Position numbers and translations under genes: made by a program
The notes under the pieces: model-generated
What the model was told of the DNA's origin: nothing
The model's database searches: none
The model's input: the letters and a program-made list of their open reading frames with translations, nothing else
Source of the DNA: an uncultured Planctomycetota bacterium
GTDB lineage: Bacteria > Planctomycetota > Phycisphaerae > SM23-33
Direction: 5' to 3'
Length of the DNA: 64,000 nucleotides
NCBI GenBank assembly: GCA_903892515.1
Contig: CAITIS010000134.1
Coordinates: 62,001-126,000, forward strand
Shown here: positions 1 to 64,000 of the stretch, in pieces
Layout of the letters: the number at the start of each line of letters is the position of its first letter
Numbering within the stretch: position 1 is the stretch's first letter

Positions 1-556
1 CTTGCTGGAAGGTCAGACGCGAACTCGCGAGCGTCAATGTGGAGCCCTGGAAGCTCGTGTTGATTATCTTCAGCCTGGCGTTAGTGAGGGAAAGATCGCT
101 CAGGACGGTCACACTGTCCAGCCACCCATCGGTGGTGGTGTTACCAGTGATGGAGTTGCCGTGCATGTCCAACTGGCCGCCCCTGATCATGCCCCCGTCC
201 AACCTCAGCGTTCCGGCCAGGATGTCGCACCGAGAGGTGGGGCTGGCCAGTTTTAGAATGCGGTTGCTTTGGATGTCCAACGTGGCTTGGGGCGAGTTCA
301 GCGTGAAACTGTTGACGGTGGGTATGGGCACGTCCATCATTACGGTGTAAGGATTGGCCCCCGTGGCGGCGATGATGGCGTCGTATAGCGTGGTGCCGTT
401 ATTGGGCAGGCCGTTGTCCCACTTGGTCGCGTCGCTCCAGTTACCGCTGACGGCGGTGAGCCACGACGATGCATCGGCCCAGGCCAGGTTGGAGCAGATC
501 AGGACGAAGAGAATCCCCGTTAGCGTCCGCGATGCGGCACAGAGTGTTGAGCGCAT
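1..556 (-). CDS. Partial secreted protein with GNWSDATKWD motif (3' end off the window)
   Basis: Reading the minus strand from the ATG at 554-556 gives an open frame that runs off the window start, so about 185 residues are seen. Residues 1-28 form a signal peptide (short basic start, hydrophobic LTGILFVLICSNLAWA, then A-D). Right after it comes GNWSDATKWDNGLPNNGT, a motif common at the start of planctomycetal and PEP-CTERM-bearing surface proteins that continue as right-handed beta-repeat passenger regions. The following sequence is rich in T, S, N, G and L (for example GGMIRGGQLDMHGNSITGN), which fits beta-solenoid rungs. A GGTGGGA stretch lies just upstream of the ATG. No catalytic residues are visible. 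Function is unknown; a surface or exported structural protein is the likely class. Confidence 0.7.
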   Translation of the reverse strand, partial: MRSTLCAASRTLTGILFVLICSNLAWADASSWLTAVSGNWSDATKWDNGLPNNGTTLYDAIIAATGANPYTVMMDVPIPTVNSFTLNSPQATLDIQSNRILKLASPTSRCDILAGTLRLDGGMIRGGQLDMHGNSITGNTTTDGWLDSVTVLSDLSLTNARLKIINTSFQGSTLTLASSRLTFQQ

Positions 557-690
557 TTCCCACCATCATTCGATACGGCGACGAGTTACGTGTATCCCAA
601 GCCCTCCGGTAGATGCGATTCGAGCGGACCCCGGCGAGCTTCCAGACAATCCTGGCCCGAGTAAGAGCGAACGAGCCAGTCCCTATTATA

Positions 691-706
691 CCCCCCCCCC
701 CCCCCC
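691..706. repeat. Homopolymer tract of 16 C
   Basis: Sixteen consecutive C residues preceded by CCCTATTATA. The tract lies 135-150 bases upstream of the start codon of the secreted protein at 556 (a G run on its coding strand), so it sits in or near the promoter region of that gene. Runs of this length are prone to slippage. Confidence 0.9.
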
Positions 707-815
707 GCTGCGCCTAGAGGGAAAATCGAGGAAATTTCAGCACTTGGCCGGGGCGGCGGGGTTGACGTGGTTGCTGCGCTTCGCTGCGCAAACCACGGCA
801 CCGGCCGTCTGGATT

Positions 816-926
816 GGGTGCCATAGGTTGAGCCGCGGTGTATTGCGGCTCTACCTATGCGACGTCGGGCATAGGCAGCCCCACCTTCGCTTGAAGCCGT
901 GAAGCCGTGTCAGCCCATGGCACCCA
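816..926. repeat. Family B palindrome (CCATAGGTTGAGCCGC type)
   Basis: Begins GGGTGCCATAGGTTGAGCCGC, turns through GCGGCTCTACCTATG, and continues through GGGCATAGGCAGCCCCACC to CAGCCCATGGCACCCA, so the outer ends also pair. A near-identical copy, including the outer half, is at 51059-51169. Confidence 0.8.
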
Positions 927-1025
927 CCGAAGTTCACCTTCGCGCTGGCGCTGGATACAGCCGTCGCGCGTAACGTGGTTGCTGCGCAAACCACGGCACC
1001 CAGCCAAGAGTGGCATGCTCGCCAA

Positions 1026-1142
1026 GGGTGGCATGGTCAGTCCCGCTGTTTGGGATGACCATGCCACCCGCCACATGACGCGCGCCATCCACAGGCTGAG
1101 TCTGAACATGGTCACCCCCAAAGCAGGGTGACCATGCCACCC
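1026..1142. repeat. Family A composite: two inverted GGTGGCATGGTCA hairpins
   Basis: Hairpin 1 (1026-1069) runs GGGTGGCATGGTCA to TGACCATGCCACCC. Hairpin 2 (1105-1142) runs AACATGGTCACCC to GGGTGACCATGCCACC. Loops and inner stem bases differ while pairing is kept. The layout resembles a bacterial interspersed mosaic element (BIME). Confidence 0.8.
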
Positions 1143-1194
1143 GCCCGAAACCCCGCTTCCCGATTCCGCCCGGGCATCTTGGGTACCTTGACTG

Positions 1195-1977
1195 CTACTC
1201 CGGCCCGGCGGCGTGGCCTGCTGCCGGCGCGGACGTGGCGGTCAGGTCGCGCGGCGGCAGCGTGAGTTCAAGTACGCTGCACTTCTGCACGGCCGCGTGG
1301 ACGCTCTGGGGCTGGACGTCCAGCACGTGCCCGCCGACTTTCCTGTCGGCGTCGATGAAGTGCATGTGCCAGCCCTGCACGTTCATGTTGCCAATCGTGG
1401 TGGGGAATCGGAACGCCACGATCGTGCCGCGAATCTGGCGGCACTCATACACCTTCTGCTGCTTGACGGCCTCGGCGAGCGTGGGGTACGGCTGGTCCTG
1501 GGCCCTGACGCTTCGGACGCGAATGGAGGCAAACACGCCGTCGATCCGGCAGGCCAGGATGCTGCCGCGGTCATCGCCGGCCAGTGCTTCCAGCGCTCGT
1601 TGCAGTTCCGGCAGCGACATGGGCGAATCGAACGTGCGTTTTGCCGGCAGGCGCAGGCGCGTCACCTCGGAAAAGGGGGTGCGAAGAGAATCGCCAGCCA
1701 CGACGGCTTGGCCATCGGAGCGAATCTGGTACACCTCGTCCAGGACGATCATCTCGCCGTCCAGCCGGTTGAACGTGCCCAGCCCGATGTAGTCGTGATG
1801 CTTGAGCTGCGACACTGCCAGGTCGCCGTCGAAATGCCCCGCCGCCAAGGCGTGGAACGGGGCGTACTGGTACACCTTGTCGCCGGATGGGGCGGTGCAG
1901 CCGCCAGCCAGTATCGCCAGCACCAGCGCGAAAGCGAAATTCAGGTGGAACGGCCGCGGACGTTGTGTGTGAATCAT
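1195..1977 (-). CDS. budA: Acetolactate decarboxylase, predicted lipoprotein
   Basis: Family match to alpha-acetolactate decarboxylase, which converts 2-acetolactate to acetoin and CO2 using a zinc ion. Visible family features in order: YQYAPFHALAAGHFDGDL, GLGTFNRLDGE (the conserved Glu), CRIDGVFASIRVRSV (conserved Arg), PYPTLAEAV, and GWHMHF...GGHV. The three His (about 204, 206, 217) have the 2- and 11-residue spacing of the known zinc ligands. The start at 1977 is chosen because GGAG lies about 10 bases upstream and because it gives a clean lipoprotein signal ending LAGGC (Cys27); an upstream in-frame start at 2019 would bury that signal. Export as a lipoprotein is unusual for the cytoplasmic model enzymes but the signal is clear. 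No acetolactate synthase gene is adjacent. Confidence 0.88.
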   Translation of the reverse strand: MIHTQRPRPFHLNFAFALVLAILAGGCTAPSGDKVYQYAPFHALAAGHFDGDLAVSQLKHHDYIGLGTFNRLDGEMIVLDEVYQIRSDGQAVVAGDSLRTPFSEVTRLRLPAKRTFDSPMSLPELQRALEALAGDDRGSILACRIDGVFASIRVRSVRAQDQPYPTLAEAVKQQKVYECRQIRGTIVAFRFPTTIGNMNVQGWHMHFIDADRKVGGHVLDVQPQSVHAAVQKCSVLELTLPPRDLTATSAPAAGHAAGPE

Positions 1978-2022
1978 GTCCTGTTTCTCCGTGTGACGCC
2001 CACGTCCGCTCGCGGGCATGTC

Positions 2023-2068
2023 CGCATAGGTAGAGCCGCAAGAAGGCGCGGCTCAACCTATGGCACCC
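2023..2068. repeat. Family B palindrome between budA and uppS
   Basis: GCATAGGTAGAGCCGC, a short loop, then GCGGCTCAACCTATGGCACCC. It is the same family as 816-926 in the opposite orientation and may serve as a transcript end for uppS. Confidence 0.7.
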
Positions 2069-2096
2069 ATCCATTGGGGGGCCGGGTTCGCCGGCG

Positions 2097-2855
2097 CTAC
2101 TTGCTGAGCCCGCCGAAGCGGCGATTTCGCTGGGCGAAGGCCAGGATGCCGCGATGCAACTCCGCGGCGTCGAAGTCCGGCCAGAGCGTCTCGGTGACAT
2201 AGATTTCGGCGTACGAAATCTGCCACAGCAGGAAGTTGGATAGTCTCAGCTCGCCCGCGGTGCGGATCAGCAAATCCGGGTCGGGCAGGCCGGCGGTGTA
2301 CAGGGAGTTGGTGATGCTTTCCTCGCTGACGTCCTGCCAGTTCAAGCGTCCTTCGGCCACGTTGCGGGCGATCCGCCGCACGCCATCGGCCACTTCGGCC
2401 CGGCTGCCGTAATTCAGCGCCAGGTTCAGCCACATGCCGGTATTGCTGGCCGAGATGGAAATGGAGTGGTCGAGTTCGTCCAGCACGCTTTGCGGCAGGC
2501 CCTCGCGCCGCCCCAGGTGGCGCATGCGGACGTTGTTGGCCATCAGTTCTTCGCGCTCGGTGCGCAGATACTCGGCGTACAGGTGCATCAAGGCCGAGAC
2601 CTCGTCTTTGGGTCTCCGCCAGTTCTCGATGGAAAAGCTGTACAGCGTCAGAGCGGCCAGGCCCAACCGGCAGCCTTCGGTGACGATGCGACGAGTGACT
2701 TGGGCGCCTTGGGCGTGCCCGGCTGTGCGCGGCAGGCCACGCGTGCTCGCCCACCGCCCGTTGCCGTCCATGATGATGGCGATGTGCCGGGGGAACAGCT
2801 CGTCGCTGACGCCCAGCTCTTTTCGTGCTGCCGCTATTTCCGCTGCTGTGGCCAT
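2097..2855 (-). CDS. uppS: Isoprenyl transferase (undecaprenyl diphosphate synthase)
   Basis: Cis-prenyltransferase that condenses isopentenyl diphosphate onto farnesyl diphosphate to build the C55 lipid carrier for peptidoglycan and O-antigen. The 252-aa length is normal. The signature HIAIIMDGNGRWA has the catalytic Asp at about residue 30. Family blocks LTLYSFSIENWRRP, NYGSRAEV, and the C-terminal RTAGELRLSNFLLWQ, YAE and LWPDF are all present. It is on the minus strand between purA and budA, separated from both by repeat-filled spacers, so it is probably transcribed alone. No cdsA is adjacent, although that pairing is common elsewhere. Confidence 0.96.
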   Translation of the reverse strand: MATAAEIAAARKELGVSDELFPRHIAIIMDGNGRWASTRGLPRTAGHAQGAQVTRRIVTEGCRLGLAALTLYSFSIENWRRPKDEVSALMHLYAEYLRTEREELMANNVRMRHLGRREGLPQSVLDELDHSISISASNTGMWLNLALNYGSRAEVADGVRRIARNVAEGRLNWQDVSEESITNSLYTAGLPDPDLLIRTAGELRLSNFLLWQISYAEIYVTETLWPDFDAAELHRGILAFAQRNRRFGGLSK

Positions 2856-2969
2856 GTAGTCTTCACACGCGAAACGGTGGGACTCGTCGCTTCGCTCCTC
2901 GGCCCACCCTACATTACTTTGTCCACGTCACGCCGACGACAGCGTGGCTGCCACCCTTCGAGACTCTCA

Positions 2970-3002
2970 CATGGTCACGCCAACAGCGTGACCATGCCAC
3001 CC
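2970..3002. repeat. Family A hairpin upstream of uppS
   Basis: CATGGTCACGC, loop, GCGTGACCATGCCACC in the 174-base gap between purA and uppS. This is a single hairpin copy of the interspersed family. Confidence 0.8.
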
Positions 3003-3029
3003 AATTCCAGCGTGCTTCGAGTGGACCTT

Positions 3030-4385
<1,356 letters not shown>

Positions 4386-4499
4386 TTATGAGGTTGACGG
4401 GAAAAGTCAAGAAACGACCAGCGGCCGGGCGATGGATAGCGCCAGTTCGCCGCCGTGGCGTGGGACATCTTTCGCCCATGCCACGGCGTGAACCGACTT

Positions 4500-6335
4500 C
4501 TATTGGTCTGCCAGCGGAGCCTCGGGGTAGAACTTGTAATCCGGGCCCAGCGTTACGGTCGTGACGCTGGTATCCGCATTGGCGGGCACCGCAAAGAAGA
4601 AGATGCACCGCAAGTTCTTGGCCGATGGATTTGTCAGCGCGGCGATGGCGTTGGGGTCGATCACGGGCGACGGCTGGCCGGGCTTAGGCGCCTGGTCGGC
4701 ATCAAAAGAAATGTAGATCTGATGGTCGTTGCCCGGCCCATCGCTCTGAACCAATGTGCCCATGGCCCCGACGGTCCTGCCATCGCTCAGGATCACGGTC
4801 GGCTGGAGCTTGTCTACCTGGGCCTTGAACTCCTCGCTGCCGGCAGCGCCCGGATTCACTTTGAAGCGCACTTGCAACACAACCGCGCCTGTCGGGTTGG
4901 ACAAGATGGTTAGCGCCCGGGCCTTGACCACATTGCCCTTCTCCATGACCTGCTGCTGCAAGCCTTCCATCGTGATGGCGCGGACGCGCAGGCCCTCTAG
5001 CCGCATCTCTTTGATTTCCTCGGGCCGTCCCTCCGCCGATGCGAACTCCGGCACGTTACGCTCCAGCCTGTTTGATGTCTCCATCGTCTCGGGCTGGAGG
5101 TACTTCCCAGGGCTGGGCGGGAAGGTGATCGAGCCTTGCACCGGCTTCATGCCCAGCGCCAATTGCCCCGACTTGGCATCGGCGGGCACGGGCAGCCCCG
5201 CCACCACGGCCGGGGCGGGCACCGAAAGCGCGTTGCGGAAGACCATGTATTCGGGCTTTTCGTTGTCCGGCAGGCGATACACCCAGTCCGCCACCAGGTG
5301 GTTGCCCTTCTTGGGCCGGGTCACCACGATGTCGCCGATCTTGCCGGCCTTGTCGCTGTTGGCCGGCGGGTTAACTCGCCAGGCCCCCACGTACGTCAGG
5401 TAGCCCACCGGGTAATACTCGTTGTACTCATTATTCCCCGTCTTGGTGACCAGGCGGAAGTGCGTCGCCGGCAGCCGAAACCACGAATCGCCGTCGCCGG
5501 CGTCTTCGTTGACGGACACCCGCGCCACGTACAGCTTGCTGGGGCGGGAATGATCGCCCAGCGGGTATGTCGAAGTATCCTCAATCAGCCGCTGGCGCGT
5601 GGCTTCGTCGGCGCCCTTGAACTTCTCGCTGCCTTCCTGCTCGGTGAGACTATACAACTCCAGAAACTGGCAGGACTTCAGGCCGGTGTCCGCCGAGCCG
5701 CCGGGCGGGCGGTTGCGCAGGCCAAAGCTTTCCAGCAGCGGATCCTTGTGCGCCTGGCCGAAGCTGACGGCCTCGTCGCTCATGGAACACAGAGAGTTGG
5801 CCGACAGGGTCCGCATCAATCCCAACGTGAAGTCGGCGCTGAACCGGGGCGTCAAGGCCGTGTCTTCCGACAGGTCTGCCTTGTAGGCCTTGTAGCCCAG
5901 CACGTCGGCGCTCCACCGGGACAGACCGGCGTCCTTCTGCCCCTCCATCGGGGTCGTATCGGTCGCCGGGAAGGGCAGCATCTGCGCGACGATCGAGATC
6001 ATGCCCACCATCACCATGCCGGCCAGGAACCCAAAGACGCCGCCGCCGATTCGGTCGGGCCACTCGCCCAGCACGACGTTGCCCTTGAGCTTCCAGTCAA
6101 ACAACTCGCGCAGCGCGATCAGCGGCACGATGAACAGCACCGCCAGGGCGGTGGGGTACGCGAACGCGCCCATTCGGTCGATCACCAGGCTGCCCAGCGG
6201 CTCGTAGTAGTTGAAGGCGATGGCGGCGCTGAGGACCGTCAGCAGGAACAGGATCATGGCGCTGAACAGTCCATGCAGCGATTGGAAGAAGGCGATGCCC
6301 AACAATAGCAAGGTCAGCACGATGACGAATATCAT
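4500..6335 (-). CDS. CvpA-like membrane protein with large extra domain
   Basis: Residues 1-130 contain about four hydrophobic segments (starting MIFVIVLTLLLLGIAFFQSLHGLFSA, then ILFLLTVLSAAIAFNYY, YPTALAVLFIVPLIALREL and GGGVFGFLAGMVMVGMISIV) with the look of a CvpA/colicin V production-type domain. About 480 residues of soluble sequence follow, with no motif I recognise. The family is much shorter (about 160-200 aa), so the C-terminal region is an addition; its position relative to the membrane is not clear from sequence alone. GGAG lies about 11 bases upstream of the ATG. It begins 17 bases after the GspE-like gene, so pilT, the GspE-like gene and this gene form one minus-strand operon. 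A role in the same envelope machine is inferred from position only. Confidence 0.65.
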   Translation of the reverse strand: MIFVIVLTLLLLGIAFFQSLHGLFSAMILFLLTVLSAAIAFNYYEPLGSLVIDRMGAFAYPTALAVLFIVPLIALRELFDWKLKGNVVLGEWPDRIGGGVFGFLAGMVMVGMISIVAQMLPFPATDTTPMEGQKDAGLSRWSADVLGYKAYKADLSEDTALTPRFSADFTLGLMRTLSANSLCSMSDEAVSFGQAHKDPLLESFGLRNRPPGGSADTGLKSCQFLELYSLTEQEGSEKFKGADEATRQRLIEDTSTYPLGDHSRPSKLYVARVSVNEDAGDGDSWFRLPATHFRLVTKTGNNEYNEYYPVGYLTYVGAWRVNPPANSDKAGKIGDIVVTRPKKGNHLVADWVYRLPDNEKPEYMVFRNALSVPAPAVVAGLPVPADAKSGQLALGMKPVQGSITFPPSPGKYLQPETMETSNRLERNVPEFASAEGRPEEIKEMRLEGLRVRAITMEGLQQQVMEKGNVVKARALTILSNPTGAVVLQVRFKVNPGAAGSEEFKAQVDKLQPTVILSDGRTVGAMGTLVQSDGPGNDHQIYISFDADQAPKPGQPSPVIDPNAIAALTNPSAKNLRCIFFFAVPANADTSVTTVTLGPDYKFYPEAPLADQ

Positions 6336-6352
6336 CTGAGTCAGACTCCGAA

Positions 6353-7993
6353 CTAGGCTTCTTGGCTCTTGGCCCTGGTGACGCGAATGACCTCCTCGAC
6401 GCTCGTCACGCCCTCGATCACCTTTCGCAGCCCCTGCTCCTGCAAATACAGCATCTTGTTCTTGCGGGCGGCCGACTTGATCTTGGCCAGCGGGGTCTCC
6501 GACAGCACCATCTGCCGGATTTCGTCGGTCAGTTCCAGCAATTCAAAGGCAGCCGTCCGGCCGAGGTAGCCCGTGCCCTGACACGTCGCACACGTGACGG
6601 GGTTGCCCTTCTCATCCACCAGCGGCTTGGTCGGCTTGCGATAGAACTTGTCGATCTTGGCCGGCAGATTCAGCTTGGCCAGCACTTCCCGCGCCGGCGT
6701 GTAGCCTTCCTTGCAGTTGGGGCAGAGCTTCCGCAGCAGCATCTGGCAGATGATGCCCTTGAGCAGCCGCAGACCGTCTTCCTTGTCGTTGCCGACGGCC
6801 TGGACCCACTTGGCCAAGGCGATAAAACTGTTCTCGGCGTTCATGCCGATAATGATGTTCTTTGCCCCGGCCGCTTCAATGAGTTGGCCGGCGGCATCGA
6901 CGGACTCGCACTTGTCCACCATCACCACGTCCGGGTCGCGCCGCAAACTCTGGCTCAACTTGACGGGAAGCTCCGTCTGATCCTTGTACAGGACCTGTGT
7001 GACGTTCTCCAGGTCCACGACACTGGGGCTTTCCAGCGTCAGCAACTGCTTCATGAACGAGTCGTGCTTGCGCAGCAGCGAATACAGCGTGCTGGTCACG
7101 CCGTTGCGCCGCGGCCCGGACACGATGATGATTCCACCATCGGCCTCATTAAGTTCCAGCAGCTTGGCCCTGATGTCATCGGTCAGGCCCAGTTCATCCA
7201 AGTTGATCTTGGTGGCCTCCTGCACGATCTTGACCTGGAGCCGCTGGCCATGAGTGGTGCCCGAGGTCGTCACGTCCACGTCCACCTTGACCGCGCCGGC
7301 GTCCACGGCCAGCTTGCCCTGCTGGGGGCGGCGCTTCTCTTCCAGGTTGATGCCCGAGATCTGCTTGACGTAGTTGATGAGCATCTCGGCCTCAGGCAGC
7401 GTGGCCGGCGGTTGATTGTGGATGACGCCGTCGATAACGAAACGGACGGCTGCCTGCTCGCCGGTGGGCGTGATGTCGGCGTCGCTGGCACGGAATGTAA
7501 TCAAGTTGTACAGGAAGCCCTGGATCAGGTTATAGGCCTTGCGATCCTCGATCTGGTCGTCCATCGGCGGCGGGAAGAAGCGGCGGATATGGTCGTAGAT
7601 CTTGACCTTCTGGACCAAGCCTATGCCAGTCTCTCGCTTCTGCCGGGCGAGCAGGCTGTGGATATGATCGGCCGTCAGGACACGGGCATCGGGCAGCACG
7701 CGTTTGTTGCGGTACCCGACGTACCCGGCCACAAAGCCAGCCAGCACCACGATATACAAGGCAAGCCCGACGAAATACCAGGGTAGCAGCAGCCAGATCA
7801 GCACGGGCAGGAAGCCCGAGGCTAAAGCGGCAGCGCTCCAAATGGCCTGGCTGCCGTGGACGTGCTTGGAGTCCTTGTTGACCCAACTGGCGGCATACAG
7901 CCACGGAGGCAGCATGGCCGCCATGAGCAGGATCTTAAAGAGGCTGAAGTACTCTCCGGTGGGCGGTACTGCGGCCAGCAATAACATTTCCAT
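6353..7993 (-). CDS. GspE/PilB-like protein with membrane N-terminus and degenerate ATPase motifs
   Basis: The C-terminal two thirds match the type II secretion/type IV pilus assembly ATPase family (GspE/PilB). The zinc-binding tetracysteine pair CPNC ... CATCQGTGYLGR and the downstream ELLELTDEIR block are intact. Two things are odd. Walker A, normally GPTGSGKTT, reads GPRRNGVTST, with Val (about residue 299) in place of the essential Lys. Walker B, normally DPDVIMVGE, reads DPDVVMVDK. The N-terminus has about two to three hydrophobic segments (residues about 15-100) that cytosolic PilB/GspE lacks. ATP hydrolysis is therefore doubtful, and a membrane-anchored structural or regulatory pseudo-ATPase is more likely. 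The frame opens with a GTG at 8002 that abuts the end of pilT; the ATG at 7993 with GGTGGAAGG upstream is preferred. Confidence 0.85.
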   Translation of the reverse strand: MEMLLLAAVPPTGEYFSLFKILLMAAMLPPWLYAASWVNKDSKHVHGSQAIWSAAALASGFLPVLIWLLLPWYFVGLALYIVVLAGFVAGYVGYRNKRVLPDARVLTADHIHSLLARQKRETGIGLVQKVKIYDHIRRFFPPPMDDQIEDRKAYNLIQGFLYNLITFRASDADITPTGEQAAVRFVIDGVIHNQPPATLPEAEMLINYVKQISGINLEEKRRPQQGKLAVDAGAVKVDVDVTTSGTTHGQRLQVKIVQEATKINLDELGLTDDIRAKLLELNEADGGIIIVSGPRRNGVTSTLYSLLRKHDSFMKQLLTLESPSVVDLENVTQVLYKDQTELPVKLSQSLRRDPDVVMVDKCESVDAAGQLIEAAGAKNIIIGMNAENSFIALAKWVQAVGNDKEDGLRLLKGIICQMLLRKLCPNCKEGYTPAREVLAKLNLPAKIDKFYRKPTKPLVDEKGNPVTCATCQGTGYLGRTAAFELLELTDEIRQMVLSETPLAKIKSAARKNKMLYLQEQGLRKVIEGVTSVEEVIRVTRAKSQEA

Positions 7994-8003
7994 CCCTTCC
8001 ACC

Positions 8004-9152
8004 TTACCGCATCAGGCCTGAACGAGAGGCCGAGATACCCTTGAGGATCATGCGCAACTCGTCGGCGTTGGGCGACGCATCGTAGGCCACCTTGGGATCG
8101 ACAAAGTCCGTCTCGATCAGCCTGTGCAGGCTGGTGTTGAAGTCCTGCATGCCTTCCATCTGGCAGCCGCGAATGATATCCACCAGCTCCTGGTCGCGCC
8201 CCTCGGAAATCATCTGCCGGGCCGACGGGTTGCACAGCAGGATTTCCACCGCCGGCACCCGGTCCACGCCCGGCTTGATGCACGGCAGCAGTTTCTGCAC
8301 CACGATCGCCCGCAAATTGAACGCCAACGACTGGCGGGCCAGTTCCCGGCTCTCCGGCGGATACAGGTCCAAGATGCGGCCGATGGTCGAAGAGGCCGTC
8401 GAAGAGTGAATGGTGCCAAAGACCAGGTGGCCCGTCTCGGCGGCGCCGACGGCAGCCTGGAAGGTCTCCAAGTCGCGCATCTCGCCGATGAGCACGATGT
8501 CGGGATCCTGACGCATCAGGTACTTCAAGGCGTTCTTGAAGTCCGGCACGTCGATGCCGATTTCGCGCTGATTGATCAGCGCCTTCTTGTCGGTGTACAG
8601 GTACTCGATCGGGTCTTCCACCGTGACGATGTGGGCAGCGCGCGTATTGTTAATGTATTCCAGGATCGAGGCGATGGTCGTGCTCTTGCCCGAGCCGGTG
8701 ATGCCCGCCAGCAAGACCAGCCCGGCGTGATACTCGGCCATGCGGCTGATGGTGGGCGGCAGGTGAAGTTGTTCAAAGTTCGGGATGATGCGTGTGACGC
8801 GCCGCACGGCTACGCTGTGCTCGCCGCGCTGACGGAAGATATTGATACGGAAGCGGTCAGAGCCTTCGAGTTCCTCGGCCACGTCAACGGCCCCGTTATC
8901 CAGCAGGAACTTCAACTGGACTTCAGAGAGGATCTCCTTGCACATGTCGAAGATGTCTTCGCCCGTCAGCGGCGCGCCCTTGACCGGCACGATCTTGGTG
9001 CGGTGGCGGATGTGCGGGACGGACCCGGCCTTGAGGTGCAAGTCGCTGGCCTTTTGATTCACCAGCGCCCGGAAGTACTTGTGCAGCCGCGGTTCTTTGC
9101 CGTGCCGTTCGGGGTGCTGGTCATGTACGTCGATAGGCTGCTCTGGAACCAC
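8004..9152 (-). CDS. pilT: PilT-type twitching motility/retraction ATPase
   Basis: Hexameric ATPase that powers pilus retraction at the inner-membrane base. All motor motifs are intact: Walker A GITGSGKST (residues about 150-158), Asp box VTVEDPIEY, Walker B DIVLIGEMRD, and His box HLVFGTIHSS. Length 382 aa is normal. The start is a GTG at 9152 supported by GAGGAG about 8 bases upstream. It is the first gene of the minus-strand trio with the GspE-like pseudo-ATPase and the CvpA-like protein. PilT and PilU cannot be told apart safely here, and the usual C-terminal AIRNLIRE motif is not seen. Confidence 0.93.
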   Translation of the reverse strand: MVPEQPIDVHDQHPERHGKEPRLHKYFRALVNQKASDLHLKAGSVPHIRHRTKIVPVKGAPLTGEDIFDMCKEILSEVQLKFLLDNGAVDVAEELEGSDRFRINIFRQRGEHSVAVRRVTRIIPNFEQLHLPPTISRMAEYHAGLVLLAGITGSGKSTTIASILEYINNTRAAHIVTVEDPIEYLYTDKKALINQREIGIDVPDFKNALKYLMRQDPDIVLIGEMRDLETFQAAVGAAETGHLVFGTIHSSTASSTIGRILDLYPPESRELARQSLAFNLRAIVVQKLLPCIKPGVDRVPAVEILLCNPSARQMISEGRDQELVDIIRGCQMEGMQDFNTSLHRLIETDFVDPKVAYDASPNADELRMILKGISASRSGLMR

Positions 9153-9712
9153 TACAGACTCTCCTCAATACTCGCAACACAAACTCGGGCGCAGGGGCAC
9201 GAATTTTACCGCGCCACAGCCGGGGGGCAAGGAGCATTATTCCCTGGCGGATTCAGCCATGCGAGCGACCTGTTCTTCTGGCAAGCCCACCTTGTCGTGT
9301 AACAGGCCCCCGCTTCAGCGGGGGTATAAGGCAGCGAACCGATATCCTCAGCCCGTTTCAGCGGGCGTGAAGTCGTGCCTTAGGCACAGCGGCTAAAGCC
9401 GGCCCGGGTAAGCCCGTTAAAACGGGCTGGAAACACAGGGTGGGATCACGCACGTTACCCCCGCTGAAGCGGGGGCCTGTTACACGACTCTACCCAGGCC
9501 TGCGGCAAAGCTTGCCTCGCCAAAAACAAAGGTCGCTCACAGCCACCCAATCTATCACGTTTCGGGCCTGCAACAAAGCCCGATTTCACGGAGACGCGTC
9601 GCACGTTTTCAACGGGTTGAGAGGCCAAGGCGGTCACGTGCGTGAAAGCGGAGGTTTGGCCTCAGGAATCCTACAGTTGTTCCCCGACAATCCGTCCCGC
9701 CTATGATGCGAT
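9153..9712. other. Gene-free spacer containing a nested inverted-repeat element
   Basis: This 560-base gap lies between divergent genes pilT (minus) and the receiver-like gene (plus). Its main content is the structured element at 9296-9486. I see no gene in the rest. Confidence 0.7.
9296..9486. repeat. 191-bp element with perfect 31-bp terminal inverted repeats and inner hairpins
   Basis: The left arm (9296-9326) starts CGTGTAACAGGCCCCCGC and ends GCGGGGGTA. The right arm (9456-9486) is its exact reverse complement. Each arm is itself a hairpin (CCCCCGC TTCA GCGGGGG). Inside are further short palindromes, AGCCCGTTTCAGCGGGC at about 9350 and AGCCCGTTAAAACGGGCT at about 9411. This could be a miniature mobile element or a strongly folding RNA region. 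Confidence 0.85.
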
Positions 9713-10096
9713 ATGGCAAGGGTGCTCATAGTCGCCGACAGCAAGGCCGAGACGGCTCTGATCGAGGAAATCTTCCGCGAGCACCCGCGCGTCGAGATCG
9801 TGGGCAAGGCCTGTCGGGTCGAGGAGGCGGCCGGGATCGCTTCGGAACGTAAGCCTGATCTGGTGGTCGTTGCCTCGGGAGTGGTGTTGCGGGAGGACGC
9901 TGTTGGCTTAGCGGCACGCGTGTACCGGGCGAACCCATCCGCGGTCGTGGTCGTGACGGCCGAGTGGCTGCCTGAGCCAAGTCGCACGGCGCTGCTGGAA
10001 GTCTGCGCAATCCCAGTGGCGACGAACATCCTCGATTTGCCACATGAGTTGGAGATGCTGATCCCCGACCTTCGTGAGCCAGTGTTCGCGAAATAG
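9713..10096 (+). CDS. Receiver-like protein lacking the phosphorylation Asp
   Basis: 127 aa with the alternating pattern of a response-regulator receiver domain: VLIVADSKAE (acidic D9), VEIVGKACRVEEAAGIASERKPDLVVVA, VVVVTAEWL. The residue at the phospho-acceptor position after PDLVVV is Ala instead of Asp, and the Lys expected near TNILDLPHEL is absent. It is thus a pseudo-receiver at best and may act in a phosphorylation-independent way. No output domain is present. The ATG at 9713 has no strong Shine-Dalgarno. It stands alone, followed by a MITE-like element. Confidence 0.65.
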   Translation: MARVLIVADSKAETALIEEIFREHPRVEIVGKACRVEEAAGIASERKPDLVVVASGVVLREDAVGLAARVYRANPSAVVVVTAEWLPEPSRTALLEVCAIPVATNILDLPHELEMLIPDLREPVFAK

Positions 10097-10177
10097 ACAG
10101 TGCCGGCCTGATCGAAGCAAGGGCGCATCAGGCGTGGCATTTTCGTTCCCAGGGCGTCGGCGATGCCAGAGAACGCC

Positions 10178-10290
10178 AGAGCACATTAAGCTTGCCTGGC
10201 TACAGGTGGCACAGCCTTTCAGGCTGTGCCGCACAGGCTGGAAAGCCTGTGCCACCCGAAGCATGTACACACGCAAACTTAAACCGCTCT
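10178..10290. repeat. MITE-like element, copy 1 (113 bp)
   Basis: Starts AGAGCACATTAAG and ends CTTAAACCGCTCT, imperfect terminal inverted repeats. The core is two adjacent hairpins, GGCACAGCC TTTCA GGCTGTGCC and GCACAGGCT GGAA AGCCTGTGC, which together make one larger near-palindrome from GGTGGCAC to GTGCCACC. Copy 2 at 15602-15714 is the same length with about 15 differences. Confidence 0.88.
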
Positions 10291-10372
10291 ATCTCTCAGC
10301 GAATGCCTCAAATGGGCATGGCCCGCGTTGAGCCGCGCGGGCCTGGTGCGAACCTCCGTGAACTTTCGAGGC

Positions 10373-10406
10373 GCTGTCCCAGGGCGGCAGTCCGTCCTGG
10401 GACAGC
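10373..10406. other. Hairpin downstream of the small membrane protein gene
   Basis: GCTGTCCCAGG and CCTGGGACAGC pair over 11 bases. There is no T-run on either side, so it is not a clear rho-independent terminator. It lies 26 bases past the stop of the minus-strand 58-aa gene and may cap that transcript. Confidence 0.5.
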
Positions 10407-10431
10407 TTAGCCTCTGGCGAAGGGACGAATG

Positions 10432-10608
10432 TCAGTGCTCTTCCATCAGTCGGCAGGCCTGATCGACCTGCCGCTGGTGGACCGATTCGCCGGACGATGC
10501 AGCGGCCTGCGCCGAGCCGGGCACCCGCAAATACAGCGCCGAGGCCACCAACAGGACCGCCACAATGCCCGCCAGAATCAGTAGCGGCTTGCCCAGCCAA
10601 TTCCGCAT
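10432..10608 (-). CDS. Small single-pass membrane protein (58 aa)
   Basis: The frame from the ATG at 10608 gives MRNWLGKPLLILAGIVAVLL... with one transmembrane helix at about residues 6-27, then a short polar tail ending RLMEEH. The Shine-Dalgarno AAAGGAGG lies five to six bases before the ATG and is among the best in the window, which strongly supports real translation and picks this start over one seven codons upstream. No family is recognised. The charged C-terminal 30 residues probably lie outside the cytoplasm if the basic N-terminus stays in. Confidence 0.7.
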   Translation of the reverse strand: MRNWLGKPLLILAGIVAVLLVASALYLRVPGSAQAAASSGESVHQRQVDQACRLMEEH

Positions 10609-10912
10609 AGTCCTCCTTTGCGCACCCAACGAATCGCGACGGCGTCACACGTTCCGACCTCACGGCCCGCCCCGAGCGGACCAGCTACAAATACACCGTA
10701 CGATATGCCTGCTGATCGGGCGCAGCAGATCAGGCTCACGGGTGGGAATCTGGAGGCAGGGAAGCCGAGGCCGCTGAATTGCAGAGGGGAAGAACGGCCA
10801 CAACTGGTTTATAATCGTCTCACGCCCGCCCTCGGGCGTGAGTGGGCTCTTGGCAGCCGCCTTAATATAGTCGAGATATCGCATTAAGAATCAGGATCAG
10901 GAATTCGGAACT
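10609..10912. other. Gene-free spacer
   Basis: Between the divergent 58-aa gene and the PQQ propeller operon. It contains the small palindrome CACGCCCGCCCTCGGGCGTG at about 10821-10840. No gene or clear promoter is recognised. Confidence 0.5.
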
Positions 10913-12157
10913 CTGCGTACCCGCCTGTTCATTCTGACGCTCTGCTGCATATTGGCCGGTTACGCGGCTGGGGGCGATTTGCCCTCGTCTCGCCCGGCCG
11001 CCGGCGGTCTGGGTGCGCCAACATCGCGCGAGTCGAACTGGCCGCAGTGGCGCGGGCCGCACCGCGATGGCACGTCTGAGCAGCCCGTGCGCGGGCGCTG
11101 GCCCACCTCGGGGCCCCGGCGGCTGTGGCGCTGCCAGGTGGCCAAGGGCTACGGCGGCCTGGCCGTCCGCGACGCCCGCGTATACACGCTGGGCTGGGAG
11201 AAGGACGGCGACGTCCTGTACTGCATCGACGGCGACCTGGGCAACGTCATCTGGACCAGCCGCTACGTGTGCAAGGCCGGGCCGACGCTGGGGTCGCGCT
11301 GCACGCCCTCACTCGACCGCCGCTGGGTCTTCGTCCTGAGCCGGACGGGCGAATTGCTGGGCATCGACGGTGACACCGGACGAATCAAGTGGAAGAAGGA
11401 TCTCCTGGCCGGCGAGAGCGACCCGGCCAAGTTGCCCAGGAAGGGCCTGGCCTCCTCGCCGCTGGTGATGGGCGAGTTGGTCATCGCCGACGTGGGCGCG
11501 GTGGTGGCCGTCAATAAGCAGAGCGGCGACGTGGTCTGGCGCAGCGAGGGCTTCGCCGCCGGCTACGCCTCGCCCGTGCCACTGCTCTGCCAGGGCCAGG
11601 ACATGGTCGCGGTAATGAACAGCGACGGCCCGGCCGTGCTGCGCCCCGACGGACTGACCTTGTGCAAGCGCTCAGCTGCCAACGCCGCCGACGGCAATGG
11701 CTGCGATCCGCTGGTCGTCGGCCAGCGCGTCTTCTGCATCTTCTCGGGTGCTGGCTGCGGCCTGCTGGAGCCGGAATTCCCCAACTTCAATGTCATCTGG
11801 CAGGGCAAGCAGCTCACCAGTCTGTCGGCGAGCCCGGTGTATCTGAACGGCTTGATCTTCGGCCTGGAAGGCCTCAGCGGCCAGGTGGCCATCACGTGCA
11901 TCCAGGCGGATTCGGGCAAGATAAAATGGACCGGACCGGCCATGGACAACGCTACGATGATCCTGGCCGACGGCAAGCTCATACTGCTGACCGAGTCGGG
12001 CGAACTGCTGCTGGTGTCGACCGACGGCCAAGGGTACAAAGAGCTGGCGCGGGCCAAGGTGATGTCCGGGCCGTGCGCGGCGCCACCGGCGCTGGCCGGC
12101 GGGCGGCTGTACTGCCGCAACGTGGCCGGCGACGTGATTTGCGTGAATTTCAAGTAA
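10913..12157 (+). CDS. PQQ-type beta-propeller protein, secreted (first of pair)
   Basis: About 414 aa. After the signal peptide it reads NWPQWRGPHRDGTS, the W-RGP-RDG opening common in planctomycetal PQQ-like (BamB/quinoprotein-dehydrogenase fold) proteins, and then repeated blades with LYCIDGDLGNVIWTS, LLGIDGDTGRIKWKK and VVAVNKQSGDVVWRS, which are the G-x-x-x-W propeller signatures. The start is uncertain. No ATG begins the signal peptide: the hydrophobic stretch LFILTLCCILAGYAAGG is read in frame from a CTG at 10913 or 10925, while the TTG at 10952 would cut it. I use 10913. Eleven bases separate it from the second propeller gene. Ligand and enzymatic activity are unknown. Confidence 0.8.
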   Translation: MRTRLFILTLCCILAGYAAGGDLPSSRPAAGGLGAPTSRESNWPQWRGPHRDGTSEQPVRGRWPTSGPRRLWRCQVAKGYGGLAVRDARVYTLGWEKDGDVLYCIDGDLGNVIWTSRYVCKAGPTLGSRCTPSLDRRWVFVLSRTGELLGIDGDTGRIKWKKDLLAGESDPAKLPRKGLASSPLVMGELVIADVGAVVAVNKQSGDVVWRSEGFAAGYASPVPLLCQGQDMVAVMNSDGPAVLRPDGLTLCKRSAANAADGNGCDPLVVGQRVFCIFSGAGCGLLEPEFPNFNVIWQGKQLTSLSASPVYLNGLIFGLEGLSGQVAITCIQADSGKIKWTGPAMDNATMILADGKLILLTESGELLLVSTDGQGYKELARAKVMSGPCAAPPALAGGRLYCRNVAGDVICVNFK

Positions 12158-12168
12158 GAGGAACGAAC

Positions 12169-13395
12169 ATGCGAGATGTACTGCGATGGACGGCGGCGTG
12201 GGCACTGCTTCTGGGACTGGTACTGGGCGTGAGGGCGCAGCAGTCGGCGCCGGCCGGGAAGGACTGGAACCAGTATCGCGGCCCCCAACGCGACGGCATC
12301 ACTGCCGATACTGACTGGAAAGTCTGGGCGGGCGAGCCCAAGATCGCCTGGAAGGCCAGCGTGAACGTCGGCTACTCCGCCGTTACCGTCGCCGACGGCA
12401 AGGCCTATGCCACCGGCAACAAGGATAACCTCGATACCGTCTTTTGCTTTGACGCCAAGACCGGCGCGCCCATTTGGAAGTACGAGTACGCCTGCAAGAC
12501 CCTGCCGACTCCGCAGTGGCCCGGCACGCGTTCGACGCCCGCGGTGGTGGACGGCCAGCTGTACACGCTGAGTTCCGAGGGCGAGTGCCTCTGCCTCAAC
12601 GCCGCCGACGGCAAGCTGGTGTGGGCCAAGAAGCTGGCTGAGGAACTGGAAGTCAAGGGCCCGCAGTGGAGCTTTGCCGGCTCGCCGCTGCCGCTGGGTG
12701 AGTGGATCGTGCTGGACATGGGCACCGTTGTGGCCCTGGACAAGGCCGATGGCAAGATCGCCTGGCGGAGCGCCGAGAAGTTCAAGCCCAGCTACGCCTC
12801 GCCCGTGCTGATCACGATTGGCGGCAAGCAATGCGTGGCCGTCGTGAACGGCGACGGACCGGCCATCGTCGAGGTCCCCAGCGGCAAGACCGTGTGCAAG
12901 GACACGTGGAAGACGCAGTACGACATCAATGCCTGCGACCTGCTGGTGGTGGGCGAGAAGTTCTTCGTGACCTCGGGCTACAACCATGGCTGTGCCCTGT
13001 ACGATGCCGCCGGCGGCCAGTGCAAGAAGGTGTACGAGAACAAGGACCTGGCCGACCAGTTCAGCGCCCCGGTGCTCGAGGACGGGTACATCTACGGCTT
13101 TAGCGGCAACGTCGGCGCCGAGACGCTCAAGTGCGTGGAGCTGGCTACCGGCGCAGTGAAGTGGAGCGGGCCCAAGGTCAAGGTCGGCTCGTGCATCCTG
13201 TCGGGCGATCGGCTGATCATGATGGGCGACGGCAACCTGATCATCGCCCAGGCCAATCCCGAAGGTTACAAAGAGCTGGCCAAGGCCAGGATTCTCGAAG
13301 GCGAGACCTGGACGATGCCCGTGCTGGCGGACGGCAGGATCTACTGCCGCAGCACGCCCGGCCAACTGGTGTGCGTGGACGTGAGCGGGAAGTGA
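12169..13395 (+). CDS. PQQ-type beta-propeller protein, secreted (second of pair)
   Basis: 408 aa, a paralogue of the preceding protein. The signal peptide covers residues 1-24 (WALLLGLVLGVRAQ). The mature protein begins with DWNQYRGPQRDG and has blades marked by VFCFDAKTGAPIWKY, CLCLNAADGKLVWAK, VVALDKADGKIAWRS and CVELATGAVKWSG. AGAGGAA lies about seven bases before the ATG. The same frame is open for a further 500 bases upstream inside the first propeller gene, but the signal peptide and ribosome site fix the start here. It is the second gene of a four-gene operon leading into ferredoxin and radical SAM genes. Its role could be binding PQQ or just a scaffold; catalysis cannot be read from the sequence. 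Confidence 0.88.
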   Translation: MRDVLRWTAAWALLLGLVLGVRAQQSAPAGKDWNQYRGPQRDGITADTDWKVWAGEPKIAWKASVNVGYSAVTVADGKAYATGNKDNLDTVFCFDAKTGAPIWKYEYACKTLPTPQWPGTRSTPAVVDGQLYTLSSEGECLCLNAADGKLVWAKKLAEELEVKGPQWSFAGSPLPLGEWIVLDMGTVVALDKADGKIAWRSAEKFKPSYASPVLITIGGKQCVAVVNGDGPAIVEVPSGKTVCKDTWKTQYDINACDLLVVGEKFFVTSGYNHGCALYDAAGGQCKKVYENKDLADQFSAPVLEDGYIYGFSGNVGAETLKCVELATGAVKWSGPKVKVGSCILSGDRLIMMGDGNLIIAQANPEGYKELAKARILEGETWTMPVLADGRIYCRSTPGQLVCVDVSGK

Positions 13396-13409
13396 CGCCA
13401 GCTGGAGCC

Positions 13410-14087
13410 ATGCTGATCTGCCGCTGTGCGGGCTGTGAGGCGCTGACTGCCGCACGCCGCGGCCTGCTGGATGCGATTGCCCGCGTGTCAGGTTGCCCGG
13501 TGGCAGACGACCTGTGCGAACTCATCGAACGCAGCGACGAACGGCTGGCGGAGTGGGCGAAGCAACCGCACCTGACCATCCTGGCCTGCCAGGAGCGGGC
13601 GGTGCGGGCGCTGTTTGCCTTTGCCGGCGCGCCCCTGGCGGCGGATTGCACGATCCTAGACGTCCGCCACATGGACGAAGCGGAGTTGGCTGAGCGCTTC
13701 GGCGTGAACTTGGCCGAGGTGACGCCCGTGCCGGTCCGGCCATCGGCCGATGGGCAGTGGGCGCCGTGGTACCCGGTGATCGATTACGCCCGGTGCGTGC
13801 ACTGCCGGCAATGCCTGGGCTTTTGCCTCTTCGGCGTGTACGCGCTGGCGGACAAGAACGTCCAGGTCGCCAACCCGCGGAATTGCAAGCCGCAGTGCCC
13901 GGCTTGTGCTCGCGTTTGCCCGCGTTCGGCCATCATCTTTCCGAAGTACCCATCGGGCGTCATCTCCGGGGCTGATCCCGACACCACACCGCCCGACCCG
14001 GCCGAACAGTTCGACATCTCGGCCATGGGGCAAGAGGACGTGCTCGAGCGGCTGCGAAAGCGGATGAACGGCGGGGGCGATGAGTAG
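13410..14087 (+). CDS. Ferredoxin with two [4Fe-4S] motifs and a novel N-terminal domain
   Basis: 225 aa. The C-terminal half has two cluster motifs, CVHCRQCLGFC and CKPQCPACARVCP, so two [4Fe-4S] clusters are expected. The N-terminal 120 residues carry several Cys (CRCAGCEAL, CPVADDLCEL, LACQERAVRALFAFAG) and resemble electron-transfer delta-type domains of the MvhD/HdrA kind only loosely; I do not assign it. GGAG precedes the ATG. It begins 14 bases after the second propeller gene and overlaps the radical SAM gene by eight bases, so translational coupling is likely. A natural reading is that it passes electrons to the radical SAM enzyme. Confidence 0.82.
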   Translation: MLICRCAGCEALTAARRGLLDAIARVSGCPVADDLCELIERSDERLAEWAKQPHLTILACQERAVRALFAFAGAPLAADCTILDVRHMDEAELAERFGVNLAEVTPVPVRPSADGQWAPWYPVIDYARCVHCRQCLGFCLFGVYALADKNVQVANPRNCKPQCPACARVCPRSAIIFPKYPSGVISGADPDTTPPDPAEQFDISAMGQEDVLERLRKRMNGGGDE

Positions 14088-15603
14088 TCTTCGCCCCGCG
14101 ATCGTGCTGGTGGCTGACCGCACGCTCAGCGGGCAGTATCGGGCGCTCTTTGAAGGCATCTTCGGCACCATGCAGACCACCAGCGTGCCGGAGTTCATGA
14201 TGCGGCGGCTGCTCTCGCCGCGACAGCCCACCGACGAATCTGGCCGGGCCACCGCGGCGGTGCTGGGGCTGCGCCGCGTCGAATCCGCCCTGCTGGCTGA
14301 AGGCTTTGCCCGCGCCGACGTGGTCTGCACAACCCCTGAAACATTGCCCTCGCTCATCGGGCCTTGGACGAAGATCGTGGGCTTCAGTTCGTCGGACCCG
14401 CTGGGGCTGGCCATGAGCAACTCCACCACGGTGAACTTCTGCGGCGGCCGGTTGTACACCGAGTTGTGGACGCAGCGCTTGCTGGAAAGCCTGGCCGATG
14501 CCAAGCGGCGGCACGGCTTTAGCATCGTCGCCGGGGGCGGCGGGGCCTGGCAGTTGGCGCAGAATCCGCAGCGCGCCCGGCAGCTCGGCATCGACGTGAT
14601 CTTTGAAGGTTTCTTCGAGCGGCAAGGCCCGGCGCTGTTTCTGGACATCCTGGCCGGCAGGACGCCGCCGGCGCACGTCGTCGAATCCCAGCCGCTGGCG
14701 GCCTTGGCCAAGCCCATTGCCGGGGCGTCGGCCATGGGCGTCATCGAGCTGTCCCGCGGCTGCGGCAAGGGCTGCGAATTCTGCACCTCCGGCCATCGGG
14801 CCATGGAGCATCTGCCGCCGGCACTGATCCTTCAGGATCTCCGCACCAACGTGGCCGCGGGCATCTCGGCCGTGGTCAGCGGCAGCGAGGACTTCTTCCG
14901 CTACGGCAGCACCGGCAGCCGCGTGAACTTTGCCGCCTTGACCGGCCTGCTCGAACAAATGCGCCGCGTCGAGGGCCTGTCGTTCATGCAGATCGACCAC
15001 GCGAACATTTCTTCCGTGCTGCAACTGGGGCTCGGAGAACTGCGTGAGGTCCGCCGCCTGCTCTCCTGGGGCCGGGCGAGTGAGTACCTGTGGGTGAACA
15101 TGGGCATCGAGTCGGCCAGCACCGAGTTGGTGACGCGGCATTGCCCGGGCAAGTTCGGGCCCTTTGCCGGCCGCGACTGGGCCGGGATGGTGCTCGAATC
15201 GGCCGACCTGATGCAGCAGGCGGGCTTTTTCCCCGTGTATTCGCTGATCCTGGGCCTGCCCGGCGAGACGCTCACCGACATCGAGCAGACGCAACGGTTG
15301 GTGGACCATCTGGCGCGGACGCAGGCGGTGATCTTCCCGATCTTCTACGAACCCATCGTCCCAGAGTCGCGGCAGCAAGGCGCGGGGTTTACGCTCTCAA
15401 AGATGCGGCCTGAGCACCTCAGGCTTTTCCAAAGCTGCTACGAGATCAACTTCCGACTCGTGCCGCGGCTCTTTGCCGACAACCAGGCCTGCGCCGGCGT
15501 CAGTTGGGCCAAACGCACGCTGGTGCAAATGCTGGGCAAGAGCGAGGTCATGCTGTGGCGGCGGCGCTTCGGACGCATCGCCCGGCAGATCGCGAAAAGC
15601 TAG
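14080..15603 (+). CDS. Radical SAM protein
   Basis: 507 aa. The radical SAM cluster motif CGKGCEFC (CxxxCxxC, Cys at about 228, 232, 235) sits mid-protein after about 220 residues, an arrangement like B12-binding radical SAM proteins, although the classical cobalamin DxHxxG motif is not seen. IELSRGC before the cluster and LGLPGET after it fit the MiaB/HemN-like barrel. It is the last of the four-gene operon. The stop codon TAG at 15601-15603 coincides with the first bases of a MITE-like element (copy 2). The substrate is unknown; peptide or cofactor modification in the envelope pathway of its operon partners is a guess. Confidence 0.85.
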   Translation: MSSLRPAIVLVADRTLSGQYRALFEGIFGTMQTTSVPEFMMRRLLSPRQPTDESGRATAAVLGLRRVESALLAEGFARADVVCTTPETLPSLIGPWTKIVGFSSSDPLGLAMSNSTTVNFCGGRLYTELWTQRLLESLADAKRRHGFSIVAGGGGAWQLAQNPQRARQLGIDVIFEGFFERQGPALFLDILAGRTPPAHVVESQPLAALAKPIAGASAMGVIELSRGCGKGCEFCTSGHRAMEHLPPALILQDLRTNVAAGISAVVSGSEDFFRYGSTGSRVNFAALTGLLEQMRRVEGLSFMQIDHANISSVLQLGLGELREVRRLLSWGRASEYLWVNMGIESASTELVTRHCPGKFGPFAGRDWAGMVLESADLMQQAGFFPVYSLILGLPGETLTDIEQTQRLVDHLARTQAVIFPIFYEPIVPESRQQGAGFTLSKMRPEHLRLFQSCYEINFRLVPRLFADNQACAGVSWAKRTLVQMLGKSEVMLWRRRFGRIARQIAKS

Positions 15604-15714
15604 AGCAGATTAAGCCTGCTTGCCTACAGGTGGCACAGCCTTTTAGGCTGTGCTGCACAGGCTGGAAAGCCTGTGCCACCTGAAGCTTGTAAACACGCAG
15701 ACTTAAACGGCTCT
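15602..15714. repeat. MITE-like element, copy 2 (113 bp)
   Basis: Starts AGAGCAGATTAAG and ends CTTAAACGGCTCT; the TA flanking both ends (T15601-A15602, T15714-A15715) would fit a TA target duplication with GAGC...GCTC as the true ends. It has the same two-hairpin core as copy 1 at 10178-10290. It abuts the radical SAM gene so tightly that its first bases make the TAG stop. Confidence 0.88.
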
Positions 15715-16292
15715 AATGGGCCGCAAAACAGAGACTCCTGACGGTCACAGGGCAGGCGCCCAGATGGCAGAGCTGCGTATCGGAATATCCATCGGTGTTT
15801 CCTTAAGCCCGAAGGGCTTGAATAGTCCAGCCCAGGGCAGAGCGAAGCGCCGCCCTGGGTTGGGGGAATACAACGCCCCAGCCCTGAAGGGCGGGAGATC
15901 GCTTTGCCTCTCGCGCCCTTACAGGGCTTGCCTGTCTGGTGCATGCTTACCTGGGGCGTTGCCCCAGGCTGTATTCTCTCAGCCCTTCGGGCTGTATGGC
16001 CAAGCGGACCAAGAGGTGATGTCCGACGCTAAGCCATGGAAGCGCCTGTGCGTAGAGAAGAAACCTGATATCTAATATCTGATATCTGATATCAGGCATC
16101 TGGATACTCGGAACCAACACCTCGTCATTTGTCCGCCTGCCATCGAAACGAAATGTATACTTCCCATGACGTTACGATGGCTCGGGTGGAGTTGAAGGCG
16201 AGTTTTCCGAGCACGTCGTGCCCGCTCCCGATGCGGTGGTGTTATGCGAGAGTTTCTCCGGCTCGCCGCCGTGATTTGTTGGAGTGGTTGGC
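15715..16292. other. Spacer with small palindromes and an AT-rich short-period array
   Basis: Between the radical SAM operon and pilM. It has short hairpins of the type AGCCCAGGGC...GCCCTGGGT and AGCCCTTCGGGCT, and at about 16068-16102 an array of TGATATC/TAATATC units of about 8 bases, which recurs in kind at 49681-49770 and 58391-58512. No gene is seen. Confidence 0.65.
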
Positions 16293-17372
16293 ATGGTCTC
16301 GTTCTCAAGCAGCAAGGGCAAGTCGTTCATCGGAGTGGACCTGGGCTCAGGCAGCGTGAAGATGGCCCAGTTGCGGACCTCCGCCGAGGCCATGGAGATT
16401 CTGGCCTTGGCCCAGGCCCAGATCGATCTGCCCCCCTCCGCCGATCAACATATCCGTCTGGAAGCGCAGGCGCAGCAGGTTCGCCGCCTGCTGAAGGAGG
16501 CGGGTTTCAAAGGCCGCCAGGCCGTCGTCTCGCTTCCGACGGAGTCCGTCTTTCTTCAGCCCATTCGGCTGCCGCACGTGGCGGGGGAGCAGTTGCCCAG
16601 CTTGCTCGAGCAGGAACTCCAGGGCAAGCTGCCCTGGAACGCCGAGCCGACAGTCATGCGTCACATACTCGCCGGCACCGTCTACGCCGAGGCCGGGGAG
16701 ATGCAGGAAATGTTGGTGGTGGCCGTGGCGCGGAAGGCACTCGATGAGTACCTTTCGGCGCTGGCCAAGGCGGGCCTGGACATCGTGGCCGTCAATATCG
16801 AGGCCTGCGCGCTGGTGGAGTGCTTCGCCCGCTTCTTCCGCCGGGCCTCCGACGAAGGCCGGATGACGCTGTTCATCGACATCGGCTCCTCCAGCACCAA
16901 GGTCGTGCTGGCGCAAGGTCCCAAGATGGTCTTCGCCCACAACCTGGCCTTGGGCGGCAACGCCATGGACGCCGAATTGGCCAAGGCCCTGAAGATCCCG
17001 CTGGCCCAAGCCCACGCCGTGCGACGAAAAATGGTTGGCAGCCAAGTTCATACGCAGGCGGAGGATGAACTTTTTCGGCTCTTGGATGTGAAGATCGCCC
17101 AGATAACAGACGACATAACACATTGTCTGCTGTACTGCGAGTCGGCCTTTCGCAACCAGGCCGTCGAGCGGGTGATATTCGTTGGCGGGCAGGCACATAA
17201 CAAGCGGCTGTGCCAAAGCATCGCCCAGCGACTGAACCTGCCGGCCCAGGTGGGCGATCCGCTGGCCGGCGTGCAACGCAGCAGCCAAGCGCAAGAGACG
17301 TTGGGTGAAACCGGTCCCTGCCCGGCCTGGGCGGTGGCCGTCGGCCTGAGCCTCGGCGCCACGCTGCTGTAG
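16293..17372 (+). CDS. pilM: PilM-like actin-fold pilus assembly protein
   Basis: Cytoplasmic actin/FtsA-fold protein that binds the PilN N-terminus at the inner-membrane platform of type IV pili. The opening FIGVDLGSGSVKMAQL is the PilM phosphate-1 motif; LFIDIGSSSTKVVL is phosphate-2, and FVGGQAHNKRL is near the adenosine motif. Length about 359 aa is normal. GGAG about eight bases upstream supports the ATG at 16293 over the in-frame GTG at 16284. Downstream, after a repeat-filled gap of about 190 bases, are a ParA-like ATPase and a bitopic PilP/GspB-like protein. PilN and PilO are not in this window. Confidence 0.92.
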   Translation: MVSFSSSKGKSFIGVDLGSGSVKMAQLRTSAEAMEILALAQAQIDLPPSADQHIRLEAQAQQVRRLLKEAGFKGRQAVVSLPTESVFLQPIRLPHVAGEQLPSLLEQELQGKLPWNAEPTVMRHILAGTVYAEAGEMQEMLVVAVARKALDEYLSALAKAGLDIVAVNIEACALVECFARFFRRASDEGRMTLFIDIGSSSTKVVLAQGPKMVFAHNLALGGNAMDAELAKALKIPLAQAHAVRRKMVGSQVHTQAEDELFRLLDVKIAQITDDITHCLLYCESAFRNQAVERVIFVGGQAHNKRLCQSIAQRLNLPAQVGDPLAGVQRSSQAQETLGETGPCPAWAVAVGLSLGATLL

Positions 17373-17398
17373 GGCATGGGCGGCATGGCCATCAGCAT

Positions 17399-17525
17399 GG
17401 GTGGCATGGTCATCTGCCCGCTGTTGGGCAGTGACCATGTTAGAGACACCTGCAGAAAAGCGGTCGTCGAGTCAATGAGCTGGGCCAGCATGGTCATCTC
17501 CAACGACGGGAATGACCATGCCACC
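17399..17525. repeat. Family A composite between pilM and the ParA gene
   Basis: Hairpin 1 (17399-17443) GGGTGGCATGGTCATC to GTGACCATGTTAGA; hairpin 2 (17489-17525) AGCATGGTCATCTCC to AATGACCATGCCACC. The ends are in inverted order, giving the two-hairpin layout also seen at 1026-1142 and 52009-52110. Confidence 0.8.
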
Positions 17526-17566
17526 GGAGATTGGGCACTATCCGCCAAAATAGGCGGTGCGGAAAT

Positions 17567-19471
17567 ATGCTGACAATCGCGATCGTCAATGAGAAGGGCG
17601 GAACCGGCAAGACCACCACAGCCGTCAACCTGACGGCCGCGCTGGGCGAGCTGGGCAAGCAGGTGCTGCTGGTCGATCTCGACGGCCAGGCCGCCAGTTC
17701 GCGCTGGCTGGGCGTGGAAGACGACTGCCGCTTTGCCGACGCCCTGTGGCGCGGCGAGGGCCTTGAGCCCATCCGCAATCTGCTGCCCAACGTCGCCTTG
17801 GCCCCTGGCAGCGGCAAGCTCGACAGCGTCGCCCACGATCTTCGCCCCACCCAAGGCGGCCAGCTGCGCAAGCTGCTGGGCGCCATGCGCGGCTTCGACT
17901 TTGCGGTCATCGATTGCCCGCCCAGCCTGGGCAACCGCCTCATCGGCAACGCCTTGTTGGCGGCCACGCACGCCATCGTCCCCGTCGAAACCTCCATCCT
18001 GGCGATGGATGGCCTGAAGATCCTGCTGACCACCTTGCAGGACATCCAGGACGGCTTTGACCATCACGTGCAGCTTACCGGCGTGGTCGCCTGCCGCTTC
18101 GACGCCCGCACGAAACTCAGCCGGATGATCCTGGACGAACTCAAGCGGGCCCTGCCCGACAAGGTTTTCCAGACGGTCATTCGCGAAAACGTCCGCCTGC
18201 GCGAGTGCCCCGGCTCGGGCAAAAGCATCCTGGAATACGCCCCCGACAGCCATGCCACCGAGGATTACCGCGCCCTGGCCGTCGAGTGCCTCAGCCGCCT
18301 GGGTCAGAGCGACCAGATCTCGCCCCAGCAATTCCAGGCCGTGGTGAGCTTGCGCGGCCAGGTTGAGTCGCTGCTGCGCAAGTCCGACCCGCCCGCCGAT
18401 GCGCCCGCGCCCGAAGTGGCGGCGGCCAGCCCGGCGGCCATGCCCGGCGCCGATGCGTCAGTCGAACCTGACCCAGTGGCTGCGGGTGCCATGGTTGCGG
18501 CGTGTGCAACCATGCCCACCGCCGATGCGCCAACGGACCTGGGTTCGCTGGCTGCGGAGTTAGCGGCCGCGCTCAAGGCGAATGTGCCGGCGGAGGTTGC
18601 AGCCGCCGCCCCGCCGGCCGATGCCCAGAAATTTGTCGACGTCTTCGACCTGAGCGATGCGACCTTCCCAGTGGCCACGGACCTCCTCCAGCCAGTTCCG
18701 CCGGTTGCCCAGTGCAGTCCGGCCGTGGAGACCGAAGTCGTTTTGGCTGAGACGCCCGACGCCGTGGCCGCAGAGCTTCCAGCCGTACCCAACGCAGATG
18801 CGCCAACGGAACCGGCTGCCCTGGCTGCCGAGCCGGGTGCCATGGCTGCGGAGTGTGCAGCCATGCCCGACGCAGATGTGGTAACAGCCCCTGAGTTCGC
18901 CGCGCCGATCATCGCCGAGCGATTCGAAGAGCTATCGCCGGGTGCCATGGCTGCGGAGTGTGCAGCCATGCCCGACGCAGATGTGGTAACAGCCCCCGAG
19001 TTCGCCGCGCCGATCATCGCCGAGCGATTTGAGGACCTCTCGCCGTACACCCAGCCGGAGCTGTCGCCCTACGCCGCGCCGGCGCATGCACTCGCCGCCA
19101 TGACAGCCGAGGGCGGCTGTCCCACGAGTTCAGCCGAGGGCGGCTGTCCCACGAGTTCAGCCGAGGGCGGCTGTCCCACGAGTTCAGCCGAGGACGGCTG
19201 TCCCACGGGTTCGGCCGAGAGCGGCGATGGCACAGAACGTAGGGCGTGCAACCCGTTGCACGCGGATGGCGAAACCACAGGTTCTGCCGTACCGCAGAGC
19301 GACCCCAACCCGGATGCAAAGGAGCCGCCGGCCGATAAAGAGCAGGACTTCCCGGCGTTGCGCGAGGTCCTGCAAAACCTGGCTCACGAACCCGCCAAGA
19401 AGCCCGCGCCCCCGCCGCCCACCAAGGATTCGCCGTGGCGGAAAATGCTGCGTGCGGTGGGTGTTGACTGA
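17567..19471 (+). CDS. ParA-family ATPase with 350-residue Ala/Pro/Glu tail built partly from repeats
   Basis: 634 aa. Residues 1-260 are a ParA/MinD-type ATPase: deviant Walker A EKGGTGKTTT near residue 9, VDLDGQ (Walker A'), and IDCPPSLGNRLIG (Walker B region). Residues about 280-634 are a low-complexity tail rich in A, P, D and E, likely disordered. In it lie a perfect-frame tandem duplication of 35 aa (105 bp, 18836-19045) and an array of 27-bp units translated as AEGGCPTSS (19105-19239), whose DNA is an interspersed palindrome found between genes elsewhere. Start at ATG 17567 leads straight into MLTIAIVNEKGG. No ParB follows. Context with pilM suggests a role in positioning the pilus or secretion machine, an inference from location. 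Confidence 0.85.
   Translation: MLTIAIVNEKGGTGKTTTAVNLTAALGELGKQVLLVDLDGQAASSRWLGVEDDCRFADALWRGEGLEPIRNLLPNVALAPGSGKLDSVAHDLRPTQGGQLRKLLGAMRGFDFAVIDCPPSLGNRLIGNALLAATHAIVPVETSILAMDGLKILLTTLQDIQDGFDHHVQLTGVVACRFDARTKLSRMILDELKRALPDKVFQTVIRENVRLRECPGSGKSILEYAPDSHATEDYRALAVECLSRLGQSDQISPQQFQAVVSLRGQVESLLRKSDPPADAPAPEVAAASPAAMPGADASVEPDPVAAGAMVAACATMPTADAPTDLGSLAAELAAALKANVPAEVAAAAPPADAQKFVDVFDLSDATFPVATDLLQPVPPVAQCSPAVETEVVLAETPDAVAAELPAVPNADAPTEPAALAAEPGAMAAECAAMPDADVVTAPEFAAPIIAERFEELSPGAMAAECAAMPDADVVTAPEFAAPIIAERFEDLSPYTQPELSPYAAPAHALAAMTAEGGCPTSSAEGGCPTSSAEGGCPTSSAEDGCPTGSAESGDGTERRACNPLHADGETTGSAVPQSDPNPDAKEPPADKEQDFPALREVLQNLAHEPAKKPAPPPPTKDSPWRKMLRAVGVD
18836..19045 (+). repeat. 105-bp tandem duplication inside the ParA-like gene
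   Basis: Two units of 105 bp (18836-18940 and 18941-19045) beginning GGTGCCATGGCTGCGG, each translated as a 35-residue stretch starting GAMAAECAAMPDADVV. Only a few bases differ. The first third of the unit (CCATGGCTGC ... GCAGCCATG) is itself a hairpin resembling the intergenic CATGG palindromes. Confidence 0.9.
19105..19239 (+). repeat. In-frame array of the AGCCGAGGGCGGCTGT palindrome (27-bp units)
   Basis: Five units of 27 bp, each opening AGCCGAGGGCGGCTGT (the last two diverged). The same palindrome occurs singly in spacers at 33571-33594, 48073-48097 and 57165-57190. Here it is read in frame as AEGGCPTSS repeats in the ParA tail. Confidence 0.9.
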
Positions 19472-19473
19472 CC

Positions 19474-20799
19474 ATGGCCAAGCAAGATTTCAACCCGGTG
19501 CAAGGACGCATGGGCAACGGCCCCGGCAAGACCCACGGCAAGACCTACGGCGTCGACCGGTTGGGGATCACCTCTGATTCCACCGAGCCGGCGTCTCCGG
19601 TTCCCTCCGCACAGGACGCAGCGCCGCCCAATCCCGCCCCGCACGACCCTTCGGGACCATGGTTCGCCCCGGCTCCGCAGTCGGATCTTTCAGCTGCATT
19701 GGCGGCCACGGGCCAGGCATCGACCAATCCGCCTGACCAAGCGGACGCGGCCTCGACACAGTCACCCGAGCCCCCGAGCCGGCTCCAGGCCGTGCGGCTT
19801 CGCCTGGCCGAGTTTGCCCCGTTGCTGCTGGCGTACAAGCGGGCGGCCGCGGCTGTAGGAACTGGCCTGACGTGTCTGCTGATAGTGGTGGCGTGGTGGA
19901 TGGCGCATCGCTCGGGCCCCGCTCCGGCTGCTGCCGCCGATGCGCCCAAGGCCGCGGTCACGCTGACCCGGCACGGGAACGCTGAAAAGATCACGATCGC
20001 GCCGGCGCTCGTCTCAGACTCTCCCGAGCGATCGGGCGCAGAACGGGAAACCACCGAGGTCCCACGCGCGGTGCTCAGCCTCGTCCCAGCCGGCGAATCC
20101 AAGGTCCAGCCCCCGCCGATCCCGGGATTGAGCATATTACCGACCCAACCTGCGCGGGCCGTGGCGGCCGAGTCTGACCAGCCCGGTGCCATGACGGCCG
20201 AGCCCAACCTGCCGATGGCTGCCGTGGCGGCGGAGTCCAGCAGCCACGTTTCCAGCCTGCGTGCCCAACCAGCGCGGGCCGTGGCGCGACCGGACAATCC
20301 GACGCCGCCGTTGCCCAACGACGCGCCGGCTGTGCCGCCTGCGCCGACAGCGGCAACAGCAGCCCCCGTTCCCGCGCCGGCAACGCCAGTCTCGACGGCC
20401 CCGCCGACGGCGCCAGCTTCGCAACCGGCCTCTCAACCCGCATATGGACCTGCCACTCCCAACGAGTGGCGCGATTGTCCGGCTGGGTTCTGCCTCAGCG
20501 GCATCATGCGGATGAGCGATGGGCCGGTGGCGATCATCAACAACCGCTCCGTCAAGGCCGGCGGCGTGATGAACGGCGCCACCGTGGTCCGCATCAACGA
20601 GTTCTCAGCCGAGATGGAACTGGACGGCAAGCACTTCATGCTGGGCATCACGTCGGGCCAGGGGTCGCAGGACCGCACGTCAGACCGGCCAACGAAGAAG
20701 TCCGGCAAGGGCAAGAAGTCCGCCTCCAGGCCGGCCAAGGCAGCTGAGTCTGATTCCACGGACGAGGACACTACCGAGACCCAGGACACCGAATTCTAA
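19474..20799 (+). CDS. Bitopic Pro-rich protein with PilP/GspB-like C-terminal domain
   Basis: 441 aa. The N-terminal about 105 residues are cytoplasmic and Pro/Ala-rich. One TM helix lies at about residues 127-147 (VGTGLTCLLIVVAWWMAH). It is followed by a long Pro/Ala-rich linker and then a compact domain, about 345-405, reading LSGIMRMSDGPVAIINNRSVKAGGVMNGATVVRINEFSAEMELDGKHFML. This matches the short beta-domain pattern of GspB and PilP (inner-membrane to secretin connectors: ...VAIINN...V...G......V..I....V.L..). The tail is charged and Lys/Ser-rich. It begins two bases after the ParA gene, so the two are coupled. A connector role in the pilus/secretion complex is inferred from the fold pattern and the neighbours. 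Confidence 0.65.
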   Translation: MAKQDFNPVQGRMGNGPGKTHGKTYGVDRLGITSDSTEPASPVPSAQDAAPPNPAPHDPSGPWFAPAPQSDLSAALAATGQASTNPPDQADAASTQSPEPPSRLQAVRLRLAEFAPLLLAYKRAAAAVGTGLTCLLIVVAWWMAHRSGPAPAAAADAPKAAVTLTRHGNAEKITIAPALVSDSPERSGAERETTEVPRAVLSLVPAGESKVQPPPIPGLSILPTQPARAVAAESDQPGAMTAEPNLPMAAVAAESSSHVSSLRAQPARAVARPDNPTPPLPNDAPAVPPAPTAATAAPVPAPATPVSTAPPTAPASQPASQPAYGPATPNEWRDCPAGFCLSGIMRMSDGPVAIINNRSVKAGGVMNGATVVRINEFSAEMELDGKHFMLGITSGQGSQDRTSDRPTKKSGKGKKSASRPAKAAESDSTDEDTTETQDTEF

Positions 20800-20863
20800 G
20801 CCTGCCCTGCCGGTGGAAGGGGGACCGTGACCCAACCGGCCGATGCTTTCTGCGGGAAGGGAA

Positions 20864-20891
20864 TTGACTTTTCCGCGGGGGAACCTAAACT
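20864..20891 (+). promoter_or_regulatory. Probable promoter of tRNA-Gln
   Basis: TTGACT (20864-20869), 16 bases, TAAACT (20886-20891), placing a start about 12 bases before the tRNA. It is a good match for a housekeeping sigma factor. Confidence 0.5.
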
Positions 20892-20909
20892 TATTCATAC
20901 CGTAAGCAC

Positions 20910-20980
20910 TGGGGAATAGTGTAACGGTAGCACAACTGACTCTGGATCAGTTAGTTAAGGTTCGAATCCTTATTCCCCAG
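20910..20980 (+). tRNA. tRNA-Gln (anticodon CTG)
   Basis: 71-nt cloverleaf. The acceptor stem TGGGGAA pairs with TTCCCCA, followed by discriminator G; U1-A72 is typical of tRNA-Gln. The anticodon stem ACTGA/TCAGT encloses loop CTCTGGA, giving anticodon CTG at 20942-20944. The T-arm contains GGTTCGAATCC. CCA is not encoded. A promoter lies upstream and a strong terminator starts six bases downstream. Confidence 0.96.
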
Positions 20981-20985
20981 CTTCT

Positions 20986-21026
20986 GACGCCCCGGTCATC
21001 ACCAAGGTGACCGGGGCGTCTGTTTT
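20986..21026 (+). terminator. Rho-independent terminator of tRNA-Gln
   Basis: A 13-bp perfect stem (GACGCCCCGGTCA with TGACCGGGGCGTC), nine-base loop, then TGTTTT. It directly follows the tRNA. Confidence 0.92.
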
Positions 21027-21494
21027 GGTTACGGCCGATGCGAGTTGACGATCCACCAAGCACCTTTAGAAAGCCACCCAAACCAGCACGCAATCGATGG
21101 ATGACTCAGCGCGAATGTAAAGAAATCGCCTCTTTGTCAGGTCACGGAATGATTGCATCGTAAGGTTTGTCCCTATCGTACCTTGCGCCGCCGGGGAAAA
21201 TTCTTCGTAAGCTCTGCATGGCACAGCGCAGTGGAACATTCAGGGGCCTAGGGGATAGAAGCCTTCTGCCCCCGACACCTACGATGCGTAGGCATGCAAA
21301 AACAGCCGTGGGTGTGTCGGCCGGTGATGTCCGGCCCCGCCCAATAGCTCAAAGTGTGTCGCGGCCTCGATGGTAAGCGCGCTCCGTTCGAGGCGGCAAC
21401 AATAGTCTCGCGGATGCAAGTGTGCCTGCAGGATGCGCCCAAGCCGACGCTCAGGCAACAAGACGCCCTGCTCACCCATGAAAGGAAGACACTC
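21027..21494. other. Spacer upstream of the PEP-CTERM gene
   Basis: 468 bases with no recognised gene. An open frame extends upstream from the PEP-CTERM start to 21354 but lacks a ribosome site. I looked for a riboswitch fold and saw only short local pairings such as GTCGGCCGGTGATGTCCGGCC (about 21318-21338). Confidence 0.5.
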
Positions 21495-22451
21495 ATGAAG
21501 CTCAGTATCACTCAACGAACGGCCGCCTGTGCGCGTGCGGGTACGTTGGCATGCCTCCTGGCCATTCTCGTAGCCGGGCCGTCGGCCTTTGGGATGACCA
21601 TCGTCTTGACCTACGACGCCTCGGTGCTGGCCTCGCCCAATGCCGCACTCATCCAGAGCGCGACTGCCTACGCCGCCCAGCAAATGCAACTCGCGTACGC
21701 AGATCCCATCACCATCAATATCAATGTGGTGGATCGTGCAGGGACGAACGTGCTGGCGAATAGCACCACCTCCCTGACCGGGCCGTTCACGTACGCCCAG
21801 GTGCGGACAGCCCTGATTGCCGACGCCAAGAGCGCCACCGACACCTCGGCCACAGCCAGCCTGGGCGCGACGGACCCCACCAGCGGCAGCTACTGGATGC
21901 CGCAGGCCCAGGCCAAGGCCATTGGCCTGTTCCCCGCCAACAACGCGGCCACTGATGGCACCTTCACTTTCGGGGACGGGTATGCCTACACCTTCGATCC
22001 CAATAACCGGGCGGTGGCGGGGCAGTACGACTTCATCGCTCTGGCCGAACGTGAGATTTCCGAAATCATGGGGCGTTACGCGCTCTTGGGCGTGCAGTTT
22101 GGCGCCAAGGCGGGCTATACGCCGTACGACCTGTTTCGCTACACAGCCCCAGGGCTCCGCCGCATGACCGCCGGCGGCACCAACCCCGCTTTCTCCATCG
22201 ACGGCGGAGTCACAAGGCCTAAGGTTTTCAACTCCACCGCCGGGGCCGACCTACAGGATTGGGCCGCCGGCACCAACGATGCCTTTAACGCCATTTACAG
22301 CACCGGCGTGCTAAACGACTTCTCAGCCGTTGATCAGACCGTGATGGATGCAATCGGCTATGACCCCGCTCCCGTTCCCGAGCCCGTGACCCTGGCGCTG
22401 CTCGGCGCGGGCGCGGTCGGCCTGGTCATTTGGCCACGCCGCAGCCGCTAG
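21495..22451 (+). CDS. PEP-CTERM-anchored protein, degenerate metalloprotease-like
   Basis: 318 aa. AAGGAAG before the ATG at 21495 and a signal peptide (residues 1-35, LACLLAILVAGPSAFG) fix the start. The C-terminus is a textbook PEP-CTERM signal: VPEP, a hydrophobic helix (VTLALLGAGAVGLVIW) and PRRSR, cut and anchored by an exosortase. The middle has DFIALAEREISEIMGRYALLG. Related PEP-CTERM proteins annotated as the NF038122 metalloprotease family carry HEISE(V/I)MGR here; this one has Arg where the His zinc ligand would be. Proteolytic activity is therefore doubtful. It may be a surface or matrix protein. No exosortase gene is in the window. Confidence 0.82.
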   Translation: MKLSITQRTAACARAGTLACLLAILVAGPSAFGMTIVLTYDASVLASPNAALIQSATAYAAQQMQLAYADPITININVVDRAGTNVLANSTTSLTGPFTYAQVRTALIADAKSATDTSATASLGATDPTSGSYWMPQAQAKAIGLFPANNAATDGTFTFGDGYAYTFDPNNRAVAGQYDFIALAEREISEIMGRYALLGVQFGAKAGYTPYDLFRYTAPGLRRMTAGGTNPAFSIDGGVTRPKVFNSTAGADLQDWAAGTNDAFNAIYSTGVLNDFSAVDQTVMDAIGYDPAPVPEPVTLALLGAGAVGLVIWPRRSR

Positions 22452-22503
22452 AATAATTGCCAAAACAGATTTCCGCGTGGAGGTTAGGAACCAAACCCAC
22501 CAG

Positions 22504-23448
22504 CTACTCCGCCCCCTGGCTGACCAGGAACAGCACGGCCATGCGGACGGCCAGGCCGTTGGCCACCTGCTGCAGGATGCAGCTGTTGAGGCCGTCGGCG
22601 ACCTCGCTGGTGATTTCCACGCCGCGGTTCATCGGGCCGGGATGCATCACCAGCACGTTCTTTTTGCACCGGGCGAGCCGCTCGCTGTTGAGGCCATAGA
22701 AGCGGCTGTACTCGCGCACCGAGGGAAAGACGTTCCCGCTGAACCGCTCGAATTGAATCCGCAGCATGTTCAGCACGTCCACTTCGCCCAGCACTTCATC
22801 GAGGCTGTGGCTGACGGTGCAGCCCATGGCCGAAATGGACGCCGGCACCAGCGTCGGGGGCCCCACCACCACCACCTCGGCCCCGAGCTTGCGCAGGCCG
22901 ATTATGTTGCTGCGGGCCACCCGCGAATGCGCGATGTCGCCCACGATGGCAACCTTGAGCCCCTCAATGCGTCCCAGCCGCTGGCGCATGGTGAAGATGT
23001 CCAGCAGCGCCTGCGTCGGATGCTCGTGCGAGCCGTCGCCGGCGTTGACCACGGAGGTGTTGATCCGGCTGGCCAGGTGATGCGGCGCGCCCGACTCGTG
23101 ATGCCGGATCACGAAGATGTCCACGCCCATGGCCTCGATGTTCCGGGCCGTGTCCAGCGTGGTCTCGCCCTTGGCCACGGAGGAGCCCTTGGCCGTGAAC
23201 AGCAGCGTGTCGGCCGACAGCCGCGAGGCCGCCAGCTCGAAGCTCATGCGCGTGCGCGTGGAGTCTTCAAAAAACAGCAGAGCCACGACCTTGCCGCGCA
23301 GGGCGGGCACCTTCTTGATCGAGCGCGTGGAGACTTCGCGGAAGCTCTCAGCCGTGTCCAGGATGTGCACGATCTCCTCGGCCGACAGCTCGTCCAAACC
23401 CACCAGGTGTTTCTTCGTCCAGATGAAACTTGGGGCCTGTTCGGTCAT
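22504..23448 (-). CDS. pyrB: Aspartate carbamoyltransferase catalytic chain
   Basis: Condenses carbamoyl phosphate with aspartate, the first committed step of pyrimidine synthesis. The carbamoyl-phosphate motif FFEDSTRTR (STRTR at about residues 63-67), the KGETTLDT loop, and HPTQALLD (about 143-150) are intact, as is the late MHPGPMNRG block. The 314-aa length is normal. It overlaps pyrR by four bases (ATGA), so the two form a coupled operon in the order pyrR-pyrB. No pyrI or pyrC lies next to it in this window. Confidence 0.97.
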
Positions 23449-23984
23449 TTGGCATCCCGTGGCACGAGGTAAACGGCGTCTTCCTTGTCCACTTCGCTAA
23501 GGCACAGTTGAATGCTGGCCTCGTCGGGCACCGACAGCTTGGCCCCGACAAAGTCAGCCGCAATGGGCAGTTCGCGCCCACCGCGGTCGATCAGCACGGC
23601 CAGGCGAATGGCTTGGGGCCTGCCGAAGTCGGCCAGGGCGTCCAGCGCCGCCCGCGTGCTGCGCCCGGTGGCCAGCACGTCATCGACCAGCAGCACCAGC
23701 TTGTCGTCGAGGTCAAAGTCGATCTGGGTGGAGCGGACCAGCGGCATGCCCTTGCGCTTGGAGAGGTCGTCGCGGTAGAAGGTGATGTCCAGCACGCCGC
23801 GGAACAGCGGCTGCTTGGGACGCTTGGCTTTCAGGCGTTCGACCAGCCGGTCGGCCAGCACGTCGCCCCGGCTGCGGATGCCGATGATCGCCAACGGCAC
23901 GTCCGACGGCAGCTTGGCCATGATGGTCTTGGCCAGCTCGTCAAAGGCCCGCTGCACTTCGTGCTCATTCAGAAGCTTCTGCAT
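23445..23984 (-). CDS. pyrR: PyrR: pyrimidine operon regulator/uracil phosphoribosyltransferase
   Basis: 179 aa. The PRPP loop [19 protein letters not shown] and the N-terminal block [16 protein letters not shown] identify PyrR. In Gram-positive bacteria it binds the pyr mRNA leader and also has uracil phosphoribosyltransferase activity. The start at 23984 is chosen because it gives the standard [17 protein letters not shown] opening. An upstream in-frame extension of 42 residues crosses a short-period intergenic array and is not believable. Placement directly before pyrB suggests it controls this operon, but I see no obvious anti-anti-terminator fold in the 5' region. Confidence 0.93.
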
Positions 23985-24436
23985 GGGCCGACGAGCATAC
24001 CTCAGCCGGCGGGAAAAGGCAAGAAAAGGCGTGGGCCACAGAGACACAGAGAAAGGCGGAGAAAGACAAAGCAACCGTAACAATGAAAACGACGGAACCA
24101 CAAAGGACACAAAGGTGGGAATCGTGAATTCGGTGACTCGTTAAGTCGTTGGCTGGCACATTCACACGCCTATCTGTAGAACGCTTCGCAGAGGATGCTC
24201 TGGAATTTGCCGGCCCGGCTGGATCTGGCATAGTTATAGCCGCAGACGACGCGGCTCAAACTATGGCACCCATTCTTTGGCACAGAGCGACCGGTGATTC
24301 ATCGGTTACGTCCGCGTGGCCGCTGAACGCCGCGGCCACGGCACCCAGCACCCGGCACCCGGCACCCGGCACCCGGCCCGAGCGGGCGGCATCGGCGCGC
24401 CTTTCCCGATTCCTGATTCCTGATTCCCCGCCGTTG
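23985..24436. repeat. Spacer with short-period arrays and a family B palindrome
   Basis: Between pyrR and the ABC permease. It holds an array at 24030-24115 of CACAGAG/CACAAAG-type units with about 10-base spacing, the family B hairpin at 24227-24272 (GGCATAGTTATAGCCGC to CTATGGCACCC), a run of CCCGGCA units at 24340-24378, and GATTCCTGATTCCTGATTCC at about 24409-24428. No gene is seen. Confidence 0.7.
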
Positions 24437-25708
24437 TTATTCGTGCCGCAGGGCTTCGATGGGGTCCAGTTGGGCGGCGCGCATGGCCGGGTACAGGCCG
24501 CTGATCAGGCCCACGATCACGGCCATCAGGAAGGGGATAATCATCGTGGCCGCCGGCAGCAGGGCGGGGATTTTCAGCAGCGTCTGGACCACGGGCGGCA
24601 CGGCGAAGCCCAGAGCGATGCCCGTCAGCCCGCCCACCGTCGTGAGCGTGACGGCCTCGACCAGGAACTGCACGATGATGTCGCGCCGCTTGGCCCCCAG
24701 CGCCCGCCGGATGCCGATTTCCCGCGTTCGCTCCGTCACCGACGCCAGCATGATGTTCATGATGCCGATGCCGCCCACCAGCAGCGAGATCGACGCCACG
24801 GTGAAGAACATGATATTCCACAGCCGACGCTGCTTGGCCCGCTGCTCGATCAGTTCCAGCGGCACCGTGATGTCGTAATCGCGCTTGTCGTGGCTGCGCG
24901 ACAGCAGCGAGCGCACCACCTTGGCGGCATTCAGCACCGTTTTCTCATCGGCCAGTTGCACGATGAGCTGGCTGACTTCCACGCGCTCGCGCGAGCGGCT
25001 CGAACCGGTATTGATGACCGTGAATTCGCCGAAGCGGTTTTTGTCCGTAGCGGACGGGATGAAAATCAGGTTCATCGCCAGTTCCGACGGCACGGCCGCC
25101 ATGGTCCGGCTGGGCTGATCCACCAGCCCCACGACGCGGAAGGACTCGCCGCCCAGCCGAATGACCTTGTCCAGCGGATCGTCGGGCCCGAAGAGCCGGC
25201 GGGCCAGCGAGACCGTCAGGATGGCGGTGTTTCGGCAGAGGGTCTGGTCGGCCTCGCTCACGAACCGTCCGGCCACCAGCGCCAGCCGGCCCAGGTCGAG
25301 ATAGTTGGGCGAGGCGCCGATCACCTGGCAGGGAATGAGCTTGGTGCCGTTCTGCGCGGACTTTTGCGTGCGATGGGCGGCCGTCCAGCGAACCACGCCC
25401 GGCAGGTTGTCGATCAGCGTGCGCTGGTCCGACCAGGTAATACCGTAGTTCAGCACGCCGCGGGCCTGGGCGGCTCCGCTTTCGTCGGCCGAGGGTTTGA
25501 CCGAGTCGATGAGCAGGTTGTCGCTGCCCATCTGCCGCAGCGACTGCTGCGATTCGTAGCTGGCGCCCTCGTTGATGGCCAGCATGGCAATGACGCTCCA
25601 GACGCCAAACAGGATGCCCATGGCCGTCAAGCCGCTGCGCACCTTGTGCACCGCCAAGCTGCTCAAGCCCAGCAGGACAATGTCGCCGACTTTGTTCAGG
25701 CCTTTCAT
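24437..25708 (-). CDS. MacB-type ABC transporter permease
   Basis: 423 aa with the MacB/FtsX-type layout. One TM helix is near the start (RSGLTAMGILFGVWSVIAML), then a periplasmic MacB core domain of about 220 residues, and three TM helices in the last 130 residues (SISLLVGGIGIMNIMLASV, VTLTTVGGLTGIALGFAV, IIPFLMAVIVGLISGLYPA). The end ARMAAQLDP-like sequence AMRAAQLDPIEALRHE is typical. It overlaps the ATPase gene by four bases. With the adaptor and TolC-type genes upstream it forms a MacAB-TolC-like efflux or lipoprotein/peptide export system. The substrate is unknown. Confidence 0.92.
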   Translation of the reverse strand: MKGLNKVGDIVLLGLSSLAVHKVRSGLTAMGILFGVWSVIAMLAINEGASYESQQSLRQMGSDNLLIDSVKPSADESGAAQARGVLNYGITWSDQRTLIDNLPGVVRWTAAHRTQKSAQNGTKLIPCQVIGASPNYLDLGRLALVAGRFVSEADQTLCRNTAILTVSLARRLFGPDDPLDKVIRLGGESFRVVGLVDQPSRTMAAVPSELAMNLIFIPSATDKNRFGEFTVINTGSSRSRERVEVSQLIVQLADEKTVLNAAKVVRSLLSRSHDKRDYDITVPLELIEQRAKQRRLWNIMFFTVASISLLVGGIGIMNIMLASVTERTREIGIRRALGAKRRDIIVQFLVEAVTLTTVGGLTGIALGFAVPPVVQTLLKIPALLPAATMIIPFLMAVIVGLISGLYPAMRAAQLDPIEALRHE

Positions 25709-26427
25709 GTCTGGGCCGCCTTGCTTTCCGCCAGCCCGCGTGCGCTGAGGCTGTCGGAATCGACCTTGCCGTCCTTGAGCCGCACCACGCGCCGCGCGTG
25801 CCCGGCCACATCGTCCTCGTGCGTGACCAGGATGATCGTGCGCCCGCGCCGGTACAGATCGTCGAACAGCTCCATGATCTCCTGGCTGGTGCGGGTGTCG
25901 AGGTTGCCGGTCGGCTCGTCGGCCAGGATAAGCAGCGGGTCATTGGCCAGCGCCCTGGCCACGGCCACACGCTGGCGCTGCCCGCCGGACAGCTCCGTGG
26001 GCTTGTGATCCTTGCGATGTCCCAGGCCCACCAGATCGGCCAGGGCCGAGCTGCGCGGATGCCGTTGGGGGCGCGGCATGCCCAGGTAGAACAGCGGCAC
26101 CTCGATATTGGCCAGGACGGAAATCTGCGGAATGAGGTTGAAGGATTGAAAGACGAAGCCGATTCGCCGGCCCCGGACGTCGGACAGGGCCGCATCGTCC
26201 ATGGTGGAGACATCCAGCCCGCCCAGCAAGTACCGGCCGCTGGTGGGCTTGTCCAGGCAGCCCAGGACATTGAGCATGGTGCTCTTGCCCGAGCCGCTGT
26301 GGCCCATGATGGCGACGTACTCGCCTTCGTGAATAGACAAGCTGACCTCGTCCAGGGCCGTCACGACGGTTCGACCCATGACGTATCGCTTGCTGATCGA
26401 TTCCAGGCGGACCAGTTCTTTCATCAT
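25705..26427 (-). CDS. MacB/LolD-type ABC transporter ATPase
   Basis: 240 aa. Walker A GHSGSGKST, Q-loop, signature LSGGQRQR and Walker B LLILADEPTGNLD are all intact, and VTHEDDVAGHARRVV gives the H-loop. It powers the permease encoded next (four-base overlap). Ahead of it, separating it from the HlyD-type adaptor gene, is a 165-base gap almost filled by a palindrome array (26479-26583). It is most like the LolD/MacB group that works with FtsX-type permeases. Confidence 0.95.
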   Translation of the reverse strand: MMKELVRLESISKRYVMGRTVVTALDEVSLSIHEGEYVAIMGHSGSGKSTMLNVLGCLDKPTSGRYLLGGLDVSTMDDAALSDVRGRRIGFVFQSFNLIPQISVLANIEVPLFYLGMPRPQRHPRSSALADLVGLGHRKDHKPTELSGGQRQRVAVARALANDPLLILADEPTGNLDTRTSQEIMELFDDLYRRGRTIILVTHEDDVAGHARRVVRLKDGKVDSDSLSARGLAESKAAQT

Positions 26428-26478
26428 GCTACTTCAAGTGTGTCACGGTCGTGGATTGGGCCACGGTCGTGGGTTTTC

Positions 26479-26583
26479 GTGACACGGGCGTCTCGCCCGT
26501 GCGTGTCAGGGCCGTCTCGGCCCTGTCTTCATTTCTCATGGGCGAGACGCCCATGACACGCATGGCCGAGACGGCCATGTCAC
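26479..26583. repeat. Family D: 105-bp palindromic cluster in the efflux operon
   Basis: Four hairpins with stems ACGGGCG/CGCCCGT, AGGGCCG/CGGCCCT, ATGGGCG/CGCCCAT and CATGGCCG/CGGCCATG around TCT or AGA centres. The whole run from GTGACAC to GTCAC is also palindromic in layout. Stem bases change but stay paired. Relatives are at 31470-31544 and 57137-57161. Confidence 0.9.
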
Positions 26584-26592
26584 GTCGTCTAA

Positions 26593-28278
26593 CTACTCGC
26601 CGCCGTTGCGTCGCGGGCGGCCCCGGCCAACGCCGCCAGCCTGACCTCCGCCACCGGCTTGGCCGCCTGATGGCGGGGTGGCGTTGAACGCACCGGCGGG
26701 CCGGCTCGTGCCGGCGGGCCGAGACGAGGTAACTTCCGAGCGCTTCTTGTCGCCGGTGCGACCGCCCACCTGCTGACCCGGCGGCGGCGCCAGCAGCACG
26801 CTGTCGCCTTCGTTCAGGCCGGCCAGAATCTCCGCCCGCGCATCGCTGGTCTTGCCCAGCGTGATGCTGACGCGGTCGATCTGCCCGCCGTGAGGCCGGA
26901 AGCAGAATGACTGGTCATTTTCAGAGAACACCGCCGCGATCGGCACCGACAGCACGTTGTCCAGCGTGGCGCGGATGATCTCCACGTCGGCGGTCATGCC
27001 GGGCTTCAGGCCCACGCTATCTTCGGGGTTTTCAAACGCCACTACCGTCGGGTACACCTTCACGCCCGGCGACAGCCAGGGGTTCTGCGTGTCCGGCAGC
27101 GGAGAGACTTTCTTGACGTAGCCGTGCAGCACCTGTCCGCGCTTGGCATCCAGGCGAATCAGCGCGGGCAAGCCCGGCTGGATCTCTTCCCGGACCGCCT
27201 CGTACACGCGCGTCTGGATCTGCAGCGTCTTCATGTTGGGGATAATCATGAGCTGCTGGCCGGACTGGATCTTCTCGTCTACCGCCACCGTCACCGGCGT
27301 GTCCCACTGCCTCCGGCGGCTATCGTACACCACCAGGCCGGGGCGCTTGGCCTTGACGATCAGCTTGGCGGCGTCGTCCTTGATGTCTTGCAGCTTGCCC
27401 TGCTGTTTGGCCAGGCGCTCCTTGCAGGATTCTTCATTGCCCTCAGCCAGGCAGACCTGTGTCTCGGCGTCCAGCATGGTGGTCTTCAAATCACTCTGAG
27501 CGGTGTGAACGGCGTTCTTCTTGTCCCGCAGCGTCCGCGGCGTGGTGTACTCCTGCAACACCGTCTTGTCGGTCTGGGCCTTGACCAAGGCCAGTTGCAG
27601 CCGTTGCAGCGCGAGCTTGTCGGCCTCGATTTCGTTCTCGCTGTAAGGCTGCTTGAGTTCGGGGTCGGCGTTGATCCTGAGCTTGCTGTCGAGCTTGCTC
27701 TGGGCCAGCCTCAGGTCGCGGTCGGCCAGAACGATGGCCGACTCGGCGACGTCGCGCTGCTCGGGCCACTCGGCCTCTTCGTACTTCTTCAGGTCGTTCT
27801 TGGCGTCCTCGACGGTTTGGCGGGCCTTGTCCACGCTGGCCTGCGTCTGCTGGCGAGTGATCAGAAGCTTGTTGTACGCCGCACTGTAGTCGTCCTCGGC
27901 CTGGCGGACCTTGAGATCCTGATCGAGCAGGGCGTCTTCCAGATCCTTGCACTCCATGCGGATGATCAGTTCGCCCTGCTCAACAACCTTGCCCTCGGGG
28001 ACCACTTCCTTGATCGTCACCGTCCAGCGCACTTCGTTGGAGACGACCTCCTGCTCTTCGGCCACGATGTCGCCGGTCTCGCTGGAGGAGACAACCATGC
28101 AGCCGCGAACGGCGGTGGCAGTGGGCAGGCCGGAGTCCTCGGGCTTGGATGAACCCATGGAGAGCAGCACGATAACGATCAGCACCACCGCTCCGGCCGA
28201 TCCGCCCAGGATGAGGCGTTTGCGGCGTTTACCGGTAGTAGCCGAGGCGGTCGGTGGTTGTTGGTGTACTTCGCTCAT
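26593..28278 (-). CDS. HlyD/MacA-type periplasmic adaptor
   Basis: 561 aa. An N-terminal inner-membrane anchor (residues about 22-42) is followed by the membrane-fusion layout: beta-barrel and lipoyl halves around a long coiled-coil hairpin at about residues 130-310 (heavy in K, E, Q, D), then CNV-type barrel (VGLKPGMTADVEI, LSVPIAAVF). The C-terminal about 60 residues are a Gly/Arg-rich tail (GGQAGGGGQAGGVGRG) not found in typical MacA. AAGGAAAG precedes the ATG. It overlaps the upstream TolC-like gene by 50 bases, so translation of the two is likely coupled. It should bridge the ABC transporter and TolC-like channel. Confidence 0.9.
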   Translation of the reverse strand: MSEVHQQPPTASATTGKRRKRLILGGSAGAVVLIVIVLLSMGSSKPEDSGLPTATAVRGCMVVSSSETGDIVAEEQEVVSNEVRWTVTIKEVVPEGKVVEQGELIIRMECKDLEDALLDQDLKVRQAEDDYSAAYNKLLITRQQTQASVDKARQTVEDAKNDLKKYEEAEWPEQRDVAESAIVLADRDLRLAQSKLDSKLRINADPELKQPYSENEIEADKLALQRLQLALVKAQTDKTVLQEYTTPRTLRDKKNAVHTAQSDLKTTMLDAETQVCLAEGNEESCKERLAKQQGKLQDIKDDAAKLIVKAKRPGLVVYDSRRRQWDTPVTVAVDEKIQSGQQLMIIPNMKTLQIQTRVYEAVREEIQPGLPALIRLDAKRGQVLHGYVKKVSPLPDTQNPWLSPGVKVYPTVVAFENPEDSVGLKPGMTADVEIIRATLDNVLSVPIAAVFSENDQSFCFRPHGGQIDRVSITLGKTSDARAEILAGLNEGDSVLLAPPPGQQVGGRTGDKKRSEVTSSRPAGTSRPAGAFNATPPSGGQAGGGGQAGGVGRGRPRRNGGE

Positions 28279-29917
28279 GAAACTTTCCTTGCGCGTCTAC
28301 ATCAATCATGCCCACGCCGACCAGGAAATTCAGGCGCGTGGTGGTATAACTGACCAGGGCCGCGATCATCAGGTTCTTGCTGGTCCGCAGGGCGTCTTCG
28401 GCGTCCAGCACGTCTCGGGTGCTGGCCAGCCCTTCCTGTTGTTCGAATCGCGCCAGCTTCGTCCGGCGGATGGCCAGGGCGTATGAACTCTTCTGGATCT
28501 CGTAGGATGCACGTGATTGTACCAAAGATCGGTACGAGTTCCTCACGTTTAGCCGCACATTGTCCAGGAACTCGGCCAGATCCCGCGTCCGCCGATCGGC
28601 CGCAATCTGGGCGTTGCGGTAGGCGTCCATGTTGTCGGTCTGGTCCAATTGGTAGCTAAAGTTCATCCGCACCGACCGCGTGGACTGCGGGAATTCAATG
28701 TCCAGCGGCCGGCGGTTGGGCGAGTCCGTCGAGGGCACCAGCGCCGCCAGCACCAGGTCCAGCTCGGGCAGAAAGTTATTGGCGGCAATCTCCACGTCCC
28801 GCTTGGCGTCGCGCAGCTTGGCGTAGCTCGTCAGCACGTCCGGGCGGCTGCTCAGGGCCGAGGCGATGGCGCGATCTTCCTCAAACGGGATGGGCTGGGG
28901 CGACAGCTCCTCCAACTCCGCCATCCGCAGTTCGACGTTGGTAGCCAACGGCAAGCCCAAGGTGATCTTGAACTGGTCCAGGGCGTCGTTGTACGCCTGC
29001 CGAGAAACCTCGATGCGATCCTTGGCGTTGAGAACGTCCTGCTCGGCCTGGTCGGACTGAACGCGCGAGATCATGCCGCCGGCCACCTGGGCCTGCACGA
29101 ACTTGAAGGTGTCCTCCAGGCGGCGAAGGTTCTCCTGGTCGTTCTCAAAGACGTTCCTCAACTCCAAGACGTTGTAGTAGCTCTGGGCGATGCCCACCGA
29201 GAAGCCCTGGACATAGAACTCGTAGCTGAGGATCTGGATGGCGAAGTCCCGCTCGGCCCGGTACAGCTGCTCGTAGGCGAAGTCGTGCCAGGCACCTTGC
29301 AGCAGGGGCTGGGTAAAGTTGGCATTCACGAACGAGCCCAGGGTCGTGCCGCCCAAGCCTAGAAAATCGGTGGCTGCGTTCAGGCCCAGGCCGACGGTTG
29401 CAATGCCGCCGTTAGCGAACTTCTGGGCAAAACTCACCGTCCCGAGCGTCGAGCCGTCATACACGGGTTCATCGCCGCCAATGCCCGTGATGCCCGTGGT
29501 GCCAGTGACGGTGCCCGACAGCAACGACCACTGGTGCCGCAGGTTGGCCAATGCCAAGGCCGAACTGTACAGCACCTCTTTTTGCGTCTGGAAGCTGCGG
29601 CTGTTGCGAGCGGCGATCTCCAGGGCATCTTCCAGGCTCAACTCGCGCGCGGGCTGGCTGGCAGAGACCGTGACCGTGTTGCCCACGGGCCCGATGCCCT
29701 CCACGCCGACGGCCACCGGCCGATACGTGATGTCGAAGGGGTGAGTATCGCCCAAAGCCTGCCGCTGCTTCTGGGCGTTGACCTTGTACGCGTCGGTGTC
29801 GGCAATCTTGGCGTACTGCGCAGGGGTGCAGCCGCCTGCGCCCAAAGCCAGAGTCACCACGGCAAACAGACTGGCTGCCTTCGCTGCGAAAGCTCGTTGT
29901 GCGGCTCGGTAGGTCAT
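28229..29917 (-). CDS. TolC-type outer membrane efflux lipoprotein
   Basis: About 562 aa. The start at 29917 gives a lipoprotein signal ending LGAGGC (Cys about 29); the frame extends to a TTG at 29980 with AAGGAC before it, which would bury the signal. The rest is alpha-rich with two OEP repeats: SLEDALEIAARNSRSFQ opens the first, and the second half ends with an RTKLARFEQQEGLASTRDVLDAEDALRTSKN helix. It is the first gene of the efflux operon, followed by the adaptor, ATPase and permease. Probable outer-membrane channel. Confidence 0.88.
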   Translation of the reverse strand: MTYRAAQRAFAAKAASLFAVVTLALGAGGCTPAQYAKIADTDAYKVNAQKQRQALGDTHPFDITYRPVAVGVEGIGPVGNTVTVSASQPARELSLEDALEIAARNSRSFQTQKEVLYSSALALANLRHQWSLLSGTVTGTTGITGIGGDEPVYDGSTLGTVSFAQKFANGGIATVGLGLNAATDFLGLGGTTLGSFVNANFTQPLLQGAWHDFAYEQLYRAERDFAIQILSYEFYVQGFSVGIAQSYYNVLELRNVFENDQENLRRLEDTFKFVQAQVAGGMISRVQSDQAEQDVLNAKDRIEVSRQAYNDALDQFKITLGLPLATNVELRMAELEELSPQPIPFEEDRAIASALSSRPDVLTSYAKLRDAKRDVEIAANNFLPELDLVLAALVPSTDSPNRRPLDIEFPQSTRSVRMNFSYQLDQTDNMDAYRNAQIAADRRTRDLAEFLDNVRLNVRNSYRSLVQSRASYEIQKSSYALAIRRTKLARFEQQEGLASTRDVLDAEDALRTSKNLMIAALVSYTTTRLNFLVGVGMIDVDAQGKFHERSTPTTTDRLGYYR

Positions 29918-30252
29918 GATACGTGGCGGTCGACGGACCTTGCTCCAGGCAGGCAAGCGTGATAAACGACTTTGCGACAAGTCCTTATTTTCGACTCCTG
30001 CGGGCTATTTGTCAAGCCACTCTTCCGTCAGCGTCACAGGCCAACGCTGCCTGCTAAGCGTAGTGGCGGCCCGGACCTGACAGGTTTCATGCGTTTTTCG
30101 GTCACCGCGAAATTTTTCCGGCCTGGGGTCGGCGGTTCGGCCGGTTCGGCCCGGCCAGGATATGGGACCATCGTCTTTGAATTCATCGTGGCTTAAGTGC
30201 GAAAGTCGGATTGGGTTGGTAAACTAACCGCCGCTTTCATAGGAGCAAAGGC
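29918..30252. other. Spacer between divergent efflux operon and GNAT gene
   Basis: 335 bases, AT-richer than its neighbours, which fits promoters for both directions. I see no clear -35/-10 pair or repeat. Confidence 0.5.
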
Positions 30253-31464
30253 ATGGAAATCCGCGCACCGGAGATGCGGCAACTGGACGAGATTTGTGAC
30301 CTGGCCGGCAAGTGCTTCGGCCAGTACTTCGACTTCTACGCGCACTGCCAGGGCGGTTATGTGCGCGGTTCCAGCTACGATTGGGAGGCCTCGCGGGTCA
30401 TCCTCGACGCCGGCAGGATCGTTTCGCACGTCGGCGTGTGGCAGTACCGCATGCGGGTAGGCCAGGGGCGGCTCAAGAGCGGCGGCATCGGCATCGTCAT
30501 GACCGACGGCCGATACCGCAAGCAAGGCCTGAACACCCAGGTGATGAACGCCACGATGACCGGCATGCGCGACGCCGGCTATGACTACAGCGTGCTGTTC
30601 GGCGTGAAGGACTACTACCATCGCTTCGGCTTCTGCCAGATCTGGCCATGGGCCAAACTTCGCGCCGAGGCCGCCGACCTGCCCGAGACGCCCTTGACGC
30701 TGACCTTGCAGGAGCGGCCCCTGGGCGAAATTTTGTGGGGCAGCGGTGCCGTGATGGATATCTACAACCGCGACAACGCCACGCGGACCGGCACGGCCGA
30801 GCGGCCGGTGTACACCATCAACGAGTCGCCCCACTGGAAGGACAACCGACTGCACGCGCTGGTGAATACATCCGGCCAGACCGTGGGCTATGTGGTGGCC
30901 ACGAAGGACGGAGCCGACCTGGCCGTGTTGGAGGTCGGCGGGCTGGCCGACGATTGCGGGATCGGGCAACTCATCGCCGCCATCGCCGCGCTGGCCAAGT
31001 CCAACGCATGCACGCGGGTGCAGGTCATTAACCACAGCCTCGGGCACCCGCTGATGCAGGCGTTGCACTGCGGCAACTGCAAGCTGGAGATCGAGCACTT
31101 CCGCAGCGGCGGGCCGATGGGCGCCACCGTGAATCTTCGCCAGTGTCTCGGGGCCATGCAGGAGGAGCTTTCGCTCCGCTGCGCCAACTCGGCCTGGAAC
31201 GACGTTTCGACCAGCCTGAGCATCCAAGGCCAGGACGAGACGGTGACGTTGCAGTTGTCGAATGGCCAGGTGCGGGTGATGGACGAGGCCGCCTCGGCCA
31301 ATCGGCTCATCTGCGGCGTGCTGTCGGCCCGGCTGATCGTGGGCAGCGAATCGCCGTCGGACCTGCTGTATCAAGGGCTCAAAGGCGAAGGCGGCGCCCT
31401 GGCCCTGGCCGAAGTGCTCTTCCCGCCGCAGTGCCCGATGCTGCACCGGCTGGACGCGTTCTAG
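30253..31464 (+). CDS. GNAT acetyltransferase with C-terminal sterol-carrier-like domain (Eis-like)
   Basis: 403 aa. Residues 1-150 are a GNAT fold (acetyl-CoA site in the region GIGIVMTDGRYRKQGLNTQVM, the pattern V-x3-x-RxxG). The middle is a second GNAT-like region, and the C-terminal 100 residues (VTLQLSNGQVRVMDEAAS...) look like an SCP2 domain. This three-part layout is that of Eis and related N-acetyltransferases, some of which acetylate aminoglycosides or peptides. AGGAG lies about nine bases before the ATG. It is the first gene of a plus-strand run ending with nhaA and DUF502. Substrate not determinable. Confidence 0.8.
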   Translation: MEIRAPEMRQLDEICDLAGKCFGQYFDFYAHCQGGYVRGSSYDWEASRVILDAGRIVSHVGVWQYRMRVGQGRLKSGGIGIVMTDGRYRKQGLNTQVMNATMTGMRDAGYDYSVLFGVKDYYHRFGFCQIWPWAKLRAEAADLPETPLTLTLQERPLGEILWGSGAVMDIYNRDNATRTGTAERPVYTINESPHWKDNRLHALVNTSGQTVGYVVATKDGADLAVLEVGGLADDCGIGQLIAAIAALAKSNACTRVQVINHSLGHPLMQALHCGNCKLEIEHFRSGGPMGATVNLRQCLGAMQEELSLRCANSAWNDVSTSLSIQGQDETVTLQLSNGQVRVMDEAASANRLICGVLSARLIVGSESPSDLLYQGLKGEGGALALAEVLFPPQCPMLHRLDAF

Positions 31465-31469
31465 ATTGC

Positions 31470-31544
31470 GTAGCATGGGCGTCTCGCCCATGAGCTTTTG
31501 GCCGGTTGGCAGTGCCAAGTCACGGGCGGGACGCCCGTGCTACG
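31470..31544. repeat. Family D palindromes upstream of nhaA
   Basis: CATGGGCGTCTCGCCCATG (about 31474-31492) and ACGGGCGGGACGCCCGT (about 31522-31538), between the GNAT gene and nhaA; same covarying-stem family as 26479-26583. Confidence 0.85.
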
Positions 31545-31577
31545 ATCATGAAACCGGTGCTGGACTGGAAGGATCCC

Positions 31578-32810
31578 ATGTTCCGCCGCATCTGGAATGT
31601 GCTGATTGAGAACTCGCTGCTGCTGATGGCCGGGGCCATCGGCGGCTTGCTGTGGGCCAACCTGGGCCACGACAGCTATGGCTCGCTCAAACACCTGGTC
31701 CTGCTGCCCAACGCCTGGTTTGGCCCCGCCGTTGCCGGCGGGCGGCACTACATCACGCTGGAATTCCTCGTTAACGACATCCTGATGGCCTTGTTCTTCG
31801 GCATCGCCGGCAAGGAAGTGTGGGGGGCCATGCTGCCGGGCGGGCACTTGCGCGACCCCCGGAGAGCGGCCGTGCCGATCCTGTGTGCCGTCGGCGGCAT
31901 GGCCGGGCCAGTTGCGGTGTATCTCATTGGCTGTCTGGTCGTGGCGCCAGCGCCCGGCCTGGCCCGCGGCTGGGCGATTCCCTGCGCCACCGACATCGCG
32001 TTTTCATACCTGATCGCCCGCATCGTCTTTGGCAGGCGTCACCCAGCCACCGCGTTTCTGCTGCTGCTGGCCATCGCCGACGACGCCCTGGGCCTGGTCG
32101 TGCTGGCGGTGTTCTACCCGGTCAGCCCGCTGACCCCGCTGTGGCTGCTGCTGGTGGCGCTGGCCGTGGTGGTGGGACTGGTCATGCGTGAGCGCGGCCT
32201 GAACAGCTTCTGGTGGTACCTCGTCATTCCCGGCGGGCTGAGCTGGCTGGGGTTGGCGCTGGCGGGCATTCACCCCGCCTTGGCGCTGCTGCCGATCCTG
32301 CCGACCATGCCGCACGCCCGTCACGGCCAGAAGGTCGTCCGCTGGGCCCGCTGGCACCGGCGCGACGCGCTGGATATGTTTGAGAACGCCGCCCGGCAGC
32401 CCGTCGAGTTTATCCTGGGGTTCTTTGGGCTGCTCAACGCCGGGGTGGTGCTGGGTGCCGGGGGCCAGGCCACTGCCCTGGTGCTGGTCGGGCTGCTGCT
32501 GGGCAAGCCCATTGGCATCTTCCTGACCGGGCTGCTGGCGGATAGACTGACGCCGCTGAAACTGGCCGAGGGCATAAGCTTCAAGGACTTGCTGGTCCTG
32601 GGTTGTGCCGGCGGGACGGGCTTTACGGTGGCCATCTTCATGGCCACGGTGGCGTTCGCCCCCGGAGCGACGCAGGACGCCGCCAAGCTGGGCGCGCTGC
32701 TGTCCATCCTGGCGGCGGTCGTGGCCATGCTGATGGCGGCGCTAGTAGGGGTCAAAAAGGTCCATGAACAGGCCGGCGCGGAAGCGACGGGCCAGGCAAA
32801 GGGAGCGTGA
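31578..32810 (+). CDS. nhaA: Na+/H+ antiporter NhaA
   Basis: Electrogenic sodium/proton antiporter. The ion-binding segment CATDIAFSYL matches E. coli Asp133, and LLAIADDALGL matches the Asp163-Asp164 pair. The C-terminal half has GGTGFTVAIFMATVAF. About 410 aa with about 12 hydrophobic segments. The frame is open to an ATG at 31548 and beyond, but GGAAGG five to six bases before the ATG at 31578 is the better ribosome site and is chosen here; the earlier ATG has only a repeat upstream. It ends one base before the DUF502 gene starts. Confidence 0.94.
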   Translation: MFRRIWNVLIENSLLLMAGAIGGLLWANLGHDSYGSLKHLVLLPNAWFGPAVAGGRHYITLEFLVNDILMALFFGIAGKEVWGAMLPGGHLRDPRRAAVPILCAVGGMAGPVAVYLIGCLVVAPAPGLARGWAIPCATDIAFSYLIARIVFGRRHPATAFLLLLAIADDALGLVVLAVFYPVSPLTPLWLLLVALAVVVGLVMRERGLNSFWWYLVIPGGLSWLGLALAGIHPALALLPILPTMPHARHGQKVVRWARWHRRDALDMFENAARQPVEFILGFFGLLNAGVVLGAGGQATALVLVGLLLGKPIGIFLTGLLADRLTPLKLAEGISFKDLLVLGCAGGTGFTVAIFMATVAFAPGATQDAAKLGALLSILAAVVAMLMAALVGVKKVHEQAGAEATGQAKGA

Positions 32811-32811
32811 G

Positions 32812-33465
32812 ATGGCGCGGCCAAGCAACATGAAGAAGCACTTGAATATTTTCCTGGCCGGCGTGGTCGTGGTGGCGCCGTTCGGCGTGACGGCCTGGGT
32901 CATCTACTGGGTGGCGACGAAGCTGGACTTGCTGGTGGGCGGGCTGGTGCTCAAGGCCATGAACGTCAGCAGCAAGCCGGAGTGGCTTTTTCCCGGCGCC
33001 GGCGCGCTCTTCGCCCTGGCGCTGATCTACGTCATCGGCCTGCTGACGCGGCTGTATGCGTTCCGGCTGCTCATGAGCACGCTGGAGCGGCTGTTCCTGC
33101 ACGTGCCGGTCATCAAAAGCATCTTCGAGTCCATCCGCGACATCACCCGGCTGTTCGGGGGCGAGGGCAAGAACATCGGCCAGGTGGTGCGCTGCCACCT
33201 GCCCGGCAGCCAGACGACCATGCTGGGCATCCTGACCAATCGCACGCCGCGAGCCACGCAAGGCCAGAACAAGGTGGCCGTGTACCTGCCCATGAGCTAC
33301 CAGCTTGGCGGCTTTACGGTGTACCTCGACCCGAAATGCCTCGAGCCGGTGGAGGGCATGACCGTGCAGGAGGCGCTCAAGACCGTGGCGACGGCAGAGG
33401 CCGGGGCCAAAGACGCCGCCGAGGATGCCCAGGCCCTCAGCCAGGAAGCGAACGGACAGGGTTAG
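32812..33465 (+). CDS. DUF502 family membrane protein
   Basis: 217 aa with two TM helices near the N-terminus (FLAGVVVVAPFGVTAWVIYW and LFPGAGALFALALIYVIGLL) and a cytoplasmic or membrane-surface region containing VPVIKSIFESIRDITRLF and YLPMSYQLGGFTVYL, the conserved blocks of DUF502. No function is established for this family. GGGAG lies before the ATG at 32812, which is one base beyond the nhaA stop (TGAGATG), so the two genes are coupled. The last about 35 residues are Ala/Glu-rich and not conserved. Confidence 0.85.
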   Translation: MARPSNMKKHLNIFLAGVVVVAPFGVTAWVIYWVATKLDLLVGGLVLKAMNVSSKPEWLFPGAGALFALALIYVIGLLTRLYAFRLLMSTLERLFLHVPVIKSIFESIRDITRLFGGEGKNIGQVVRCHLPGSQTTMLGILTNRTPRATQGQNKVAVYLPMSYQLGGFTVYLDPKCLEPVEGMTVQEALKTVATAEAGAKDAAEDAQALSQEANGQG

Positions 33466-33570
33466 CAGGGATGCAGGGGATTCATGGGATTGAAGACATT
33501 TGTGAGTGACGATGTTTGGTTTTCGCGTGGCGGGTTTCCCAACCCGCCACCCGCTCTGGGCCGCAACAGC

Positions 33571-33594
33571 CACAGCCGAGGGCGGCTGTGCCAC
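33571..33594. repeat. Family C palindrome (CACAGCCGAGGGCGGCTGTG)
   Basis: The inverted repeat CACAGCCG/CGGCTGTG, followed by CCAC. Preceded by a second small palindrome (GGCGGGTTTCCCAACCCGCC, about 33532-33551). It lies between the DUF502 gene and the convergent kinase gene. Confidence 0.85.
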
Positions 33595-33610
33595 GGGTCA
33601 CACTGGGATC

Positions 33611-35800
33611 TCAGTTCCTATCGGGAATGGTGAAGTAGAACGCCGAGCCTTTGCCCACCTCCGAATCGACCCAGATTCTCCCGCAGTGGTACTCGACGAT
33701 CCGCTTGCAGATCGCCAGCCCGATGCCGGTGCCGGAATACTCCTGGCGCGTGTGCAGGCGGTGGAAGATCATGAAGATTCGGTCCTGCCCTTCTTCGGGG
33801 ATGCCGATGCCATTATCCTTCACCCAGAACAGCCAGCCGCGGCCTTCCCGGCTGGCCCCCACATGAATCTCGGGCCTGCGCTCGGCTGAACGGTACTTGA
33901 TGGCGTTACCCAGCAGGTTCTGCATCAACTGGACCATCTGCTGGCCCTCGGCCTGGACCGTCGGCAGCGAATCGTGCTGGATGCTGGCCTCGGATTCAAG
34001 AATCGTCACCGCCAGGTTGCCCGTGGCCAGGCGGAGCACCTCTTCCATGTCGGTTCGATTGAAGCCCTCGGTCTTGCGGCCCACGCGCGAATACGCCAGC
34101 AGGTCGCGAATCAGGTTCTGCATGCGGCTGGCCCCATCGATGGCAAAGGCCATGGACTCGCGCGTCTTGTCTTCCAACTGCCCCTCCAGCCGCCGCTCGA
34201 TCAGGCCCAGATGCCCCGAGATCGCCCGCAGCGGCTCCTGCAAGTCGTGGCTGGCCAGGTACGCGAACTGCTCCAGATCCTGATTCGACCGGGCCAACTC
34301 GGCGGCCGTCTTCTTGAGCTCTTCCTCCGTTCTGGCACGCTCCGTAATATCCAGCAGCGAGCCGATGATGGCCGGTTTGCCCTGGTAGGTCGTGTCGGAG
34401 CCGATCACCTCGACGTCAATGATGCCGCGATCTTTCCGCAGGCCGTGGAACGTGTAGTGCGTGCTCTTGACCTCGCCGGTGATGCGCCTGCGCATATTCT
34501 CGGTCACGAGCGCGCGATCCTCCGGAGCCACCAGGTCCATGACCTCGATGCCGGCGATGTCCTGTGGCCCGTAGCCAAAGATTTCCGCCAACCGCGGGTT
34601 GACGTACACGAACGAGCCGGCCTGGATCACGTACACGCCGACCAGCGATTCTTCCACCAGGTTGCGATACTTCGCTTCGCTCTCCTGCAAGGCCTCCTCG
34701 GCCCGCAGCCGCTGGGCGATCATGTCGTTAAAGGCATCGCTGACCTCATTGAGTTCGGCGATGCGCTCGCGTTGGTCGGGCGGGCAAGGCTTGCCCTCGC
34801 CCAGGCTCAGCACGCGGCCACGCAGCCGCAACAGGCTCTGGATCATTCCCCGACTCAGCACCCAGGCCCCAATGAGCGACAGCGATACGACCACTACGTT
34901 GACGGCCAGGACCGGCAATAGGCTGCGCAGGAATGGCCGGACGATCATCGGCATGGGCTCGCTGGTGCCGACCACCCAGCCGATGCTGCCCACTGGCACG
35001 GCGACGCCAAGGCGGTCCTGCCCTTCTCCGGCCAGGCGAATGACCCCCACCGCCTCCTGGCCGTGCAACGCTTGCTGAATCAGGTCGCCCGACTCGGGCT
35101 GGCGCCGCACGTCCCACGTGAGCGGCGGGCCGCAATTCCGATATGCCAGCACGCCCTTGCGATCGAAGAAGGAGATGCTGCTGCCGGGGGCGCGGGGAAC
35201 CCTCAGCGTGGCTTCGGCCAGCCTGGCTGGATTCACCGACCCGATCAGCACGCCCAGCAACTCGCCGCGGCAATACACGGGCCTGGCCACGATGAAGATC
35301 GGGTAGGGGTCGGCCCGGCCCGCCAGCAGATCGGTGACGCAGAAACCCTGGCCATGCAGCGAGGTCTGGAAGTACTCCCGGTCGCTGACGTTCATGCCGC
35401 GCAGCTTGGCGTCGCTGGTCGCCACGATTTTGCCCTGGGGGGAAACGAAGGCGAAGGCATCCAGGGCAGGATAGTCCTTGGCGGTCTCGGTCAGCAGGGC
35501 GTCAAGTTCGGCATTGGTGAAGGGGCCTTTGAGGCAGAGCGTCGCCTGCAAACTCGCCTCATCATGGGCCAAGTCGTTGATGTAGAACTCCAGCGTGGCG
35601 GCCAGGGCCCGGGCCAACTCCGCATTGGCCTGGATGTGGTCGGTGCGGTTACTACGATACCAGTATGTATAAATCCCCGCCTGGAGCAGCAGCGCCGGCA
35701 CCACGGCCACCACTAGCAGGATCGAAAGGAATTTGCGGATGCTCCGTCCACGATGGGGCTTGCTGCTGGCTGAGACAAAACGTTCCGGCTCGACGCTCAT
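33611..35800 (-). CDS. Membrane sensor histidine kinase (dCACHE-HAMP-PAS-HisKA-HATPase)
   Basis: 729 aa. TM1 lies at about residues 24-45; an extracytoplasmic double-CACHE-like sensor follows to about 305; TM2 (VLAVNVVVVSLSLIGAWVL) then HAMP. A PAS domain spans about 385-500 (ESLVGVYVIQAGSFVYVNPRLAEIFGY). The HisKA box FAYLASHDLQEPLRA has the phospho-His; the ATP lid motifs NLLGNAIKY, DNGIGIP and GTGIGLAICKRI are intact. It is divergent from the receiver-kinase operon at 36336, which may encode its partners. The ligand of the CACHE domain is not known. Confidence 0.92.
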   Translation of the reverse strand: MSVEPERFVSASSKPHRGRSIRKFLSILLVVAVVPALLLQAGIYTYWYRSNRTDHIQANAELARALAATLEFYINDLAHDEASLQATLCLKGPFTNAELDALLTETAKDYPALDAFAFVSPQGKIVATSDAKLRGMNVSDREYFQTSLHGQGFCVTDLLAGRADPYPIFIVARPVYCRGELLGVLIGSVNPARLAEATLRVPRAPGSSISFFDRKGVLAYRNCGPPLTWDVRRQPESGDLIQQALHGQEAVGVIRLAGEGQDRLGVAVPVGSIGWVVGTSEPMPMIVRPFLRSLLPVLAVNVVVVSLSLIGAWVLSRGMIQSLLRLRGRVLSLGEGKPCPPDQRERIAELNEVSDAFNDMIAQRLRAEEALQESEAKYRNLVEESLVGVYVIQAGSFVYVNPRLAEIFGYGPQDIAGIEVMDLVAPEDRALVTENMRRRITGEVKSTHYTFHGLRKDRGIIDVEVIGSDTTYQGKPAIIGSLLDITERARTEEELKKTAAELARSNQDLEQFAYLASHDLQEPLRAISGHLGLIERRLEGQLEDKTRESMAFAIDGASRMQNLIRDLLAYSRVGRKTEGFNRTDMEEVLRLATGNLAVTILESEASIQHDSLPTVQAEGQQMVQLMQNLLGNAIKYRSAERRPEIHVGASREGRGWLFWVKDNGIGIPEEGQDRIFMIFHRLHTRQEYSGTGIGLAICKRIVEYHCGRIWVDSEVGKGSAFYFTIPDRN

Positions 35801-36258
35801 CCACGGATCCCTGTCTATGGTCCTCTTAACCCACGGCGCTTTCCCCCATGCTAGCGCCAGAATCGCCCAGGCAACTCGTCCGCTGTCCAGAACCTACGTA
35901 GCCTCATCGCTCCAACCAATCCGTGAATTACCGTAGTTGCCTTCTTACTGTTCCATACGCCCAGCCTTGGCCATGGGGAGCATAGAAACAGCAGTCCCAA
36001 CCAGAGTTGCCCGCAGCAGCGTCAAGGCATGGCGTCTTTCGTGTCCCGGCCGGCGCGCCTGCGTCCAAAGACCGACGAAACCCAGCATTCCTGGCCGCAT
36101 TCCAGACACCCGAGACTCCCGCCAGGCCTTCGGCGAGAGCCTGTTAGGGAATTCCCCTAGGATCTTTTCGGCGCAAAATCCGGCACGGTGGGGATTCCGA
36201 TCACGCAACTCGGCTTTTTCGCTGGGCCGGAGCTTGGTAGAATCTGTGAGGAAAGGAC
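35801..36258. other. Spacer between divergent signalling genes
   Basis: About 458 bases. An open frame on the plus strand joins the receiver-kinase from 35937, but the part before 36336 has no domain and no ribosome site, so I treat it as non-coding. TAGAAT at about 36238 could be a -10 site for the leader ORF. Confidence 0.45.
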
Positions 36259-36339
36259 GTGCAAATCCGTGCGGCAGCGGCCAGGCCAAGCGGGCTTCGC
36301 CTTGGCCAAGTCGGGGCAGTGGCACGTGCGATGCTGTGA
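36259..36339 (+). CDS. Possible 26-aa leader peptide overlapping the receiver-kinase start
   Basis: A GTG at 36259 with GAGGAAAGGA directly upstream opens a 26-codon frame (VQIRAAAARPSG...) that stops with TGA at 36337-36339. The GTG start of the next gene is at 36336, giving a GTGA overlap. A hairpin GGCCAAG...CTTGGCC lies inside the leader. This arrangement fits translational coupling or attenuation. No conservation evidence is available to me. Confidence 0.35.
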   Translation: MQIRAAAARPSGLRLGQVGAVARAML

Positions 36340-37388
36340 CACCCGAATCGCTGCACATTCTGATCGTTGAGGACAACCTCGCCGAGGTGCGTCTGTTGCA
36401 GGAGAATCTGCAATGCGCCGAAGAGGCGAAATTTACCATCGTCCACGCCGCCAGCATGAGCGAGGCCTTGTCCGCCCTTTCGGCCAATCGCTTTCACGCC
36501 ATCCTGCTGGACTTGTCCCTGCCTGATTCGTTCGGGCTGGCGACGCTGGATGCAGCCTTGGCCGCCTGTGGACGCACGCCGGTGGTTGTGCTCACCGGCC
36601 ATGCCGATCAGGAGTTGGCCCGCGAGGTGCTGCGCCACGGAGCCCAGGACTACCTGGTCAAGAGCGATTCCGATGGCCGCTCCACCGTCCGGGCCATCCT
36701 GTACGCCGTGGCCCGAAAAAAAGTGCAGGAAGACCAGGAGCAGTTGCGCTTGCAGGCCGAGGTGCTCAAGGCCAGCGAGAATGAGCAGCGCCGGCTGGGA
36801 CGCGACCTGCACGACAGCATCCAGAGCAGCCTGGTTGGGCTGGGCATGATGATAGCAGCCCTAAAGCAGCGCGTGGCCAAGCTCGATGCCCAGCTGGCCG
36901 ATGAGTTTGACCCTATCTCCACCGTCGCCAGGGAGACGCTGGCGCACACGCGCGGACTGTCCAAGAGCCTCTGCCCCCTGGACCTGAACGAAGGCGGCCT
37001 GCACCGCGCCCTGCTGCAACTGGCCGAGACGACCAGCGGGGTCTTTCGCGTGCCCTGCCAGGTTGACCGCGCCGATGCGGTGAAACTCGCCGACGAAGCG
37101 ATGGCCACGCACGTGTACTACATCGCCCGCGAGGCCGTCACTAACGCGGTCAAACATGCTCGCTCCAAGAAAATCGCCATCAGCCTGCATGCCAAGCCCA
37201 ACGGCCTGCTGCTGACCGTGCATGATGACGGCAAGGGCTTGCCCGAGGAGGCCCGGAGCAACCGCGGACTGGGGCTGCGAACCATGGAGTATCGCGCCAA
37301 ACTGGTGGGTGGAGCGCTGTCGGTCACTTCTGGGCCCAACCAAGGTACCACGGTCCGCCTGACGATTCCGGAGTCGGTGGCTCCATGA
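36336..37388 (+). CDS. Receiver domain fused to NarL-type (HisKA_3) histidine kinase
   Basis: About 350 aa, soluble. Residues 1-125 are a receiver domain (LIVEDN acidic pair, LLDLSLPDSFG with phospho-Asp, VVLTGHAD and DYLVKS Lys). Residues about 145-215 are a HisKA_3 box, RRLGRDLHDSIQSSLVGLGMM, with the His in HDS. The HATPase part has EAVTNAVKHA, DDGKGLPEEA and GLGLRTMEYRA. The GTG at 36336 lacks its own ribosome site but overlaps a short upstream frame. It overlaps the next gene by four bases. Input probably comes by phosphotransfer from a sensor such as the divergent membrane kinase. Confidence 0.85.
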   Translation: MTPESLHILIVEDNLAEVRLLQENLQCAEEAKFTIVHAASMSEALSALSANRFHAILLDLSLPDSFGLATLDAALAACGRTPVVVLTGHADQELAREVLRHGAQDYLVKSDSDGRSTVRAILYAVARKKVQEDQEQLRLQAEVLKASENEQRRLGRDLHDSIQSSLVGLGMMIAALKQRVAKLDAQLADEFDPISTVARETLAHTRGLSKSLCPLDLNEGGLHRALLQLAETTSGVFRVPCQVDRADAVKLADEAMATHVYYIAREAVTNAVKHARSKKIAISLHAKPNGLLLTVHDDGKGLPEEARSNRGLGLRTMEYRAKLVGGALSVTSGPNQGTTVRLTIPESVAP

Positions 37389-38476
37389 GCCAGCCCAGCT
37401 CAACCATCCGCCTGCTGCTCGTCGAGGACAACCCCGGCGATGCGGTCCTGATCCAGGAATACCTGCGCTTGGCCGACGCCGCCGCGGGCACCGCGTGCGA
37501 AGTCACGCCAGCCGTCAGTGTGGGCCTGGCCGCTCAACTCCTGCGCCAAAACCGCTTTGACGTAATCCTGCTGGATCTTTCGCTGCCCGACAGCCACGGA
37601 CTGACCACCGTCGGCTACGTCAATGGGCTGGCGCCCGAGACGGCCATTATCGTGCTGACGGGGCTGGAAGATGCCACAGTGGACGTCCAGGCCGTGCGGC
37701 AAGGGGCGCAGGATTACCTCGTCAAGAACCGGCTTGGCCCGGACGTGCTGGTGCGTTCCATCCGCTACGCCCTCGAGCGCAAGGCCATCGCGCGCCGCCT
37801 CAAGCGAGCTGAGCAGGCCTTGCAGGCGGGCAACGATCAATTGGAACGCAAGATCGAAGGCCGCAGTTCCGAATTGAAGATGGTCGTTTCGGCGTTGCAG
37901 AACGAGGTCCGCCAGCGGCAGTCGGCCGAGGCTGAGCTTCGCCGGGCCAACCACGCCCTGCGTACGGTCAAGGCCTGCATGGAGGCGATCATTCACCTGG
38001 CCGACGAGCAGGATTTGCTCGAAGAGATCTGCCGCATCGTCATCGAAGTCGGCGGGTATCGCATGGCCTGGGTGGGCTACGCTCAGGACGACGAGCCCAA
38101 GTCGATCCGCGCCGTGGCCCATGTCGGCAAGGATTCGGGCTACCTGGAGCAGGCCCAGTTCTGCTGGGCCGACACCGCGCTGGGCCGTGGCCCCACCGGC
38201 GCCGCCATCCGCACCGGCAAGCCCGTCATTGGCCGGAACTTTCTCAGCGATCCTGAACTGGCCCCCTGGCGGGAAGAGGCGACAAAACGCGGCTTCCAGT
38301 CCTCGATGGCCCTGCCCTTGCTCCGCGATGGCCAGGCCTTCGGCGCCCTGACCGTCTATGCCGCCAAAGCCGACGCCTTCGACCCGACACATGTCGAGCT
38401 TCTGAGCGAACTTGCAGACGACCTGTCCTTTGGCATCATCACCTTGCGTCTTCAGGCCGGCCGGGAAAACTCCTAG
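37385..38476 (+). CDS. Receiver-coiled coil-GAF protein
   Basis: 363 aa. Residues about 1-130 form a receiver (LLLVEDNPGDAVL, LLDLSLPDSHG, DYLVKN). A coiled coil (about 135-195, ERKIEGRSSELKMVVSALQ) links to a GAF domain (about 200-355; LLEEICRIVIEVGGYRMAWVGYA ... SSMALPLLRDGQAFGALTVYA). There is no kinase, HTH or cyclase output, so it is either an adaptor or signals through the GAF. It overlaps the kinase gene by four bases (ATGA) and belongs to the same operon. Confidence 0.88.
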   Translation: MSQPSSTIRLLLVEDNPGDAVLIQEYLRLADAAAGTACEVTPAVSVGLAAQLLRQNRFDVILLDLSLPDSHGLTTVGYVNGLAPETAIIVLTGLEDATVDVQAVRQGAQDYLVKNRLGPDVLVRSIRYALERKAIARRLKRAEQALQAGNDQLERKIEGRSSELKMVVSALQNEVRQRQSAEAELRRANHALRTVKACMEAIIHLADEQDLLEEICRIVIEVGGYRMAWVGYAQDDEPKSIRAVAHVGKDSGYLEQAQFCWADTALGRGPTGAAIRTGKPVIGRNFLSDPELAPWREEATKRGFQSSMALPLLRDGQAFGALTVYAAKADAFDPTHVELLSELADDLSFGIITLRLQAGRENS

Positions 38477-38828
38477 AACTTTGTCCGCACAATAGTGCGG
38501 GCGCCACGGCGGCGGCGCTTGCAGCCGTGCCCCTTACACACCTGCAAACACCGCAGGTGTGGCCCCCGACAATCCAGGCCCGACACATGAGCCACGGAGA
38601 GTGCGCAGCTCACAGCCCCGACGCACCTTAAGTACCCTAAGTACGCCAAATAGTACGTAATTTCTGCCATGTGCCCAACGGCTCGTGCCTCCCTAGCTGC
38701 GAATCAGGCTTGGGCCCGATGTCATTGCGTGCTCGCCACATTCTATAATAAATGCATAGAAGGTCCGCAGCGGGACGTGCGACAACGGCTGTCCGTCACG
38801 GATGACGCCATGCTACGGAGAGAGTGAC
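38477..38828. other. Spacer in the signalling cluster
   Basis: 352 bases. It contains a GC-rich stretch and a short direct repeat, TTAAGTACCCTAAGTACGCC (about 38629-38648). No gene is seen. It may hold the promoter of the single receiver. Confidence 0.5.
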
Positions 38829-39233
38829 ATGATCGCGAAAGAGTGCGAGATTCTATTGGTCGAAGACAACCCCGGCGACGTGGTGTTGCTTCGCGAGGCG
38901 CTGGATCAGCTCGGGCTGAGCGTTCGCCTGTACGTTGCCCGCGACGGCTCTGAAGCCATGGACTTCCTCCGACACCCCAGCACGTCGCATTTGAACGCGG
39001 TGGTCCTGGATCTGAACCTGCCCGTCATGAATGGCCGCGAAGTCTTGGCCGAGATGTCGGCTGACCCGCAGCTCCGCCAGGTGCCGGTGGCGATTCTCAC
39101 CACCTCCACCGATGAAGCCGACGCCGCCCTGCAATTCACCAAGGAGCGCTGCGCCTTCTTCGTTAAGACCGCCGACATGCAGCAGTTTCTTCAGACCGTC
39201 AGCGACATACACGCCTTCGCCAAGAGCGCGTAG
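38829..39233 (+). CDS. Single-domain response regulator (Rcp1/CheY-like)
   Basis: About 134 aa. ILLVEDNPGDVVLLREAL, VVLDLNLPVMNGREVL with the phospho-Asp, VAILTTSTDEAD and AFFVKTADM (Lys) give a complete receiver. The DNPGD and VMNGRE variants are those of Rcp1-type stand-alone regulators, which usually take phosphate from hybrid or phytochrome kinases. GGAGAG precedes the ATG at 38829, favouring it over the ATG at 38802. Its partner could be one of the kinases just upstream. Confidence 0.93.
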   Translation: MIAKECEILLVEDNPGDVVLLREALDQLGLSVRLYVARDGSEAMDFLRHPSTSHLNAVVLDLNLPVMNGREVLAEMSADPQLRQVPVAILTTSTDEADAALQFTKERCAFFVKTADMQQFLQTVSDIHAFAKSA

Positions 39234-39580
39234 AGCCGGTTTCATTACCAGGCTTTGCCCGTAGCACAGGCGCCCTCAGTTGTGGCTGTCTTTCGTAGCA
39301 CAGCCGCCCTCGGCTGTGGCTGGTGCGGCCCAAACCGACGTCTTCTCGCGCCGCTCACGCCCGAGGGCGGGCGCACCACGGTTATGAAGCCAGTTCTAAG
39401 TAACTCTCTCGAAAGCCGGTTCACCTCAAAGACCACAAAGCCCGCGAAGCTGAAATGTTTCAAGTCTTCTCTCTGCGTTCTTCGCGGCCTCGGTGGTGGG
39501 TTCTGAACCGGATCGCCCATCCCCATCTGCACATAGGCTAACGAAACCTCGCCCGATTCGTCGAAATCAGAGGAGGCGTC
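39234..39580. repeat. Spacer with family C-like palindromes and a short-period array
   Basis: Palindromes GTAGCACAG...CTGTGGCTG at about 39257-39320, then at 39416-39500 an array with about 10-base spacing (CACCTCAAAGACCACAAAGCC ... GCGTTCTTCGCGGCCTCGG). The last bases carry AGAGGAGG, the ribosome site of the next gene. Confidence 0.65.
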
Positions 39581-42500
39581 TTGGACTCTGCGCACAGCGT
39601 ATGTGCGCCGGATCGTGGCCACGCGGACCCTGGAACCTGGGTCCGACAGCCGCGACGGGCTGTTCAGCAGACGCCGAGCGACAAGAAGATCATGAAACAG
39701 GATCTCAGGCCTTCGAGCCCTGTGGCGGACGCCTTACCGCCACTGCGTCAGGGCCCCGGTCTTGGTGCGCCCCTCGGCCAGGCCGGCGCACCGAGCCACG
39801 CCAGGCCCGCCGAGGTAATACCCGGCGAGGCATCTGACTTGCGCCCAACTCGCCGCGGGGAACGCGCGACCGCCCCGCTCGGCGAGAGCTTCCCGCCCCA
39901 GCGCGTTCGCGTCGCCTGCCCCATCTGTGGCCGGACGTACAACATCCGCACCGTAAATCTTGGGAAAATGGCCCGCTGCCTGTGCACGGTGAAGTTCCGG
40001 CTGAGGCTAAAGCCCAAAGCCAGCTTCTCCCAGGGCAAACTCAAGCCCGCAAAACCCACGGTGGTCTCCGTTGGCCCGCTGGTCAGACCGGTGGTGCCAG
40101 TCAAGCCGGCCATCCCGCCCGCTCGGGCCGTGCCTCCAAAGCTCACCCTGGCTGCACCGGCACTGCCGGCCGCGCCTGCGCCGTGCAATCCCCCGCCCCA
40201 GCCCGTGGCGGTGCTGGACCCGTCACAAGCGGTCGATGCTGCCATCGATGAGATCATCCACGCTTCCGTGCAAGCCGCCTTGATTGAGCCGACCATCGAG
40301 CCGGCGAAAACCCAGGAGTGCTCGTCGCCGTTGGTGGCGCCGCCGCCGGCTGCCGCGGAAGTTGCCTCAGCCTCGATTTCACCTGAAGAACGGGCCGCCC
40401 TGATCGAACCGCAGGCCGCGCCGGTGCTTCATGTGGACGAGCCGGCATCAGCGCCGGAGTTGGCAACGGATAAGCCCGACCTCACGAAGCTAGAGCAGGG
40501 ACTGCTGGCCCGATTCTTCCGGCGCCATGCCAAGTCCCTGGCCCAAGCCCCGGCCAGCGATGATTCGCCAAGCCCCCAACCGGATCAGTCCGAGCCGGCG
40601 GCGCCGCTGGTGCACTCTGCCACGGCTGCGGAGTCACCGGCCGCGTCCGAGGCGCTTCCACGCGCGACCCCTGCTGTCATTGATATCAACGCCGCCACCA
40701 GCGCCCTGACGGAGCGGGAGCAGCGACTCCACGCCATCGTGCTGGCAAACCCGCCGCGTATCGAGTCACCGCAGCAGCACGCCGTCGACACTGCACCGCT
40801 CTCGCGGATCGCCTCGGTTGCAGAATCCTACGCCCAGTCCGATCCACGCCTGCGAACACCGCCGGTTTGCCACCCCGATGAGCCGGCCGCCGATGCAGTG
40901 GAACTCGTACTTCACGCCGCCACGACCGAGCCCGCCATCGTGGCCATGCCTGGCCTCGACGACACGCTGCCGATTCCACTGGCCTTTACCTCCACCGGAT
41001 TGCTCGGCCAACCCAAGCCTGCGGCCCAGCCGGAGCCCGAAGCCTTCGACGACCGGCCAATGCTGCTGCTGGCCACGCAGAGCGACGCGCCAGTGCCCGT
41101 CGCCACTACGGTCGCCGACATAATCACGACCGTTCTGCCAGGGGCCTCGACGGCCGTCATCACCGAGGCCGCCCCGCCGCCACAGGACGAGCCGCGGGAT
41201 GAACTCACCCAGTACGAGCCGGTCCTGCTGCATTGCCAGCAAAGCCCGCTGGCCACGCCGGTCGCCAGTACCTGCTCGCGAGACATGCTGCCGGTGCGAA
41301 TCGCCCAGGCCTCCACTGGCCTGGTGACGCAGGACAATCCGCCCGAGCCCGAGAAGCCCCAGGAGTTCGACGACGCGCCCGTGATGCTGCACGCCGAACG
41401 GCCTGAACTGGCTGTGGGCCTGCATGCGACAGACGTGGCGGACATGCTGCCCGTGCCGTTGGCCGCCGCCTGCGTCGCCCTGGTCAGTCAGACCACTCCG
41501 CCGCCAGTCGAACCGCCGGTCGCCCGGGAATCCATACCCCTGAGCGATGCCCACCTGCACCGGGAGCGACTGTGGCACCCGCATTACGAGGCCGTAGAAC
41601 ATCATCCCCTGCTGCTGCACGCCGAGCAGTCGGAGGCATCGCTGACGCTGGTAAACACCGACTCGCAGGAGTCCCGGCCGGTCTGGCTGGATGAGGTCTC
41701 CAACGACTTCGTCACGCATGCCAACCCGCCGCAGGAACATCAGCCTGAACCTGAAACATTCGACGCCACGCCGGTGCTGCTGCACGCCGAGTACTCCGAG
41801 TCGCCGCTGGCCATCGCCGCGCCGGCTCAGGACGCACCGCTGCCGGAACTCGACGAGGCGTGGTTCGCACTCGTGAATCAGGACAACCCGCCGCAGGAAC
41901 AGCGGCGTGAGCCCGAAACGTTTGACGCCACGCCGGTGCTGCTGCACGCTGAGCAGTCGCCCTGGTCCGTCGGCGTGGATCGCACGTCGGCCCGGGAAAT
42001 GTTGCCGCTGACCGTCGAGGCCTGCTGCACCGACGTGGTCACGCTGGGCAACCCGCCGGCAGAGCAGGCCGAAGATTTCGACAGCGCGCCCATTCTGCTC
42101 CACGCCGGCCTGTCCGACCTGGCCGAGGCCGTGGCCAGCAGTTCTCCCGCTGCCTCGACGAGGCCCATTGCGGGAATCTCAGCTGACCTCGTCACGCTAA
42201 ACAATCCGCCGACAGAGGCGACGCCCGATGCGGCCGAGTTTGACCCCACGCCCGTACTGCTGCTGGCAACGGAAATCGAGCCTGCGACCGCGGTGGAGTC
42301 ATCTTCGCCCCAGGCCGTGGCGGCATTTGCCGCCGCCTCGACGGACCTGGTCACGCTGGACAATCCGCCCGTAGAAGATCAGCCCGAAGCATTCGACGAT
42401 TCGCCCGTGATGCTGCACGCCGACCTTTCGGACTTGGCACAGGGCATGGCCACCACGTCGCCCGCTGAATACGAGCCGGTGCGGATAGCAGAAATCGCTT

Positions 42501-44677
42501 CCGACCTGATCACGCTGGACAATCCGCCGGCAGAAGATCAGCCCGAAGTATTCGACGATTCGCCCGTGATGCTGCACGCCGACCTGTCCGACCTGGCAGA
42601 GAGCGTGGCCAGCACATCGCCCGCTGAGTGCATGCCGGCGCGGATGGCCGAAATCGCCTCCGACACGATCACGCTGGACAATCCGCCGGCCGAAGATCAG
42701 CCCGAAACGTTCGACGATACGCCCGTGATGCTCCACGCCGACCTGTCCGACCTGGCAGAGAGCGTGGCTACCACATCGCCCGCTGAATACGAGCCGGTGC
42801 GGATTGACGAAATCGCTGCCGACCTGATCACGCTGGAAAACCCGCCGATAGAAGATCAGCCAGAAGCGTTCGACGATACGCCCGTGCTGCTGCACGCCGC
42901 CCTTTCCGACCTGGCACAGGGCGTGGCCACTACATCGCCCGCTGAGTGCGTGGCGGCGCGGATAGCAGAGATCGCTGCCGACCTGATCACGCTGGACAAT
43001 CCGCCGGTAGAAGATCAGCCCGAGGCGTTCGACGCTCTGCCGCAACTGATTCATGCCGAGCAGTCGCCGCTGGCGGTGGCGATCGCCATGCTGCCGACGG
43101 AGTTCTTGGCCTCACCGCTGGCTGACCATTACGTCGAACTGGTTGGCCAGGACAATCCCCCGCGGCAGGCAGAGCCGGAGCCCATCGACCTTTGGCCGGT
43201 GATGCTATTTTCGGCCGAGACGCTGCCCGAGCCGGTCATCGGCACCACCGCGCCGACAGCCAGTGCGGTTTGGCTCGTCGAGCCCGCCGCCCTGCCGGTC
43301 GCCCAGGAAACTCCGCCGCCGCCCGATCCTATCCCATCGGTGGACCTGACGCCCGTACTGCTGCTGTCGGCGGACATTGAGCCGGCGACGGCGGTCGATT
43401 TCGCCGCCCCTGAGTTGGCCGAAGCCTTCGCCGCCGCGTGCAGCGGGCTCGTCACGCAGGCCAGTCCGCCAATTGAGGACGAGCCCGAGCCGATTGACCA
43501 GCTGCCCATCTCGCTTTTTATCAGCCCGGCTGAGTTGCCGACGGCTGAGACCTCGACCACCGCCGATGAGGCGCTGCCCTTGTGGCTGTGCCAGAACGAT
43601 TGGCCGATAGGTCAGCACAACCTGCCCGTCGAGGATCCCGAGCCGGTAATCGACCAGACGCCGCTGATGCTGATGCAGGCGGACGCCGAGCCTGCCGCAA
43701 TGGCCGAGCCTGCCACGGCGGAATGTCTGGCCCAGTGGCTCGCCGAGCCGACGCCCCAGCCAACGGGCGCCGGCGATGTGCCCGTCGATACGTCATTCGA
43801 GGCCCAGCTTGGCCGGATGCTCAAGCCGCTGCCTGAGCCCATGGTCGCGACGCTGCTCAAGCTCGTTTCCGACGTGGTCGCCGCCAGCACGCCCAAAGTG
43901 ATCGCGGCCCCGCGTCACGGCCCGCAAATCGCCCCGCCAACGCCGGGTTCGCAGGCGTCCGTGTTCGATGCTGAATTCCTGCCCACGGTCGAGGACGCGC
44001 CGGCCGGACAGACTTCCCAATCGAGACTCGACGCGGCCCGCGGCGCTTCGGCCGGGCGTTCCAAGTCGCGCTGGCCCGAGCTTGCGCCACCCGCCAACGG
44101 CAAGCCCCGGCTGCACGTCACGCCGCAAAAGCGTCAACCCAAGCCGCCCACTCTGCCGCCGGTGGCTCCGCCCGCCCACGACGCCGCGCAGCGTCGCCAA
44201 CGGGCCGGTGTAATCGTCGCCGGCGTGGCCATCTGCGTGCTGCTGGGCTGCTGGGCGGCGTATCGGCTGCTGGCCCCTGCCAGCCTGGCCGGTGCGTGGG
44301 AAGATCCGCGGACGGTCAACCCGTTCTCCGAGGAAACGCCCAACTGGCGACTGCTGCTCCGGCCGGACCAGACCTTTGAACTCGCCCGTGCCGGCGAACT
44401 GGCCCTCACGCGTGGCCGGTGGTCGCAGGAGGAGCCCGCGCCGCTGGGAACCGCCATCACGCTGCAGGACGCGCCGGAAGGCTCGGGAAAGTGGCTCTTC
44501 TCGCCCCACGGAACGCTGACCCAGCTTGACGTCCCCGCCGCGGCCGTGCTCAAAAAGCACCTGCTCTGGAACGACTACCTCGCCTACAGCGTCCTGGGCC
44601 TGCTGGGCCTGGCGCTGGCCTACGCTCTCCGCTGCTACGTCCGCGAACGCCTGCTGCTGTTCGGGCGGAATTACTAG
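39581..44677 (+). CDS. Giant repeat protein: zinc-ribbon head, about 17 repeats of about 53 aa, two-TM tail
   Basis: 1698 aa. The TTG at 39581 is chosen because AGAGGAGG ends five bases upstream; a later in-frame ATG is at 39692. Cys at 113, 116, 133 and 135 (CPIC ... CLC) make a MJ0042-like zinc ribbon. From about residue 470 to 1400 the protein is a tandem array with the consensus D-NPP-EDQPE-FDD-PV(M/L)LHA-LSDLA-SVATTSPAE--P-RIAEIA-D. Seventeen copies of the PV(M/L)LHA core can be counted; the four central ones are near-identical, exactly 159 bp apart. TM helices are at about 1543-1563 and 1666-1684. Basic residues flank them so that the repeats should be cytoplasmic and the about 100-residue loop periplasmic. 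The loop (SLAGAWEDP ... LLLRPDQTFELARAGELALTRGRW) resembles a small lipocalin-like beta domain. Function unknown; no family recognised for the repeat. Confidence 0.85.
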   Translation: MDSAHSVCAPDRGHADPGTWVRQPRRAVQQTPSDKKIMKQDLRPSSPVADALPPLRQGPGLGAPLGQAGAPSHARPAEVIPGEASDLRPTRRGERATAPLGESFPPQRVRVACPICGRTYNIRTVNLGKMARCLCTVKFRLRLKPKASFSQGKLKPAKPTVVSVGPLVRPVVPVKPAIPPARAVPPKLTLAAPALPAAPAPCNPPPQPVAVLDPSQAVDAAIDEIIHASVQAALIEPTIEPAKTQECSSPLVAPPPAAAEVASASISPEERAALIEPQAAPVLHVDEPASAPELATDKPDLTKLEQGLLARFFRRHAKSLAQAPASDDSPSPQPDQSEPAAPLVHSATAAESPAASEALPRATPAVIDINAATSALTEREQRLHAIVLANPPRIESPQQHAVDTAPLSRIASVAESYAQSDPRLRTPPVCHPDEPAADAVELVLHAATTEPAIVAMPGLDDTLPIPLAFTSTGLLGQPKPAAQPEPEAFDDRPMLLLATQSDAPVPVATTVADIITTVLPGASTAVITEAAPPPQDEPRDELTQYEPVLLHCQQSPLATPVASTCSRDMLPVRIAQASTGLVTQDNPPEPEKPQEFDDAPVMLHAERPELAVGLHATDVADMLPVPLAAACVALVSQTTPPPVEPPVARESIPLSDAHLHRERLWHPHYEAVEHHPLLLHAEQSEASLTLVNTDSQESRPVWLDEVSNDFVTHANPPQEHQPEPETFDATPVLLHAEYSESPLAIAAPAQDAPLPELDEAWFALVNQDNPPQEQRREPETFDATPVLLHAEQSPWSVGVDRTSAREMLPLTVEACCTDVVTLGNPPAEQAEDFDSAPILLHAGLSDLAEAVASSSPAASTRPIAGISADLVTLNNPPTEATPDAAEFDPTPVLLLATEIEPATAVESSSPQAVAAFAAASTDLVTLDNPPVEDQPEAFDDSPVMLHADLSDLAQGMATTSPAEYEPVRIAEIASDLITLDNPPAEDQPEVFDDSPVMLHADLSDLAESVASTSPAECMPARMAEIASDTITLDNPPAEDQPETFDDTPVMLHADLSDLAESVATTSPAEYEPVRIDEIAADLITLENPPIEDQPEAFDDTPVLLHAALSDLAQGVATTSPAECVAARIAEIAADLITLDNPPVEDQPEAFDALPQLIHAEQSPLAVAIAMLPTEFLASPLADHYVELVGQDNPPRQAEPEPIDLWPVMLFSAETLPEPVIGTTAPTASAVWLVEPAALPVAQETPPPPDPIPSVDLTPVLLLSADIEPATAVDFAAPELAEAFAAACSGLVTQASPPIEDEPEPIDQLPISLFISPAELPTAETSTTADEALPLWLCQNDWPIGQHNLPVEDPEPVIDQTPLMLMQADAEPAAMAEPATAECLAQWLAEPTPQPTGAGDVPVDTSFEAQLGRMLKPLPEPMVATLLKLVSDVVAASTPKVIAAPRHGPQIAPPTPGSQASVFDAEFLPTVEDAPAGQTSQSRLDAARGASAGRSKSRWPELAPPANGKPRLHVTPQKRQPKPPTLPPVAPPAHDAAQRRQRAGVIVAGVAICVLLGCWAAYRLLAPASLAGAWEDPRTVNPFSEETPNWRLLLRPDQTFELARAGELALTRGRWSQEEPAPLGTAITLQDAPEGSGKWLFSPHGTLTQLDVPAAAVLKKHLLWNDYLAYSVLGLLGLALAYALRCYVRERLLLFGRNY
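42401..43036 (+). repeat. Core tandem block of 159-bp units inside the giant gene
   Basis: The string CGCCCGTGATGCTGCACGCC or near-copies starts at about 42401, 42560, 42719 and 42878, all exactly 159 bases apart. Outside this block units become more divergent in both directions, consistent with expansion from the centre. Confidence 0.9.
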
Positions 44678-45269
44678 CGCGCGGTCAGAGGCCGGAGGCC
44701 TGAGACCGCAGATCGTCCTGGCCGAGGTAGGGTGCCATAGCCTGACTCGATGGGACCCTCTTTGGCTCCGTCGAGGCTGGCTATGCCCGACGCCGCGACG
44801 GATACCTGCCATGAGCCTGGGCATAGTTATAGCCGCAACGGCGCGGCTCAAACTATGACACCCAGCCCGGATGATGCCACGGGCTGTCGGGGCACATCAA
44901 CGACGCGGCACCGAGTTGCAACCCGAGAAAATTCCATATCGTTACTGGCGACCGAAGCGATACTTGCACGCGATGCTTATGGAGAAGTGGAAATGCTTGA
45001 ACCGGCCTGGCTACAAGTGATTCGAGGCTGAAGCGAAACGTGACGCACAAGTAAACAGGTATCGGGTATCACTGCCTGGGGCTGGGGAAGGTTGAACGCG
45101 TAGCAAGCGATTCAACGCCCCGTTCCGATGAGGCTATGCCCTTCGGAAAATGCCCGCCTCTAAAGGTTCCGCTTCAGCCTCAATGTTTTGCGCGCTACAG
45201 GCCTGCCTGGTTCGGCGACCCCGCGTTTTTCTCTTCGCCTACAGCCGTTGCGTTTGCTACAAATGCCGT
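44678..45269. repeat. Spacer with two family B palindromes
   Basis: 44730-44796 (GGGTGCCATAGCC ... GGCTATGCCC) and 44819-44868 (GGGCATAGTTATAGCCGC ... GGCTCAAACTATGACACCC). The rest is unremarkable. A frame reads from 45150 into the restriction-modification gene but has no ribosome site. Confidence 0.7.
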
Positions 45270-48071
45270 ATGCCCATTTCCTGGAATGAAATTCGCCACA
45301 ATGCCATTGGCTTCGCCCACGAATGGGCCGGGGCCAGGAGCGAAACCGCCGAAAAACAGACATTCTGGAACGAGTTCTTTCAGGTCTTCGGCCTCCGCCG
45401 CCGCACGGTCGCTACGTTTGAAGAGCCCGTCAAGAGCATCGCCGGCAGGTATGGCTTCATCGACCTCTTCTGGCCCGGCACGCTGCTGGTCGAGCACAAG
45501 AGCCGCGGCAAGGATCTCGGCAAGGCTGAGAGCCAAGCCTTCGCCTACATCCGCGACCTGCTCGCCGCCGGCCGGCAAGACGAAGTGCCGCGCTACGTCA
45601 TTGTTACCGACTTCGCCCGCGTGGCACTGCACGACCTCGAACCCGACGATCAGTGCGCCCTCCCGTTGCCCAGGCAGGTCAAGAGCATTGAATTCCCCCT
45701 GGCCGAACTGCACGAGTACGTTCACGATTTCGCCTTCATCCCCGGCTACAAGCAACACAGATTCGTTGATCAGGATCCCATCAACCTTAAGGCCGTCGCG
45801 ATATTGGGCGATCTTCACGATGCCCTTGACGCGGGCGGCTACTCCGGCCACGAACTCGAACGCTTCCTCGTCCGCGTCCTGTTTTGCCTGTTCGCCGAAG
45901 ACACCGGCATTTTCGAGCGCGAGGCCTTCCGCCTCTACCTTGAAGATCGCACCAAGCCCGACGGCTCGGACCTCGGGCCGCACCTGGCCAGGCTCTTTGA
46001 GGTGCTCAACACCCCTGATGAGCGGCGACAGGCGAATCTGGACGAGGCGTTGGCGTCCTTCCGTTATGTCAATGGGGCCCTCTTCGCCGAAACGCTGCAC
46101 TTCGCCGACTTCAACCGCGATATGCGAGACGCGCTGTTGGCCTGCACCCGATTCCGCTGGGCGGAAATCTCCCCCGCCATCTTCGGCTCGCTCTTCCAGG
46201 CCGTCATGGAAAAGCGCGAACGCCGCCAGATCGGTGGACACTACACCAGCGAACGCGACATCCTCAAAGTCGTCCGCTCCCTCTTCCTGGACGACCTGCG
46301 CGAGCACTTCCAGCGCATCCAGAACAGCAAGGCCGAACTGCAACGTTTCCACGAAAAACTCGGCTCGCTCCGATTCTTCGACCCGGCCTGCGGCTGCGGC
46401 AACTTCCTGGTCGTTACCTATCGCGAGTTGCGGCTGCTGGAGATCGAAGTGCTCAAGGCCCTTCACGGCCGACACCGCCAGCGGGCGTTGGACATCCAGC
46501 ATTACTCCAAGGTGGACGTTGACGCCTTCTACGGCATCGAGATCAGCGAGTGGCCCGCCCGCATCGCCGAAGTGGCCATGTGGCTGATGGACCACCAGAT
46601 GAACCTGCGGCTGTCGGAGGCCTTCGGTGAGAGCTTCGTCCGCCTGCCCTTGACGAAGAGCGCCACCATCGTGTGCGGAAACGCCCTGCGTCTGGAATGG
46701 AAAACCATCCTCCCGCCCAGTAAATGTTCCTACATCCTGGGAAATCCGCCCTTTGTGGGCAAGCGTTTCCAGACCGCCGAGCAGAAGCAGGACATGAAGC
46801 TGGCCTGCCGCAACGTGGGAGGAGCCAGCGTCCTTGACTATGTGACTTGCTGGTACTTCAAGGCGGCCGAGTACATCCAAGGCACAACAACCTCAGTGGG
46901 CTTCGTTTCAACCAATTCGATCACGCAAGGCGAACAGGTTGGAACACTGTGGCGAGCACTGTACGGGCAATACCGTGTTAAGATCAACTTTGCCCATCGT
47001 ACCTTCCGCTGGATGAGTGAAGCTCGCGGAATGGCTCACGTTCATGTAGTCATCATCGGGTTTGCGGCATTTGACAGCCCAACCAAGCGGATTACTGACT
47101 ATGAACCCGATGGAGAGGACGCCACTGTCTTTTCGGCTGCCCGAATCAACCCATACCTGGTTGACGGTCCCGAGGTGTTCGTGCTATCAAGGTCGCATCC
47201 TCTGTCCGCGCCTGAAGAAATACACTTTGGCAGCATGCCCAATGACGGGGGAAACCTCGTACTGACCGAGGAGGAAAAGACTCAACTGGCGCAGAGCGAT
47301 TCCAGAGCCGCCCAGTTCATCCGACCTTACCTTGGATCCGAAGAGTTCATTAACGGGATACAACGATGGTGCCTTTGGCTGGAGGGCGTATCTCCGGCGG
47401 TCCTTCGTTCAATGCCACAGGTCATGCGGCGCGTCCAAGCGGTAAGATCCCATCGCGCGTCCAGTACCCGTGAGGCAACGGCCAGGTTGGCGTCTACTGC
47501 CGCGGTCTTTGGAGAAATCCGCCAGCCCACGGTGCGCTATCTGGCCATCCCCAAGACTTCGTCCGAGAACAGACGCTACATCCCAATGGCGTTCCTCACG
47601 CCGGAAACTGTGTGCAACACCGAGTTGTTCAGCCTGCCAAACGCCACGCTCTACCATTTCGGGGTCCTGACCTCGGCCATGCACATGGCGTGGGTGCGGC
47701 AGGTCTGCGGCAGGTTGAAATCCGATTACCGCTACTCTTCCACGCTGGTGTACAACAATTTCCCTTGGCCGGAGTCGCCCAGTGAGAAGTCGCGGTCGGC
47801 GGTGGCGAAGGCCGCCCAGGCCGTGCTGGAGGCGCGGCAGCAATACTTGGATGACGGGGCGGCGCTGGCCGATGTGTACGATCCGCTGGCTATGCCACCC
47901 AAGCTGGTCAAGACGCACGCGGCGCTGGACCGTACGGTCGATTTATGTTACCGGCCTCAGTCGTTCGCCAGCGAACGTGGCCGGGTGGAGTTCCTCTTTG
48001 CGCTGTACGAAAAGCTCACCGCTCCGTTGATGCCGGTCACCCCCAAACGCCGCGCCCACTCGCAGCAGTAA
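45270..48071 (+). CDS. MmeI-type (type IIL) fused restriction-modification enzyme
   Basis: 933 aa, close to MmeI (919). Endonuclease motif in the N-terminus: Asp65-X9-Glu75-His-Lys77, the same D-X9-EXK as MmeI. N6-adenine methyltransferase: motif I FFDPACGCGNFL (about residue 370) and motif IV NPPF (about 492). The C-terminal about 330 residues (from about 600) form the target-recognition region that serves both activities. One polypeptide therefore cuts and methylates, and no separate specificity subunit is seen or needed. The ATG at 45270 lacks a good ribosome site, and an in-frame extension upstream has none either. It lies alone between repeat-filled spacers, next to a MazG-like gene, as expected for a mobile defence gene. 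Confidence 0.9.
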   Translation: MPISWNEIRHNAIGFAHEWAGARSETAEKQTFWNEFFQVFGLRRRTVATFEEPVKSIAGRYGFIDLFWPGTLLVEHKSRGKDLGKAESQAFAYIRDLLAAGRQDEVPRYVIVTDFARVALHDLEPDDQCALPLPRQVKSIEFPLAELHEYVHDFAFIPGYKQHRFVDQDPINLKAVAILGDLHDALDAGGYSGHELERFLVRVLFCLFAEDTGIFEREAFRLYLEDRTKPDGSDLGPHLARLFEVLNTPDERRQANLDEALASFRYVNGALFAETLHFADFNRDMRDALLACTRFRWAEISPAIFGSLFQAVMEKRERRQIGGHYTSERDILKVVRSLFLDDLREHFQRIQNSKAELQRFHEKLGSLRFFDPACGCGNFLVVTYRELRLLEIEVLKALHGRHRQRALDIQHYSKVDVDAFYGIEISEWPARIAEVAMWLMDHQMNLRLSEAFGESFVRLPLTKSATIVCGNALRLEWKTILPPSKCSYILGNPPFVGKRFQTAEQKQDMKLACRNVGGASVLDYVTCWYFKAAEYIQGTTTSVGFVSTNSITQGEQVGTLWRALYGQYRVKINFAHRTFRWMSEARGMAHVHVVIIGFAAFDSPTKRITDYEPDGEDATVFSAARINPYLVDGPEVFVLSRSHPLSAPEEIHFGSMPNDGGNLVLTEEEKTQLAQSDSRAAQFIRPYLGSEEFINGIQRWCLWLEGVSPAVLRSMPQVMRRVQAVRSHRASSTREATARLASTAAVFGEIRQPTVRYLAIPKTSSENRRYIPMAFLTPETVCNTELFSLPNATLYHFGVLTSAMHMAWVRQVCGRLKSDYRYSSTLVYNNFPWPESPSEKSRSAVAKAAQAVLEARQQYLDDGAALADVYDPLAMPPKLVKTHAALDRTVDLCYRPQSFASERGRVEFLFALYEKLTAPLMPVTPKRRAHSQQ

Positions 48072-48072
48072 A

Positions 48073-48097
48073 CCACAGCCGAGGGCGGCTGTGCCAC
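48073..48097. repeat. Family C palindrome
   Basis: CACAGCCGAGGGCGGCTGTGCCACG, directly after the restriction-modification stop codon. It may act as a shared transcript end with the convergent MazG-like gene. Confidence 0.85.
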
Positions 48098-48118
48098 GAA
48101 AGAACATGCAACCGCGCC

Positions 48119-48496
48119 CTACCTCTCTCGCTTGGGTCGCTTGTAGTCGCCCCTGACCTCATCGGCTGGGTACTTCAGTTCGTTCTTGAGCATCTTGCGC
48201 TCGAACTCAGCCGCCAGGTCGAGCTTGAGGCAGTTGGCCAGCGAGAGCAGGAAGGCCAGCACGTCGGCCATTTCGTCGGCCACCGCCTGCCGCGACTCCG
48301 GGTTAGTGAGCAGCTCGTCGGCCTGCTCGTGCGTGACCCACTGAAAGTGCTCCATCAACTCGGCCGTCTCGATGGCCATGCTCATGACCAGGTTCTTCGG
48401 CCGGTGATACTTCTGCCACTCGCGCTGCGCCACGAACTCGGCCATGCGGGCCTTGAGCTGCTCAACAGTCGTCTGGGTGTCGTTCATGGCGGACAT
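48119..48496 (-). CDS. MazG-like nucleotide pyrophosphohydrolase
   Basis: 125 aa, all-alpha. The metal-binding pattern is seen as MAIETAELMEHFQW (ExxE) and EMADVLAFLLSLAN (E/D-xxD), the signature of the dCTP/iMazG-type pyrophosphatases. They hydrolyse nucleoside triphosphates, often non-canonical ones, to the monophosphate and PPi, and small stand-alone forms are linked to nucleotide-pool cleaning. No strong ribosome site is visible; ATG at 48496 or 48487 is possible. It lies convergent to the restriction enzyme gene, and is next to the aldo/keto reductase gene. Confidence 0.85.
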   Translation of the reverse strand: MSAMNDTQTTVEQLKARMAEFVAQREWQKYHRPKNLVMSMAIETAELMEHFQWVTHEQADELLTNPESRQAVADEMADVLAFLLSLANCLKLDLAAEFERKMLKNELKYPADEVRGDYKRPKRER

Positions 48497-48506
48497 TGTA
48501 ATATGC

Positions 48507-49622
48507 TCAGCCCATCAACTTCGCCGTTTCCTGCAACTGGCGGATGATCTTGACCTTGTTGGGGCACTTGGACAGGCACGCGCCGCACTGCTTGCACGCC
48601 AGGGCCGACTTGTCGCCGTCCTTGTGCTCCTTGAGTTGCCGCAGGCCGACGCGGGCCAGCTCTTGGAGCCCCAGCAGCTTGGCGCGGTTGAGCAGCAGGA
48701 AGTTCTCGGGGATGTTCACGCCGGCCGGACATGGCATGCAGTAGCCGCAATGCGTGCAGATTACCTGCGACCGGGCGTGCAACTGCTCCAGCTTCTTGCC
48801 CATGGCCGCTCGGGCCGCCGCCGTCATATACGTCTTCATGCCGCCGATGGCGACGTTCTCGTCCACCTGCGCCAACGTGTTCATGCCCGACATGGCCGTG
48901 CACACGCCCGGCGTGGCCAGCACGTACCGCAAGGCCACTTCAGGGGCCGACTTGGCCCGCGGCAGCAGCGCGAGAATCGGCCTGGTGCCAGTTGACAGGC
49001 TGCCGCCGCCCACGGGGTTCATGACGGACACGCCCATGCCCTTATCGGCGGCATACGCTATGGCGTCGGCAACGCTGCGATTGAGCCAGTTATAGCTCAC
49101 CAGCATGGCCGAGAATTCGCCGGTGTCGACGAACTTCTTGATGTTCTCGCTGGTGTCGTGGCTGGAGAAGCCGCGGGCGCGAATCAGGCCCTTCTTCATG
49201 GCCCAATCCGTGAGCTGGAAGAAGCCCTTGCCGCGCTTCTGGAACATCTTCATGTCCATGGAATGGAACAGCAGGTAGTCGATGCAGTTCACGCCCAGCT
49301 TGGTGATGGCCTCTTCGAGCAGCTTCTTGAAGAAGTCGAGCTTCTCCTCGCGGTAGAAGGGCGTCTTGGTCTGGATGACGATGCGCTGGCCCTTCCAGCC
49401 TTTGAGGGCCTTGCCCAGCGCCACCTCCGACAGCCCGCCGTGGTAATTGTGGTGGGAGTCGAAGAAGTTGATGCCCTGCTCCATGGCGTGGCGCAGCACC
49501 GGCACGCCCTGACTGAAATTGACGCTGCCCCAGCCGCCGCCTTTCTTGGGCGGCAAACGCATGACGCCAAAGCCAACCGCCGAAACCATCGGGCCGTTCG
49601 TGCCGTACGCGTGGTATTGCAT
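48507..49622 (-). CDS. Aldo/keto reductase with C-terminal 2x[4Fe-4S] ferredoxin domain
   Basis: About 371 aa. AKR barrel (FDSHHNYHGG with the Asp and Tyr, IVIQTKT Lys, LLFHSMD His give the catalytic tetrad) is followed by CTHCGYCMPCPAGV and CKQCGACLSKCP, two [4Fe-4S] motifs. This AKR-plus-ferredoxin family is common in anaerobes and deep-branching bacteria; its substrate is not established. The ATG at 49622 with ACGGAG eight bases upstream is preferred over the ATG at 49628, which has GGAG touching it. It is followed by the MazG-like gene only ten bases downstream. Confidence 0.93.
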   Translation of the reverse strand: MQYHAYGTNGPMVSAVGFGVMRLPPKKGGGWGSVNFSQGVPVLRHAMEQGINFFDSHHNYHGGLSEVALGKALKGWKGQRIVIQTKTPFYREEKLDFFKKLLEEAITKLGVNCIDYLLFHSMDMKMFQKRGKGFFQLTDWAMKKGLIRARGFSSHDTSENIKKFVDTGEFSAMLVSYNWLNRSVADAIAYAADKGMGVSVMNPVGGGSLSTGTRPILALLPRAKSAPEVALRYVLATPGVCTAMSGMNTLAQVDENVAIGGMKTYMTAAARAAMGKKLEQLHARSQVICTHCGYCMPCPAGVNIPENFLLLNRAKLLGLQELARVGLRQLKEHKDGDKSALACKQCGACLSKCPNKVKIIRQLQETAKLMG

Positions 49623-49680
49623 GCTCATCTCCGTGTATCACAATGTGACTTGCTCAAGTCTAGCAAAAGGCCAGGCCAGG

Positions 49681-49770
49681 AGGATATCAGATATCAGATA
49701 TTGGATATCAGGTGCCAGGTGGCGTGCCGTCGCATTCCCTAATATCTACTTCCTAATATCTAATATCCGC
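49681..49770. repeat. AT-rich array of GATATC/TAATATC units
   Basis: GGATATCAGATATCAGATATT and, after a short GC stretch, TAATATCTACTTCCTAATATC units of about 8-9 bases. It lies in the gap after the MFS gene and overlaps its last codons (the C-terminus ADIRY is encoded by array sequence). The same type of array is at 16068-16102 and 58391-58512. Confidence 0.75.
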
Positions 49771-50940
49771 TTCTCTCCTCCTCGCCCAGATCGCCAGCGC
49801 CGCCAGCGCCACCACCACCGTGATGGCAAAGCCAACTCGGTACGGCAGCGGGTTATCGGCGTTGTTCCAGGCCAGGTTGCCCATAATCAGCGGCCCGAGG
49901 ATGTTGCCCACGCCAACCAACGACTCGTTGATGCCCACGCTCTTACCTGGCCGGACCGGGTCGGCGTTGGAATACAGCACCGAGTGGAAGAAGCCGCCCG
50001 AGATCGCCAGGCCGCAGGCCGCCAGGCACGCCAGCGCCAGCGGGTAGGCCCACTGGCTGGAGGCAAAGCAGCCCGGCAGCAGCCAGTAGCCCACGCCGCC
50101 CAGGACCAATAGCGCCGCCAACACGTAAGGCCGGTATATCCTCCGGCCCAGCGCGGCGAACAACATCGCGCCGATGGGAATCTGGACGCCCGTGACGAAG
50201 ACGCCCAGGCCCACGTGCCACTCCGACAGGCCGTGAAGCTTGCCCAACTGCGGCCAGAGCGTCAGCACGCCGCCAAACAGCAGCACCGAGCCGGTCAGGA
50301 TGCCCATCCAGCCGATCAGGCGCTGGGCCGGGGTGGAGGCGAAGTCATGCGCCCGCGAGGCCGTCTCCAGGCCGGGCAGCTTGGTGTTGCGCCACAGCCC
50401 CACATAGCACAGCAGCAGGTGGATCAAGGCCGGAATCCACAGCACGAAAACCATCCGCTCGGGGTGCTGCTCCATCAGGCCGCGAATCAGCGGCCCCAGC
50501 GACCAGCCCACGCCCCAGGAAACGTTATAGAACGCCACCGTCCAAGCCAGCTTGGGGAAGGGCTGGACGTTGCCCATCTTCACCTGGAAGGCAACGAAGT
50601 ACACGGCCGATACCACGCCCACCAGCCCGCTGGCCGCCAGCAGCAGCGCATAGTTCTGCAGCAGCACGCCCAGCGAACCCGTCACGGCCATGAGCACGTT
50701 GAACACCACCAGCAGCGTGCCCGCCCAGCGCAGGGAAATGATCCGGCCAGTGAGGCTGGCGCTGAGCGTGTAGCCGATGGCGAAGATGGTCAGCACCCAG
50801 GATTGCAGCCGTGGGGGCAAGCCCTGGCGAACCAGGGCCAGGTTCATCGAGAAGGTGATGAGAGTGAGCATCAGGTCCGCCAGCAGCGGGCCGCCGGCCA
50901 GCAGGGCCAGATAACGGCGAGAAGGACGTGCGGTCGTCAC
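49753..50940 (-). CDS. MFS transporter
   Basis: 395 aa from a GTG at 50940 that has GGAG six bases upstream. The open frame continues 27 codons further to 51021 but without a ribosome site. About 12 hydrophobic helices with a 6+6 layout and a cytoplasmic loop near RNTKLPGLETASRAHDF. The first loop has GRIISLRWAG, a weak version of the MFS loop-2/3 motif. No close substrate family is recognised. It stands alone and its final residues run into a short-period repeat. Confidence 0.82.
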   Translation of the reverse strand: MTTARPSRRYLALLAGGPLLADLMLTLITFSMNLALVRQGLPPRLQSWVLTIFAIGYTLSASLTGRIISLRWAGTLLVVFNVLMAVTGSLGVLLQNYALLLAASGLVGVVSAVYFVAFQVKMGNVQPFPKLAWTVAFYNVSWGVGWSLGPLIRGLMEQHPERMVFVLWIPALIHLLLCYVGLWRNTKLPGLETASRAHDFASTPAQRLIGWMGILTGSVLLFGGVLTLWPQLGKLHGLSEWHVGLGVFVTGVQIPIGAMLFAALGRRIYRPYVLAALLVLGGVGYWLLPGCFASSQWAYPLALACLAACGLAISGGFFHSVLYSNADPVRPGKSVGINESLVGVGNILGPLIMGNLAWNNADNPLPYRVGFAITVVVALAALAIWARRREADIRY

Positions 50941-51058
50941 AAATTGCTCCAACGAGTAGCCAGGCGAATCGGCACGGGCCACAGCGCACAGTAGAGAACA
51001 CGACCAGGCGGCCGAACGCAAGAGGCTGTTGGCTATTAGCTCGGGGCTCCAGATGCAC

Positions 51059-51169
51059 GGGTGCCATAGGTTGAGCCGCGCTGTTTGGCGGCTCTACCTA
51101 TGCGACGTCGCCCATAGGCAGCCCCGCCTTCGCAAGAAGACGCGAAGCCGTGCCAGCCTATGGCACCCG
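51059..51169. repeat. Family B palindrome, near-copy of 816-926
   Basis: GGGTGCCATAGGTTGAGCCGC ... GCGGCTCTACCTATGCGACGTCG ... CCTATGGCACCC. The outer and inner halves follow the same order as the copy 50 kb away, so this is a true composite unit. Confidence 0.85.
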
Positions 51170-51215
51170 CCTGTGGCCCATCGCTTCAGTGGGCGAATGT
51201 GGGCCGCACAGAGGA

Positions 51216-51653
51216 TCAGCCCGACTTGTGCGAGAGCTTCCGATCCAGCGACCACGCGCCGCCTCCGGCGATCAGCAGGAAGATCAAACTCAGCAGCATG
51301 CAGAAGTCCGTCCGGGCCGGATCTTCCATGGCCCAGAAGCCGCGGTGGATCAGGATGGGAATCTTCGTCGTGGCGATGGCCACGAGGATGTCGATCAGCA
51401 GCCCAATCGCCCCCAGCCGCGTCAGCAGGCCCACGATCAGCAGCACGCCGCAGATCACTTCCACGGCCCCCACGAACGGGCCCGTAAAGGCCGGGATGGG
51501 AATGCCGATGCGGGCCAGCCGCCCCGAGCCCCACTGCTCGGCGAAGAGGAACTTCTTGATCCCTTCGGCCAGGAATACTCCGCCCGTCATCAAGCGGATC
51601 AGGATCACGGCCGCCGGTGCGCTGCTTCGCAGAGACTTGGAAATGAGCTTCAT
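51216..51653 (-). CDS. DoxX family membrane protein
   Basis: 145 aa with about four TM helices: AVILIRLMTGGVFLAEGIKKFLF, GPFVGAVEVICGVLLIVGLL, LGAIGLLIDILVAIATTKI and the last near MLLSLIFLLIAGGGAW. The RLMTGGVFLAEGIKKF and VGAVEVICGVLL blocks match DoxX/SURF4-type proteins. Some members act in redox or thiosulfate metabolism, but the fold alone does not show it here. AAGGA lies about seven bases before the ATG. It is flanked by repeat spacers on both sides and is transcribed alone. Confidence 0.85.
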   Translation of the reverse strand: MKLISKSLRSSAPAAVILIRLMTGGVFLAEGIKKFLFAEQWGSGRLARIGIPIPAFTGPFVGAVEVICGVLLIVGLLTRLGAIGLLIDILVAIATTKIPILIHRGFWAMEDPARTDFCMLLSLIFLLIAGGGAWSLDRKLSHKSG

Positions 51654-52186
51654 GCTGTATCCTTATGTATGGGACGTCTGGGCGCCACTTTGGTCACGCG
51701 TGGGTGCCATAGCTTGAGTCCTGCCGTTTGCTGTAGCCATGTCCGGGTGCCATAGCTTGAGCCGCGCCGTTACGGCTCTAGCTATGCCTCACCGTATGTC
51801 GAGTGCCGGCCCGTGGCAAGGTCCAGCATAGCCAGCCTTGCTGAAGCCGAACAGGGCTTCAGCAAGTCAGGCTATGGCACCCAATTCGCGGCCTGGGTGC
51901 CATGCGTCTGCGTTGTCTTGCAAAAGCATGCGAAACTTTGCGGGGGGCGTTCTGCATGCTTCCGCATACGGCCACGACACGGAAGCATGGCGCCCGGCCG
52001 CAGCCGACGGGTGGCATGGTCACCCTTTCGTTGGGGTGACCATGTTCAGACGCGATGCGCGGAACCGCCGGGTCTGACCATGGTCACGCAACAGCGTAAC
52101 CATGCCACCCAGAGCATGCCACGCGCCTCTTGGTCGCGCACTTTTCCTCTTCGTGTCCTTCGTGGTCTCCGTGGTTAAAGAAACCT
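51654..52186. repeat. 533-bp repeat-packed spacer
   Basis: Contains three family B units (51703-51884: GGGTGCCATAGCTTGAG, GCCATAGCTTGAGCCGCGCC to GGCTCTAGCTATG, and a long CAGCATAGCCAGCC ... GGCTATGGCACCCA arch), a family A composite (52009-52110), and a short-period array (52140-52186: TTCGTGTCCTTCGTGGTC type). No gene is seen. Confidence 0.75.
52009..52110. repeat. Family A composite: two inverted hairpins
   Basis: GGGTGGCATGGTCACCC to GGGTGACCATGTTCAGA (52009-52050), then GGTCTGACCATGGTCACGC to GCGTAACCATGCCACCC (52072-52110). The TTCAGA and TCTGA inner ends are inverted copies, so the whole unit is a mirrored pair. Confidence 0.85.
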
Positions 52187-54082
52187 TCACGAGCAGATGG
52201 TGTAGCCGCAGGCGGGACAGCGGCTGCACGCGATCTGATCGTCGAGCGGGGCCTGGCAGCGCGGGCAGGAGAGTACCGGCTCCTTGGCCGCTTCGTAGCC
52301 CATCGGCTGGCCGGGGCGGCTGCCGTGGCGGTACACGGTGATGCCCTTGCAGCGGCTGTGATAGGCCTGGAGGAAGACCTTCTCCACGTCCTCGGCGCTG
52401 GCGGCGGCGGGCAGGTTGATCGTCTTGGAGATGGCCCCGTCGATGTACGGCTGAAAGGCGGCCTGCATCTCCACGTGGCGCTGCGGCGGCACGTCGTGGG
52501 CCGTCACGAAGACGTCGCGCACTTCCGGCGGCACCTGCGGCATCTCTTGCAGGCTCGCCCCCGAGGCCAGCTTCTCAATGATTTCGTGGCCAGCGATGCC
52601 GCGCCGCTCCAACTGGGCCTCAAAGATGCCGTTGACCTCCAGCAGGTGCTGGCCGGAGAGGATGTTCCGCCAGTACGCCAGGGCGAACAGCGGCTCGATG
52701 CCGCCCGAGCAGTCGGCGATGATGCTGATCGTGCCGGTCGGGGCGATGCTCGTCACGGCCGCATTGCGCATCTTCCGGCCACGTTTTTCCCACAGGCTGC
52801 CCAGGTAATTGGGGAAGTTCCCGCGCGCTTGGGCCAGGGCCTGCGAGGCGGCAAAGGCCTCCTCCGTCAGTGCCCGCGCCACCTGCTGAGCGAAGGCGAC
52901 GGCCTGGTCGCTGTCGTACCGGATGCCCATCGTCAGCAGCGCGTCGGCAAAGCCCATCACGCCCAGACCAATCTTGCGATTGCCCAGGCAGATGCGGGCA
53001 ATCTCGGGCAGGACGTAGTTGTTCACGTCCACCACGTCGTCGAGGAAACGCACACCCAGCGGCACCACGGCCCGGAAGCCCGGTTCGTCAAAGCCCGCCG
53101 GCGAGGCGAACTTGCCCAGGTTGATCGAGCCCAAGTTGCAGGCCTCGTAATCCAGCAGCGGCTGCTCGCCACAGGGGTTGGTGGCCTCGATGCGGCCAAG
53201 TTGCGGCGTGGGATTGTCCTCGTTGACGCGGTCGATGAAGCACAGCCCCGGTTCGCCGCTGGCATGGGCGCAGGCCACCATCAGATGCCACATCTCCCCG
53301 ACGCGGTAGCAATCTTTGGCGGCCGGAGCGTACGGCGGCAGGTCGGCGATGGTGTAATTGGCCAGGTCCAACGCGTGCGGCAGGGCGTAAAGCTTGCCGG
53401 TGCGCGGGTTCGCCACCTGGTGCACGCCATCGGGGTGATGCTCCACCAAGTCCATGAAGTCATTGCCGACCTTGATGGAGATGTTGAAGTTTTCAAACGC
53501 GCCCAAGTGCGTCTTGGCGGTGATGAACTTCAGCACGTCGGGGTGGGTGATGTTCATCATGCCCATGTTGGCCCCGCGGCGGAAGGCCCCCTGCTGAATG
53601 GCGTTGGTGGCCTCGGAAAAGACGCGCCAGAAGCTCATCGGCCCGCTGGTCGTGCCGCCGGAGGTGGAGATGAAGTCTCCGGCCGGTCGCAGCCGGTCGA
53701 AGGCAAAGCCGGTTCCGCCACCGGCCTTTTGAATCAGCGCCGCGGCCTTGACGGAATCGAAGATGCCCTCGATGCTGTCGGGCACGGGCAGCACGAAGCA
53801 CGCGCTGAGCATGCCCAGCTCTCTGCCGGCGTTCATGAGCGTGGGGCTGTTGGGAAGGAAGACACTTTCGAGCATGAGTCGGTAGAACGTGTCGGCGTGC
53901 TGAGCGATGGCGGCGTCATCGGCGCCGTACCGCGACTCGGCGTTCGCGACCGCGCGGGCCACGCGGAAAAACATTTTTTCTGGCGTCTCTATGAGTTGCC
54001 CGTCAGGGGCCTTGGCCAAATATCTATGTTGGAGCACATGTAGTGCGTTTTGTGAGTATTTTCCCGTGTTTTTGCGTGCCAT
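52187..54082 (-). CDS. nrdJ: Adenosylcobalamin-dependent (class II) ribonucleotide reductase
   Basis: About 631 aa. It reduces ribonucleotides to deoxyribonucleotides using an AdoCbl-derived radical. LPNSPTLMNAGRELGMLSACFVLP (first redox Cys), the active-site NPCGEQPLL (about residue 303; N, C and E essential), and GTISIIADCSGGIEP late in the barrel are all present. The C-terminus has SCPRCQAPLDDQ...CSRCPACGY, a zinc-ribbon redox tail usual in NrdJ. The start at 54082 is chosen because GGGAGAG precedes it; the ATG at 54097 overlaps that site. It is the only ribonucleotide reductase in the window. I looked for a cobalamin riboswitch upstream and found none. Confidence 0.95.
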   Translation of the reverse strand: MARKNTGKYSQNALHVLQHRYLAKAPDGQLIETPEKMFFRVARAVANAESRYGADDAAIAQHADTFYRLMLESVFLPNSPTLMNAGRELGMLSACFVLPVPDSIEGIFDSVKAAALIQKAGGGTGFAFDRLRPAGDFISTSGGTTSGPMSFWRVFSEATNAIQQGAFRRGANMGMMNITHPDVLKFITAKTHLGAFENFNISIKVGNDFMDLVEHHPDGVHQVANPRTGKLYALPHALDLANYTIADLPPYAPAAKDCYRVGEMWHLMVACAHASGEPGLCFIDRVNEDNPTPQLGRIEATNPCGEQPLLDYEACNLGSINLGKFASPAGFDEPGFRAVVPLGVRFLDDVVDVNNYVLPEIARICLGNRKIGLGVMGFADALLTMGIRYDSDQAVAFAQQVARALTEEAFAASQALAQARGNFPNYLGSLWEKRGRKMRNAAVTSIAPTGTISIIADCSGGIEPLFALAYWRNILSGQHLLEVNGIFEAQLERRGIAGHEIIEKLASGASLQEMPQVPPEVRDVFVTAHDVPPQRHVEMQAAFQPYIDGAISKTINLPAAASAEDVEKVFLQAYHSRCKGITVYRHGSRPGQPMGYEAAKEPVLSCPRCQAPLDDQIACSRCPACGYTICS

Positions 54083-54296
54083 CGCCTGCTCTCCCATGTG
54101 CCGCTACTATAATACTACGCGGCGCGTTGCCCAAGAGAATGGCTGTGTTCGTGCACAACTTCTTGCCCAAGAACAACATTTGAGTTAAAGGACATGCAAA
54201 CATTTCTCCGAAAAAAATAGTGTAAAGATTTATTGAGGAGCGCTGCGGAGTGCTCCGTTGTAGAACTCGTGGAATGGTCACATAAAGGAGACCGAG

Positions 54297-54386
54297 ATGC
54301 CGACCAAGACGAAGAAAGTTGCCAAGAAGCCCGCTGCCAAGAAGAAGGTTGTGAAGGTTGTCAAGAAGGCAGCCAAGAAGAAGTAA
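54297..54386 (+). CDS. 29-aa lysine-rich (histone H1-like) peptide
   Basis: MPTKTKKVAKKPAAKKKVVK then VVKKAAKKK: 14 of 29 residues are Lys, with A, P, V and T, like an H1/HU tail. AAAGGAG lies about seven bases before the ATG, and a rho-independent terminator with eight T residues starts about 40 bases after the stop, so this is probably an expressed gene although very short. Planctomycetes are known to carry short K/A/P-rich DNA-binding proteins. It probably binds DNA or RNA through charge. It is divergent from nrdJ. Confidence 0.75.
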   Translation: MPTKTKKVAKKPAAKKKVVKVVKKAAKKK

Positions 54387-54425
54387 ACCTCCGGGCCGGG
54401 TATGCGCGAGCATAGTTGGCCCAGT

Positions 54426-54460
54426 AGCGGCGGTCTCCAACGGGACCGCTGCTTTTTTTT
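54426..54460 (+). terminator. Rho-independent terminator of the lysine-rich peptide gene
   Basis: AGCGGCGGTCTC, short loop, GGGACCGCTGCT (10 of 12 paired), then eight T. It is well placed 40 bases after the stop codon. Confidence 0.85.
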
Positions 54461-54771
54461 GCGCACAAAGAAAAGACGTTTGCCACGGAGGTCACGGAGA
54501 ACGGCAGAGGAAGGCAGGACACCAGGTTCTTAGTTCCGAATGAGGATTCTTAGCGGCCAACGCTCATCCTGTGACCACTGGCTCGTCGTCTGTTCCCCAT
54601 GCCTCGCCCTCACCCGGCCCTTCGAGCCACCCTCTCCCAGAGGGAGAGGAGTTCAAGGCCTGCCACGCTACGCTTTGCATTTGCACCCTACGCCCTATGA
54701 CCTACGCCCTACGACCTACGACCTTTCCCTAAGCCCTATGCCCTGCGGCTTCGACCTTTTATAATGCTCGC
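54461..54771. repeat. Spacer with short-period arrays
   Basis: 54465-54510 is a GTTTGCCACGGAGGTCACGG type array; 54680-54740 is an array of ACCTACGCCCT and CTACGACCT units of about 9-10 bases. No gene is seen. The end carries the GTG of the next gene. Confidence 0.7.
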
Positions 54772-55869
54772 GTGAGAATCATCGCGGTACTCAATCAGAA
54801 GGGCGGCGTGGGCAAGACCACCACGGTGGCGAACCTCGGCTCGGCGTTGGCACGGCGCGGCCAGAAGGTGTGCCTGGTGGACCTCGATCCGCAGTCGAAC
54901 CTGACGATGCACTTTGGCGTCGATCCGGCCGAGGTCAAGACCAGCACCTACGATCTCCTCACCGGAGGAGCCACCTTTGCCCAGGCGGCCGTTGCCGTCG
55001 AAGACAACCTCACGCTCCTGCCGGCGGTGATCGACCTGGCCGCGGCTGAGGTCGAACTGGCCGCCGAAGTCGGGCGCGAGCAGATCCTGCGCGGGCACCT
55101 CGAGAAGGAAAACCCGCCCTACGACCTCATGCTGCTGGACTGCCCGCCTAGCCTGGGGCTGCTGACGCTCAACGCCCTGGCCGCCGCCGGCGAGGTGCTG
55201 ATCCCGCTCCAGCCGCACTTCCTGGCCCTGCAAGGCCTGGGCAGGCTCTTAGAGACGGTAGAGCTGGTCAACAAGCGAATCAACCCCACGCTAAAAGTCA
55301 ACGGCGTGGTCTTCTGCATGTTCGAGAGCGGCACGAAACTGGCCGGCGAAGTGGTCGAGGACGTGCGCAGCTTCTTCGCCCAGGCACACGGTGGCCCCAC
55401 GCCATGGTCGGCCGCCCGCGTCTTCCAGACCCGCATCCGCCGCAATATCAAGCTGGCGGAATGCCCCAGCTACGGATCGAGCATCCTCAAGTACGAGCCC
55501 TCCAGCAACGGCGCGAAGGATTACCTCGATTTGGCTGAAGAGTTCCTCAACCCGCCGGCCGTCGTGCCCGCTGGGCAGGTAAAGACTGCCCCATCAGCGT
55601 CGCAACATGGTCACGCGAACAGCGTGACCATGCCACCCGTTCAAGAGTCGGCGAAGGTGGGCCTCGCAGAACAACGCTCGACCCAGCCTGCTGTGTCCGC
55701 GGCTGAACATGTTCACGCCGAGAGCGTGGCTGCCTCATCGGATGCGCCGCCAGCGGAACCCGGCCAAGCCGACGACGACGTGGCCACGCTGCCGGACGCG
55801 CCTGCGTCTGAACCTGGTCCGGCCGACGACAGCGCTGCGGCGCCGCCCGACGCGCCAGCCACCGAATAA
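54772..55869 (+). CDS. ParA/Soj-type ATPase with repeat-bearing tail
   Basis: 365 aa from a GTG at 54772. QKGGVGKTTT (deviant Walker A, residues about 9-18), VDLDPQSNL, and LDCPPSLGLLTL are complete. Residues about 260-365 are a disordered Ala/Pro/Asp tail. It contains HGHANSVTMPP, which is the in-frame translation of a family A palindrome (55603-55638), and a second such block AEHVHAESV. No ParB gene follows: the next gene is queE, which starts two bases after the stop (TAACC ATG). It is a second orphan ParA in the window, next to no partition site that I can see. Confidence 0.92.
   Translation: MRIIAVLNQKGGVGKTTTVANLGSALARRGQKVCLVDLDPQSNLTMHFGVDPAEVKTSTYDLLTGGATFAQAAVAVEDNLTLLPAVIDLAAAEVELAAEVGREQILRGHLEKENPPYDLMLLDCPPSLGLLTLNALAAAGEVLIPLQPHFLALQGLGRLLETVELVNKRINPTLKVNGVVFCMFESGTKLAGEVVEDVRSFFAQAHGGPTPWSAARVFQTRIRRNIKLAECPSYGSSILKYEPSSNGAKDYLDLAEEFLNPPAVVPAGQVKTAPSASQHGHANSVTMPPVQESAKVGLAEQRSTQPAVSAAEHVHAESVAASSDAPPAEPGQADDDVATLPDAPASEPGPADDSAAAPPDAPATE
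55603..55638 (+). repeat. Family A palindrome inside the ParA coding region
   Basis: CAACATGGTCACGCGAACAG then CGTGACCATGCCACCC. It has the same hairpin as the intergenic copies at 2970-3002 and 1105-1142, yet it keeps the reading frame and adds a peptide of about 12 residues. Confidence 0.9.
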
Positions 55870-55871
55870 CC

Positions 55872-56516
55872 ATGGCAAATCTGCTCATCAGCGAGATGTA
55901 CCGGTCGTTGCAGGGCGAGGGCGTCCGAGCGGGCCGGCCTTGCGCGATCATCCGTCTGGCTGGATGCAATCTCCGCTGCTCCTGGTGCGACACGCAGCAC
56001 GCCTACGAAGGCGGCACGGTCACGAGCATCCAGGCCGTGCTGGAATGGACCCGCCAGGCCCGCTGCCGACTGGCGATGGTGACGGGCGGCGAGCCGCTGC
56101 TGCAAGATGGCACGCCCGCCCTGCTGTCGGCCTTGTGCGACGCCGGCCAGGAAACCCTGCTCATGACCAACGGCAGCCTGGACATCAGCGGCATCGACGA
56201 GCGCGTCATCCGCTGCGTGGACATCAAGTGCCCCGGGTCGGGCCAGTCCGAGTCGATCCTGTGGAGCAATCTTGCCTGCCTTCGCTCCTCCGATGAGGTC
56301 AAATTCGTGCTGACTGGCCGGGACGATTACGAATTCGCCACGACGGTCGTGCGCGAACGCGGGCTGATCGGCCGGTGCGTCGTGATTTTCTCACCGGCCT
56401 GGGGCTCACTGGCGCCAGCCGAGCTGGCTGACTGGATCCTGGCCGACGGCCTGGAAGTCCGCCTGGGCCTACAGTGGCATAAGATCATCTGGCCTGACGC
56501 CCAAGGCGGCGTGTGA
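55872..56516 (+). CDS. queE: 7-carboxy-7-deazaguanine synthase
   Basis: Radical SAM enzyme that ring-contracts 6-carboxytetrahydropterin to 7-carboxy-7-deazaguanine on the way to queuosine or deazapurine DNA modification. 214 aa. SEMYRSLQGEGVRAGRP is the typical opening, and CNLRCSWCD (CxxxCxxC, Cys at about 32, 36, 39) the cluster. MVTGGEPLLQ and the LGLQWHKIIWP end also fit. It starts two bases after the ParA stop, and queD follows after a 175-base repeat gap, so the two pathway steps are neighbours. QueC and QueF/other genes are not in the window. Confidence 0.95.
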   Translation: MANLLISEMYRSLQGEGVRAGRPCAIIRLAGCNLRCSWCDTQHAYEGGTVTSIQAVLEWTRQARCRLAMVTGGEPLLQDGTPALLSALCDAGQETLLMTNGSLDISGIDERVIRCVDIKCPGSGQSESILWSNLACLRSSDEVKFVLTGRDDYEFATTVVRERGLIGRCVVIFSPAWGSLAPAELADWILADGLEVRLGLQWHKIIWPDAQGGV

Positions 56517-56519
56517 CCA

Positions 56520-56657
56520 GTTGCGAATTATGAATTGCGAGTTTCGAGTCAAAGAGACCGCCCGAGCAGCCACCGTTTGGATTCCGCGATGTCGGCCCGA
56601 AGACGAGCTTCCCGGTGCGGGCATCAATTCGAAACTCGAAATTCGCAACTCGCAATG
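56520..56657. repeat. Inverted repeat of short-period units between queE and queD
   Basis: Left arm GTTGCGAATTATGAATTGCG plus AGTTTCGAGT (56520-56550), right arm ATTCGAAACTCGAAATTCGC plus AACTCGCAATG (56625-56657). The arms are near reverse complements and each is itself built from about 9-base units. Confidence 0.75.
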
Positions 56658-56691
56658 TTGGGGGCTTAATGGCCCCTGGAAGGGACGAACG

Positions 56692-57054
56692 ATGAAGGCT
56701 GAGCTTTCAAAATGGTTTGCATTCGACGCGGCGCATCACCTGCTGCACGTCAGCGAGGGGCACAAGTGCGCTCAGCCGCACGGGCATCACTATCGCGTGC
56801 AGGTGGTGGTCGAGGGCGAGGTGGACCCGGCCGTGGGCTGGGTGATGGATTTTGCCCGCATCAAGCAGGCCGTCGAGCCGCTCATCGCCCAGATGGACCA
56901 TCACGACTTGAACGAGCTGCCCGGCCTGGCCAATACGACCAGCGAGCTGATCGCCAAGTGGCTGTGGGACCGCATCGCCCCGCAGTTGCCGCAACTCAAG
57001 AGCATCGCCATTGCCGAGTCCGACACGTCGCTGTGCACGTACCGTGGGCAGTAG
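56692..57054 (+). CDS. queD: 6-carboxytetrahydropterin synthase
   Basis: 120 aa. Converts dihydroneopterin triphosphate to 6-carboxytetrahydropterin, the substrate of QueE. Zinc ligands: FDAAHHL and HGHHY (His about 15/16, 30, 32); catalytic Cys26 in KCAQPHGH. Late MDHHDLNEL (His/Asp pair) and ESDTSLCTY (Glu) complete the active site. GGAAGGGA lies just before the ATG at 56692, which sets the start; the frame is open farther upstream across the inverted repeat but that part is not protein-like. It follows queE. Confidence 0.95.
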   Translation: MKAELSKWFAFDAAHHLLHVSEGHKCAQPHGHHYRVQVVVEGEVDPAVGWVMDFARIKQAVEPLIAQMDHHDLNELPGLANTTSELIAKWLWDRIAPQLPQLKSIAIAESDTSLCTYRGQ

Positions 57055-57136
57055 GGTCCGCGGGTTCCCGAGCGCCGCGTGCGAGGGGTTCTGCGAACGG
57101 GGAGCTGCGCCACGTTTTACCCGCTGGCCCTGCGAC

Positions 57137-57190
57137 TCATGGGCCGAACGCCCATGCCACGAAAACCACAGCCGAGGGCGGCTGTGCCAC
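57137..57190. repeat. Family D and family C palindromes side by side
   Basis: CTCATGGGCCGAACGCCCATG (57137-57157) and CACAGCCGAGGGCGGCTGTG (about 57167-57186). The two families lie within 30 bases of each other in the gap before the FAD gene. Confidence 0.8.
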
Positions 57191-57265
57191 GAAGACGGCA
57201 CGCCTACAATGACAAGTGCTGAGATGATGGGCACTTGTCTGGCAATTGAGGCGGAAGTATAGTTC

Positions 57266-58384
57266 ATGACCATGTCCGACCTGCACGATGTTGTCGTTCT
57301 GGGCGCCACGCCGGCGGGGTATGTGGCGGCCATCACGCTGGCCCAGCACAAGCACAGCGTCGTCCTGGTGGCCTGCCCGGCCCCGGCGACGGAATCTCCG
57401 CTACTGGACTGGGTGCCGCACGATGTTCTGGACGCCTCGCCCGTACTCAAGAGCGTCAAGAGCGCCTTCGAGACGGCCTTTAAGGAAATCATCTACCACT
57501 CGCAGGACTTCGCGCAGCAGGCGGAGTTTCATTCCCGCGCCGTGGCGGGCTACTTCGTGCGGCAACCGGTGCTGCTGGAGGCCCTGGCCAAGAAGGCCAA
57601 GACCGCCGGCGTGAAGCTGAAGCGATTCGCCCGCGCCCCGCACATCAAGCTGGAAGAAAATTCCGCGCTGCTGGTGGGCGAAGCAGGCCAGGTCGAAGGC
57701 AAGGTGCTGCTCATCTGCCAGGACGAGCCCGACGCCATCATGACCGAGTTGATCATGCCGCTGCGCATCACCCACGTGGAGGAGTTGTCCATCTGCGGCC
57801 TGGATGTGCCGCTGGCCAAGAGCGCCGGCCAGGAGGCCCTGCACCTGGTTACGTACGGCAGCCATGAACAGATCGGCATGTTTTTCCACAGCGGCGGCAT
57901 GCTGCACGTGCGGATGCTGTCGGCGCTGCAGCTCGCCCCGGCCGGCGTGGAGCAACTCAGCCACTTTATCGCCCAGTTGCAGCAGGCCGAGTTGCTGCCG
58001 GCCAAACTGAGCTTGGCCAAAGCAAATGCGGCCATCTGGCATCCGCCGGGCGGCGTGGCGCTGGAACTGGAGGCGCACCTGGCCAAGCGCATGCTGCTGG
58101 TGGGCACGGCCGGTGGATTCGCCTCGGTGCTGAGCGGGCAGACCATCGATCCGTCGGTCCGCAGCGCCGTAGTGGCGGCCGATGTGACGCACAAGGCTCT
58201 TAATTCCAAGCAAATGCAATTGCAGGAATCGCTGGCCGAGTACAAGCGGCAGTGGCGTGACGAACTGTCCGACCGCATCCGCCTGCCCGGCACATCCATG
58301 AAGATGCTGCTGCCGATCGTCTACTCCAACAGCGCGATGGCCGCCAAACTCGCCCGCACACTGCTGTATGGCGAGCCGATTTGA
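57266..58384 (+). CDS. FAD-dependent oxidoreductase-like protein
   Basis: 372 aa. DVVVLGATPAGYVAAITLAQ is a Rossmann FAD-binding start, but with GATPAG where GxGPAG is usual, and the C-terminal LLVGTAGGFASVLSGQTIDPSVRSAVVAAD resembles the second FAD motif (LVGDAAG) of the geranylgeranyl reductase and PHBH-type families, again with altered residues. The start could be the ATG at 57266 or 57272. Nothing identifies the substrate. It is transcribed alone. Divergence at key Gly/Asp positions makes activity uncertain. Confidence 0.65.
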   Translation: MTMSDLHDVVVLGATPAGYVAAITLAQHKHSVVLVACPAPATESPLLDWVPHDVLDASPVLKSVKSAFETAFKEIIYHSQDFAQQAEFHSRAVAGYFVRQPVLLEALAKKAKTAGVKLKRFARAPHIKLEENSALLVGEAGQVEGKVLLICQDEPDAIMTELIMPLRITHVEELSICGLDVPLAKSAGQEALHLVTYGSHEQIGMFFHSGGMLHVRMLSALQLAPAGVEQLSHFIAQLQQAELLPAKLSLAKANAAIWHPPGGVALELEAHLAKRMLLVGTAGGFASVLSGQTIDPSVRSAVVAADVTHKALNSKQMQLQESLAEYKRQWRDELSDRIRLPGTSMKMLLPIVYSNSAMAAKLARTLLYGEPI

Positions 58385-58390
58385 GGCCCG

Positions 58391-58512
58391 ACCCGATACC
58401 CGATAGCAGATATTAGATATTAGGGCTTCGGGATTAGGGATTAGGGAAGAGTTCTGCCGAAGCGTCTTGGTCGTTCCTAATATCTACTATCGCATATCTG
58501 ATATCGCATATC
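58391..58512. repeat. AT-rich short-period array
   Basis: GATATTAGATATTAGGGCTT, then GGGATTAGGGATTAGGG and TAATATCTACTATCGCATATC units of about 8-10 bases. It matches in type the arrays at 16068-16102 and 49681-49770. Confidence 0.75.
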
Positions 58513-58513
58513 C

Positions 58514-59482
58514 TTATCGTTCCATCAGCGCCTGGACGTGGGCGCACATGGCCGGGCCGATGAGCGCGAAGTTGTAGCCGCCTTCGAGGATCGAGACCAG
58601 GCGGCCTTGGGCGTATTCGTCGGCGATGTCCCGGGCGACGCGCGTCATGGCCGCCAGGCCGTCGATCGTGATCTCCAACCGGCCAAGCGGATCGCCCTTC
58701 AGGCAGTCCAGGCCACAGGAAACGATGACCAGTTCAGGCTGGTACGCCTGCATCGCCGGCACCAGGCGCTCGTTGAGTGCATTCAGCGCCGCGGCATCGC
58801 CGGCACCGGGCGGCAGCGGGCAGTTGAGGTTCATGCCCTCGCCCGCGCCCTGGCCGCTCTCGCGCGCATAGCCGATTTGACGCTCGGGCATGGGATACTC
58901 GCCGTCCTGGTGCAGCGAGCACAGGAACACGCCGGGGTCCTCGTAGAATATTTCCTGCGTGCCATTGGCATGGTGCAGATCCCAGTCGAGGATCAGCACA
59001 CGGCGAGCCTTGCCAACGCGGCGGGCCTGCTGGGCCGCCAAGGCAGCGTTGTTAAAAAGGCAAAACCCCATGCCCCGATCGGCCGTGGCGTGATGGCCCG
59101 GCGGGCGGACGAGGCAAATGGCCGAACGCACCTTTCCGGCCATGACCTCCCGGACGGCCGACATGCACCCGCCGGCGGCCAGGGCGGCCACCTCGAAGCT
59201 CGCGCCGCACACGTCCGTATCGCCCTGCGAAATAGTCGTCAGCCCGTCACGGCACTCCTGCTGCACCGACTCGACGTACTCGCGCGTGTGCGCCCACGTC
59301 AACTGGCGCGGGCTGGCGGGAGTGATATCGATGGGCTGCAACCTATCCCACAGCCCCTGGCTGCGAAGAGAGTCGACGATGGCTTCGAGCCTGGCCGGAA
59401 CCTCCACGCAACCGGTGTTCCCGGGGACATGGCGGAGAAAACGAGCGTCGTACACGACACCCACGTTGTCGTTTAATGACAT
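58514..59482 (-). CDS. Histone deacetylase/AcuC-family amidohydrolase
   Basis: 322 aa. The metal and catalytic residues are in VRPPGHHA (tandem His), DWDLHHANGTQ (Asp and His ligands) and SCGLDCLKGDPLG (last Asp). The family deacetylates lysines or small molecules (acetoin-use AcuC, acetylpolyamine amidohydrolase). No acuA/acuB is adjacent. There is a lipoprotein acetolactate decarboxylase 57 kb away in the window, but there is no reason to link them. The ATG at 59482 has no strong ribosome site. It is convergent with the FAD gene and close to the zinc-ribbon gene. Confidence 0.92.
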   Translation of the reverse strand: MSLNDNVGVVYDARFLRHVPGNTGCVEVPARLEAIVDSLRSQGLWDRLQPIDITPASPRQLTWAHTREYVESVQQECRDGLTTISQGDTDVCGASFEVAALAAGGCMSAVREVMAGKVRSAICLVRPPGHHATADRGMGFCLFNNAALAAQQARRVGKARRVLILDWDLHHANGTQEIFYEDPGVFLCSLHQDGEYPMPERQIGYARESGQGAGEGMNLNCPLPPGAGDAAALNALNERLVPAMQAYQPELVIVSCGLDCLKGDPLGRLEITIDGLAAMTRVARDIADEYAQGRLVSILEGGYNFALIGPAMCAHVQALMER

Positions 59483-59527
59483 GACAAGCAGATTGTATGC
59501 GTATTTGTATCCGGCCGAAAGGGTTAT

Positions 59528-59989
59528 TTATGGTGCCACTTTTCCAGAATTGTTTCCCGGCGCGGCGGCAGCGGCTTTGGGAGCGGGCCAGGCCGGTTTC
59601 GGGGAGGCTGCCCGGGCAGCCGGCGCGCTGGCCGGCGGCGTGCCGTAGACGTACCGGCACTTGGGGCACGTGAAATAGGGCTGATTCGTGTCTTCGTAGA
59701 TCGTCCCGCAGCCATTGCAGGCAAAGCCCAGCATCGCCGCCGGCTTGCCGCAGCTGGGGCAGCGGATCGGGAAGCGCTGGCTGTAGGCGACGCGGGTGGT
59801 GCCGCTGTTGCGGCAATTGCGGCACACGTACAGAACGTCGTGACCTTGGCCGGCAACGCTGGGGGAACTCGAAGACCCCAGCAGGAACACGCCGCCGGCG
59901 ATCAGCAGCAGGGCCACAGAGCCCAGGATCACGTATTGCCGGTTCCTGGTCGTGTTCAGACGTTCGCGCAATTCCTGAAAACTCGCCAT
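59528..59989 (-). CDS. Membrane-anchored zinc-ribbon protein
   Basis: 153 aa. One TM helix at about residues 19-38, then four CxxC pairs in an about 65-residue block (CRNC, CPSC, CNGC, CPKC), which should form two zinc ribbons outside or at the membrane, followed by an Ala/Pro-rich tail. No family is recognised. It starts one base after the pseudopilin gene ends, so the two are in one minus-strand operon. This suggests a link to pseudopilin handling. Confidence 0.75.
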   Translation of the reverse strand: MASFQELRERLNTTRNRQYVILGSVALLLIAGGVFLLGSSSSPSVAGQGHDVLYVCRNCRNSGTTRVAYSQRFPIRCPSCGKPAAMLGFACNGCGTIYEDTNQPYFTCPKCRYVYGTPPASAPAARAASPKPAWPAPKAAAAAPGNNSGKVAP

Positions 59990-59990
59990 G

Positions 59991-60860
59991 TCAATGTCCC
60001 TGGTCGATCCGCACCCAGACCTGGTCGTGCTCGAAGTTGTACTTGCCGCTAGGGTCCCAATCCAGCACGCCGTTGTCGCACAGCACCTTGCCCGAGCTGT
60101 CGGAAAAGAAGCTCACGTGGCCATCCAGAAAGAGCACGTTCACGCCCGGGGTGTGCGAGAGCAGCGCCGCCGGCAGCGGAGCGCCATGGGCCGGGTCGGG
60201 CGGCTGGAAGCTGTCGGCCATCAGGCTAAAATCGCTGGCCGGGGTGCCCACGTTCTCTAGGTTGGACATGCTCAGCATAAGATCGCGGTTGCGGGCGTCG
60301 GTGGCCGGCAGGTTGGCCAGCTTGCGGTCGGTGTACGGCTTGGCCCGGCGCATACCGTAGGTCATGCGCGAGACGTACGAGGGGTTCAGCGCCGGCGGCG
60401 TGGGATTGGGCGTGTTGACGAAGCCGCCGGCATTGTCGCTGAACCAGCGATGCGAGGGGATGTTCTTCTCGACGGTCGGGCAGACGAATATCTTCTCGTG
60501 CCCGATCTGCTTGCCCTTTATCAGCACGCCGGCGTTGACGTAGTCGCCGACCTGCATGGGCGTGGTCTGCGGCGGCGTGATCTGGCTGGTGGTGCGGTAC
60601 AGCAGATAGTTGTAATAGCTGGGCGTGTCTTCAAAGGTGGACGGGTTGGTCATGTACGGCAGGCGATAGTTGGAGTCCTGGAAGTACATGTGCCAGGCCT
60701 TGCCGATGCCCGCCAGGTTGGCCGCACAGTACGTCCGCCGGGCGATTTCGCGCACCCGGCTGTAGTTGGGCGTGAGCATGCTCACCAGCAGGCCGATGAT
60801 GGAAATTACCACCAGCAGCTCCAGCAGCGTAAAGCCCCGCATCGTTCGCCTGCTCTTCAT
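59991..60860 (-). CDS. Type II secretion/type IV pseudopilin of the H-X9-DG class
   Basis: About 289 aa. The prepilin signal [20 protein letters not shown] has a basic leader, the G/F cleavage site and Glu at +5. The C-terminal part has [18 protein letters not shown], the H-X9-DG motif of the large planctomycetal pseudopilin families. The start at 60860 gives the best leader; upstream in-frame Met codons extend to 60974 but add non-pilin sequence. It and the zinc-ribbon gene form an operon. Such proteins occur in many copies in Planctomycetota and are presumed secretion-system components or surface fibres. Confidence 0.9.
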
Positions 60861-60976
60861 ACCGCCAATCCCGCCCATGCCGCGCCCACCCGGAAATGAT
60901 TCTGACAATTCCACACGCGGCATTGTACGGTACAATGCTTCCCTGCCGCAATGCGGCGGCGCGTGGTACGCCACCA

Positions 60977-61019
60977 GGGTGGCATGGCCACGTTGCTATT
61001 GGCGTGAGCATGTTCAGAC
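60977..61019. repeat. Family A hairpin between the pseudopilin and dapF
   Basis: GGGTGGCATGGCCACG to CGTGAGCATGTTCAGAC, a single hairpin between divergent genes. The stem carries a few mismatches relative to the 52009 copy. Confidence 0.8.
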
Positions 61020-61063
61020 GCCCCTGGTGTGCAGCCCATGGGCGTGTAGTGAAAGAGCGGTCG

Positions 61064-61900
<837 letters not shown>

Positions 61901-61943
61901 GAGTCGGGAAGCGGGAAGCTGGGATCGGGAATCGGAAGGAAAA

Positions 61944-61974
61944 CACGTAGGGCGTGCAACTGGTTGCACGCGGA
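61944..61974. repeat. GTAGGGCGTGCAACTGGTTGCACG repeat, with a coding relative
   Basis: The palindrome GTGCAACTGGTTGCAC with flanks ACGTAGGGC and GCGGA. A copy with two changed bases sits inside the ParA-like gene at 19236-19266, where it is translated as RRACNPLHADG. Confidence 0.8.
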
Positions 61975-62023
61975 TTGGTGGGACTCGCCAAACAGCGCTC
62001 GGCCCACCCTACAGGATCTGGCC

Positions 62024-62060
62024 GGTGGCATGGCCACGCTGTTGCGTGACCATGTTGGAC
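62024..62060. repeat. Family A hairpin upstream of the Gfo/Idh/MocA gene
   Basis: GGTGGCATGGCCACGC to GCGTGACCATGTTGGAC. It is close to the copy at 63576-63611 that flanks the other side of the gene. Confidence 0.8.
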
Positions 62061-62127
62061 GCGGAAATGCGGAAGCATCAGGAATAGGAACTAACAACTC
62101 GGACCTCCCAACTAGGAACTGTTTAAG

Positions 62128-63429
62128 ATGGCAAAGCGTTACGCGGTCGTCGGCGTCGGTTCACGCAGCACCATGTACACCAAGGCGCTCGCCAACGACT
62201 ATCGCCAGCACGCCGTGCTTGTCGGGCTGTGCGACAACAATTCCGCCCGGCTGGAGCTGGCCCGCCGCAGCCTGCCGGCCGATCACCCCGAGGTGCCGCT
62301 GTTTTCCGACGCGGACTTCGGCGCCATGCTCCGCCAGACCAAGCCCGACGCCCTGATCGTCGTCAGCAAGGACGTCACGCACAGCGGCTATATCATTGCC
62401 GGGCTGGAGGCCGGGCTCGAGGTCATCACCGAAAAGCCGCTGACCACCGACGAGCACCAGTGCGTCAAGATTCTCGAGACCCTCGGCCGGTGCAAGGGTT
62501 CGTCGCTGCGCGTCACGTTCAATTACCGCTACTCGCCGCCGCGGTCGCAGATTCGCCGCATGCTTCAGATGGACCGCTGCATCGGCGATATCACCAGCCT
62601 GGACTTCAACTGGTGGCTGGACACGCGGCACGGGGCCGACTACTTCCGCCGCTGGCACCGCAACCGCGTCAACAGCGGCAGCCTGCTGGTGCATAAGGCC
62701 ACCCACCATTTCGACCTGGTGAACTGGTGGATCGGCAGCCACCCGGTGGAGGTCTTCGCCCAGGGGCGGCGGGCGTACTACACGCCCCAGACGGCCGATG
62801 AGGTGCTGGGCCTTTCGGGCCGCTCCGACCGCTGCCACACCTGCAAGGTGCACGACAAGTGCCCGTTCTTCCTCGACCTGGCCGCCAACGAAAACCTCAA
62901 GACCATGTACCTGGACTGCGAGCACGCCGACGGCTACCTCCGCGACCGCTGCATCTTCTCCGACCAGATCGACATCTGGGACACCATGTCGCTGAGCGTG
63001 CGCTACGCCTCGGGAGCGCTGATGAGCTACTCGCTGAACGCGTACCTGCCCATCGAGGGCTACTCCATCGCGTTCAACGGCAACCGTGGCCGGCTGGAGC
63101 ACAAGGCCTGCGAGAACACGTACGTCAGCGGCGACGGCAGCGTGCCCGGCGAACTGGCCCGCAGCAACGTCTCGACCACGTTGATCCCAGCCTTTGAGAA
63201 GCCGCGCAGCGTCGAGATCGAGCACAGTGCCGGTGGGCATGGCGGCGGCGACGCGCTGCTGCTGGACGACATCTTCCTGCCCGAGCAGTCGGCCGATCCG
63301 CTGGGCCGGCGGGCCAGCCAACTCGACGGCGCGTACTCGATCCTGGTGGGCATCGCCGCGTATCGCAGCATCGACGCCGGCAGGCCCATCCGCGTCGACG
63401 AACTCGTCCGCCCGGAGTTGCTGGCCTAG
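62128..63429 (+). CDS. Gfo/Idh/MocA family oxidoreductase
   Basis: 433 aa. N-terminal Rossmann domain YAVVGVGSRS (G-x-G-x-x), EVITEKPLTTDEHQC (EKP motif with catalytic Lys), and FNYRYSPP (the region after it). The C-terminal alpha/beta domain contains a Cys cluster RCHTCKVHDKCPFF (C about 234, 237, 243), which is seen in some sugar-acid members but is not needed for catalysis. GGAAC precedes the ATG. This NAD(P)-dependent dehydrogenase family is greatly expanded in Planctomycetota and acts on sugars and derivatives. No neighbouring glycosidase shows the substrate. It is flanked by family A hairpins. Confidence 0.92.
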   Translation: MAKRYAVVGVGSRSTMYTKALANDYRQHAVLVGLCDNNSARLELARRSLPADHPEVPLFSDADFGAMLRQTKPDALIVVSKDVTHSGYIIAGLEAGLEVITEKPLTTDEHQCVKILETLGRCKGSSLRVTFNYRYSPPRSQIRRMLQMDRCIGDITSLDFNWWLDTRHGADYFRRWHRNRVNSGSLLVHKATHHFDLVNWWIGSHPVEVFAQGRRAYYTPQTADEVLGLSGRSDRCHTCKVHDKCPFFLDLAANENLKTMYLDCEHADGYLRDRCIFSDQIDIWDTMSLSVRYASGALMSYSLNAYLPIEGYSIAFNGNRGRLEHKACENTYVSGDGSVPGELARSNVSTTLIPAFEKPRSVEIEHSAGGHGGGDALLLDDIFLPEQSADPLGRRASQLDGAYSILVGIAAYRSIDAGRPIRVDELVRPELLA

Positions 63430-64000
63430 CCGCGCAGACGGCAGGGTCCGCAGGTTCTTTCGCGCCGTTGCGAAAGGTTCTGCGGACGGGTCCAGCGGCA
63501 GCTCGCGCAGGCGTTCGGCGCGTGCCCCTCAAAGCGCCGCCAACCGCGCCGCCCCTCATGGGTGGTCGCTGCACTGGGTGGCATGGTCACGCTGTTGCGT
63601 GACCATGTCGGGACCTGCCACGCCAAAGCACTGCGGAACCATACGGCACCAACCGGCACCAACCGGAACGAAACGGAACGAAACGGAACCAAACGGAACC
63701 ATTGGGAACGAGTCGGAACCGTTTGGACCGATTTGGAACGCAGGAAGACTCCCGCATCACTCTGGCCGCCAGCAGCTTGCGGATTCGTCTCTGCTCTTGG
63801 CTCGCACCTGCTGCCCACAAGCGCACCCCATGCGCACGTCCGCGCAGCGTCCTGATTCCTGTCACTCGCCCGCGTGGCACCGCTCTTCACTTTTCAAACT
63901 TTCTCCCCCGGCCCGCTCGGCCGGAGGCCCTTCCATAGAAGGGCCGACGCACCCTTTTCTGCGCACAAGCCGACGCGGCCTAACCGACTCTTCCGGCCAG
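63430..64000. repeat. Terminal spacer: family A hairpin and a period-10 array
   Basis: 63576-63611 is a family A hairpin, GGGTGGCATGGTCACGC to GCGTGACCATGTCGGG. 63643-63742 is an array with an exact 10-base period of units such as AAACGGAACC. The rest to 64000 includes a palindrome-rich stretch (CCGGCCCGCTCGGCCGG) and no gene that I can support. Confidence 0.75.

Follow-up and report, generated by a model that had tools for sequence, protein, structure and literature searches.

The locus

The window, by which we mean the whole 64,000-nucleotide stretch of DNA analyzed here, carries a GspE/PilB-like gene, here called tmE, between pilT and a gene for a CvpA-like membrane protein (Table 1). Translation from the GTG at position 8002 gives a product of 549 aa; the in-frame ATG at 7993, which is codon 4 of the tmE frame and the boundary used in an earlier note on this DNA, gives 546 aa. 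The pilT gene lies upstream, its end separated from the GTG by 1 bp and from the ATG by 10 bp, and the CvpA-like gene starts 17 bp downstream of tmE. The same-strand open reading frames past the CvpA-like gene are presumably housekeeping genes, first a purA-like and then a uppS-like one, going by their sequences as read by eye. Elsewhere in the window (10952-13395), two adjacent open reading frames contain repeated sequence that appears PQQ/beta-propeller-like by eye.

Table 1. Coordinates of the features in the window
Feature	Position	Strand	Basis
CvpA/Colicin_V-like membrane protein, 611 aa, long C-terminal domain	4500..6335	minus	Pfam match
tmE, three-helix GspE/PilB-like pseudo-ATPase	6353..8002	minus	ORF list, profile and model
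tmE N-terminal membrane helices, three predicted, residues 21-99	7706..7942	minus	AlphaFold2 model
tmE Val302, at the Walker A lysine position	7097..7099	minus	alignment
tmE Asp363-Lys364 for Gly-Glu (catalytic glutamate) after Walker B	6911..6916	minus	alignment
tmE zinc tetracysteine, Cys427, Cys430, Cys471, Cys474	6581..6724	minus	invariant in alignment A1
pilT, 382 aa, all catalytic motifs intact	8004..9152	minus	NCBIfam pilT_fam, 387.9 vs 319.1 bits

Fold and membrane anchor of tmE

The tmE protein matched PF00437 (T2SSE) well above the gathering cutoff (166.3 versus 24.9 bits). It fell below the equivalog cutoffs for GspE (TIGR02533; 215.4 versus 630.25 bits) and PilB (TIGR02538; 191.1 versus 675.65 bits), which its active three-helix relatives likewise do not reach, and below the PilT/PilU cutoff (TIGR01420; 34.8 versus 319.1 bits). 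The solved structures nearest to it by sequence were those of GspE and PilF/PilB, the identity with PilF (5oiu) being 28%. In the AlphaFold2 model (mean pLDDT, 86.5; pTM, 0.66), a PilB-like N2 and motor domain stands behind three predicted helices (residues 21-47, 52-72, and 76-99), and comparison with PilB (5tsh) gave a Z score of 40.0 and an rmsd of 2.2 over 374 aligned residues. No N1/MshEN-type Pfam match was found in the N terminus at E values up to 0.1. The helix region is itself conserved, as captured by the N-terminal profiles A2 and A4. The model agrees with the retained fold and the N-terminal membrane anchor that the earlier note had proposed.

The catalytic site

Seven active PilB/GspE paralogues from the same genome served as the reference for the motifs of tmE. 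Walker A reads GPRRNGVTS in tmE versus GPTGxGKT/S in the paralogues; Gly301 and Thr303, which flank Val302, are invariant in alignment A1. The first glycine of the P-loop varies. The Walker B region is VMVDKCES versus IMVGEIRD, the Asp box is LESPSV versus VEDPVE, and the His box is GMNAEN versus TLHTND. Both CxxC pairs are retained. The replacement of the Walker A lysine by valine and of GE by DK, together with the surviving zinc tetracysteine, had all been read from the single sequence and hold up in this comparison. Judged by the residues it has lost, tmE is a catalytically dead protein of the GspE/PilB type.

The same genome encodes a second degenerate GspE-like protein of 710 aa (L011; G000:C57:186325-187449), in which the Walker A lysine is present (PPRSGKST) and the GE and Asp boxes are gone (AACDVP and LEAGPS, respectively).

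Conservation and selection within the class

The counts given here for "the class" refer to the class of the source genome, probably Phycisphaerae, and were made without the own-genome paralogues L008, L009, and L011. None of the 83 aligned class orthologues (perhaps 82 organisms, as L058 is apparently the same organism as L094) had a lysine in Walker A. The position was occupied by valine in 40 rows, leucine in 17, arginine in 15, isoleucine and alanine in 3 each, glutamine in 2, and threonine, serine, and methionine in 1 each. The preceding glycine was kept in 83 of 83 rows, and the following residue was threonine in 79 and serine in 3 (82 of 83 combined). Each zinc cysteine was present in at least 79 rows, the remainder being mostly gaps. 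The Asp box, GE, and His box were lost or unconstrained across the class; a glutamate occurred at the GE position in 15 of the 83 rows, with uncertain column placement in that loop. Since the lysine position is never lysine while the glycine, the threonine or serine, and the zinc cysteines are kept, the catalytic site of tmE has been reshaped under constraint.

The ratio dN/dS of tmE orthologues ranged from 0.088 to 0.240 in eight pairs from three genera (a simple Nei-Gojobori count, in which two of the eight dS values lie above 1.2 and are approximate). Together with the uniform absence of the lysine, this bears out the view of the earlier note that the dead ATPase has been kept; the loss of the lysine is conserved in a clade, and the gene is under selection. 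The gene was present in all 35 genomes of the family and all 38 genomes of the order that were searched and, by the N-terminal profile, in 279 of 297 class genomes, nearly always as a single copy. With the broader profile A4, matches were obtained in 183 of the 393 genomes searched across the phylum, divided by hand count into 102 of the class (the source genome and 101 rows) and 81 outside it. It recovered 8 of the 18 class genomes missed earlier, and the 20 misses that were listed (there are 190 others) all lay outside the class.

Neighboring genes

We sampled the neighborhoods of 61 loci, 41 in the class and 20 outside. The usual operon order was an active pilT, the dead ATPase gene, and the gene for the CvpA-like membrane protein, as in the window, where PilT has the motifs GITGSGKST, EDPIE, GEMRD, and HSS and the CvpA-like protein matches PF02674 (Colicin_V/CvpA) at 40.6 versus 29.3 bits. 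The placement of tmE between an intact pilT and a CvpA-like gene was thus correctly described at the outset. A PilT of this subfamily was found in 50 of the 61 neighborhoods (37/41 in the class and 13/20 outside). The Walker A lysine was intact in all 49 readable neighboring PilTs, the one at L134 being unreadable at Walker A, and the GE glutamate was present in 49 of 50. The seven nonclass loci with no adjacent PilT (L186 to L192) all belong to the intact family f43, and this PilT occurs elsewhere in their genomes.

At one locus (L129, genome G031), the PilT beside the orthologue reads VSDMRD for IGEMRD, so that its catalytic glutamate is absent and the rest is intact; going by these residues, both motors of G031 are possibly impaired.

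Two class families keep the dead gene with no clear copy of this PilT, namely, f8, in all 11 genomes tested, and f18, in both of its genomes tested. Their best PilT scores were at most 291 bits, and those of the 19 other class families, with one representative each, were at least 320 bits; this separation is blurred by an additional copy in G039, which scored 317 bits. A quick tree placed the PilTs of f8 with another paralogue and that of f18 just outside the clade. The idea that tmE partners the retraction ATPase stands in that the gene usually lies beside an active PilT, but it is not the whole story, and a strict dependence of the dead form on PilT is contradicted by f8 and f18.

PilTs of the same clade also occur without a three-helix gene. 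Among genomes that have no three-helix gene, 6 of 20 contained a close PilT relative (at least 350 bits); in five of these six, a GspE-like gene was absent beside PilT within the fetched stretch (only 3.3 kb in one case), and G316 was the only one to have it. The pair of PilT and a GspE-like protein is found inside and outside the class and is ancient.

Conservation of the CvpA-like protein is far lower than that of the ATPase. Past its membrane part, the protein continues for about 490 residues, and a fold search with its model (pLDDT, 69) returned no solved match (best E value, 0.063). Its gene lay beside the dead ATPase at 40 of the 41 class loci, a more constant adjacency than that of PilT. 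Given also the existence of PilT-free families, the steadier neighbor of the two is the CvpA-like protein. Outside the class, a 250-aa gene product in 13 of 20 loci resembles CvpA; two of these were tested and scored 21.1 and 25.7 bits in Pfam, below the cutoff of 29.3. The same pilT and CvpA-like neighbors were found at several active three-helix loci outside the class.

The only other gene recurring beside tmE orthologues is hisF, identified by Pfam on one member. It is found upstream of pilT at 27 of the 61 loci, in and out of the class though not in the window, and is an odd, long-lived neighbor.

Origin of the dead state

Outside the class, 32 of 55 three-helix rows have the Walker A lysine (L230 was removed as a duplicate of L254, as were extra loci from genomes already counted). 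The earlier note had regarded orthologues with an intact Walker A as a sign of local mutation or sequencing error. Such orthologues exist, but only outside the class; with 0 of 83 class rows against 32 of 55 nonclass rows, the dead state of tmE is a lineage-wide loss rather than a local error. Of the 55, 29 keep the lysine, aspartate, glutamate, and histidine, 23 have no lysine, and 3 are mixed. Among the mixed rows, L250 differs solely by an asparagine in the Asp box, and L201 keeps the lysine, has lost the other boxes, and looks decayed. In L243 (genome G550), a member of family f82, which has intact relatives, the lysine is kept, but neither the other boxes nor the zinc cysteines are. The partial decay of L243 and L201 looks like further separate events.

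ATPase trees were computed without the catalytic columns. The three-helix proteins formed one clade against the PilB/GspE proteins of the source genome, with support of 100/100 for a clade of 53 rows in one tree and again of 100/100 for 37 rows, the sister L305 included, in another. The latter (L305:4119-5735) is an intact GspE-like ATPase beside the same type of PilT; its N terminus begins like a signal peptide and has one helix and a stretch rich in Pro and Ala. Outside the class, active three-helix relatives occur in families f43, f48, f81, and f82 of other Planctomycetota. Since intact members lie at the base of the three-helix clade, the dead state is derived, and catalysis was lost, probably repeatedly, from an active three-helix ancestor.

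The number of lysine losses depended on the tree. We counted two lysine changes on the ATPase tree with 61 rows and one on that with 44 rows, where two dead clades join at 93/79, a join of fast-evolving dead clades that long-branch attraction may explain. AU tests rejected neither a single clade of all dead rows (P = 0.59) nor a single clade of nonclass rows without L194 and L203 (P = 0.29 to 0.30). The ATPase trees do not decide between one and two losses. In the tree of neighboring PilTs, those of the dead families f71, f74, and f80 grouped with those of the intact f43 and f82 with 100/99 support and separately from the class, which favors two losses if the operon was inherited together.

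Machine context in the genome

No PilC/GspF (T2SSF) or secretin gene was found on the 181-kb contig that carries tmE. Genome-wide, there were 18 T2SSF and 5 secretin matches, all on other contigs, and at least seven GspE/PilB motors with intact motifs at other loci. The tmE operon is therefore an orphan motor module and not the only pilus motor of the genome. Of the regulatory or platform role in a type IV pilus or secretion-like machine suggested for tmE, the platform is the part that we prefer, by inference; for membership in such a machine, the contig offers no PilC/GspF or secretin gene.

A proposed nonhydrolyzing platform and its alternatives

The loss of hydrolysis, the retention of the fold and the zinc site, the membrane anchor, and the adjacent active motor together point to a fixed platform or a ring with a coupling role. 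We tentatively favor, at somewhat short of an even chance, a model in which tmE is a nonhydrolyzing ring or adaptor, welded to the membrane, by which an active motor, in most cases PilT, becomes docked to a CvpA-like partner. The three N-terminal helices would anchor tmE in the inner membrane and leave the motor domain on the cytoplasmic side, its fold and zinc site retained without a working ATPase site. The positively charged residues after the third helix suggest this cytoplasmic placement, and an N terminus on the outside would fit the signal-peptide-like starts noted by eye in the active members L176 and L179. The active motor, for which the operon's own PilT is the usual candidate, would stack on or dock to the tmE ring, and the ring would relay the conformational cycle of the motor, or merely its position, to the CvpA-like protein and its large outer domain. 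In f8 and f18, another motor, or none, may serve tmE. We infer in this way the topology, the ring, the docking of PilT, the coupling to CvpA, the work done, and any pilus role.

A more specific version is less probable, namely, a two-part membrane motor whose proximal, GspE-type ring is naturally dead and permanently fixed in the membrane, all the power coming from a separate ring of PilT. In this version, an active three-helix ancestor would have given rise to the dead state on two or more occasions, and that state would have become universal in the class.

Against the platform count the families f8 and f18, the close PilT relatives in genomes that have no three-helix gene, and the absence of PilC and secretin genes nearby. 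The retained glycine and threonine of the P-loop also fit a nucleotide sensor and count against the platform. Such a sensor or switch would bind ATP, ADP, or another nucleotide without hydrolysis and signal energy state or surface contact through the helices to the CvpA-like protein. The near-invariance of these two positions despite the loss of the lysine, the arginine that takes its place in 15 of 83 rows, and the signaling effect of a Walker A mutant of Myxococcus PilB, as given in PMC11656802, all speak for it; the loss extends, however, to the Asp box, GE, and His box, and the first P-loop glycine varies, and we consider a sensor unlikely.

We assign the same low probability to an envelope device unrelated to pili, in which the dead ATPase would join the CvpA-like protein in a membrane complex for envelope upkeep, with PilT as one possible source of power. 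CvpA adjacency exceeds PilT adjacency in the class, this PilT has been lost in f8 and f18, PilC and secretin genes are absent from the contig, and the window neighbors are presumably, by their sequences, housekeeping genes, purA and a uppS-like one, but the ancient pairing of PilT with a GspE-like protein, in and out of the class, argues against such a device.

It is quite improbable that tmE regulates the other GspE/PilB motors of its genome, for example, through mixed hexamers that poison or anchor them. Targets exist in the intact motors at other loci, but the three-helix proteins form a separate deep clade and the operon partner is PilT, not PilB. Still less credible is an ATPase that works through other residues: the glutamate at the GE position in 15 of 83 rows could be cited for it, subject to the uncertain column placement, but the lysine, Asp box, and His box are all lost or unconstrained. 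A local mutation, a sequencing or assembly error, or a decaying pseudogene is contradicted by the open frame, the low dN/dS, and the absence of the lysine from every class row.

Implications and comparison with known systems

The motors of type IV pili and type II secretion systems are defined by ATP hydrolysis. A nonhydrolyzing member that is class-wide, single copy, and under selection, with a membrane anchor and sister clades that are active, separates the role of the ring's shape from that of hydrolysis; with tmE, a motor part seems to have been turned into a fixed membrane platform. The nonclass lineages, with intact and dead forms beside close PilTs, provide a natural series. Our literature search, confined to open-licence papers, found none that presents a natural GspE/PilB pseudo-ATPase in its title or the opening of its abstract, which is weak evidence of absence. 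According to PMC11958385, gene deletion tools exist for Planctopirus limnophila and Stieleria maiorica, and the question of tmE could be approached there if their genomes carry intact and dead forms.

Compared with the GspE/PilB (PilF) assembly ATPases, tmE shares the N2 and C-terminal motor fold and the zinc tetracysteine and differs in the three predicted membrane helices that apparently stand in for the usual N-terminal domain and in the loss of the Walker A lysine, GE, and the Asp and His boxes. The active three-helix GspE-like proteins of f43, f48, f81, and f82 resemble it in N terminus and clade, and several of them in their pilT and CvpA-like neighbors, but their catalytic residues are all intact. 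The downstream protein is like the CvpA (Colicin_V) family by PF02674 and unlike it by its long extra C-terminal domain.

By analogy, the nearest precedent for tmE is PilU acting with a catalytically dead PilT. According to PMC13142100 and PMC11656802, PilU powers retraction with such a PilT, and in the former, PilT and PilU are modeled as stacked rings. The likeness, with reference to PMC13142100, is that two related motors are usually encoded together and that one can be dead while the other works; if the two-part motor were true, tmE and PilT would be a natural version of the laboratory experiment with dead PilT and active PilU. The difference is that PilT and PilU are both natural ATPases, of the PilT type and soluble, whereas tmE is, by its residues, naturally dead, of the GspE/PilB type, and predicted to be anchored in the membrane.

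Follow-up and report, generated by a model that had tools for sequence, protein, structure and literature searches.

What does the giant reading frame at 39581..44677 of the window (the whole 64,000-nucleotide stretch analysed here) encode, and to what end might a bacterium carry an acidic array built from a single 53-residue unit? The frame lies on the forward strand, as do all features of its product, and is uninterrupted in open-reading-frame analysis. Its start codon is uncertain, being either TTG 39581 (1698 residues), which is preceded by a Shine-Dalgarno-like AGAGGAGG (second copy of the text: AGAGGAGGCGTC), or ATG 39692 (1661 residues); residues are numbered throughout from the TTG. 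GC3 exceeds GC2 in all 100-codon windows from 39581 to the stop, and the pattern is absent past the stop, a codon-position composition that supports coding along the entire frame. Because this signal persists along the frame and ends at the stop, and because substitutions among the central units favour synonymous sites, we rejected a non-coding or frame artefact. Scans for promoters and terminators gave results no better than chance. We regard the gene as genuine, bacterial and very long, and its product as an orphan that is bigger and more regular than most.

Directly upstream of the gene are two sensor kinases and two response-regulator proteins (33611-39233), and directly downstream is a complete MmeI-type restriction-modification enzyme (45150-48071) with N, helical, methyltransferase, target-recognition and C domains. 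When the upstream regulator and a downstream aldo/keto reductase were searched for within the family, no corresponding neighbourhood could be established.

Anatomy of the repeat array

The array occupies residues 471-1391 (40991..43753) and, by unit profile and alignment, comprises 17 units of ~53 residues with the consensus DLVTxxNPPxEDxPExFDxxPVLLHAxxSxLAxxVAxTxPxExxPxxxAxxx. Searched against the genome, the unit profile gives 17 significant matches, all of them within this gene, and autocorrelation over residues 421-1395 is strongest at lags of 53 (0.275) and 106 (0.239), against a maximum of 0.129 in 200 shuffles; copy number and unit length thus agree with those proposed in a sequence-only reading of this DNA. 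Units measure 51-55 residues, except for unit 4 (41474..41701), which reaches 76 through a 23-residue insertion, and the unit alignment also reveals a decayed unit 0 (residues 426-470, 40856..40990), recognisable in its second half alone. Four near-identical central units (42341..42976) start at 42341, 42500, 42659 and 42818, exactly 159 bp apart as had been noticed by eye, and the tandem-repeat finder reports the same period over 42344-43034 (4.3 copies, 86% matches). In the unit alignment they are followed by a fifth unit, ending at 43132, whose 3' half diverges.

This region is acidic: residues 461-1400 have a net charge of about -141 and a pI of about 4.05, residues 471-1391 contain just two Lys and 19 Arg, and the composition of the array is 13.6% Pro and 17.6% Asp+Glu. 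The earlier figure of about 1500 residues of acidic repeat was nevertheless an overstatement, as the array spans ~920 and the first 200 residues of the protein are basic (about +21).

Structure prediction of two to three tandem units had been suggested; AlphaFold2, run on three, returned a model (pTM 0.12, mean pLDDT 57) without a confident fold. The alignment used had 13 rows, all of them segments of the window and hence paralogous only. For an orphan, so shallow an alignment may by itself account for low AlphaFold2 confidence. The array is probably disordered, because it is acidic and because AlphaFold2 found no confident fold, although over most of its length the charge-hydropathy score does not place it clearly among disordered sequences.

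History of the array and constraint on its units

DNA identity is 83-89% among units 9-12, the four spaced by 159 bp, and 69-75% between unit 7 and units 9-12, but only about 41-66% in most other unit pairs, so that the array has experienced one old and one recent amplification. This supports the earlier suggestion that the 159-bp central block had expanded recently. Copying may also have involved stretches longer than a single unit, since units 8 and 15 are unusually similar despite their distance (sharing 47% of residues and 60% of bases) and a period of 103 appears besides 52 at the end of the array.

Such a tandem array offers natural copies of a motif that differ in age, in which it is easy to ask which residues are retained. 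Of the 13 diverged units, all keep the Pro of PVLLHA, while the Asp, the PP and the third Leu are each kept in 12, and these core residues persist while their codons vary. The protein sequence of the central units is under some constraint, as their pN/pS is 0.48 across the unit and falls to 0.24 within the motif core. In the diverged units, on the other hand, selection on the motif is not proven, because the core was chosen after its conservation had been seen and eight of 60 random column sets gave pN/pS as low as the core's.

The membrane tail and exported domain

Beyond the array, a juxtamembrane linker that is basic near the membrane (residues 1392-1535, 43754..44185) leads into a transmembrane (TM) helix (residues about 1540-1567, 44198..44281, preceded by RRQR), an exported domain of about 96 residues that is probably beta (44282..44569), and a second TM helix (residues about 1667-1686, 44579..44638, followed by RCYVRER). 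The two hydrophobic segments are evident from hydropathy, as the sequence-only reading had described, and their flanking basic residues fit an N-in/C-in topology in which, by the positive-inside rule, both ends of the protein would be cytoplasmic. AlphaFold2 modelled the tail alone with low overall confidence and in the order helix-strand-helix: the two helices, corresponding to the TM segments, are confident, and the part between them, with some strands, is poorly modelled (pLDDT <50).

BLASTP aligned the tail with a stand-alone protein of 206 aa from a same-family genome (L004:1387-2004; E 3e-6), a likely relative by an alignment that is significant over 34 residues only. This protein has a TM segment, an exported domain with LLLxxDxTFELxxAxELxL and a second TM segment in the same order as the window tail, but differs from the window protein in carrying neither ribbon nor repeats. 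The exported domain had also been called lipocalin-like. In Pfam it matches nothing up to an E of 10, and comparison with the PDB returned designed beta-trefoils only, over 27-29 positions with no stretch passing alone. A likeness drawn from the residue pattern stays a guess, because AlphaFold2 models precisely this part poorly.

The N-terminal zinc ribbon

Near the other end of the protein, a zinc ribbon at residues about 108-145 (39902..40015; CPICGRTYNIRTVNLGKMARCLC) carries four Cys in two knuckles, C113-x2-C116-x16-C133-x-C135, and is followed by a Pro/Ala-rich linker (residues 146-425, 40016..40855). While the ribbon reached no curated cut-off in Pfam, its best relative, CPSCGREYHVRMDQLGKTAKCGC, is the N-terminus of a SHOCT-domain protein from a same-family genome (L015; 50% identity over 32 residues, E 3.7e-6), with C-x2-C...C-x-C at matching places. 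The CPIC...CLC ribbon recognised at the outset is thus corroborated by its four Cys and by relatives within the family.

Similar ribbons occur on many unrelated proteins of these genomes. In four of them, from the same family and class (L015, L017, L021 and L022), the Cys-rich ribbon is at or near the N-terminus, as in the window protein, and in two (L017 and L021) a linker and TM segments likewise come after it. None of the four, however, has the repeat or the tail of the window protein, and the domains joined to the ribbon differ among them (SHOCT, protein kinase-like and others). The protein L017 (about 1267-2922) has three short units behind the ribbon (EVSLGSLADKMGAP, VELDLSLSSLAEEIAAP and VELDSSLGELHQAIE) as well as a TM helix and a C-terminal part that begins with GRW, and resembles the window protein in layout without detectable sequence likeness. 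Its linker (APVELDLSLSSLAEEIA) was considered as a homologue of the repeat, which it resembles by eye, but was missed by the repeat profile and dropped.

Searches for relatives of the repeat protein

Profile searches of Pfam, NCBIfam, PHROGs and the PDB gave no credible match to the repeat, in keeping with the initial view that it belongs to no described family, and the lack of a significant match in Pfam, NCBIfam or the PDB likewise accords with the view that it follows no TPR, LRR, WD40 or adhesin pattern. The search of other genomes of the phylum that had been recommended covered 392 genomes, of which the protein's own was the only one to match the repeat profile, leaving 391 without a match; the repeat is absent even at family distance, the closest compared, and has no paralogs within its own genome. 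Comparison of the whole protein with 60 relatives matched the ribbon alone, and a tail profile run against 298 genomes of the class found one genome (G002), besides weak matches near E 0.01-0.03. Scans of genome contigs with the tail and the whole protein, extended to viral contigs and plasmids, produced no match at the sensitivity used. Literature searches for giant, zinc-ribbon or repeat proteins of planctomycetes turned up nothing similar in titles and abstracts. Judged by these comparisons, the repeat protein is an orphan of this genome among the libraries and genomes searched.

Comparison with HubP and FimV

HubP/FimV proteins have a domain in the periplasm, a TM segment and, on the cytoplasmic side, a long acidic region that is unstructured; the imperfect repeats of HubP vary in number and length even among close species, its orthologs are similar in composition and strongly divergent in sequence, and the partners characterised for it, ParA1 included, attach chiefly to its acidic modules in the cytosol (PMC12918733, PMC8789113). 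Like the polar organisers HubP/FimV of Vibrio, Shewanella and Pseudomonas, the window protein has a membrane anchor, a small exported part and a very long acidic arm. This arm, too, is built from repeats, which in HubP differ between species in number, length and sequence. Charge, repeats and hydropathy establish a large acidic, TM-anchored region in the window protein, and the positive-inside rule would place it on the cytoplasmic side.

In contrast, the layout of the window protein is opposite to that of HubP/FimV, the arm being N-terminal and the two TM segments C-terminal, and its N-terminal zinc ribbon sets it further apart. No LysM match was obtained for the whole protein in Pfam and NCBIfam or for the exported domain alone in Pfam, and neither Pfam nor NCBIfam matched a TPR/FimV domain, the C-terminal end being TM helix 2. 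A genome-wide search with FimV_core also returned no matches, but control genomes likewise gave none, so this search is uninformative. Because LysM-like and TPR modules were undetected and the layout is reversed, we do not file the window protein as a member of HubP/FimV; it is HubP-like in design, not in sequence, and in this broad sense closest to the disordered acidic scaffolds with which bacteria collect proteins at one spot of the membrane.

A scaffold, a spacer or a sensor?

By analogy with HubP, we tentatively favour a role as a multivalent scaffold or tether, with the repeats forming a membrane-anchored, cytoplasm-facing, disordered acidic arm. The two TM helices would hold this very long, mostly disordered arm at the inner membrane, with the ribbon on its free N-terminal end and the small exported domain fixing or sensing a position in the envelope; each unit would offer the motif D-NPP-x-ED-x-PE-x-FD-x-x-PV[LM]LHA, and many copies of a putative cytoplasmic partner might thereby be gathered at one membrane site. 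The acidity, the low AlphaFold2 confidence, the persistence of the motif in diverged units, the pN/pS of the central units and the likeness to HubP/FimV all count for this reading, while the post hoc choice of core, the eight of 60 random sets, the charge-hydropathy score, the shallow alignment and the repeat's lack of an ortholog count against it. If the array is a docking scaffold, it would represent an independent invention of an acidic, disordered, repeat-built membrane organiser.

Nearly as likely, though doubtful in its own right, is an entropic spacer grown by unit duplication: the array would bind nothing specific, holding the ribbon off the membrane or crowding the membrane surface, and would have lengthened as its 159-bp units underwent unequal crossing-over or slippage. 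This would suit an orphan repeat that is absent from all other genomes searched and whose unit length ranges from 51 to 76 residues. Moreover, young tandem repeats with periods of 105 and 27 bp also occur in the Ala/Pro-rich tail of a ParA-like ATPase encoded in the window (17531-19471), so that tails of this kind seem to lengthen readily in this genome. However, a spacer would not predict that motif residues outlive the remainder of the unit in old copies, nor a central-unit pN/pS of 0.48 rather than 1. Were the array a mere spacer, the protein would be another orphan low-complexity protein.

An unlikely alternative to both the scaffold and the spacer is a transmembrane sensor or regulator, in which the exported domain senses something in the envelope, the ribbon acts on DNA, RNA or protein in the cytoplasm, and the array is only a linker. 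While the ribbon and exported domain do lie at opposite ends, two-component genes are directly upstream, and the TM-domain-TM module stands alone in another genome, the short ribbon is the protein's only candidate for DNA binding, searches in the family found no conserved gene neighbourhood, and ribbons of this sort occur on many unrelated proteins. We give similarly little credence to a hub protein of the pole or membrane that evolved in this lineage separately from HubP/FimV, presenting a new docking motif, PV[LM]LHA, ~17 times and using the ribbon as its client-binding end. Least probable is that the repeats adopt an unseen architecture (solenoid or beta structure) missed by prediction. The regularity of the unit (51-55 residues), its conserved hydrophobic positions (LVT, PVLLHA, LA..VA) and a predictor given paralogous rows only speak for it, and the low pTM and pLDDT, the Pro and Asp+Glu content, and a PDB without a match to the repeat speak against it.

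Other features of the window

The ParA/MinD/BcsQ-like ATPase mentioned above (PF13614, E 4e-31) is directly followed by a 441-aa TM protein, the pair spanning 17531-20799; the long tail of the ATPase encodes AEGGCPTSS in its tandem repeats, and the C-terminus of the TM protein looks GspB-type by eye, without a Pfam match. A C-terminal PEP-CTERM sorting signal at 21354-22451 is near threshold (PF07589, 20.0 bits vs a cut-off of 20.7). Towards the end of the window (63634-63739), a 10 bp tandem repeat, CGGAACCAAA, is present in ~7 copies together with longer related periods. Finally, a second ParA-type ATPase (54772-55869; PF13614, E 3e-55) is encoded ~10 kb downstream of the repeat gene.
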